Shown piece by piece: positions 1 through 39,026 of a stretch of DNA of 39,026 nucleotides. The translations under genes and the position numbers were made by a program. The stretch comes from Chloroflexota bacterium (lineage in GTDB: Bacteria > Chloroflexota > Dehalococcoidia > GIF9 > UBA5629), in the NCBI GenBank assembly GCA_016865895.1, contig VGNY01000007.1, positions 1 through 39,026 of the forward strand. Direction: 5' to 3'. Every line of letters begins with the position of its first letter. Within the stretch, counting starts at the first letter, position 1. The notes under the pieces are model-generated. The model ran no database searches. It was not told the origin of the DNA and worked only from the letters and a program-made list of their open reading frames with translations.

Positions 1-14
1 TTAAATATAGGGTA

Positions 15-1451
15 TTATCTTGTTACCTCTTTTACGAGCTTGCCATTAGATGAGATGACCTGAATGTTAAAGGGCATTTGGCCTAAAGCGTGCGTTGAGC
101 AGGATAGGCAAGGGTCGTAGCAGCGAATGGCTACCTCAACTCGGTTGAGTATACCTTCGGTTATTTTATTATCCTTTATATGCGTCTTGGCTACCTCATA
201 TACCGCTTTGTTCATGGCAGCATTGTTGTTGCCTGTGGCTACGATGAGGTTCACCTTTTTTATTTTACCAGTGTTATCTACCCAGTAGTGATGGAATAGA
301 GTGCCCCTTGGTGCTTCTAGGACACCAATGCCCTGCTCATTGTATTCATTTGAAGTGACTATCAGGTCAGTTGAGCATATATCCTTGTCTTCCAGTAGCT
401 GCTGGGTTCTTTCGATAGCATAAAGCAGTTCTATGAGACGGGCATAATGATAATATAGTGAACCTTCTACTATGCCATTGTTGCCCAGTTTCTTGAAATT
501 CTTGAGTTCAGCATTGGCTAAAGGGGTAGATATTCCATCGCTGACGTTAAGTCGGCCAAGGGGGCCAACTCGGTAAATACCTTTGGGATAGCCCAACTTC
601 TTGTAAAACGGGAACTTGAGATAGGACCAATCCTCAACATATTCGCTGATAATATTAAGGTAATTGGAGGGATTGAACTGATTTTCAAGCACTTTTCCTT
701 TTTGGTCAATTAACCTCAGTTTACCATCGTAGAGTTCCAGGTTGTTGTTTTCATCTACCAGTCCAAGATAGCCTGTGGGAAAACTGGCGCAGGTGCATAC
801 AAAGTCATTGTTTTTGTCATAATAGCCCTTTATTATGTCCAGAGCAATCTGGGTATCGGCAATAGCCCAATCTATCTGCTTTAGGAAGTAGTCACGGTAG
901 GTGTTGGACAGAGCTGTATTCATTCCGCCAGGCGTGGCACCGTTGGGATGGACTTTCTTGCCGCCCAACTTTTGAATGATTGTCTGCCCGAAGCTCCGAA
1001 GCTTTACACCTTTGACTGCCAGTTCAGGATTTTCGGCAATCAGCCCTATAACATTTCTTTTTGTTGGGTCGGCATCCATACCGAGAAGTAAATCTGGGCT
1101 GGCCAGATGGAAGAAATGGAGAGCATGGGATTGGATAAATTGCCCCATGTGCATTAATTCGCGTAACAATTTAGCCGGGCGAGTTAGCTCAATGCCTAAA
1201 ATCGCATCGCAGGCTTTAGCTGCAGCCAGATGATGGCTTACCGGGCAGATGCCGCAGATTCTGGGTGTGATTACTGGCATTTCCCAGAAAACCCTACCCT
1301 CGCAGAACTTTTCAAAGCCTCGAAACTGCGTTACATGGAATTTGGCGTCAGCAGCATTACCCGAATCATCTAGTTGTATGGTTACTTTGCCGTGTCCTTC
1401 AATCCGGCTAACCGGGTTTATTTCAATAGTTTTTTTAACTTCAGAAACCAT
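15..1451 (-). CDS. hoxH: [NiFe]-hydrogenase large subunit, HoxH-like (group 3 type)
   Basis: N-terminal [11 protein letters not shown] and C-terminal DPCLSCSTH Ni-binding motifs followed by a C-terminal extension. ATG at 1451 has an AGAGGTG SD; the ORF-track start at 1472 is an upstream TTG. Confidence 0.93.
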
Positions 1452-1464
1452 ATCTTCACCTCTT

Positions 1465-2001
1465 TCAATCAAAGCGCATCATCTCACTGGGCAGAACTGG
1501 GATTCTGCCTGCCAGGAGTTCGTTTAGAGCGTATAAGATAGCTTTAGGCTCCGGAGGGCAGCCTGGAACATAGCAGTCCACCTTTACTACATGATTTGCT
1601 GGTTTTACCTGGTCCAAGAGTGCTGGGACACCGGGCGGGCGAGGTATCTTACCCTTGTAGGTGCTCTCGGTCTCGATATATCCACGTCTGAGAACATCTT
1701 CTTTGTCGAAAGTGCTGCGCATGGCGCATACACCTCCGAAGCAGGCGCAATCACCCCAGGCCATCAGTATCTTGCAGTTAGCTCTCAAGTGTTTCAGTGT
1801 CTCCTCCTCTTCGGTATTGCCAACGGAACCTTCTACTATACCGACATCTACCGATGAAAACTCTTTTATATCGGTTACGGGAGTCCTGGTGAATTCAACG
1901 ACTTTGGCTAGCTCAATTATTGCCTCATCGATATCCAAGAATGACATGTGACAGCCAGCACAGCTTTCCAACCACACTGTAGCTACTTTGACCTTTGCCA
2001 T
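1465..2001 (-). CDS. hoxY: [NiFe]-hydrogenase small subunit, HoxY-like (short, proximal cluster only)
   Basis: [18 protein letters not shown] and VPGCPPEP motifs; 178 aa; immediately upstream of hoxH. Confidence 0.92.
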
Positions 2002-2013
2002 GTGATTAACTCC

Positions 2014-4017
2014 TTATTTTCGATTACTATTTTTTATATGTTTTGCGATATCGCGTAATATTTCTGAATCTGTCTTGATGCCATCAGGCGGTTTGATGAG
2101 GCGCGAAGTTGATTTGACTACACCGTCCAGAGTACTGTATTTTCCGCCTACTTCTGTCCAGATTGGCGATGGCAATACTACATTGACTTTCGACATTGGA
2201 GGTGAGAAATAGCTGGACTGAACAACTATAAACTCTATTTCCTTGCGAAGGTGTGGTAATTCTGCCGAGTCAATATAGTCATCAGCTAAGAGTATATATA
2301 AAGCCTTTACGCCGTTTTTGGTCAAGTTCTTAATAATAGATTGCGATGGGTTGGCTACTCCCATATCCCAGGCCCCACGGCTATTTCCCTTAGGCTTTAG
2401 GGATATGATTTTTGGCTTTCCACTGCTTTGGCTTTCAGAAACAGCCGCTAGGTTAAGGAGGGCTGTTATAAGCCCTGGGTTTCGCTGTTGCAGAATGCCT
2501 TCACCGTAGATGATGATGCTGTGTTGAGCCTTGATGAGCATCTCAGCAGCCTCAAGAAAGTCGTCAGCACCAATCCCAGCTTGTTCACTGCCTTGCTTTA
2601 CATTAATGTCCTTAAGGGAAGCTGCTGTTTTCTTCGCCTGTGCAGAGCCTTTTTTAGGACCTTTATCAATGGTGGCTTTAGTCAGGATGTTTAGAGCCAA
2701 AGCCTCCTTACCTTCTTTTGGTTTCAACCATAGAGTCGAGTGATAAACGAAGGCATTTTGCGTTTGGTCGATAACGATAAGTTTTGCCTTGTTTTGCCTT
2801 GCTGCTCGGGCGATATAAGAACCAGCTATAGGGTGGCTTTTAAGCGGATTGGCACCTACTACGAGTATACAATCAGCCTTGAGTATTTCCTCTAGTGAGG
2901 TCTCGATGTTCAGCCCAGCCGTCGCTTGGTAAGTCTTGGTGCCTTGGATAATGGCTCTGTAGATATCTCCGTCGAGAGTATCGATTAGCTCACTGCCAAT
3001 GGTCACGGTGATGAATTCCTTAAAAGCCTTGAGGGACTCGTTGCTAGCTTGGCTTGATGCTATGCCAGCTATGCTGTTATCGCCGTATCGTGCCTTCAAT
3101 TCTGCAAGCTTTTTAGCTGTTATATCTATGGCTTCACTTAAAGGTCGGGATTCGAGCTTACCACGGCCGTTTCTTACCAGTGCTGTATCGATTCTTTTGT
3201 TATTTTTGTACAATGGAGCGAAACGTCCTTTGTGGCAAAGTATGCCGCGTTTGTCTATGAGGTCAGGACTATCAATTTTTACGAGCCTGTTATCCTTGAC
3301 TAGTGCCTCAATTTGACAACCAACACCGCATATTGGGCATATGCTGCTTACCTTTTGGCATTCCTCTGGTTTACCCTTGTAGGCGCTCGTTTTAGAGAAA
3401 ATTGCGCCGGTAGGGCAAGCTTGAAAGCAAGCTCCGCAAGAAATGCAGGATGAGTTACCTAGAGGTTGATTAAGGTCAGCTACAACCGTGTCCTTCCAGC
3501 CGCGGTTGCCAAAATCTAGTGTATGCATACCAACAATTTCATCACATGTTCTGATACATCTACCGCATAAAATACAGCGATTGTGGTCAATAACCAGGTA
3601 ATCGTTTACTGAGTCTACTGGCAGAGCAGGCCAGGAATATGGATAACGGGCATTGTCCATCTGGTACTTATAAGCAAGGCTCTGCAGTTCACAATCGCCG
3701 CTGGCTACACATTGAGCGCACAGGTGGTTGCGTTCGGTGAACATCAGTTCCAAGATGAGGCGGCGGTACTTCTCCAGCTTTTCGTTATGTGTCTGTATCA
3801 CCAACCCATCCCGCGCTGGATAAGTACAGGCGGGCACTGGTCGTCTCTCTCTTTCGATTTCGACTACGCAGAGGCGACAAGCGCCGACATCGCTCAATCC
3901 CTTGTAGTGACAGAGTGTGGGCAAATCAATACCGTTAATCTGGCAGATGTCGAGAACGGTATCACCCTCCCTGCCTTTAACCTGTTTACCATTGATTGTT
4001 AGAGTTATCTCTTTCAT
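2014..4017 (-). CDS. hoxU: HoxU/NuoG-like protein: 2Fe-2S, His-Cys cluster, 2x[4Fe-4S] plus degenerate molybdopterin-oxidoreductase-like C-terminal domain
   Basis: CxxC 2Fe-2S N-terminus, CAQCVASGDCELQ, CILCGRCIRTC, CISCGACFQACP, CPICGVGC...GILCHKG, then a NuoG-like domain; 667 aa. Confidence 0.85.
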   Translation of the reverse strand: MKEITLTINGKQVKGREGDTVLDICQINGIDLPTLCHYKGLSDVGACRLCVVEIERERRPVPACTYPARDGLVIQTHNEKLEKYRRLILELMFTERNHLCAQCVASGDCELQSLAYKYQMDNARYPYSWPALPVDSVNDYLVIDHNRCILCGRCIRTCDEIVGMHTLDFGNRGWKDTVVADLNQPLGNSSCISCGACFQACPTGAIFSKTSAYKGKPEECQKVSSICPICGVGCQIEALVKDNRLVKIDSPDLIDKRGILCHKGRFAPLYKNNKRIDTALVRNGRGKLESRPLSEAIDITAKKLAELKARYGDNSIAGIASSQASNESLKAFKEFITVTIGSELIDTLDGDIYRAIIQGTKTYQATAGLNIETSLEEILKADCILVVGANPLKSHPIAGSYIARAARQNKAKLIVIDQTQNAFVYHSTLWLKPKEGKEALALNILTKATIDKGPKKGSAQAKKTAASLKDINVKQGSEQAGIGADDFLEAAEMLIKAQHSIIIYGEGILQQRNPGLITALLNLAAVSESQSSGKPKIISLKPKGNSRGAWDMGVANPSQSIIKNLTKNGVKALYILLADDYIDSAELPHLRKEIEFIVVQSSYFSPPMSKVNVVLPSPIWTEVGGKYSTLDGVVKSTSRLIKPPDGIKTDSEILRDIAKHIKNSNRK

Positions 4018-4019
4018 GT

Positions 4020-7000
4020 CTACTCTCCTACCTCAAGGTCACATCTTAGACATCGGCTGGCTTCTTCTCTCGCCTCCTTAACACTGTAGGGCAAGACCAC
4101 CTCTTTAAAGGAAGCCTTTTTATCGGCGGTGGCAATCTCGGCAATCTTTATTCGATGTCTTTCCTTAAGCTCTTCTTCAGTAGGCATCACAGAGGGGACT
4201 GCTATGGGCTCGTAGCCGTTTCGTTCTACCAGTGGTGAAAGCTCCTCACCTCGAAGGAATCTCTTTATGGAGCAGGCTGCCCTTTGGCCAGTAGCGATCG
4301 CTTCAATTACAGTCGCTGCGCCTGTAACGGCGTCTCCCCCAGCGAAAACTCCCTTGCGACCCGTAGCAAGGGTTCTGGGGTCAGCTACTATTGTTCCTCC
4401 CCTCGCGGTGCCGATTCCATCGCCTTTCAGAAATGAGGTATCTGGTCTTTGACCTGTAGCCTCGATCAGTGTATCAAAATCCATTTTGTATTCAGATCCT
4501 TCTTTTGGATATGGGGTCTTTCTTCCGCTCGTGTCAAACTCCTTTAATTCCATGCGGACACATTCAAGTCCGGCTACCTTGCCATCCTTGCCTAATACTT
4601 TAGTTGGGGCTGTCAGGCAGTGAATCTGAATACCCTCTTCTTCAGCAGATGCTATTTCTTCGACTATGGCTGGCATGTCCTTCTTTTCACGACGATATAG
4701 TATGTGAACTTCTTTAGCCCCTTTTCGCAAGGCTACCCTTGCTGCGTCGACGGCAGAATTACCACCACCGACGACCGCCACCTTTTGTCCTACCTTTATG
4801 TCTTTCCCCAAGCTTATTTCTCTCAGAAAATCAATAGCGTCATATACCTCTTTCAATTCCTCACCCGGGATTTTCATTTTGTCTCCCTTGTGAGCGCCGG
4901 TGGCGATGAACACTGCTTGGTACCCAGCTTTCAACAGCGATTCGACATCATCAACACGATTGTTCAATCTTATATCGACCCCGAGCTTTTCCACGGTTTC
5001 AATTTCTCTCTTGAGTATTTGTTTGGGGAGGCGGTATTCAGGTATGCCAACTGCTAACATTCCTCCAGCTACAGGCAGAGCTTCAAGAACTGTGACCTGA
5101 TATCCCTCTTGAGCAAGGTCCCAGGCTGCTGACAATCCGGCTGGCCCTGCGCCGATAATAGCGACCTTCTCCTTTTTGCGTTCCTTGATCTTGGGAATAT
5201 ATTCAAGTCCGTGCTCGAAAGCGTAGTCAGTAGCAGCTCTTTTGAGATGTCTGATGGCAACTGGGTCATCTATCTGACCTCGTCGGCATTTGCTTTCACA
5301 TGGGTGGTTACACACCCGTCCGACGCTAAAGGGGAAGGGCAGCCTCTGTATAATCAAGCGATAGGCCTGCTCGAATTTTCCTTCCTTAATGAGAACGACA
5401 TATCCTGGGACATCGAGCCCTACAGGACAGGTATGTTGGCATGGTGCTTTGAGTAAGGCCTGGCAGACTGCAGCTGGGCATTTTTTGTCTATGATATGAG
5501 CTTCATATTCCTGTCTAAAGTGGCGCAGTGTAGTCAGGACCGGATTAGGTGCTGTCTGCCCTAAACCACAGATAGAAGCAGAGCCAACCATTTCGGCTAA
5601 TTCCTCTAATGTAGTGAGGTCTTCCATGGTGCCTTTGCCATCTGTGATCTTAGTTAGAAGCTCCAGCATCTTTGGAATCCCTGCCCGGCAAGGAGTGCAT
5701 TTACCGCAGGACTCGTCTCTCGTGAATTGGAGGAAGAACTTGGCGACATCATTGACCATGCAGCTATCCTCATCCATGACTACAAGTCCACCTGAGCCCA
5801 TAATTGCTCCTAAAGCAGTGACGGCCTCGTAGTCGACAGGGGTGTTCAGGTGTTCGATCGGGATGACACCCCCGGATGGACCACCTATCTGCACTGCCTT
5901 GTATTTTTTCCCCTGTGGTATACCGCCGCCGATGTCAAACACAATCTTTCCTAGGCTAGTGCCCAGTGGAACTTCAACCAACCCGGTGTTGTTTACCTTC
6001 CCTACCAAACATAGTGTCTTTGTGCCTTTACTTCTTTCGGTGCCGACACTTCCGAACCATTCGGCCCCTTTCCAGATTATCTGTGGGATATTCGACCAAG
6101 TCTCTACATTGTTAAGCGTGGTTGGTCTACCGAAAAGCCCTTTGTTGGCTGGGAATGGTGGTCGCTGGCGTGGGTTTCCTCGTTTTCCTTCGATTGAGAT
6201 TAAGAGAGCAGTTTCCTCTCCACAAACAAAGGCACCAGCACCTGGGAATATATCTAGATCGAATTGGAAGCCAGTACCCAGTATATTTTTTCCTAGAAGG
6301 CCATATTCTCGGGCCTGGGTTATAGCATGGTTCAATGTCTCGATAGCAAGGGGGTATTCAGCGCGGACATATGCATAGCCTTGCCGCACATTGCCTATGG
6401 CATAAGCTCCTATTGCCATTCCCTCAATTATTGAGTGTGGATTTCCTTCTAAAACGGCACGGTTCATATAGGCACCCGGGTCTCCTTCATCACCATTACA
6501 GACAACGTATTTCTCATCGCCTGGGGCACTGCGAACAAACGACCACTTCGTGGATGTAGGGAAACCTGCTCCTCCACGTCCTCTTAAGGCAGCTCGTCCG
6601 ATCTCTTCGATGACTTCCTCTGGCTTCATTTTAGTGAGAGCCTTGGCCAATGCTTGATAGCCATCCCTGGCAATATATTCTTCTATATTCATCGGGTTGA
6701 GGTCTTGGTTATGCATAATCCTTATCTCTTGTAGCTTGATCAACGGGTCATCGGTGTTTAGCTTCCATTCCTCTACCACTTTACTGCGAACAAGATGTTG
6801 CTCAACAACATTAGGGACTTTATCATCAGTGAGGTCATAGTAGGTAGTTTTCCCGTCCGAAGGATGGACAACTGTGACTACTGGTTCTCGATCACACAAC
6901 CCGATGCACGCTGCTTTTAACACAGTGACATCTGGTAATTTGCGGTCTTTGACCTCTCGTTGAAAAGCTTCAAGTACCTTGTTTGCTCCTGAAGATATGC

Positions 7001-7112
7001 CACATGTTCCAAGATGAACCTTAACTTGGATCTTCCTTTCTTGTCCCGATAGTCTATCACGGATTTTGTCTCTAAACTTCGTAAGTTCTTCTACAGATGC
7101 AAGTGGTTTCAT
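4020..7112 (-). CDS. hoxF: NuoF/HoxF-like NADH-binding subunit fused to GltD/NfnB-like FAD-NAD(P) oxidoreductase
   Basis: NuoF signatures (GRGGAGFPTSTKW, CNGDEGDPGAYMNR, ESCGKCTPCRAGIPKM); then DPD-type Fe-S domain (CQHTCPVG, RVCNHPCESKCRRG) and two Rossmann motifs (AIIGAGPAGLSAA, AVVGGGNSAVDAAR); 1030 aa. Confidence 0.92.
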   Translation of the reverse strand: MKPLASVEELTKFRDKIRDRLSGQERKIQVKVHLGTCGISSGANKVLEAFQREVKDRKLPDVTVLKAACIGLCDREPVVTVVHPSDGKTTYYDLTDDKVPNVVEQHLVRSKVVEEWKLNTDDPLIKLQEIRIMHNQDLNPMNIEEYIARDGYQALAKALTKMKPEEVIEEIGRAALRGRGGAGFPTSTKWSFVRSAPGDEKYVVCNGDEGDPGAYMNRAVLEGNPHSIIEGMAIGAYAIGNVRQGYAYVRAEYPLAIETLNHAITQAREYGLLGKNILGTGFQFDLDIFPGAGAFVCGEETALLISIEGKRGNPRQRPPFPANKGLFGRPTTLNNVETWSNIPQIIWKGAEWFGSVGTERSKGTKTLCLVGKVNNTGLVEVPLGTSLGKIVFDIGGGIPQGKKYKAVQIGGPSGGVIPIEHLNTPVDYEAVTALGAIMGSGGLVVMDEDSCMVNDVAKFFLQFTRDESCGKCTPCRAGIPKMLELLTKITDGKGTMEDLTTLEELAEMVGSASICGLGQTAPNPVLTTLRHFRQEYEAHIIDKKCPAAVCQALLKAPCQHTCPVGLDVPGYVVLIKEGKFEQAYRLIIQRLPFPFSVGRVCNHPCESKCRRGQIDDPVAIRHLKRAATDYAFEHGLEYIPKIKERKKEKVAIIGAGPAGLSAAWDLAQEGYQVTVLEALPVAGGMLAVGIPEYRLPKQILKREIETVEKLGVDIRLNNRVDDVESLLKAGYQAVFIATGAHKGDKMKIPGEELKEVYDAIDFLREISLGKDIKVGQKVAVVGGGNSAVDAARVALRKGAKEVHILYRREKKDMPAIVEEIASAEEEGIQIHCLTAPTKVLGKDGKVAGLECVRMELKEFDTSGRKTPYPKEGSEYKMDFDTLIEATGQRPDTSFLKGDGIGTARGGTIVADPRTLATGRKGVFAGGDAVTGAATVIEAIATGQRAACSIKRFLRGEELSPLVERNGYEPIAVPSVMPTEEELKERHRIKIAEIATADKKASFKEVVLPYSVKEAREEASRCLRCDLEVGE

Positions 7113-7121
7113 CCTATTCTC

Positions 7122-7640
7122 CTATCGATATGAACTCAGGATTTCTTTTAGCTGGCTAGGTTTTACCTTTCGATGAACATTCTCCCTTATAGCCATTACC
7201 GGAGATAGCCCACAGCAGCCGATACATCTTACCATCTGTAGGGAGAATTTACCGTCGGGTGTAGTCCCACCAGACTCAAGGCCGAGGTCTTTCTTCAGAA
7301 CATCAAGAATCCTCTGCCCCCCTTTAACATAACAACTGGTGCCCAAGCAGACCTGAATTACATACTTACCCTTTGGCACCATTGAGAAGAAGGAGTAAAA
7401 ACTCGTTATGCCGTACAATTCGCTCAGGGGGATTCTCATTTCTTTAGAGATAGCTTCTAGGATTTCGGGTGGCAGGTAACCGATAAGTTCTTGAATTTGC
7501 TGTAGTACCCGAATTGGAGCTCCGGCCTGCCCGTTGGTGGCTTCAACTATTTTTCTGATTTGCTGTAGTGTCTTCTCATTAATCTTCTTGCTTGTTTTTC
7601 CTTGCGATAGCGCGACTATGTTTGCTTGTTTCAAGGTCAC
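7122..7640 (-). CDS. hoxE: NuoE/HoxE-like thioredoxin-fold [2Fe-2S] subunit
   Basis: CLGTSCYVKGG and CIGCCGLSPV motifs; first gene of the hox operon with an AAGGAGGTGA SD. Confidence 0.92.
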   Translation of the reverse strand: MTLKQANIVALSQGKTSKKINEKTLQQIRKIVEATNGQAGAPIRVLQQIQELIGYLPPEILEAISKEMRIPLSELYGITSFYSFFSMVPKGKYVIQVCLGTSCYVKGGQRILDVLKKDLGLESGGTTPDGKFSLQMVRCIGCCGLSPVMAIRENVHRKVKPSQLKEILSSYR

Positions 7641-7850
7641 CTCCTTATGATGTAGTTGAAGTCCAGGAAACCGGTTCTTATTTTGAGTGTGTTAGCTCTA
7701 CCCACAACTTTTCTGTTTGAATGTGACCGGTAATATCATTTACTCTACTAGCACAATATAACAATTTTCTAAAGTATATCGCATCGTTCTTTTTCTCTAT
7801 TTTCGATAAGACTTTAGCTGCGTCATGAGGTAATGGATAGTTAGCTAATC

Positions 7851-7867
7851 AGCATGTACTACATGCT
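7851..7867. promoter_or_regulatory. Perfect 17-bp palindrome AGCATGTA-C-TACATGCT; candidate operator
   Basis: 8-bp perfect inverted repeat with a 1-nt centre, just downstream of the predicted minus-strand promoter. Confidence 0.5.
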
Positions 7868-7891
7868 ACTATTCTAAGGCTAAACCGACAA

Positions 7892-7920
7892 ATTATATCA
7901 TATGGCAAATTTGGCTACAA
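7892..7920 (-). promoter_or_regulatory. Candidate sigma70 promoter for the hox operon (minus strand TTGTAG-N17-TATAAT)
   Basis: Reverse complement of 7892-7897 is TATAAT; 7915-7920 reads TTGTAG on minus; 17-nt spacer. Confidence 0.45.
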
Positions 7921-8102
7921 AGAGTCTCCGATGGAATTGATAGACAAGGTTTACACCCAGGGCGAATTAGCACACCTCCATAAATGTTCGTCCGTTTGAG
8001 TGGCCTGTTTTGATACTTGCTTCCAACGAAAACCCACCCCATTTCCTTGAAGAGTAATAGGCAAAATTGCTAATTTTTCCGAATAGCCATAGGTAAAATA
8101 GC

Positions 8103-8131
8103 TTGTTTCTTTGGACGACAACGGGTATAAT
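8103..8131 (+). promoter_or_regulatory. Candidate sigma70 promoter for the mvh-like operon (TTGTTT-N17-TATAAT)
   Basis: TTGTTT at 8103-8108 and perfect TATAAT at 8126-8131, 17-nt spacer. Confidence 0.45.
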
Positions 8132-8252
8132 TGCCACGGCAGATTTTTGCCTGATAGCAATGGTGAACCCAGAGATTTTTCTGCTGTATTCTGATTGATA
8201 TACTATCTGATATATTTCTTGTAAAATTTCATTTCTAGTAAGGAGGTTTAAT

Positions 8253-10046
8253 ATGTGGAAGACCGAAGCCACTGGGGTTGCGCACACGGAGATGGTAGTA
8301 AGGCAGTGTCTGCCACCGTGTCAGGTTAAATGTCCTATAAATGAGGATATCCAGCGGACAAACGTACTTATTTCGCTTCTCCCGGATGACTCAGATTTGG
8401 CAAGAGAGGGCATAATCCAGATTAGCGAGTATCTCTATGATAAGAATCCCTTCTTCAACATTTGCGGTTACATCTGTGGCATTTGTGAACTTGAGTGTAA
8501 CTACAGCAAGAAGGGTGGGGCAATTAAGAGAAGACTACTCAAAAGATTCTTGTCAGATGTCTATACTGACCATTTAAAGGAGCGAGAAGAATTAGAGGTT
8601 CTCAAAGATAAGGAAAATGTGGCTGTTATAGGTGGTGGGCCTGGTGGTCTAATGTGTGCCTACCACTTAAGCAAGAGGGGATATCGCGTAACAATATTCG
8701 AAGCCTCTGATCGACTTGGTGGAGCGCTATGGTTAGTACCAGACTACCGCTTGCCCAAGGATGTTCTGCAAGCCACGGTGGAAAACCTCGTAAGAATTGC
8801 TGGCGTAGAGGTTAAGTACAACAGCAGGCTTGGGTCAGGGAAATTGACGCTGGAAAGACTCAAGAATGAGGGCTATAAGGCGGTGTTTCTGGTAACGGGG
8901 TTGCCATATCCTAGGGTCCTGACCTTTGAGGGGCAGTCTGTGGAAGGGCAAGACCTATCAGGTGTGATGTACGGACTTACCTATCTATATGAAGTCGGCC
9001 ACGGCAATATCGCACCAGATTATTTTAAAGGCAAAAGAGTCATAGTTACAGGAGGCGGAAATGTAGCCTTTGATGTGGCCAGGTCAGTTAGGAGACAAGG
9101 TGGAGAGGTAACTATCGTATGTCTTGAATGTGAGGATAAGGACTGCAAAGATGGTATACCGGCTGACGAAGAGGAAATCCGTGGGGCCTGGGAGGAGGGT
9201 ATAAGAATAGTCTACAGCCGCGGTGTGAGAAAAATCGTCGGACAGGGTGGCAAATTCAAGGGAATCAATTGTCCAGCGTGTGTTAGCGTGTTTGATGAAG
9301 AAGGATTCAATCCCAAGTTCGATTGTACTGACTGTATAGATTTAGAGGGAGATGTGCTCATAATCACAATTGGACAGGCTCCCGATAGGCCTCTGCTGCA
9401 GAAAGAAGGCCTTCTGGATGAACGGGGTAGACTTGATATTGACCACTTGACGCTGCAGAGCTTACGTAAGCCTTGGCTATTCATAGGTGGTGATGTGAGG
9501 AGAGTCGGCTTCATGATAGAAGCTATGGGAGAAGGACTTGTGGCTGTCGAATCTATTGACAGGTATTTGAGGGGTGTAGATATGAAGGAAGGTCGAAGAA
9601 GAGATTATGAAGGATATGAGATACCGTTCAGAAGAGACTATAAACGTGAACCTGAGGTGCTCTGGATACCGCCTGAAAACAGAATGCATTTCCAACTTTT
9701 TGAGAAGGGCTTCACATTAAAAGAGGCGATAGAAGAGGCGAAAAGGTGTGTCACTTGTGGTCCCTGTCTATCTTGCAAGGCCTGTGTATCCATTGGGTTT
9801 CAGAAGTCTCTAAGTCCAGTGGAGGTAGATGTTGGGAAGTGTAGTGGCTGTGGTCATTGTGTCTATGCCTGTAATTATTATGCCGCACGTTTGGTTAACA
9901 TTGGTGGCAAAATCACATCTGAAACCGATATGTTCAAGTGTAAGTCCTGCGGCATGTGTGTTGTGGCTTGTCCGTCCCAAGCAAGAAGGATGGTTGATGA
10001 TGATACGACAGAGAGAATAGCCAGAGTATTTGCATCCCTGTCATAG
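8253..10046 (+). CDS. GltD/NfnB-like FAD-NAD(P) oxidoreductase with N-terminal Fe-S domain and C-terminal bis-[4Fe-4S] ferredoxin domain
   Basis: CLPPCQVKCP, NICGYICGICELEC; VIGGGPGGLMCA and VTGGGNVAFDVA; C-terminal CSGCGHCVYAC and CKSCGMCVVACP; SD AAGGAGG. Confidence 0.9.
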   Translation: MWKTEATGVAHTEMVVRQCLPPCQVKCPINEDIQRTNVLISLLPDDSDLAREGIIQISEYLYDKNPFFNICGYICGICELECNYSKKGGAIKRRLLKRFLSDVYTDHLKEREELEVLKDKENVAVIGGGPGGLMCAYHLSKRGYRVTIFEASDRLGGALWLVPDYRLPKDVLQATVENLVRIAGVEVKYNSRLGSGKLTLERLKNEGYKAVFLVTGLPYPRVLTFEGQSVEGQDLSGVMYGLTYLYEVGHGNIAPDYFKGKRVIVTGGGNVAFDVARSVRRQGGEVTIVCLECEDKDCKDGIPADEEEIRGAWEEGIRIVYSRGVRKIVGQGGKFKGINCPACVSVFDEEGFNPKFDCTDCIDLEGDVLIITIGQAPDRPLLQKEGLLDERGRLDIDHLTLQSLRKPWLFIGGDVRRVGFMIEAMGEGLVAVESIDRYLRGVDMKEGRRRDYEGYEIPFRRDYKREPEVLWIPPENRMHFQLFEKGFTLKEAIEEAKRCVTCGPCLSCKACVSIGFQKSLSPVEVDVGKCSGCGHCVYACNYYAARLVNIGGKITSETDMFKCKSCGMCVVACPSQARRMVDDDTTERIARVFASLS

Positions 10047-10080
10047 ATGCTCAATAAAAAGTATTTTAAGGAGGAGAACA

Positions 10081-10527
10081 TTGAGCGAATATAAACCCAA
10101 GTTAGTGTGTTTTTCCTGCAAGTTTGGCTGGGGCTATCTGACGGATGAAGCTGCCCTCTCCAGTAAGATAGAGAACTGGATACCCATTATTTGCACAGGA
10201 AAAATCGATGCTGCCCATGTGATTAATGCGTTCGAAGAAGGGGCTGATGGAATCTTGATACTCGGTTGCCCGGAAGGTGATTGTCATTATCAAGACGGTA
10301 ACTATGAGGCAAAAAAGAGAGTTTACATCCTCCACAGGCTGCTGGAGCCTATGGGTATAGAGAAGGAAAGGATTAAGCTAGAGCTGTCTATTGACCCCGA
10401 AGGTAGGAGAATACCGCAACTAGTGAAAGAGATGAGCAAGGAGCTTGTAAAACTAGGCCCGTGCAGGAAGGCCAAAGCGGCAGAGAAGATGCCGAGAGAG
10501 GTAGTTAAAGCAAGAGGGGGGGAATAA
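10081..10527 (+). CDS. mvhD: MvhD-like hydrogenase iron-sulfur (delta) subunit
   Basis: CFSCKFGWGYLTDEA...GCPEGDCHYQDGN; TTG start at 10081 after AAGGAGGAG SD, in frame with the track ORF that starts at 10030. Confidence 0.88.
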   Translation: MSEYKPKLVCFSCKFGWGYLTDEAALSSKIENWIPIICTGKIDAAHVINAFEEGADGILILGCPEGDCHYQDGNYEAKKRVYILHRLLEPMGIEKERIKLELSIDPEGRRIPQLVKEMSKELVKLGPCRKAKAAEKMPREVVKARGGE

Positions 10528-10528
10528 G

Positions 10529-11491
10529 ATGACGAAGCCAAAAGTTGCCATTTGCTGGTTGGGCTCCTGTGGGGGTTGTGACGAGGCGGTCGTTGATATA
10601 AATGAAGTGCTCCTTCGCGTTGCAGAAGCGGTTGACATCATACTATGGCCAGTGGCGCTGGACTTCAAGTATGATAGTATTAGAGGCCTGAAGGATGGCG
10701 AAATCGTATTAAGTGTGGTCAATGGACATGTCAGAAATTCGGAACAAGAAGAGATAGCTAATCTACTGAGGGAAAAATCTCAGTTGGTTCTTGCCTTTGG
10801 TGCCTGCGCCTGCTTTGGTGGTACGCCTGGATTAGCCAATCTGACTACAAAGGAGGACATCTTTAATTGGGTCTATCGTGATGCCCCAACGGTGGTAAAT
10901 CCCAATGGGAACTATCCTCAAGTGAGCACTCACGTCAATGGAAAAGAGCTCACTCTCCCCGAATTCTATGACCATGTCTATGCATTGAACGACATAATTG
11001 ATGTAGATTATTACTTACCGGGGTGTCCACCTCCTCCCTATTTGGTAATGTATGCTGTGAGCGCAGTCCTCGAGAATAAGCTTCCCCCTAAAGGCTCAAC
11101 CCTGGCGCCTCAAAGAGCCTTGTGTGATACCTGTAAGCGCAACAAGTCGAAGCCAGATAGGCTGGCAATAAGGGAAATTAAGAGGATCCACGAGGTGGAA
11201 GCGGACCCTGAGACTTGCTTTCTGGCTCAAGGGATAATCTGCGTGGGACCTGCCACCCGTGACGGCTGTGGAGAAGCCTGTATGAATATCAATATCCCGT
11301 GCCGGGGATGCTTTGGCCCTGTGGAAGGAGTTGTGGATTCCGGAGCTAAGTTTGTCTCCGCTTTGGCATCAATCCTAGATGTACAGAGTGAAGAAGAGAT
11401 AACTAGGATTGTAGACCAGATTGTTGACCCTGCAGGATACCTGTACCGATTCTCACTACCCGCTTCGATATTGAAGAAAAAAAGAGGCTAA
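10529..11491 (+). CDS. mvhG: [NiFe]-hydrogenase small subunit, MvhG-like with additional C-terminal Fe-S clusters
   Basis: CWLGSCGGCDEAV, GACACFGG, LPGCPPPP, C-terminal CGEACMNINIPCRGCFGP. Confidence 0.9.
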   Translation: MTKPKVAICWLGSCGGCDEAVVDINEVLLRVAEAVDIILWPVALDFKYDSIRGLKDGEIVLSVVNGHVRNSEQEEIANLLREKSQLVLAFGACACFGGTPGLANLTTKEDIFNWVYRDAPTVVNPNGNYPQVSTHVNGKELTLPEFYDHVYALNDIIDVDYYLPGCPPPPYLVMYAVSAVLENKLPPKGSTLAPQRALCDTCKRNKSKPDRLAIREIKRIHEVEADPETCFLAQGIICVGPATRDGCGEACMNINIPCRGCFGPVEGVVDSGAKFVSALASILDVQSEEEITRIVDQIVDPAGYLYRFSLPASILKKKRG

Positions 11492-11517
11492 AGGATTAGA
11501 TAGGAAAGAGGTGTAAT

Positions 11518-12981
11518 GTGACCAAAAAGATAACCGTAAATCCAATTACTAGACTTGAGGGGCATGGGAAAATCGAGATTTTTCTGGATGATAAGGGTAA
11601 CGTAGACGATGCCTACTGGCAAGTAGTTGAACTGAGGGGTTTTGAAAGGTTCTGTCTCGGTAGGCCTGTGGAGGAGTTGCCGCGGATTATGCCCAATATT
11701 TGTGGCGTTTGTCCAACACCCCATAATATGGCATCTGTAAAAGCCCTGGATGACTTGTATGGAGTAGAACCAACACCCACTGCCAAGTTGGTAAGACAGC
11801 TCCACTACAATGCGTTCATGGTGGAAGACCATTTGCTGCATTTCTTTATACTCTCCGCACCAGATTTTGTGCTTGGACCAAGTGCTGACCCTGCGGAGCG
11901 GAATATTCTCGGTGTAGTAGCAAAGGTTGGGTTGGAGATCGGCGGCAAAGTTATAGAGGTTAGAAAGAGATGCCGTGAGATAATTCGTTACCTTGGTAGT
12001 AAGCCTCCTCATCCCGAAGGTGGTTTACCTGGAGGAGTACCCAAGGGAGTCACTGAAGAGGACAGAAGGTGGATAAAGGAGACTGCTGATTTCACTGTTG
12101 AATTTTGCCAGTTTGCTCTGGAGTTATTTAAGCAGATTGTCCTGGATAATAAACAATACCTAGACCTTGTCCTGAGTGACGCTTATAAACTGAACACCTA
12201 TTATATGGGGCTAGTTGATGAGAATAACCGAGTGAATTTTTATGAGGGTAAATGCAGGGTGGTCAATCCCAAGGGCGAGGAATATGCCTTGTTTGACTAT
12301 CACGATTATGTTGACCACATAGGAGAGTGGGTCGAACCCTGGACATACATAAGGCTAACTCACCTGAGGAAAATAGGATGGAATGGTTTGAACGATGGTA
12401 AGACAACATCGCTGTACCGTGTAGGTCCCCTTGCTAGGTTAAACGCAGCTGAAAAGATGTTAACTCCCCTCGCACAGAGAGAATATGAGGCAATGTTCGA
12501 CACATTGGGCGGCAGACCAAGTCACCATACTCTGGCCTACCATTGGGCAAGATTGATTGAAGCCTTCCAGGCTGCGGAGCATATGCAGAGGATTGCTAAT
12601 GACCCCTTGCTGACCAGCAAAGATATACGTAATATGAATTTAAAATTGGACAAGGTTGGTATCGGCTGTGTTGAAGCGGCACGTGGGACGTTAATCCACC
12701 ATTATGAGACTGATGGTGACGGAAAGACTACAAAGGTGAATCTTATCGTAGCCACTCAGCACAACGCAGCTCCCATATGCCTATCTGTTAAGAAGGCAGC
12801 CATGGGATTTGTTAAGGGGCCGGAGGTAAAGGAAGGTTTACTTAATATGGTAGAGATGGCTTTTAGAGCCTATGACCCCTGCCTAGCCTGTGCCACACAC
12901 GCTTTGCCGGGTGGGATGCCATTGGTAGTGAATATAAGAGAGCGAAATGGCGACCTGATACAAACTGTGCAGAGACCGTGA
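11518..12981 (+). CDS. mvhA: [NiFe]-hydrogenase large subunit, MvhA-like
   Basis: NPITRLEGHGK, NICGVCPTPHN, DPCLACATHALPGGM; GTG start at 11518. Confidence 0.92.
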   Translation: MTKKITVNPITRLEGHGKIEIFLDDKGNVDDAYWQVVELRGFERFCLGRPVEELPRIMPNICGVCPTPHNMASVKALDDLYGVEPTPTAKLVRQLHYNAFMVEDHLLHFFILSAPDFVLGPSADPAERNILGVVAKVGLEIGGKVIEVRKRCREIIRYLGSKPPHPEGGLPGGVPKGVTEEDRRWIKETADFTVEFCQFALELFKQIVLDNKQYLDLVLSDAYKLNTYYMGLVDENNRVNFYEGKCRVVNPKGEEYALFDYHDYVDHIGEWVEPWTYIRLTHLRKIGWNGLNDGKTTSLYRVGPLARLNAAEKMLTPLAQREYEAMFDTLGGRPSHHTLAYHWARLIEAFQAAEHMQRIANDPLLTSKDIRNMNLKLDKVGIGCVEAARGTLIHHYETDGDGKTTKVNLIVATQHNAAPICLSVKKAAMGFVKGPEVKEGLLNMVEMAFRAYDPCLACATHALPGGMPLVVNIRERNGDLIQTVQRP

Positions 12982-13204
12982 CTCTAACCAAGAGGGAGTT
13001 GTATTAGGCCTGGTTTAGAGTTATCATCTGGCTTAGATGGGCGCATAGACTACGGTAGGTATGCTTCACGAAAACACGCAGTCTTGGATGCTCATTAGAG
13101 AGCAAATTGGCCAGAGAATTCTATCCAGGTCTTATATTTTGTATGCTATCACATCAGACAAGGTGAGGCTTTTAAATACTAGGTAGGTCTACGCAGTCCT
13201 CAAC

Positions 13205-14641
13205 ATGAATAAGGCGTTGTCTGAAGAAGTAAAAACGACGGACTACTCTCCTGAACAAAGAGCACTGATTCTCCGGCTCAGTGTATATATCAATATGAGA
13301 TGGCTTGCCATTCTAGCCATCATCGTTGCTACACTAGTAGCAACAGAGGTATTTGATATCTACCTTCCCACCGTACCAGTTTATGTAATTTGCGTGGTTA
13401 TCGCATCCTATAATTTCGCATTTTTACGCTTGACGCAAGGCTTGAAAACACCAAAACCTGGGTTGATTATCAAGAAAACTGCGACCTATGGTAATGTCCA
13501 GATAATTCTCGACTTGGTAATGCTCACTGCACTTCTACATTTCACTGGAGGAATAGAAAACCCGTTCATATTTCTGTACATGATCCACACTACTGCAGCC
13601 GGTATATTTCTTTCCCGGAGAAGGTCGTATCAACTGACCACGTTAGCCATGGTTATGGTGACACTTCTAGTTTTTTTGGAGTATACTTGGATAATACCCC
13701 ATGTAAATCTTGCGGGATTTGTGCTTGCATATCGATACAGAGATTTGGGCTATGTCGTTGGTGTCCTGGTTGCCTTGGTGACCTTGGCTTATGCCTCCAC
13801 TTATGTGACCACCTCTATTGTGGGCGAGCTAAGGAGAAGACAACGGGAAGTGTTAAAATTGAGGGACCAGCTTATCGAACAAAGAACCATGGAGTTGGAA
13901 CAGTGTTCTAGTGAAGTAGTCAAACTGGTTGAGGAAAGGAAACGTTTTGTCCAGTTTCTCAGCGTTGTCGCTCATGACCTCCAGTCTCCCTTGGTAGCCA
14001 CCCAGAGTTTGCTATCCTATATAGTCGATGGATATACTGGCGAGATTACTGATGGGCAGAAAGACCTGATGCAAAGGGGTATTAGGAGAATCGATGGGCT
14101 TCTGACGTTGATTACAGACTTATTGGACATACCTCGTATTGAAGCCGGTCAGATTAATCGCGAGATGAGGGAAATATCCGCGAATGAGGTGATTAAGCAG
14201 GCTATGGAGGGCCTTGATAGCTTGGCGAGGCAGAAAGGTTTGGTGCTGAAGGTTGAATTACCTGAAAATTCACCTAAAATTTATGGGGCAAGTCGTAGGC
14301 TGCAGCAGGTCGTAACTAATCTGACAAGTAATGCTATCAATTATACGCGCGAGGGCACGGTGCTGGTTAGGCTGACAGATGGCGACAACGATATACGGGT
14401 TGAAGTAGTAGACAGCGGAATTGGAATACCGCCTGAGGATTTATCTCGGTTATTTGAAGACTTTTTCCGAGGGAGTAATGTGGGAGCAAAGGGTACCGGA
14501 TTGGGACTGTCCATATCCAAGAGAATAATAGAAGCTCATGGAGGTAAGATTTGGGCTGAAAGCCCTTGCTCTGAAACTGGTAAGGGAAGTAGGTTTACCT
14601 TTACTCTGCCGAAAAGACGAGTGGTCGATCAGAGAGGCTAG
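13205..14641 (+). CDS. Membrane sensor histidine kinase (multi-TM N-terminus, HisKA and HATPase_c)
   Basis: Hydrophobic N-terminal helices, H-box [11 protein letters not shown]-box [34 protein letters not shown]. Confidence 0.92.
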
Positions 14642-14696
14642 CTGAACAACCACACGTAAAGTTACGGAAAACAAATAACTAAGGAGGTGATTAGAC

Positions 14697-15074
14697 ATGC
14701 CACAGAGACCAAAGATTCTACTTGTTGATGATGATGTTGACCTTGTGACGGTGATGAGAGGAGCTTTGGAAAGCAAGGCTTACGAGGTGATTGTAGCCTA
14801 CAACGGGCAGGAGGGACTGGAAAAGGCAAGAAAGGAGAAGCCCGATTTGGTAGTTTTGGATATACTGATGCCGGTGGCGGATGGATTTATCTTCGCTGAC
14901 CAATTTCGCAAAGACCCATCGCTTGCCAAAACCCCTGTCTTAGCGCTGACAAGCTTTTCTGAGTCACTAGGCCAGCCGTTTCCATTTGACGTTTCTGAAT
15001 ACATCATGAAACCTATTAAACCCAAGGATTTAGTGGCTAAGGTTGAAGAGTTTCTAAAGAAGACAAGTTCCTAG
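14697..15074 (+). CDS. Single-domain (CheY-like receiver) response regulator
   Basis: LLVDDDVDL, VVLDILMPVADG, conserved T/K positions (LALTS, YIMKPIKPKDL); 125 aa with no output domain; SD AAGGAGGTG. Confidence 0.92.
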   Translation: MPQRPKILLVDDDVDLVTVMRGALESKAYEVIVAYNGQEGLEKARKEKPDLVVLDILMPVADGFIFADQFRKDPSLAKTPVLALTSFSESLGQPFPFDVSEYIMKPIKPKDLVAKVEEFLKKTSS

Positions 15075-15140
15075 AGATACGATTGCCGTTACTGGCTGGA
15101 GGAAAAGTGGGGAATGTCTTGGTGTAGCCTCGGATTTATA

Positions 15141-15392
15141 TCAGGAAGGACACTGTTTGGTGTAAATCCTGTAGATAGTTTCGTTGCTCGCAGTAAAGCA
15201 CTCGGTACATCCTCCGCACTCCTCCGGCTTAACTTCTTCTAGGTATGTCTCAATCCCCAGTTCTTGGTACATCTCTAAAATCCTCTTGAGATGGTCACCA
15301 CTAGTGATTGAGGCTAGTTTCCAACCTTCTGTTTCTAGCTCTTGTTTGGTCTTAGCCATTTCACTTGCCTGTGGACTCTTTAATTCTACCAA
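15141..15392 (-). CDS. Small conserved-looking hypothetical protein with CGGCTEC motif
   Basis: Coding-like composition; KPEECGGCTECF near the C-terminus. Start uncertain: TTG 15392 or ATG 15359. Confidence 0.5.
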   Translation of the reverse strand: MVELKSPQASEMAKTKQELETEGWKLASITSGDHLKRILEMYQELGIETYLEEVKPEECGGCTECFTASNETIYRIYTKQCPS

Positions 15393-15520
15393 AAAGCTCT
15401 AGGAAGTGTTTTTGATACTGAGTTTATAGACATATCGGCAAGAGTTTGGCCAAGCTGCAAGATTGAGAGGGGCTAGACGGGTTAAGAAAATCTTGTTTAT
15501 AAGGTTTATAATAAGGCGAC

Positions 15521-16414
15521 ATGATGTTTAAGCACAAGTACGCTGATGTCAATAATATCCGTCTCCATTATGTGACTGTGGGCAAGGGCAAGTTGATAAT
15601 GTTTCTTCACGGGTTTCCCGAGTTCTGGTATGAGTGGAAGAACCAGCTTGCTGAGTTTGGAAGCGATTATCAGGCTGTAGCTCCGGATATGCGCGGCTAC
15701 AATCTGTCATCAAAACCTGCCGATGTTGAGCAGTACAAGACGAAGTATTTGGTTGAGGACATTCGTGCTCTTGCTGAGCATCTGGGCTATAAGAAACTTT
15801 TCCTCGTCGCTCATGATTGGGGTGGGGGAGTAGCCTGGCCGTTTGCAATGCGTCATCCAGATTATCTGGAGAAGCTCATAATTATCAATGCACCACATCC
15901 GATTACATTTGCAAGAGAGTTACGTGACAATCCAGCCCAACAGAAGGCTAGCCAGTATATCTTGATGCACCGCACGCCGCAGGCTGATGAGATACTGTCT
16001 CGAGATAGCTATAAGTTGCTTGTTGATGCTGTTTTGACGAACGGTCTTAATCAAGGATATTTTACTGCGGAAGACCGCAAGGCATATATCGAGGCCTGGT
16101 CACAGTCAGGTGCACTTACCGGTGGCTTGAATTACTACCGAGCAGCACGCCTCGGCCCGTTTACCGGTGAAAACAGCGAGGCTTTGGATAATTTAATTGT
16201 AAATCCCTCCCTCGCCACAGTTAAAGTGCCAACGCTGGTGATCTGGGGTGAGAAGGACCGGTATCTGCTGACTGGGAATCTTGATGGCCTTGACAGGTAT
16301 GTGCCCAATTTGATAGTTAAGCGCATTCCGGATGGCTCACATTGGGTCATCCATGAGAAGCCGGCGATTGTTAATGCATATATCCGCGAGTTTATTAAAG
16401 GCAAAAATTTTTAA
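15521..16414 (+). CDS. Alpha/beta hydrolase, epoxide hydrolase/dehalogenase-like
   Basis: HGFPEFWYEW oxyanion motif, nucleophile motif AHDWGG, acid WGEKDRY, C-terminal GSHWVIHEKP. Confidence 0.87.
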   Translation: MMFKHKYADVNNIRLHYVTVGKGKLIMFLHGFPEFWYEWKNQLAEFGSDYQAVAPDMRGYNLSSKPADVEQYKTKYLVEDIRALAEHLGYKKLFLVAHDWGGGVAWPFAMRHPDYLEKLIIINAPHPITFARELRDNPAQQKASQYILMHRTPQADEILSRDSYKLLVDAVLTNGLNQGYFTAEDRKAYIEAWSQSGALTGGLNYYRAARLGPFTGENSEALDNLIVNPSLATVKVPTLVIWGEKDRYLLTGNLDGLDRYVPNLIVKRIPDGSHWVIHEKPAIVNAYIREFIKGKNF

Positions 16415-16456
16415 TCAGCCTCAAAATAAATAGAAAGATAACAAACAAAATTCAGC

Positions 16457-16485
16457 TTGACAATGGTTTTCTGCTAGCCTATCCT
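16457..16485 (+). promoter_or_regulatory. Candidate sigma70 promoter TTGACA-N17-TATCCT for the acyl-CoA/hypBA/mutase operon
   Basis: Perfect -35 at 16457-16462, -10-like TATCCT at 16480-16485, 17-nt spacer, AGGAGG SD before ATG 16512. Confidence 0.55.
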
Positions 16486-16511
16486 TAATCTTTGGTTTCA
16501 GGAGGGCAGAA

Positions 16512-17252
16512 ATGAGTGTACGTACTGTTGGCATTATCGGTGATGGGGAGCTAAAGGGTTGGCTGCAAGAACTTTTGTCAAAGGCAGACTTCAAAGTCAT
16601 CACCTCTGATTTGAATCAGGATTACGCTGACCAAGTCTCGGCTACTGATTTAGTTTTAGAGGCTGTGGCTGAAGATTTTGCTTTGAAAAGGAAAGTATTT
16701 GAGAATTGCGATAGTAAATGCCGCAAGGAAACGATTTTGGCAACTACCACTGCTAATCCCTGTATTACGAAACTAGCGGCAACGACTAAAAGGCCGGAGA
16801 AAGTCATTGGCCTCAACTTCACCAAAAATCCATTCGAGGAGAAATACCTAGTTCAGATAGTGAGAGGACTGCAAACTTCTGAAGATGCTGTGCAGACTTC
16901 GAGGGATTTTTTGGAGAAGGCGGGTATTGTCGTTGCAAAACTTGAGGAGGCGCCAGGTTTTATTCTGGACAGGGTGATTGCCTCGATAGTTAATGAGGCT
17001 GCCGTCATGTATTCAGCGAAATTGGCGAGCCTTGAGGATATTGACAGGATGATGAAGGTCTGTGTGAATTGGCCTATGGGGCCCTTCGAATTTGGTGATA
17101 CTATCGGTGTGGACAAGGTAGTGGAAATTATGGAGTCTCTATCACAGCAACTTGGCCCCAAGTATATGCCTAATTTTTTGCTCAGGAAAATGGTTGATGC
17201 TGGCTGGTTGGGAAAGAAGACGGGGAGAGGATTCTATGTATATAGCAAATAA
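16512..17252 (+). CDS. 3-hydroxyacyl-CoA dehydrogenase-like protein with divergent catalytic residues
   Basis: HADH fold segments (NWPMGPFEFGDTIGVD, GWLGKKTGRGFYVYSK) but GLNFTKNP where GLHFFNP is expected; shortened N-terminus. Confidence 0.82.
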   Translation: MSVRTVGIIGDGELKGWLQELLSKADFKVITSDLNQDYADQVSATDLVLEAVAEDFALKRKVFENCDSKCRKETILATTTANPCITKLAATTKRPEKVIGLNFTKNPFEEKYLVQIVRGLQTSEDAVQTSRDFLEKAGIVVAKLEEAPGFILDRVIASIVNEAAVMYSAKLASLEDIDRMMKVCVNWPMGPFEFGDTIGVDKVVEIMESLSQQLGPKYMPNFLLRKMVDAGWLGKKTGRGFYVYSK

Positions 17253-17269
17253 TTCAGGTGGAGGCAAAG

Positions 17270-18055
17270 ATGAACTTTGAAAACATTATTTACAGTAAGG
17301 AGAACGGGATAGCCAGAATCACCGTAAATAGGCCTGATAAGCGAAACGCTCTAAATCAGGGGGTAAGGCTGGAACTACGACAAGTGCTTAAGGATATCGA
17401 AGATGACGAAAGCGTTAAGGTGGCTATTATCACCGGTGCCGGAGATAAGGCATTTATAGGTGGTGCCGACATAACAGAGCTCAAGGAAATGAGTCCTATA
17501 ACTTGTGAGGCACGGGCATCCACTTTAGGCCAGCAGCTTTATACAGATATAGAAAATCTTAGAGTTCCTGTTATAGCTATGATAAATGGGTTTTGCCTTG
17601 GTGGTGGCTGTGAAATAGCTATGTGCTGTGATATAAGGATTGCTTCAGAAAATGCTAATCTGGGGCAGCCAGAGATTAATATCGGTCTTTTCCCCGGTGG
17701 TGGTGGCACGCAAAGGTTACCTCGGCTCGTTGGCTGGGGAAGAGCTAAAGAATTGCTATATACGGGTAGAATAATAGATGCTGCTGAAGCGGAGAGAATC
17801 GGTTTGGTAGATAAAGTGGTTCCGCAGGATAAATTGGAGTTGACTGTTACTGAACTAGCAAAAACTATAGCCAGCAAAAGCCCGGTGATTATCAGGCTGC
17901 TTAAGAAGGTAATTAACAAGGGAATGTATTCCAGTCTACCCGATGGTTTGGCTTATGAGAAAAGCACCTTCGGTCTTTGCTTTGCTACCGAGGACCACAA
18001 TGAGGGCATAGCAGCTTTCCTCGAGAAGCGACAGCCGGAGTTTAAAGGTAAATAG
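17270..18055 (+). CDS. Enoyl-CoA hydratase/isomerase (crotonase)
   Basis: GGGCEIAMCCDIRIA, GQPEINIGLFPGGGGTQRL (both catalytic Glu positions present); ATG 17270 after AGGTGGAGG. Confidence 0.93.
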   Translation: MNFENIIYSKENGIARITVNRPDKRNALNQGVRLELRQVLKDIEDDESVKVAIITGAGDKAFIGGADITELKEMSPITCEARASTLGQQLYTDIENLRVPVIAMINGFCLGGGCEIAMCCDIRIASENANLGQPEINIGLFPGGGGTQRLPRLVGWGRAKELLYTGRIIDAAEAERIGLVDKVVPQDKLELTVTELAKTIASKSPVIIRLLKKVINKGMYSSLPDGLAYEKSTFGLCFATEDHNEGIAAFLEKRQPEFKGK

Positions 18056-18074
18056 AAGGTTTGGAGGCGAGAAA

Positions 18075-18938
18075 ATGGAGATCAGAAAGATTTGCGTCTT
18101 AGGTGCTGGGGTTATGGGACATGGAATTGCCCAGGTTTGTGCTCAGGCAGGATATCAGGTTAATCTGCAGGATATTAAAGACGAGCTTGTGCAGGCTGGT
18201 ATTAACAAGATTCGAAAATTCCTTGCTGGTGGTGTTGAGCGCAAGAAGATGACACCAGATGAAGCGGATACTATTTTGAATCGGATAGAGGGCATGATTG
18301 ATTTGAAAGAGGCAGTCAAAGATGTTGACTTAATCATCGAGGCTATAGTTGAAGATATAAACATAAAAAAGGATGTCTTTAAGGAGCTAGACCAAATATG
18401 CTCTGCGGATACTATATTTGCCTCCAATACTTCAGCTCAGAGCATCACCGAGATGACGATGGCAACCAAGCGGCCTGGCAAATTCATTGGTATGCACTGG
18501 TTCAATCCGCCTCAGCTTATGCGGGGGATAGAAATCATTGTTCATGATAAGACCTCCAACGACACTCTGAATACCATGGTGGATTTATGCAAGAAGCTGG
18601 GTAAAGAGACGGGCGTATGCAAAGACTCACCAGGGTTTATTGTCAACAGGCTTATCCAAATCTGGTACAACGAAAGTCTGAATATGTTTGATGAAGGCAT
18701 AGCTGAGCCGCCAGATATAGATACTGCTTTAAAAGCGGGTTACAGTTTTAGGATGGGGCCTTTTGAGTTGCGTGATATGGTTGGCATGGATGTTGCTTTA
18801 GCTAGCACCGGGACGCATTACCGAGAGTTGATGAGAGAGCAATTCAGGCCACCAAGATGTCTGATAATGAAGGTGAAAGCTGGTGAGTTGGGGAGGAAGA
18901 CAGGTCGAGGTTTCTATGAGTATAAGTCTGAAGCTTGA
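18075..18938 (+). CDS. 3-hydroxyacyl-CoA dehydrogenase (canonical active site)
   Basis: GAGVMGHGIA, SNTSAQSITEM, GMHWFNPPQLMRGIEII, GRKTGRGFYEY. Confidence 0.93.
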   Translation: MEIRKICVLGAGVMGHGIAQVCAQAGYQVNLQDIKDELVQAGINKIRKFLAGGVERKKMTPDEADTILNRIEGMIDLKEAVKDVDLIIEAIVEDINIKKDVFKELDQICSADTIFASNTSAQSITEMTMATKRPGKFIGMHWFNPPQLMRGIEIIVHDKTSNDTLNTMVDLCKKLGKETGVCKDSPGFIVNRLIQIWYNESLNMFDEGIAEPPDIDTALKAGYSFRMGPFELRDMVGMDVALASTGTHYRELMREQFRPPRCLIMKVKAGELGRKTGRGFYEYKSEA

Positions 18939-18956
18939 ATCAGGTGATGTCAGAAA

Positions 18957-19628
18957 ATGAAAATCAATGTAATGACCGATGTCCTTGAAGCCAATGACCG
19001 CATAGCTGCAGCCAATAGCGAGGTCTTTAAGAAGCACCGGAACCTGGTGCTTAACCTGATGAGTTCGCCAGGAGCCGGGAAGACGACCTTGCTGGAGAAA
19101 ACTGCTGAGGCGCTCAAGGGTAAGCTTCGCCTCGGTGTGATTGCCGGGGATATTGAGACTACTCGTGATGCGGAACGGCTGCAGAAATATCGGCTTCCTG
19201 TTGTGCAGCTTACTACTGGTTCTGCTTGTCATCTCGATGCAAATATGGTCGCCTCCGCGTTACCTCACATTGACCTGAGCAAGTTGGATATTCTTATTAT
19301 CGAGAACGTGGGGAATCTCGTCTGCCCCGCAGAATTCAAGCTGGGCGAAGATTTCAAAATCATGATGCTCAGTGTCACCGAAGGAGATGAGAAGCCGCTC
19401 AAGTATCCGCTGATGTTTCGTGAATCAGCACTGCTGCTAATCAACAAAATCGATTTGCTGAAGTATACCAATTTCAATTTAGAGGAGGTGAAGGCGAACG
19501 CACGCAAGGTTCATCCAGCCTTGGAGATTATAGATATTTCCTGCACCGCAGGCCGGGGAATTTCAGAATGGATAGAGTGGATTAGTCAGCGCTATCATAA
19601 AAAATTTGGGATTAAAACACGTGCATGA
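18957..19628 (+). CDS. hypB: Hydrogenase nickel-incorporation GTPase HypB (no His-rich N-terminus)
   Basis: SPGAGKTTLLEKT, GDIETTRDAERL, GSACHLDA, ENVGNLVCPAEFKLGE, NKIDLL. Confidence 0.95.
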   Translation: MKINVMTDVLEANDRIAAANSEVFKKHRNLVLNLMSSPGAGKTTLLEKTAEALKGKLRLGVIAGDIETTRDAERLQKYRLPVVQLTTGSACHLDANMVASALPHIDLSKLDILIIENVGNLVCPAEFKLGEDFKIMMLSVTEGDEKPLKYPLMFRESALLLINKIDLLKYTNFNLEEVKANARKVHPALEIIDISCTAGRGISEWIEWISQRYHKKFGIKTRA

Positions 19629-19962
19629 GATGGCAATTGCCCGAAATATAGTAAATATTGCCATTACTGCAGCTGAGAAAGAAGGTGCCAAGAAGATTAC
19701 CAGAGTTAATGTAGTAGCGGGGGAACTGAGGGGAATTATCCCTGCACAACTGATTTTTAGCTTTGGACTGATGGCGGAGAATACTATTGCTAGCGGAGCT
19801 TATCTTGATTTAGAAATAACGCCGCTAATAGGAAAGTGCAAGCAGTGCGGTGAGGTGTTTGTGGTGAAAGATTATTGTTATGTCTGTCCCAAGTGTCGGG
19901 GTGAAGATATACAAACTGTCAGCGGTATAGAGCTTCGAGTAAAAGATATCGAGGTTGAATGA
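19621..19962 (+). CDS. hypA: Hydrogenase nickel-incorporation protein HypA
   Basis: GTG start at 19621 gives (M)HEMAIARNIV with the conserved N-terminal MHE; Zn motif CKQCGEVF...CPKC; overlaps the hypB 3' end. Confidence 0.93.
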   Translation: MHEMAIARNIVNIAITAAEKEGAKKITRVNVVAGELRGIIPAQLIFSFGLMAENTIASGAYLDLEITPLIGKCKQCGEVFVVKDYCYVCPKCRGEDIQTVSGIELRVKDIEVE

Positions 19963-19984
19963 TAAAGCGAAAGGAGATTATCTT

Positions 19985-21085
19985 ATGGCTGGGACAGTCT
20001 ATGAAAAACTGGCTGATGCTCTGAGTATAAGAGGTGGGGCAGTGCCCGCTGTAAAGTGCAAGGAGTTCTTTGCCTTGCTGGAGGAGCTTTTTACTCCAAA
20101 AGAGGCGGAGCTGGCGACTAAAATGCCTGTCAGTCCGTTTCCTGCGGTGACCTTTGCCAAAGAGGTCATTGGTGGAGACCCTGATGAAGTGAGGAGACTT
20201 CTGGAGATTATGGCCGACAGGGGGACGGTTTTCACCATCGACCGCGATGGTACGAGGTTTTATACGCTTATGCCGTTGGTTCCAGGTATTTTTGAAATGC
20301 AGTTTATGGGTGGGGAGGTGAGTAATCGCACCAAAAAACTGGCCAAGCTTTTCGATGATTATTTTGTTTTGATTGGACAGGCAACGGTACGTCAGCCGGC
20401 TGCTTCTGAAGGTGGCACTGTTGTTCCATTTGCCAGAGTCATCCCGGTGGAGGCGGATATACCGACTGATGTTACCATCCATCCCTACGACAAGGTCTCC
20501 GAATATATTGCCAAGTCAGACTATATAGCGATTGGCACCTGCTACTGTCGCCATCACGGCGAATTGATTGGAAATCCCTGTAGCAAGCCAAAGGATGTGT
20601 GTATGGCTTTTGGACCTCAAGCTAAATATGTTGCTGAACGTGGCTTTGCCAGGCTGGTGTCAAGGGAAGAGGCGATTGAAGTCCTCAACCGTTCTGAAGA
20701 AGCTGGGCTTATACATTGCTCCAGCAATACTGGCAAATACATCAATTTTATGTGTAATTGTTGTGATTGCCATTGCGGTATTATCCAGAGCATGAAGAGG
20801 GGCGTCATTCCCATGGGTGCGGTCTCAAGTTTTATTGTGGCCGTTGATGAAGATGCATGTAATGGGTGTGGCACCTGTATAGATAGGTGCCAGATGGATG
20901 CGCTTACTCTGGATGGCACCATGCTGGTTCGAGATGGTAGGCGCTGTATTGGATGTGGGCTCTGCATCTCGGCATGCCCCACGGAGGCATTGAAGGTGGA
21001 ACTAAGGAAGGATGCACCGGTACCGCCTCGTGACCAGCGGGAACTGAATGCAGCCATGATATCTTCTCTACCGCAGAATAAGTGA
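19985..21085 (+). CDS. Cys-rich 4Fe-4S dicluster protein
   Basis: GTCYCRHHG...NPCSKPKDVC, FMCNCCDCHCG, CNGCGTCIDRCQMDA, CIGCGLCISACPTEA; ATG 19985 after AAAGGAG. Confidence 0.85.
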   Translation: MAGTVYEKLADALSIRGGAVPAVKCKEFFALLEELFTPKEAELATKMPVSPFPAVTFAKEVIGGDPDEVRRLLEIMADRGTVFTIDRDGTRFYTLMPLVPGIFEMQFMGGEVSNRTKKLAKLFDDYFVLIGQATVRQPAASEGGTVVPFARVIPVEADIPTDVTIHPYDKVSEYIAKSDYIAIGTCYCRHHGELIGNPCSKPKDVCMAFGPQAKYVAERGFARLVSREEAIEVLNRSEEAGLIHCSSNTGKYINFMCNCCDCHCGIIQSMKRGVIPMGAVSSFIVAVDEDACNGCGTCIDRCQMDALTLDGTMLVRDGRRCIGCGLCISACPTEALKVELRKDAPVPPRDQRELNAAMISSLPQNK

Positions 21086-21143
21086 TTTAGAATAACGGGA
21101 AAGGGTATCCCGTTTATATCCAAAATCAGAGTAGCGAACAGCA

Positions 21144-22799
21144 ATGCCAAGCAAGAACAAGCGTGAGTGGCAGGAAACTACGTTAGCTTCAACTTTGAGG
21201 CGATTTCCTGAGAGACAAGAGAATTTTGAAACTACTTCAGGGATTACGATTGATACAGTTTACACCCCTGACGACCTTGGAGAATTTGATTATGGTGCAT
21301 CCATAGGTTATCCTGGCGAATATCCGTTTACCCGAGGCATCCAGCCGACGATGTATCGTGGCCGAATATGGACAATGCGCCAGTATGCCGGCTATGGCAC
21401 TGCTGAGGAGTCCAATCGCAGATATCGATATCTGTTGGAACAGGGCCAGACCGGCTTAAGTATTGCTTTTGATTTACCAACTCAGATAGGTTATGACTCC
21501 GACCATCCGTTAGCTAGGGGGGAAGTTGGTCGACTTGGTGTAGCCATAGATACCCTTGAGGATATGGAAATCCTGTTTAAGGGCATATCTCTGGATAAAA
21601 TAAGCACCTCGATGACCATTAATGCCACTGCCCCCGTTCTTCTTGCTATGTATATAGCTGTAGCTAAAAAACAAGGTGTTGACCTTGATAGGCTCGATGG
21701 GACAACGCAAAATGATGTTCTGAAAGAGTACATTGCTCGGGGAACATATATTTTTCCACCTCGTCCTTCGATGCGGCTGACCGCGGATATTTTCGCCTAT
21801 TGTAGCCGATATCTTCCTCGTTGGAATACCATTAGTATAGGCGGCTATCACATTAGAGAGGCTGGCGCCGATGCCGTTCAAGAGATTGCCTTTGCATTAG
21901 CTAACGGCATTGCCTATGTTGAAGCGGCTATCAATGCTGGGCTGGATGTAGATGATTTTGCTGGTAGAATCTCCTGGATATTTCAAACTAATAACAATTT
22001 CTTCGAGGAGATTGCCAAACTGCGGGCAATTCGCAGAATGTGGGCTAAGATAATGAAGGAGAGATTTAAAGCCAAAGACCAGCGTAGCTGGATGTTGCGT
22101 ACCCATATTCAGACTGGAGGGTCAACATTAACAGCCCAGCAGCCTATGAACAATATTGTCAGGGCTACTTATCAGGCGCTGGCTGCAGTGCTCGGCGGGA
22201 TACAATCTATGGCGGTCTCCTGTTTTGATGAAGCTGTCTGTCTGCCTACAGAGGAGTCAGTGCAACTGGCTTTGCGTATCCAGCAGATTTTAGCCTTTGA
22301 AAGTGGTGTTGCTGACGTTGTTGACCCCATTGGCGGCTCCTATTTTGTCGAAAGTCTTACCGATGCCCTGGAAAGGGAAGCCAACAAGTATATTGCCAAA
22401 ATCGATAGTTTTGGTGGTGCTGTAGCCGCCATTGAGCAGGGATTCCAGCAAAGAGAGATTCAGGCGAGTTCTTATCGTTATCAGAAGGAAGTTGAGGAAG
22501 CCAAGAGGACTGTAGTCGGTGTTAACAGGTTTGTCTCTGCATATCCTAAAGTGGAGAAGGTACTTCGAGTTGATGCCGAACAGGAGAGAAAGCAGGTTGA
22601 GCGGCTGACTCATATTAAGAAGAATAGGAATAATTCGAAGGTGAATCAGAAGCTCAAGAAACTAGAGGAAGTGGCCCGCAGCAAAGATAATACTATACCG
22701 GCTTTCATCGAATGTGTGGAGGCTTATGCCACTTTGGGCGAGATGTGTGACGTGCTTCGCCGAGTTTTTGGCAGTCAGAAGGAGTACCTGGTATTCTAA
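21144..22799 (+). CDS. B12-dependent acyl-CoA mutase (methylmalonyl-CoA mutase family) large subunit, no B12-binding domain
   Basis: [54 protein letters not shown]; ends after ~550 aa without the DxHxxG B12 domain. Confidence 0.93.
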
Positions 22800-22833
22800 C
22801 GCTAACGTTAGTTTAGAAAGTAGGAGCCAAAAC

Positions 22834-23364
22834 ATGAGGTCAATAAGTAGCATCAAAAAAGAGGAAATAAGGGATTTACTGGGTAAGGGATGGCTGACGC
22901 ATGATGGGATGTGGTTCTACAGTGTTTGCCAAGGGCTTGGCATTGAGAGAGCCAATACATTGAATAAGGTTGCCATAAAATCCATGTCTGTGATTGAGGC
23001 GCAAAGGCTTGCTGATGTTCTAGGTGTAGGAGGAAAACGGTTGGCAACCTTTGAGGAAATCAAGAACTTTCTACTCGAGGGCATGGAGCTGATTTTGCCA
23101 TACTCGGTTTTCAGTAAATTCCATGTGAGTATTCTCTCGAAGAATGTTTTGCATTGGGAATGGGCGAATGGCGAGTGTTTCGCTTACAAAGGTATGAAGC
23201 GAATGGGACTTATAGACGGATATGAATGTGGTGTAGTCTATAGAATTGAATGCTGGTTTCAGAATTTAGGACTTAAATTCAATAGTATTCCAGAACACGG
23301 GAAATGCTTGATGTATGAAAAAGGCTACTGCTCCGGAGATTTTGAATTCTTCTTCGACGATTGA
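22834..23364 (+). CDS. Hypothetical protein resembling DUF6125-type proteins (family recalled from memory)
   Basis: ATG 22834, downstream of the mutase; GLGIERANTLNKVAIKSMSVIEAQRL and Cys-containing C-terminus. Confidence 0.6.
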   Translation: MRSISSIKKEEIRDLLGKGWLTHDGMWFYSVCQGLGIERANTLNKVAIKSMSVIEAQRLADVLGVGGKRLATFEEIKNFLLEGMELILPYSVFSKFHVSILSKNVLHWEWANGECFAYKGMKRMGLIDGYECGVVYRIECWFQNLGLKFNSIPEHGKCLMYEKGYCSGDFEFFFDD

Positions 23365-23375
23365 TTGTCCTTAAC

Positions 23376-23828
23376 TCAATTTTTATTCCTTCTCCTCACG
23401 AGGTGTGTTGTCTCAGTTTCGGCGACAGTATCGCCTTTCTGGTTTTTGCAGATGCTGCGGTGGACTATGATTCCCCTTTCTGGGTTTTTGGTCTCCCTCT
23501 TTTCAATTACTTCGCCGTGAACCCTGATGGTATCACCAGGGCGTAGTGGGCTTGTTATTTTTACCTTGTCTATGCCGATGAGGGCGACCATCGTTTCCTC
23601 ATCCCAGAATCCAGATTGTTCCTCAAGTCCTCCCATAATAAGTAGAGTTAGCCTCCCCGGGGCAATCCTTGTTCCGAATGGAGTCTTTTTAGCCTCCTCT
23701 TCGTCCCAGAATATGGGCAAGGTAAAGCCAGCGAGCCCGACTATTATGTTTATCATCCCTCCACTTATAGTCCTGCCCGGTGTTACGAATTTTTCTCCTA
23801 CCTGGTAGTCTTCCCAGTATTTAGCCAT
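23376..23828 (-). CDS. MaoC/hotdog-fold dehydratase-like protein with altered hydratase motif
   Basis: YWEDYQVGEKFVTPGRTIS...GFTLPIFWDEEEAKKTPFGTRIAPGRLTL aligns with the MaoC GDxNPxHxD region. Confidence 0.82.
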   Translation of the reverse strand: MAKYWEDYQVGEKFVTPGRTISGGMINIIVGLAGFTLPIFWDEEEAKKTPFGTRIAPGRLTLLIMGGLEEQSGFWDEETMVALIGIDKVKITSPLRPGDTIRVHGEVIEKRETKNPERGIIVHRSICKNQKGDTVAETETTHLVRRRNKN

Positions 23829-23883
23829 GTTTCACCTCCTCGAGATTGTTTATTAACCTGTCACTCTGAGTCCTTCGCATTCT

Positions 23884-23986
23884 GTCATTCTGAGCCTGAA
23901 CGAAGTGAAGGGGAAGAATCTTGCTTGGCTCAGGACAGGCTCTGCGAAGAGTCTTGAAATTCTTCGCCCATAGGGCTCAGAATGAC
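23884..23986. repeat. Inverted-repeat intergenic element of TCATTCTGAGC...GAAGAATC type (REP/MITE-like)
   Basis: GTCATTCTGAGCC (23884-23896) and GGCTCAGAATGAC (23974-23986) form perfect 13-bp arms; internal GAACGAAGTGAAGGGGAAGAATCTTG. Confidence 0.7.
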
Positions 23987-24054
23987 GGATAGGTTGCTGG
24001 GTGGTTTCACCTTCTTGACAGAAGTCTTATGCTTCCTCAAAGTTCACATTAGCT

Positions 24055-25239
24055 CTAGCCCAGGTCTTTGCCCAGAATGGCTACGGCGCTTACCTGTGGT
24101 GGACCACCAAAGGTGTGTGAGAGACCAAGCTTCACATCTTTTAGCTGGCGCTCAGGCGTTTGAGCCTTACCTTGTATTTGTTTATAGACTTCGTAGGTCA
24201 TCCTCAGACCGCTGGCTGCCACCGGATGCCCGAAGCATTTTAAGCCGCCATCGGTGTTTACGGGAAGGCCTCCAGAAAGTTCAAAGAAGCCAGCATCAAT
24301 GTCCTCTTTAGCTTTACCTTGAGCACTGAAGCCGAAGTTCTCATAGATGATAAGCTCGGTGATGGTGAAGCAGTCATGAACTTCAGCGATGTCAAGCTCG
24401 TCCCGAGGGTTCTTTATCCCAGCTTGCTCGTAGGCTTGACGTGAAGAGTTGCGTAAAGAGTCCCAGGTGAGCCAGTCAAATTGGGGGCGAGTATGGGGTA
24501 GCAGGGGGTCGAATGATTGTCCTAATCCTTTGATATAAACTGGGTCAGCCCTGAATTTCTTAGCTTGCTTGGCTGGAACCAGGATAGCTGCCGCTGCGCC
24601 ATCACTGTTGCCGCAGCAGTCGAAAAGCCCTAATGGCCAGGCGATGATGGGGGCATTGAGCACCTGTTCCAAGGTTATCTTGTTGCGAAAGTGTGCCTTG
24701 GGGGACATGCTGCCATTGTAGTGGTTCTTAACGGCGATTTTGCCGATAGCTGCCTTGCCTTCTTCAGGACTCAGTCCGTAGGTATAGAAGTATCTGGTGG
24801 CGATGAGAGAGAATGTGCCTGGGGAAGTACGCCGTGCTTCCAATACCGGTCCCATGCCCCGCCCAGTGCCAAGGCCGGGAAAACCGGTGTCCTTCAGTTT
24901 TTCTACACCAAGGGCCAGCACAATGTCATACATTCCAGAGGCAATGCCGAAGCAGGCGTTCCTTAAGGTTTCATGGCCGGTAGCACACCAGTTTTCTACT
25001 CGAGTCATGGGGATGCGCAGTTTCAGCGGGTTGGCTGCATGCGTAGCTCCTATGCCAATCATTGGGGCAGTTACCGTACCGAACCAGCAAGCCTGAATAT
25101 CTTTGGGGGTGATGCCGGCGTCTTCATAAGCTTCGTAAGCGGCTTCTATTGCCAGGTCTTCAAGTCCTGAATCCCAGCGTTCCCCAAACTTGGTACAACC
25201 CATACCTATTATGGCAACTTTGTCTCTTATACTTTCCAT
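24055..25239 (-). CDS. Thiolase family protein (SCP-x/lipid-transfer type), catalytic Cys retained
   Basis: RVENWCATGHETL, NTDGGLKCFGHPVAASGLRM, LSHTFGGPPQV. Confidence 0.9.
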   Translation of the reverse strand: MESIRDKVAIIGMGCTKFGERWDSGLEDLAIEAAYEAYEDAGITPKDIQACWFGTVTAPMIGIGATHAANPLKLRIPMTRVENWCATGHETLRNACFGIASGMYDIVLALGVEKLKDTGFPGLGTGRGMGPVLEARRTSPGTFSLIATRYFYTYGLSPEEGKAAIGKIAVKNHYNGSMSPKAHFRNKITLEQVLNAPIIAWPLGLFDCCGNSDGAAAAILVPAKQAKKFRADPVYIKGLGQSFDPLLPHTRPQFDWLTWDSLRNSSRQAYEQAGIKNPRDELDIAEVHDCFTITELIIYENFGFSAQGKAKEDIDAGFFELSGGLPVNTDGGLKCFGHPVAASGLRMTYEVYKQIQGKAQTPERQLKDVKLGLSHTFGGPPQVSAVAILGKDLG

Positions 25240-25251
25240 CTGTCCCCCTCC

Positions 25252-26679
25252 TTATCTTACTGGTCGGCATTTCCAGAAATAGTTATACATGCCGACTCCT
25301 TCGTAGATTCTTCTGAATGTCATTTCAACAGGCATGCCGATTTTGATTTCTCTGGGTTCACAGTCTGTCATCATACAGTATATTCTAGTTTTCTCCAGCT
25401 CGGATTCAATCACTATTTGTGGTATCACCGGGTCATCGCTTCTGCCAGCTAGGTTGTCCAAAGAGAATGTATAAACCTTTCCCTTTTTATCTGAGAGTCT
25501 TACCTCATCATAATTATCTTTAGCCTGGCACTGGTAGCAAACTCTCTGTATTGGGTAAGTGACAAGGCCACAGTTTTTACATTTACTGCCGTGGAGACGG
25601 GTGGACGAATTACGTTCTCGCCAGCTGACACTGGCTGACGGGAAGAGTCGGTAGGGTTCGCCGGGTTGTGGTTCTAATATGCCGCGATAGCTGAGGTATC
25701 GCTCATAGCTGGGCAGAAGCTTCTTTGAGGCTAAATGGCCTTTCACTCCACGTTTTACACTTTTCATTTTGCCTGGCTCATCGGCAACATCGAGAAGAAA
25801 GGCATCGCTGCCATCTCCATAGCTTGCTAAAATGAATCTATCTCCTTTTTTGGCTTCCTCTAAAGCTGCAACCAGCATCAGCAAGGCGTGGGCACAACCA
25901 CATATGCCTAAGTTGCCGGCCATCAAATCTTGAAGTTGTGTTTTTGGGTCAAACCCTAGTTGCCTGGCAAGCTGTTGATGAGCTCTGAGAGAAGGTCCGT
26001 AAAGCACCGCTTTGGTAATAGCTTCGGTTGAGAGACTTTGTTTTTTCATTAAACCTGTGATTGCTTTGGTTGTGTTTTCCAGATAGCCGTGCTCGATTAT
26101 GAAGCGGTCTTCCCAAGATTGCACATAGATATCCTTGTCCAATCTCCAGACGTCATACATCTCGTTTGCTATAGAATAGCTGGCTTTGACATCGGCGATT
26201 GCCTTTCCGTTTTTGCTTATCAACAGAGCTACTGCGGCATCACCGAAGTTCTGCTCATAGTCTGAACGCGGATAGGCCAAGCGGCAATCGGAGGCAGTAA
26301 CGATTATGTTTTGCGCCGAGCCGCTGCTAACCGCATCTAGAGCTGCTCTGAGGGCGGTTGTCCCTGCCCGTAGGCTGTTGCTAAAGTCAGCAGTCAAAAT
26401 GTCTGATTTCAAGTCGGCGGCAGCAGCTATGAGTGTGGCACACTGTTTCTCTCGGAACGGCGATGTAGTGGAAGCGAAATATACGCCATCAATACTATCG
26501 CGGTTAATCCCGGTGAGGCAGTCGAGAACTGCTTCTACTGCCATTGTGACCGTATCTTCGTCGTTGTTGGCTATGCTTCGTTCGCCGCCCAAAGATGACC
26601 TGCCCCAGGCAGCAGCCATAGCGTCCCGACTTAATCGCCACAGTGGAACATAAGCCCCGTAAGATATAATCACTGACAT
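25252..26679 (-). CDS. HMG-CoA synthase-like (archaeal type) domain fused to a DUF35 Zn-ribbon/OB-fold
   Basis: NNDEDTVTMAVEAVLDCL, DFSNSLRAGTTALRAAL, ILASYGDGSDAF; C-terminal CKNCGLVTYPIQRVCYQC plus OB-fold. Confidence 0.85.
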   Translation of the reverse strand: MSVIISYGAYVPLWRLSRDAMAAAWGRSSLGGERSIANNDEDTVTMAVEAVLDCLTGINRDSIDGVYFASTTSPFREKQCATLIAAAADLKSDILTADFSNSLRAGTTALRAALDAVSSGSAQNIIVTASDCRLAYPRSDYEQNFGDAAVALLISKNGKAIADVKASYSIANEMYDVWRLDKDIYVQSWEDRFIIEHGYLENTTKAITGLMKKQSLSTEAITKAVLYGPSLRAHQQLARQLGFDPKTQLQDLMAGNLGICGCAHALLMLVAALEEAKKGDRFILASYGDGSDAFLLDVADEPGKMKSVKRGVKGHLASKKLLPSYERYLSYRGILEPQPGEPYRLFPSASVSWRERNSSTRLHGSKCKNCGLVTYPIQRVCYQCQAKDNYDEVRLSDKKGKVYTFSLDNLAGRSDDPVIPQIVIESELEKTRIYCMMTDCEPREIKIGMPVEMTFRRIYEGVGMYNYFWKCRPVR

Positions 26680-26849
26680 GGAAAGCCTCCTTATATCTCA
26701 GGCTAAGTTTATATAGTGTGGTTCAAGATGAGTTATACTAATCAATTGAAATAAAGGTCTGTTCTTTGTTTAAAATTTAGTTCTGTGGATACTTTGAAGT
26801 ATAACACAAGACTCTCATCTCGTGTACATTTTAGGCCGATGTAGTTATG

Positions 26850-26890
26850 GGGCTTCAGCCCAGCTTTCGCTCACAATGATAAGATTGAAA
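26850..26890. repeat. Possible diverged copy of the TCATTCTGAGCGAA-type intergenic repeat (minus orientation)
   Basis: GGGGCTTCAGCCCAGCTTTCGCTCACAATGA; reverse complement TCATTGTGAGCGAAAGCTGGGCTGAAG resembles the 23884 element. Confidence 0.35.
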
Positions 26891-26964
26891 CCCTCGTATT
26901 TAGATGTATTAATGTATGGAAGTTGAATAGATGAGGTTATCTTCGGTGGTGTTACTCTACTGAA

Positions 26965-27975
26965 TTATTTTGCTGCTTTTTTCTCCTTTTGCTCCATGAC
27001 TAAGAATCGGGCTAGTCTGTCAAGTTTGAAGATAGTGTTGAACTCCAGGTTTTTGCTTATCCACAGCTTTTTCATTATCACGGAGTCGGTGATAGCGCCC
27101 TTGTACATAAGGCCGTCAAGAAGAGTCTTGGGGTCTTCGCATGCAATGATAAAGTCAGGAGACTCTAATTTCTTATCCTCAATCCTGAAATCGCCATTGT
27201 TGATAAACATAGCAAACTCGCCGGCCTTTGTCTTTACTGCGATGCTTCGTTTCCAGCCTTCGATGGCCTTGCGAGCACGTTTCGACTGGCTCATCTTGGA
27301 TGCTAGCGCTTGCATCTCCTTGAGAGATTGCTTATAAATGGCTAAATCCTCCTTGCTGGGTTTGGGAAACTCAGGTTCTTTTGGTGCTTCCCAGTTTAGT
27401 TCAGATTCCTGTAGCCCTTTCTTAGCCACCTGTTGTGGAGTTAGCTCGGATGTGGGGACGCAGAAGATGTCTGATATTTGGCCCACACGCTCGTCCCTGA
27501 AAATCACTTTTACTTCGGTGCCCTTCTTGATTAACCCTGGCACCAGTATGCCTGTTGTGGTATAGAGCATGACGCTTAGGGCTGTATCGGCCCCCTTTAG
27601 TATTACCCGGCCCCTGCCGAACGGTGCCTTATCCAGAAACAGTGATGTTGCGAAGTAGGTGATGGGTGGGGTAGTGTTCATTTTGCCTGCTTGTTCCATT
27701 TCTACCAACTGTGTTGGGGCGAAATCGCAATCAGGACAATGAGTTACCATAGGGGGTACCCTAACAATGCCACATTTGGTGCATTTACAACCCAAAATCC
27801 TTTTCTCATCTCTGATAGCGAGGAAGAAAGGTGAAAGTTCACCAATGCTTCGCTCGTAGAAAGTGAACATAGCATCGTTCTGTAGTAGGTAATCCTTATT
27901 ATCTAGAGTAATGACTCTGCTTCTTACTTCTGGTATAAACTCATCGGGTATGACTTTTCGTTTCTTCTCTGACAT
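26965..27975 (-). CDS. DUF35 Zn-ribbon/OB-fold protein fused to a C-terminal SCP2-like sterol/acyl-carrier domain
   Basis: CKCTKCGIVRVPPMVTHCPDC; C-terminal GWKRSIAVKTKAGEFAMFINNGDFRIEDKKLESPDFIIACEDPKTLLDGLMYKG. ATG 27975 has an AAAGGAGA SD. Confidence 0.82.
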   Translation of the reverse strand: MSEKKRKVIPDEFIPEVRSRVITLDNKDYLLQNDAMFTFYERSIGELSPFFLAIRDEKRILGCKCTKCGIVRVPPMVTHCPDCDFAPTQLVEMEQAGKMNTTPPITYFATSLFLDKAPFGRGRVILKGADTALSVMLYTTTGILVPGLIKKGTEVKVIFRDERVGQISDIFCVPTSELTPQQVAKKGLQESELNWEAPKEPEFPKPSKEDLAIYKQSLKEMQALASKMSQSKRARKAIEGWKRSIAVKTKAGEFAMFINNGDFRIEDKKLESPDFIIACEDPKTLLDGLMYKGAITDSVIMKKLWISKNLEFNTIFKLDRLARFLVMEQKEKKAAK

Positions 27976-27991
27976 TGCTGAATCTCCTTTG

Positions 27992-29188
27992 TTATTCATG
28001 TTCCAGTATAGCACACGCTGTGTATTGGGCAACAGTGCTGCCGGTGCCGTGCACTAAAGCTGTCTTCATCTTCCTCTTAATCAGCTCATTTCTAGCTGAC
28101 CAAGCTGACATGATATTGCTGGCGCCGACAGCGTGTCCGCAGTAGACGAGTCCACCACACGGGTTCACTATAAGCCTGCCGTCGGGCATCATAATGCCAT
28201 CTTCAACGAGGGAGTCAACCGTTTCATAAGGAACTAAGCCAAACTCAGCCATTGATATTTCAAGCTGTTGAATGAAGGCGTCGTGAAGTTCAACTATCTG
28301 TATAGATTTGGTGGGGTCTTTTATGCCCGCCATCTCGTAAGCGCGATGCGAGCCAAGATAATCAGACACGATGTGCGACATATTTTTTTGGTTTTTACCG
28401 GCGTAGGAGTGCTCATTGGCTTCACCAACTCCTGTAATCCAAACTATTGGCTTACCGCTATTTCTAGCGATAGCTCTGGCTGTCTCCTCTTCAGCAAGGA
28501 TTAGAGCTGCGGCACCTTCACTATATACGCATATCTCCAATTCCTTAAAAGGGTAGACTATATACCTGGAGTTCATCACCTCTTCAGGGGTTACCTGGTC
28601 GAATTGCCTTTGGGCATAAGGATTGGTTCTCACCTGTTTGCTGAGCAGAGAAGAAATCTGTGCCGTAACTTTTGGTTTAAGAGTGCCTGGATACTCATCC
28701 ATGTAGCCCAGAACTATCTCGGCATAGCTGTCTGAAGCGCTCCAGCCTATCTTTTGTTCAAAGAAGCAGTCTCCAGACCAGGCGATGGTCTTAATAACCT
28801 CTGGTGTTGCTGACATTGAGGTAAAATCGAAGCAATCAGTGGCTTTTTCTACACCTAGAACCAAGGCTGTCTTGAATCGTTCGCCAGCTAAATAGGCATG
28901 GGCTGCTGATATTGTGTAGGCCCCTGTTGCTCCACCGTTGCTTATGCGTATGCCGAATTTGTTTTGCATTCCTATGATTCCTTGAAGGGGATGCTCTGGA
29001 ATACAAGCCCTTTCGAAGATGTCGTTATAGATGCCGTAGAAGACAGCATCTACATCTTTAATGGAGATATTTGCATCTTTGACTGCCTCTCTGGTGGCCA
29101 TCTGAGCCAGTTCGTAATAGGTTTTCTGGTACCATTTGCCCTTGAATGGCGTCACTGCCGCCCCCACAATCCCAACTTTTTTCGCCAT
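27992..29188 (-). CDS. Thiolase-fold protein lacking the nucleophilic Cys
   Basis: Thiolase architecture with VNPCGGLVYCGHAVGASN, but RISNGGATG where N-x-C-A-S/T-G is expected. Confidence 0.87.
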   Translation of the reverse strand: MAKKVGIVGAAVTPFKGKWYQKTYYELAQMATREAVKDANISIKDVDAVFYGIYNDIFERACIPEHPLQGIIGMQNKFGIRISNGGATGAYTISAAHAYLAGERFKTALVLGVEKATDCFDFTSMSATPEVIKTIAWSGDCFFEQKIGWSASDSYAEIVLGYMDEYPGTLKPKVTAQISSLLSKQVRTNPYAQRQFDQVTPEEVMNSRYIVYPFKELEICVYSEGAAALILAEEETARAIARNSGKPIVWITGVGEANEHSYAGKNQKNMSHIVSDYLGSHRAYEMAGIKDPTKSIQIVELHDAFIQQLEISMAEFGLVPYETVDSLVEDGIMMPDGRLIVNPCGGLVYCGHAVGASNIMSAWSARNELIKRKMKTALVHGTGSTVAQYTACAILEHE

Positions 29189-29320
29189 ATGTGTTGTCCC
29201 TCCTTTTATTCATACTTTTGAGTGTCAAGTTTATTGCCTTTTAGCTTTAGGGAATCCTGTTCCAGCTTTTCTAGTTTCAGTTCACCTCCTTATCTGCAGA
29301 AACATATAATCTTGTGCTAC

Positions 29321-31099
29321 TTATGTCCCTATGAAAAATCCTTTGGGGTCGAAAAGTCTCAGCAGAGTTAGCTCTTCTTTAGTGGGTGACTCAACCCTCT
29401 TCAAACTCGAGGCAACTTCGAGTTCCCAGCCAACTTTCTCCTTTATATCAGCTATGGTTTCCTCCTCTTTTTGTTTTGCTTTGGAAGGAATATAGGCTGT
29501 CAGTGTGAAGGTCTTTTTGCCGTTAATCTTTTCGAAAATGCCGACATCTGTTACCAGTGTGGTTACTTTTTCCCCAGTGAAGGTAATATATGGCACTTTC
29601 TCGACTAGCCTCTGCTTGCCAGAGTTAATCACTACTACTGTCTCCCTATTGTTGCTGGCTATATCATTGGCTCCTCCAGAGCCGACCAGATATGCCGTAC
29701 CGGGAATCTTTGTTGAGTTCACGTTTCCATGTCTGTCCACTTGCCCTGCTGCTAAAACGCCCATACATTGATTTGTTGGACCACTGACGAAGACACCAAG
29801 CATAGTTTCGATGTTATTTAATATTGTGCATGTGGGCATGTTGTGATAGCCGAATATAGTCGGGTCTGAGGGTCTTGGCAGGTAACCGTACATGCCAATC
29901 TCAGCCATCAAATCCACGTCATATCCTTTTTCTTTGAGTTTATAAGTAGCTAGCCACGCTGCCAAGTTTGACAGTCCTACGCCTGTAAGTATTGTCTTAT
30001 ATCCGCCGGTAATAAACTTGTTGGTTATAACCTGTGCGCCAGCCGCTACTGTTTTCTCCAGGGAATTTGGCTCCCTGTTCAATGCAAGTTTTGGAATATC
30101 AGACATTAATTCGGCTTTCCAGGCATCAGAAGCTGCTTTTCCTTTCAGGTAAAGAAGCCTGTCTCTGCCAACCTTGGAAAGGTAGTCGCTATGGTCTTTG
30201 CAGTCCAGAATCCAGTATTTTATCCATTTTAAGAACTCCTCTTCATCTCTTGAAGCTTCTCTGACGTCAACAACAAAATCATAATCGTCGAAGTAGTGCT
30301 CGAATTCAGGTAATCCGCAGTTTGTCATTCCGCCCGGGTGAGCTCCATAAGGCACCTCGCAAACTGCACGAACCATGTAAGATGGAATACGTGCCAGATG
30401 CGAGTGGTTACGAATATATTCCGTGGTGACTATTTTTTCAGCAGTAACAACAATCCCATTTTGAGCCCCCCAGGCACCGAAGACATCAGCTCCCAAGGGA
30501 TAGGTCATGATGGTGTTTCCACAGCGGTCTGCGGCAACGGCATGGACTAGGGCTATGTCTGTTCTTAGAGCTTTCATCACTCCTATCTTCTCGCCTGGGG
30601 TAAACGGGTCATCGATGACTGCAAACGATTCCTTGTTCTCATCTTCCATGGAGCTTCCCAGAAGTGACTTAGTGGGAGTGAACCCTAACCCCATTGCTCC
30701 TGCCAGAAGCCTTTGAGGAATGGTGAGCATGGTCCAATTTTCGAATTCTACTTCACCGGACACGTAAGCCTTCTGTACCACAGGATTGGGACCTGATGAG
30801 GGGTATGCGTCGCCGACAAAACTGGCTATGACCTTTTTTACAAGTCTCCCTTGAATTAGAGCAATCAATGTTGCGGCAACGCTATTACATATGAGGGTGA
30901 AGCCCGGGTCCTTCCCCCAGAACTCCCTGACGAGTTGATAGAATATGGCACCACCCCTTCCCGCAAAATGGATGGCCATACCCTTCTTCACATGTTTCAT
31001 TATGGCTTCCTCTAGAGAACAGACCTTGTCTTCTCCCTCAACTACAGGGACTTGAAACCTAGAATCTATAAGTGTTTTTAGTTCTTTTGGTTCAATCAA
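29321..31099 (-). CDS. Family I CoA-transferase, alpha and beta halves fused
   Basis: N-terminal MAIHFAGRGGAIFYQLVREF and C-terminal half with DLMAEIGMYGYLPRP, GSGGANDIASNNRETVVV; 592 aa. Confidence 0.85.
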   Translation of the reverse strand: MIEPKELKTLIDSRFQVPVVEGEDKVCSLEEAIMKHVKKGMAIHFAGRGGAIFYQLVREFWGKDPGFTLICNSVAATLIALIQGRLVKKVIASFVGDAYPSSGPNPVVQKAYVSGEVEFENWTMLTIPQRLLAGAMGLGFTPTKSLLGSSMEDENKESFAVIDDPFTPGEKIGVMKALRTDIALVHAVAADRCGNTIMTYPLGADVFGAWGAQNGIVVTAEKIVTTEYIRNHSHLARIPSYMVRAVCEVPYGAHPGGMTNCGLPEFEHYFDDYDFVVDVREASRDEEEFLKWIKYWILDCKDHSDYLSKVGRDRLLYLKGKAASDAWKAELMSDIPKLALNREPNSLEKTVAAGAQVITNKFITGGYKTILTGVGLSNLAAWLATYKLKEKGYDVDLMAEIGMYGYLPRPSDPTIFGYHNMPTCTILNNIETMLGVFVSGPTNQCMGVLAAGQVDRHGNVNSTKIPGTAYLVGSGGANDIASNNRETVVVINSGKQRLVEKVPYITFTGEKVTTLVTDVGIFEKINGKKTFTLTAYIPSKAKQKEEETIADIKEKVGWELEVASSLKRVESPTKEELTLLRLFDPKGFFIGT

Positions 31100-31284
31100 G
31101 ATAGCTTCTTCTCAGCTGTAGGGTCACCATACAGTTTTGCCTGAGCGTCTAACATATGCAGACATATAATTCGTCTAGGTGCTCAGGCTTGTGAAATGTT
31201 AACATCTACGATGGTAGCTGTCAATGCTGGGTTTGAATGGCGTTTGCACTTTGAAAGAACGTGATGCTACAATGTGGCATAGCT

Positions 31285-31860
31285 ATGGTGCTAAGTGACC
31301 GAACAATTAAAGAGGAAATCGCCAAACGCAGGATCGTTATTGAGCCTCTAATCCCAGATTGTATCCAGCCAGCCAGTGTTGACCTCCATTTGGATAAAAG
31401 GCTTCTTGTCTTTAACTCACAACGGTATCCTGCCTATATAGATGTGAAACGTAGCATTGATCATTTGAATGAACTCGTGGAGATTGATGAGGACCGCGCT
31501 TTTTTTCTTAATCCCGGTGAGTTTGTTCTAGCCAGCACCTTGGAGTCTATTACTTTGCCCGATGATATAGTGGGACGACTCGAAGGTAAGAGCTCTTTGG
31601 GAAGGATTGGGCTTCTCATTCACTCCACCGCTGGCTACGTTGATCCAGGATGGCACGGGAAGCTCACCATCGAGCTATCCAACGTTGCTAAATTGCCGAT
31701 TACTCTTTATTATAGAATGAAAATCGGACAAATCTCTTTTCTTAGATTAACTTCTCCTGTAGACAGATTGTATGGGTCGGCTGAGTTGGGGAGCAGATAT
31801 CAAGGTCAGACTGAGCCGACTGCCACTAAGTATTATAAGGACTTCTCAGAGAGGTCATAG
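31285..31860 (+). CDS. dcd: dCTP deaminase family protein
   Basis: MVLSDRTIKEEI, CIQPASVDLHL, GRLEGKSSLGRIGL, HSTAGYVDPGWHGKLTIELSN. Confidence 0.93.
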   Translation: MVLSDRTIKEEIAKRRIVIEPLIPDCIQPASVDLHLDKRLLVFNSQRYPAYIDVKRSIDHLNELVEIDEDRAFFLNPGEFVLASTLESITLPDDIVGRLEGKSSLGRIGLLIHSTAGYVDPGWHGKLTIELSNVAKLPITLYYRMKIGQISFLRLTSPVDRLYGSAELGSRYQGQTEPTATKYYKDFSERS

Positions 31861-32973
31861 TTGTTAGCTCGTCCTGTAGATTTTATGGAATGCGCTTTAT
31901 CGCTGGCTGGTTTAGCTCTGGGTTACACCAGTCCTAATCCAGCGGTGGGAGCTGTAGTGGTTAGAGATGGGGTTGTTGTCGGTTTGGGGCATACTCAACC
32001 GCCAGGCTCGGTTCATGCCGAGATAATGGCACTTCGACAAGCAGGCCCAAGAGCTAAAGGGGCGACGATGTATGTCAGCCTGGAGCCCTGTTGTCATCAT
32101 GGGCGTACACCACCTTGTACTCAGGCGATAATTGATGCTGGTGTTTCTGAAATTCATATGTCATTAATTGACCCTAATCCTCTGGTTTCAGGAAAAGGAT
32201 TGAAGGCATTGGAGGAAGCTGGAATAAAGACGTTCGTTGGTCAGTACGAGGAGAGGGCTCAAGAGATAAATGAAGGTTACATTAAGTTTATTACTACTGG
32301 TATGCCTTTTGTTATCGCCAAATTTGCTATGAGTCTTGATGGTAAAATCGCTACTGAAAACGGTGATTCTAAATGGATAAGCGGTGATGAATCGCGGAAG
32401 TTTGTGCATTATCTGCGACATATAGTTGATGCTATTATGGTGGGAGCGAATACCGTGGTCGCTGATGACCCTCAGCTATCAGCTAGGGGGTGTAGCGGTA
32501 AAGGTGGTAAGGCGAAGCAGCAGCCTTTGAGGGTTATCGTAGATGGCAGAGGTCGAACGCCACTATCAGCTCGACTTTTTGAAGAGCCAGGAAAAACTCT
32601 TATCGCGGTAGCTAAACCTTTCAGTGAAAAAAAGGCGGAAGCGTTCAGGAAAGCTGGTGCTGAAGTTGTGGAATTGTCGGCCGAAAAGAATGTGATTGAT
32701 TTAGCAGAATTGCTGAACGTGTTGGGCAAACGGCAAGTTACCAGTATTCTAGTAGAGGGAGGAAGTAAACTCTTCGGTTCGCTGTTTGACCGCAATCTCG
32801 TAGATAAAGTTCTGGCGTTTATTTCGCCTATGATAATTGGTGGGGAGGGAGCCAAGAGCGCTGTCGGCGGTAATGGTGTTGGCGAGGTTGCTCAAGCTCT
32901 TCGGTTGAATCGAGTGAAGATAAGCGAGTTCGGTAGCGATGTCTTAATCAGTGGCTATGTAGGTGGTAAGTAA
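31861..32973 (+). CDS. ribD: Bifunctional riboflavin deaminase/reductase RibD
   Basis: HAEIMAL, PCCHHGRTPPCT, FAMSLDGKIAT, VEGGSKLFGS; TTG 31861 or ATG 31885 start. Confidence 0.95.
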   Translation: MLARPVDFMECALSLAGLALGYTSPNPAVGAVVVRDGVVVGLGHTQPPGSVHAEIMALRQAGPRAKGATMYVSLEPCCHHGRTPPCTQAIIDAGVSEIHMSLIDPNPLVSGKGLKALEEAGIKTFVGQYEERAQEINEGYIKFITTGMPFVIAKFAMSLDGKIATENGDSKWISGDESRKFVHYLRHIVDAIMVGANTVVADDPQLSARGCSGKGGKAKQQPLRVIVDGRGRTPLSARLFEEPGKTLIAVAKPFSEKKAEAFRKAGAEVVELSAEKNVIDLAELLNVLGKRQVTSILVEGGSKLFGSLFDRNLVDKVLAFISPMIIGGEGAKSAVGGNGVGEVAQALRLNRVKISEFGSDVLISGYVGGK

Positions 32974-32974
32974 A

Positions 32975-33607
32975 ATGTTCACAGGTATAGTCGAAGAAAT
33001 TGGCGTAGTCCGGAAAGTGGGTTCAGGATGTCTGGGTATTATGGCCCAAAAGGTGCTGGATGGTACTAAAGTGGGTGATAGTATAGCTGTCAATGGGGCT
33101 TGTCTAACGGTGACCTCGCTTGCTAGCGATGGCTTTTCTGTTGACCTCATGCCTGAGACAATTCGTCGCTCCACCCTCGGCAGGCTTCATTATGGCGAGA
33201 GGGTGAATTTGGAGAGGGCTATATCGGCAGATGGTCATTTCGGCGGGCATTTTGTGCAGGGGCACGTTGATGGCGCTGGCTCAATCGTATCGCTGTCACC
33301 GGAAGAGGGAGCTGTCATTGCCAGGATTTCGGCACCTGCCGAGCTCATGCCTTATATAGTGAACAAAGGCTTTATCACTGTTGATGGTGTTAGCCTTACT
33401 GTGATTGATTATGACGATTTTTCCTTTTCAGTTTCATTAGTAACCTATACTCGAGAGCATACCACACTGGGTAGGAGGAAGCCCGGAGATGTGGTTAATC
33501 TTGAAGTGGATATTATTGCCAAGTACGTGAAGCGACTTATGCGGGGTGAGAAGCTGAGCATAACGATGGACTTTCTTGAGGAGCACGGTTTCTTAAAAAC
33601 GGGGTGA
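32975..33607 (+). CDS. ribE: Riboflavin synthase alpha subunit
   Basis: MFTGIVEEIG, GDSIAVNGACLTV, HFVQGHVDG, VDGVSLTV. Confidence 0.96.
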   Translation: MFTGIVEEIGVVRKVGSGCLGIMAQKVLDGTKVGDSIAVNGACLTVTSLASDGFSVDLMPETIRRSTLGRLHYGERVNLERAISADGHFGGHFVQGHVDGAGSIVSLSPEEGAVIARISAPAELMPYIVNKGFITVDGVSLTVIDYDDFSFSVSLVTYTREHTTLGRRKPGDVVNLEVDIIAKYVKRLMRGEKLSITMDFLEEHGFLKTG

Positions 33608-33613
33608 AGTTCA

Positions 33614-34831
33614 ATGGAATTTGCTACCATTCCAGAAGCAATCGAAGATATAAAAGCCGGAAAATTTCTCATCATCGTCGATGATGAGAACCGGGAGAAC
33701 GAAGGTGACCTGGCGATTGCCGCAGAGAAGGTCACTCCAGAAGCAATAAATTTCATGGCCAAGCATGCTCGTGGCCTTATTTGCTTGCCTATAATCGGCC
33801 ATCGGTTAGACGAGTTGAGAGTCCCACTGATGGTTCAGGAAAATACAGCGAAGTTTTGTACAGCCTTTGCCATCTCGATTGAGGCTAAACACAAAACGTC
33901 CAGTGGTATTTCTGCATATGACCGTGCGGCAACTGTAAAGGCCGTGCTCGACCCCACCACTCAACCTGAAGACCTGGCCCGTCCTGGACATATGTTTCCT
34001 ATTCGAGCTAGAGAGGGTGGTGTGTTGGTGCGGGCTGGACATACTGAGGCTATAGTGGATTTAGCAAATTTAGCCGGACTTTACCCGGCTGGGGTTATTT
34101 GTGAGATTATGAATGAGGATGGCACTATGGCTCGGTTACCTCAACTCGAGGTCATTGCGTCTAAGTTCGGTATTAGGATTGTCAGTATAGCTGATTTGAT
34201 TGCCTATCGTCGACACCATGAGAAATTGGTGGAGAGGGTTGCTGAAGCCAAAATGCCCACTAAGTACGGCGAATTTGCCGTTATTGCTTATAGAAGTAAG
34301 GTTGACCCAGATGAGCAGGTTGCTTTGATTAGAGGTGATATATCAGGTGACGAGCCGGTATTAGTGCGAGTTCATAGTGAGTGCCTAACTGGTGATGTTT
34401 TTGGCAGTTTACGCTGCGATTGTGGTGGTCAAATCGCATTGGCAATGGAGAAGATTGCCGCTGAAGGACGAGGAGTATTTCTGTATATGCGGCAGGAGGG
34501 CAGGGGAATAGGATTTCATAATAAGCTCCGAGCTTATGCTCTCCAAGACCAGGGGTTGGATACTGTGGAGGCTAATATCGCACTGGGTTTTGATGCCGAT
34601 TTAAGGGATTATGGCATCGGAGCCCAGATTCTGGCAGATTTGGGTTTACATAAGATTCGCCTGTTGACCAATAATCCAAGGAAGGTAATCGGATTAGAGA
34701 GCTATGGACTTCAGATAGTAGAGACCGTGGTTCTAAGAACGCCACCCACTCCGTATAACTTGGAATATCTGAAAACAAAACAGAAAAAGCTGGGTCACCT
34801 GTTGGAGGTGGATGAGGTTACGGAGGCTTAA
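33614..34831 (+). CDS. ribBA: Bifunctional DHBP synthase / GTP cyclohydrolase II
   Basis: DDENRENEGDLAIAAE, HTEAIVDL, SECLTGDVFGSLRCDCG, MRQEGRGIGF. Confidence 0.96.
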   Translation: MEFATIPEAIEDIKAGKFLIIVDDENRENEGDLAIAAEKVTPEAINFMAKHARGLICLPIIGHRLDELRVPLMVQENTAKFCTAFAISIEAKHKTSSGISAYDRAATVKAVLDPTTQPEDLARPGHMFPIRAREGGVLVRAGHTEAIVDLANLAGLYPAGVICEIMNEDGTMARLPQLEVIASKFGIRIVSIADLIAYRRHHEKLVERVAEAKMPTKYGEFAVIAYRSKVDPDEQVALIRGDISGDEPVLVRVHSECLTGDVFGSLRCDCGGQIALAMEKIAAEGRGVFLYMRQEGRGIGFHNKLRAYALQDQGLDTVEANIALGFDADLRDYGIGAQILADLGLHKIRLLTNNPRKVIGLESYGLQIVETVVLRTPPTPYNLEYLKTKQKKLGHLLEVDEVTEA

Positions 34832-34857
34832 TATGAAAGTTAAGGAGGATATGTTAT

Positions 34858-35328
34858 ATGGCTAAACAGTATGAAGGTATATTACTGGGGAAGGGGCTAA
34901 AATTTGGTGTGGTTGTTTCTCGTTTCAATGAAATCATAACTTCAAAGCTGCTTGATGGAGCCAAAGACGCCTTTTTGCGGCATGGCGTTGATGAAAAAGA
35001 TATCGATGTTGCTTGGACGCCAGGCTCTCTGGAGATTCCTTTAGTAGCTAAGAAGTTGGCAGAGAGTGGCAAGTATAATGCTATTGTTTGTCTTGGGGCT
35101 GTAATCCGTGGCGGCACACCACATTTTGAGTATGTGGCTTCTGAGGTAAATAGAGGTATTGCTAAGGTGAGCTTGGATACCGGATTGCCGGTCATTCAAG
35201 GCATAATAACTGCTGATACTTTGGAGCAGGCTATTGAGCGGGCTGGGGCTAAAGAAGGTAACCGTGGTTTTACGGCAGCTTCAAACGCCATTGAAATGGC
35301 GAATCTGCTTAAGTCTATTGGTAGATAA
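34858..35328 (+). CDS. ribH: 6,7-dimethyl-8-ribityllumazine synthase
   Basis: [46 protein letters not shown]. Confidence 0.96.
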
Positions 35329-35336
35329 GAAGGCTA

Positions 35337-35588
35337 TTACGTAACCTTGTAGACGTGGTCTCCAGGACGCACGCGGTCGGGTACTTTAACACCAATAGCA
35401 TCTCCAGCTTTGCCCTCGGTTACATTCACGTTGTTAATCTGCATGGACTCAATGGTGAGTTCGAGGTCTGTGGTGTGCCCCTTAATATGAATCTTATCGC
35501 CGACTTTCAGCGTGCCGGTTAGCGCAATGCCTGCTACTACGGGCCTGGCAAAGAAATCATTCACCCGCCCTACTTCAACTTCTGGCAT
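35337..35588 (-). CDS. Stand-alone EF-Tu/IF2 domain-2-like beta-barrel protein
   Basis: GRVNDFFARPVVAGIALTGTLKVGDKIHIKGHTTD...DAIGVKVPDRVRPGDHVYKV resembles translation-GTPase domain II; SD AAGGAGGTG. Confidence 0.8.
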   Translation of the reverse strand: MPEVEVGRVNDFFARPVVAGIALTGTLKVGDKIHIKGHTTDLELTIESMQINNVNVTEGKAGDAIGVKVPDRVRPGDHVYKVT

Positions 35589-35687
35589 CTAAGGACACCT
35601 CCTTTCCGTGGCTTAATTCTTATTAAGTATATGTCTCTGGATTAAATAAATCAATAGTTGTGTAATTGACATAAAGTCTAGGTGGCG

Positions 35688-35716
35688 TTGACAGCTAACA
35701 TCGCAGGTGTTAATAT
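35688..35716 (+). promoter_or_regulatory. Candidate sigma70 promoter TTGACA-N17-TAATAT upstream of the crotonase gene
   Basis: Perfect -35 hexamer, 17-nt spacer, -10-like hexamer. Confidence 0.45.
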
Positions 35717-35833
35717 CTGAAGGGTTTTTGCTAATACAGTATCTCAAACAATCCTAAACTGGATGAGGGCGATATAGCATTATAGTTTTGTTCAAGACCA
35801 TAACACCGCTCGAAAATATCAAAGGAGGATAAT

Positions 35834-36610
35834 ATGGCTTATGAGAATTTGATTGTGGAACGTGACGAGAATATTGGTGTAATCACTCTGAACCGTCCGC
35901 CAGCTAACCCGATAAATCTGGCTACACTAAATGAACTTGACCAGGCGCTAACAGAATTCGAGAAGGACAAGGCGATAAGGGTCTTAATCATCACTGGTGC
36001 TGGGGAAAAAGGATTCTCAGCGGGCTTCGATGTGAAGACTGCTGGGACACCAGAGTCAGAAAAGACTGGTCCCAGGGGGGTAGAGGTATTTAGCCGAATT
36101 GAGAAATACCCAAAGCCAGTAATCGCAGCTATCAATGGTTTTGCTCTTGGTGGGGGTTGTGAGTTGGCGATGGTTTGCCACTTCAGGATAATGGTTGATT
36201 CTGAGAGAGCAGTGATTGGGCTGTCCGAGATTGACCTTGGCATCATACCTGGTTGGGGTGGGACCCAGAGATTGCCTAGATTAGTCGGCAAGACCAAGGC
36301 GTTAGAAATGCTCCTTCTTGGGAAAAGAATCAGTGCGCCAGAGGCTTTAAATATAGGACTTATTACCAAGGTGTCTCAGCCAACAGAATTGATGAAGGAT
36401 GCTAAAGAACTTGCCAAGGCATTGGCTAAAAAAGCGCCCGTTGCAGTACAGGTGATTCTTGATGTAGTGACTCGAGGACTTGAGACAACTACAGACGAGG
36501 GTGTGAAGATTGAACGGGAAGGTTCGCAACGAGTGACGAAGACAAAGGATGCCATGGAAGGGATGATAGCGTTTGTTCAGAAGCGTGAGCCGGTTTTCAC
36601 GGGCGAATAG
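35834..36610 (+). CDS. Enoyl-CoA hydratase/isomerase (crotonase)
   Basis: GGGCELAMVCHFRI, IGLSEIDLGIIPGWGGTQRLPRLVG; SD AAAGGAGG. Confidence 0.93.
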   Translation: MAYENLIVERDENIGVITLNRPPANPINLATLNELDQALTEFEKDKAIRVLIITGAGEKGFSAGFDVKTAGTPESEKTGPRGVEVFSRIEKYPKPVIAAINGFALGGGCELAMVCHFRIMVDSERAVIGLSEIDLGIIPGWGGTQRLPRLVGKTKALEMLLLGKRISAPEALNIGLITKVSQPTELMKDAKELAKALAKKAPVAVQVILDVVTRGLETTTDEGVKIEREGSQRVTKTKDAMEGMIAFVQKREPVFTGE

Positions 36611-36652
36611 CCTGTCTTAATCAAAAAGTCTAAAAAGAAAGGAGATTCTGAT

Positions 36653-37801
36653 ATGAAAGTAGATGACATTGAGAAAATAGCGGTCATGGGTGCTGGTGAT
36701 ATGGGGCATGGGATTGCTGAAGTGGCGCTGCTAGCTGGATACAAGGTGGCGATGAGAGATGTCGAACAGAGGTTTGTCGACAAGGGGCTTGCCAGAATTA
36801 AGGAGAGCCTGGAAAAGCTTGTGGAAAAGCAGAAGATTTCGGAAGATAATAAAAAGGCAATGGTGAGCAACATTGAGACCTTTGTTGATATTGGTAAGGC
36901 GGTCAAAGATGCTGACTTCGTTATTGAAGCTGTTCCTGAGATTATGAACATAAAAAAAGAAGTTTTTAAGGAACTTGATAAACATGCTCCAAAGCATGCG
37001 ATACTGGCTTCAAATACCTCCAATATGAGCATTACTGAGATTGCTTCAGCTACGAATAGGCCAGAAAAAGTTGTTGGCATGCATTTCTTCAATCCTGCTG
37101 TTCTGATGCGGCTGGTTGAGATAATAAAGGGTGACAAGACTAGTGAAGAGACTATGAAGTTAGCCTATGATGTGGCGCTGAGAATGAATAAGGTTCCGGT
37201 CAGGGTTGAGAAAGACTCGATTGGCTTCATTTATAACAGGGTTAACGCACCGAATTCAATTCTGCTTGGTGTCATACTTGAGAGGGGGCTGGCCACTCCT
37301 GAGCAGATTGACGCCAGGATGAAGAAAGTGGGCATGCCCATGGGGCCTTACGAGTTGATGGATTATGTGGGGTTGGATGTCGCCTATCACGGTGCTCTTT
37401 ATTTTGCCGAAAGACTGTCGTCTGATTACAAGCCGCCTAAGTGGTTGAAAGAGAAAGTTGACTCGGGCAATCTAGGAAAGAAGACGGGTAAGGGGATTTT
37501 CGATTGGTCACAGGGTAGACCAGCTATAGACCTGGACAAGGCCAAGGAAGATTTTGACCCGACCGATTTGATAGCCATACAGGTGAATGAAGCAACGAAA
37601 CTGCTCGAAGAGGGTGTGGTAAAGAACCCAGATGATATTGACAAGGCGATGGTTAACGGAGGCGGTTCTGCATTTGGCCCATTCCAGCTTGCCAAGGGGA
37701 TAGGATTTGACAAATTGGCTAAGAGATGCGAAGAACTCGCTAAACAGTTTGGTGTCAAGGCATTCGAGCCGACGGAGACATTGAAGAAGGGCAGAATCTA
37801 G
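36653..37801 (+). CDS. 3-hydroxyacyl-CoA dehydrogenase
   Basis: GAGDMGHGIAEVA, SNTSNMSITEIA, GMHFFNPAVLMRLVEIIKGDKTS, second C-terminal HADH domain; SD AAAGGAG. Confidence 0.94.
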   Translation: MKVDDIEKIAVMGAGDMGHGIAEVALLAGYKVAMRDVEQRFVDKGLARIKESLEKLVEKQKISEDNKKAMVSNIETFVDIGKAVKDADFVIEAVPEIMNIKKEVFKELDKHAPKHAILASNTSNMSITEIASATNRPEKVVGMHFFNPAVLMRLVEIIKGDKTSEETMKLAYDVALRMNKVPVRVEKDSIGFIYNRVNAPNSILLGVILERGLATPEQIDARMKKVGMPMGPYELMDYVGLDVAYHGALYFAERLSSDYKPPKWLKEKVDSGNLGKKTGKGIFDWSQGRPAIDLDKAKEDFDPTDLIAIQVNEATKLLEEGVVKNPDDIDKAMVNGGGSAFGPFQLAKGIGFDKLAKRCEELAKQFGVKAFEPTETLKKGRI

Positions 37802-37877
37802 TATAAATGCAAGCGGCTGGATTAAAGGTAGGCTGTTTTTGCTGACGTGGTGATATAATTAGCAGGTCGGTAAATAG

Positions 37878-37925
37878 TAGGAGCGGCGATAGCTTTTTGT
37901 GGTGTCATAACTATCGCCGCTCCTA
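37878..37925. terminator. 15-bp perfect inverted repeat hairpin; possible bidirectional terminator
   Basis: TAGGAGCGGCGATAG (37878-37892) and CTATCGCCGCTCCTA (37911-37925), GC-rich stem, 18-nt loop, between convergent genes. Confidence 0.7.
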
Positions 37926-37966
37926 GTTTTGTGCAGCAACTTGTGTCATTACTGTTCCTTTATTTA

Positions 37967-38098
37967 TTACAGGTACCAGACACACGCTGTGACTGCTACG
38001 CTTATCAGGCCAATCCCACAGAGGATTATACCGCTGAGTAAGCCCATAAGCCCCTTGTCATGAGATATGATGGCTGTTAGTTCGTTTATTCGCTTCAT
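37967..38098 (-). CDS. Small membrane protein (43 aa), below the ORF-track size cutoff
   Basis: MKRINELTAIISHDKGLMGLLSGIILCGIGLISVAVTACVWYL; AGGAGGC SD upstream, single hydrophobic helix. Confidence 0.6.
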   Translation of the reverse strand: MKRINELTAIISHDKGLMGLLSGIILCGIGLISVAVTACVWYL

Positions 38099-38382
38099 TT
38101 CCGTGCCTCCTTTGCTCATTTCTATTTTTTATAACGTATGGACTTGAGAATTTGTTTAGGTTATGTTTTCTATACATATTATCCTCCATGTATTATCTTG
38201 TGTGAATCGGGCGTCTGTATGATTTTGTATCGTAGAATAGTCTTACGACCAATGGCTGCAATCAGTAGCCACCTTTCCTAGTCCGTTCGGTGGATGACTT
38301 CTCTACACCTGTTATTGGCTTGACGAATGTCTTGTCCTGGTAATAGTCTGGTGCTAAACATACCAACAAGTTGTGCTCAGAG

Positions 38383-39026
38383 ATGGCCAAAGTTTCGATT
38401 GTTAAAACAGAAAGCGATTTTTATGCTGCATTTGCTAAGGCAGTTAGTGAGATTGATGGGCAACTTATCGGTCGTGGTGACTGTGTGCTCATCAAGCCGA
38501 ATCTGGTTATGCCGGCCCCGCTCGGCAGCGGGGAAATAACTAATCCTGAGGTTATTGAAGCAGTTGCCCGTTATTGTCTTGATTTTGGTGCAGCTCGTGT
38601 CATCATCGGTGAAGGCCCGAGTTACTACATCCCAGAATCACATCTCAGAGAATGTTTCACACGCACTGGCATTAGTCAGATAGCTGGACGGTTGGGCATA
38701 GAGTGGGTTTTGTTTGATGACCACAACTATCTGACGTTCTAGGGTATGTCGCCATATACTCCTGATAAGTTCAGGATTACTGAATTTGCTTTCAACTGCG
38801 ACAAGTTCATCAATCTACCGGTGCTCAAAACACACTACCTCACCACTGTGACCTTGGCCATGAAGAACCTGAAGGGTTGTCTTAAGAGAGAGGACAAGCC
38901 GCTCTTTCATCATCGTGACCTGAATCGGGCTGTGGTTGAGCTTTGCAAGATAGTCAAGCCTACTGTGAATGTGATAGATTGCACGCCAAAGACTATAGTT
39001 CGTCAATTAGCTGAGGGGTATTTGGA
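38383..39026 (+). pseudogene. DUF362-type protein interrupted by an in-frame TAG at 38740-38742 (truncated by window end)
   Basis: VLIKPNLVMP...NPEVIEAVARYCLDFGAARVIIGEGPSY before the stop; same-frame DKFINLPVLKTHYLTTVTLAMKNLKGCLKRED after it. Confidence 0.75.

Follow-up and report, generated by a model that had tools for sequence, protein, structure and literature searches.

Evidence for a GltD-type flavoprotein in the place of HdrA beside MvhD in a [NiFe]-hydrogenase operon of Dehalococcoidia

MvhD is regarded as the connection from [NiFe]-hydrogenases to HdrA, and a group 3c assignment is often read as a sign of HdrABC-type bifurcation. What, then, does MvhD serve when its operon encodes another kind of flavoprotein? 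The question arises from contig C7 (39,026 nucleotides; hereafter the window) of a draft Chloroflexota genome (2.6 Mb, 96% complete, 8.9% contaminated), where four adjoining genes on the + strand encode a GltD-type flavoprotein (GltDFer4), MvhD, MvhG and MvhA (Table 1). A first-pass annotation proposed that the flavoprotein substitutes for HdrA in an H2:NAD(P)/ferredoxin enzyme. Comparative sequence analysis supports the first half of this proposal well and narrows the second.

Table 1. Features of the GltD-linked hydrogenase operon and its downstream neighbours in the window
Feature	Position	Strand	Basis
RBS AAGGAGG, flavoprotein gene	8240..8246	+	sequence
GltDFer4, GltD-type FAD/Fe-S flavoprotein, 597 aa, lead gene	8253..10046	+	profiles, orthologues
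Fer4_20-like N-terminal region, aa 18-105	8304..8567	+	Fer4_20 23.5 bits against cut-off 25.8; alignments
FAD domain with embedded NAD-binding Rossmann domain, aa 122-427	8616..9533	+	Pyr_redox_2
CLECEDKDCKDGIP, aa 290-303, at the site of the NfnB/GltD NADP-binding YRR motif	9120..9161	+	alignments
CVTCGPCLSCKAC, aa 499-511, displaced CxxC and three more conserved Cys	9747..9785	+	alignments
C-terminal 2[4Fe-4S] ferredoxin domain, aa 528-577; proposed (inferred) MvhD contact	9834..9983	+	
RBS AAGGAGG, mvhD	10068..10074	+	sequence
MvhD, FlpD family, 148 aa, probable TTG start	10081..10527	+	
MvhG, [NiFe]-hydrogenase small subunit with MvhG-type C-terminal cluster region	10529..11491	+	
MvhA, large subunit of a group 3c-like [NiFe]-hydrogenase with intact Ni ligands	11518..12981	+	
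Sensor histidine kinase, co-conserved in many relatives	13205..14641	+	
Response regulator, single-domain	14697..15074	+	

The flavoprotein and its hydrogenase subunits

The lead gene had been described as an NfnB/GltD-like FAD protein with N- and C-terminal Fe-S domains, and profile searches bear this out. The GltD-like model PRK12771 matched the full-length protein with 317.6 bits (curated cut-off 516), and Pfam recognised Pyr_redox_2 (E 8e-29), a 4Fe-4S dicluster at the C-terminus and, narrowly missing its cut-off, Fer4_20 (E 5e-5). Structures of GltD and of Nfn (the latter with E 1e-50 to 1e-52) were also matched, and the layout of these enzymes, an N-terminal Fe-S region followed by an FAD domain with an embedded NAD domain, is retained. 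NfnB, GltD and PRK12771 share the fold family of GltDFer4 and are its best sequence matches; it differs from them in falling below the PRK12771 cut-off, in having lost the YRR motif and in having no NfnA among its conserved neighbours. The same searches rule out a bona fide HdrA: the HdrA2 model NF040770 gave only 36.3 bits, confined to the ferredoxin stretch (aa 524-585), the HdrA model NF041891 gave 32.1 bits (cut-off 1300) at a generic FAD-binding motif (aa 116-159), and neither an N-terminal HdrA domain nor a TrxR-like FAD core was matched.

Across 14 aligned proteins of clade A (at least 61% identity) and nine of clade B (51-57%), C23, C27, C71, C75, C78, C82, the FAD motif, C499-C511 and the ferredoxin cysteines are kept, with rare exceptions. 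The segment bearing the first CxxC of NfnB-type proteins sits C-terminally here, residues 12-57 of 4ylf aligning to aa 472-514. By analogy with the ligands of NfnB as given in PMC7596348, the six N-terminal cysteines together with C499 and C502 are predicted to hold two [4Fe-4S] clusters. DsrL is built in the same way, with an Fe-S region at the N-terminus, an FAD domain enclosing an NAD domain, a linker and a C-terminal 2[4Fe-4S] domain, and it likewise connects a redox enzyme to NAD(P)H (PMC7596348). However, the partner of DsrL is DsrAB, and the shift of the N-terminal CxxC to the C end sets the present flavoprotein apart; no dsr genes were found among the window proteins scanned.

The three hydrogenase proteins are full-length homologues of subunits of the methanogen MvhADG-HdrABC complex (5odc; group 3c), with their Cys ligands. 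The listed mvhD reading frame begins at 10030; the TTG given in Table 1, with AAGGAGG ahead of it, is probably the true start. MvhD matched 5odc_D with 98 bits and retains the conserved cysteines; it reads CFSCKFGWGY in place of CNWCSYxGADxAG, and clade A as a whole carries CFSC(K/R)F(G/S)WGY and has lost four residues, as against CNWCSY in Hdr-linked MvhD. MvhG matched 5odc_E with 237 bits and retains the proximal, medial and distal cluster cysteines, and MvhA has both Ni-binding Cys pairs intact (ICGVCPTPH and AYDPCLACATH). Of the features that mark group 3c, the MvhA motifs ICGxCxxxH and AYDPCxxCATH (as defined in PMC6085437) are present, as are MvhD and an MvhG whose C-terminal region would accommodate two additional [4Fe-4S] clusters, whereas a functional association with HdrABC finds no support in gene content. 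The operon shares with the methanogen complex the role of MvhD as adapter between hydrogenase and flavoprotein, but it contains no HdrA, HdrB or HdrC, its flavoprotein is of another family and its MvhD is a subtype of its own.

Close relatives of the flavoprotein occur in one MAG each of Chloroflexi (91%), Dehalococcoidia (67%) and Desulfuromonadaceae (61%) and on a contig recorded as Bipolaricaulota (81%); as far as named records show, its kinship is with Dehalococcoidia. It was found in 32 of 393 genomes evenly sampled from the class and in three of 400 from the phylum, these being the named close kin only, while a plasmid search gave matches of 28-31% only.

Divergent from the operon, on the - strand (15-7640), lies a second [NiFe]-hydrogenase operon of HydABCSL/Hox-like type, encoding NuoE, a NuoF-GltD domain fusion (1030 aa), a NuoG/molybdopterin-type protein and short MvhG-like and MvhA-like subunits; several relatives keep such an operon alongside the GltD-linked one. 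NiFe-HydABCSL (NiFe-Bfu) and Hox are comparable as soluble NAD(H)-linked [NiFe]-hydrogenases, but they use a NuoF-type FMN subunit, which is absent from the GltD-linked operon and present in the divergent one. Genes of acyl-CoA metabolism (3-hydroxyacyl-CoA dehydrogenase, enoyl-CoA hydratase, methylmalonyl-CoA mutase and thiolase) occupy 16512-28032 and are a possible source of NADH.

Conserved gene order and natural fusions

The order GltDFer4-MvhD-MvhG-MvhA, for which the first-pass annotation had suggested a search, was found in all 20 clade A loci whose contigs extend far enough (the window, G023, G003, G069, G079, G076, G039, G059, G001, G019, G013, G061, L028, G257, G187, G281, G223, G179, G242 and G010, the last with its flavoprotein split by the contig), the Desulfuromonadaceae MAG among them. 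Five more contigs end within the gene set and agree in order (L029, G277, G361, G262 and G252), and no counter-example was seen among these clade A loci. Clade B has the order MvhG-MvhA-GltDFer4-HycI-MvhD or one near it (L082, L123-L127 and L129), and MvhD also adjoins in L128 and L048, an association in nine of 17 loci. The other eight have neither MvhD nor MvhGA beside the flavoprotein; five have hypF alone (L078-L081 and L083), and three have neither hypF nor MvhDGA (L076, L077 and L122). In a tree of 40 MvhA sequences, midpoint-rooted for drawing purposes, all 25 GltD-linked sequences fell in one clade (support 100/97) next to the Hdr-linked ones. The groupings of flavoprotein, MvhD and MvhA agree.

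At one clade B locus (L128:7833-10016) the flavoprotein (53% identical) and an FlpD/MvhD domain form a single protein of 727 aa. A more distant GltD-Fer4-MvhD fusion of 707 aa, followed by MetV and MetF, is encoded on contig C21 of the same genome as the window (L033:5042-8740), and this set recurs in at least five relatives. Both fusions favour the view that flavoproteins of this kind exchange electrons with MvhD, and we consider it very probable that GltDFer4 is the partner of MvhD. The C21 fusion stands where acetogens have an HdrABC-MvhD-MetVF set. A 390-aa ferredoxin protein with an FlpD domain, encoded next to a MetV-like gene (L125:11445-12617), recurs in clade B loci.

A ferredoxin domain of HdrA type was considered as a mark of docking. 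On a profile built from 17 such C-terminal domains, six clade B proteins (L077-L081 and L083) scored 71-90 bits (maximum 89.8), whereas proteins belonging to neither the Hdr nor the GltD-MvhD groups reached at most 34 bits, and the tail IMAEIEGVL accompanies this domain in part of clade B. The mark is plain there and does not discriminate for the window protein, which scored 35.0 bits against 33.3 for an unrelated ferredoxin protein of the window.

Cofactor, electron route and bifurcation

At the site of the YRR motif, CLE or ALE is found in 14 of 14 clade A and nine of nine clade B proteins aligned. In DsrL, loss of YRR accompanies measured use of NAD(H) (PMC7596348). Since the same replacement, (C/A)LE for YRR, occurs here, the cofactor is likely to be NAD(H) rather than NADP(H). 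Of the H2:NAD(P)/ferredoxin enzyme first proposed, the NAD(H) part is thus probable, the NADP(H) part is unlikely given the missing motif, and the ferredoxin half finds no support in the sequence. A GltD domain has also been proposed as the NAD(P)H entry to MvhD-linked complexes in Type III HdrA, an HdrA with an inserted GltD domain that occurs with mvhADG in ANME-1 and Bathyarchaeota (PMC12054007), and in Moorella HdrA (PMC9430772). There, however, it lies within a complete HdrA, whereas in GltDFer4 the GltD body stands by itself, joined to a ferredoxin domain but to no HdrA core.

These comparisons establish the gene content, a conserved partnership, intact cofactor motifs, the loss of the NADP motif and a gene distribution independent of HdrA; from them we infer a docking site, a cluster path, a cofactor, a direction and the absence of bifurcation. 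MvhD would dock on the C-terminal ferredoxin domain, and electrons would pass reversibly from NAD(H) through FAD, the N-terminal [4Fe-4S] clusters and the C-terminal 2[4Fe-4S] domain to the [2Fe-2S] cluster of MvhD, the clusters of MvhG and the NiFe site of MvhA, where H2 and H+ interconvert. The reaction would be H2 + NAD+ <-> NADH + H+, with no obligatory bifurcation. AlphaFold models were of low confidence (pLDDT 35 with no alignment and 41 with four sequences). On balance we favour, with some reserve, the reading of the four genes as a soluble group 3c-like [NiFe]-hydrogenase that works without HdrA as an NAD(H):H2 enzyme, and, with equal reserve, a linear over a bifurcating route.

Bifurcation involving ferredoxin is the main rival to the linear route. 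In NfnAB it is established that the bifurcating FAD of NfnB is flanked by low-potential clusters, and NfnB is the nearest solved homologue class of the flavoprotein; MvhD-HdrA complexes also bifurcate, and many Fe-S sites are kept in the present system. Yet no NfnA-type second flavoprotein was seen among the conserved neighbours, the H2/NAD+ couple does not need bifurcation, and the N-terminal clusters are required for a linear route too in GltD-type enzymes. Nothing was found in the sequence that points to a ferredoxin site or to ferredoxin reduction, and we regard this rival as unlikely.

More doubtful still is a new class of bifurcating [NiFe]-hydrogenase, in which a single GltD-type FAD, docked by way of MvhD, would divide the electrons of H2 between NAD+ and ferredoxin, and in which a phosphorylated receiver domain would directly switch the flavoprotein, as a free domain in clade A and as a fused one in some members of clade B. 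Four clade B flavoproteins do have a response-regulator receiver domain at the N-terminus (L125:7522-9741, L126:5656-7878, L077:6062-8308 and L122:9790-12117); the 727-aa upstream frame of L075, a chance open frame, has none. Downstream of clade A operons comes a histidine kinase gene, joined in the window by a gene for a single-domain response regulator. These fusions and neighbours suggest that phosphorylation may act on the flavoprotein itself.

HdrA in the same genomes and the place of the flavoprotein

The earlier statement that HdrABC is absent holds for the locus and not for the genome. No Hdr genes lie in the operon or window, and profile searches of the window found no HdrA core, their matches being limited to the MvhD stretch and to ferredoxin-type and flavin-motif stretches. 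Elsewhere in the genome, HdrA, HdrB and MvhD genes are found on contigs C60 and C154 (the latter as HdrB-HdrA-MvhD) and a second MvhDGA on C4, whose MvhGA is 93-95% identical to that of HdrABC-linked operons in relatives. We infer that this genome has such an operon, cut between C4 and C154. Four relatives (G003, G001, G023 and G223) have a separate HdrBC-HdrA-MvhD-MvhG-MvhA operon, and in two (G187 and G257) the order is HdrB-HdrA-MvhD-MvhG-MvhA, with TGA codons inside the reading frames. HdrA is present in 28 of the 33 genomes tested. In the other five with a GltD-linked hydrogenase no HdrA core was found, profile matches covering the ferredoxin/MvhD part only (G013, 92% complete; G357, 89%; G045, 82%; G079, 68%; G019, 62%), although in any single one this could reflect incompleteness. 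The HdrABC complexes with MvhDGA of their own, the genomes without any HdrA core, the kept gene order, the GltDFer4-MvhD fusion and the single MvhA clade together support well the view that a GltD-type flavoprotein replaces HdrA as partner of MvhD.

In-frame TGA, probably specifying selenocysteine, occurs in HdrA, MvhD and some MvhA frames (L016, which is C154, L131-L133, L135, L136 and L140). Contig C60 encodes an HdrA-like protein of 1161 aa into which a GltD domain is inserted (L032:8439-11924), beside MvhD, HdrBC and an HdrA-MvhD fusion.

Could MvhGA nevertheless be shared, its own MvhD serving the flavoprotein while the MvhD of HdrABC complexes also recruits it? In methanogens FdhAB and MvhAG are reported to compete for one MvhD (PMC6085437), HdrA is widespread in the genomes concerned, and in L117, L119 and L130 HdrBC-HdrA-MvhD adjoins the GltD-linked operon, such that MvhGA could serve both. 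However, the HdrABC operons of G003, G001, G023, G223 and others have an MvhG-MvhA of their own and five genomes have no HdrA core, which leaves sharing improbable. That the flavoprotein is a mere neighbour with some other partner, such as a soluble ferredoxin or the divergent HydABCSL-type hydrogenase, would fit the three clade B loci where it lacks adjoining MvhDGA, but is very hard to reconcile with an association kept across two rearranged orders, the L128 fusion and the matching clades of flavoprotein, MvhD and MvhA.

In the open-access literature searched, we found no account of MvhDGA paired with a GltD-type protein that stands alone, and we provisionally regard the arrangement as new. 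If the model is correct, MvhD would be a more general adapter, able to serve an NAD(H) flavoprotein, and some Dehalococcoidia hydrogenases annotated as group 3c would be read as NAD(H)-linked rather than HdrA-bifurcating. Some Dehalococcoidia probably exchange electrons directly between H2 and NADH, and the operon offers a testable model of this exchange in uncultured members of the class.
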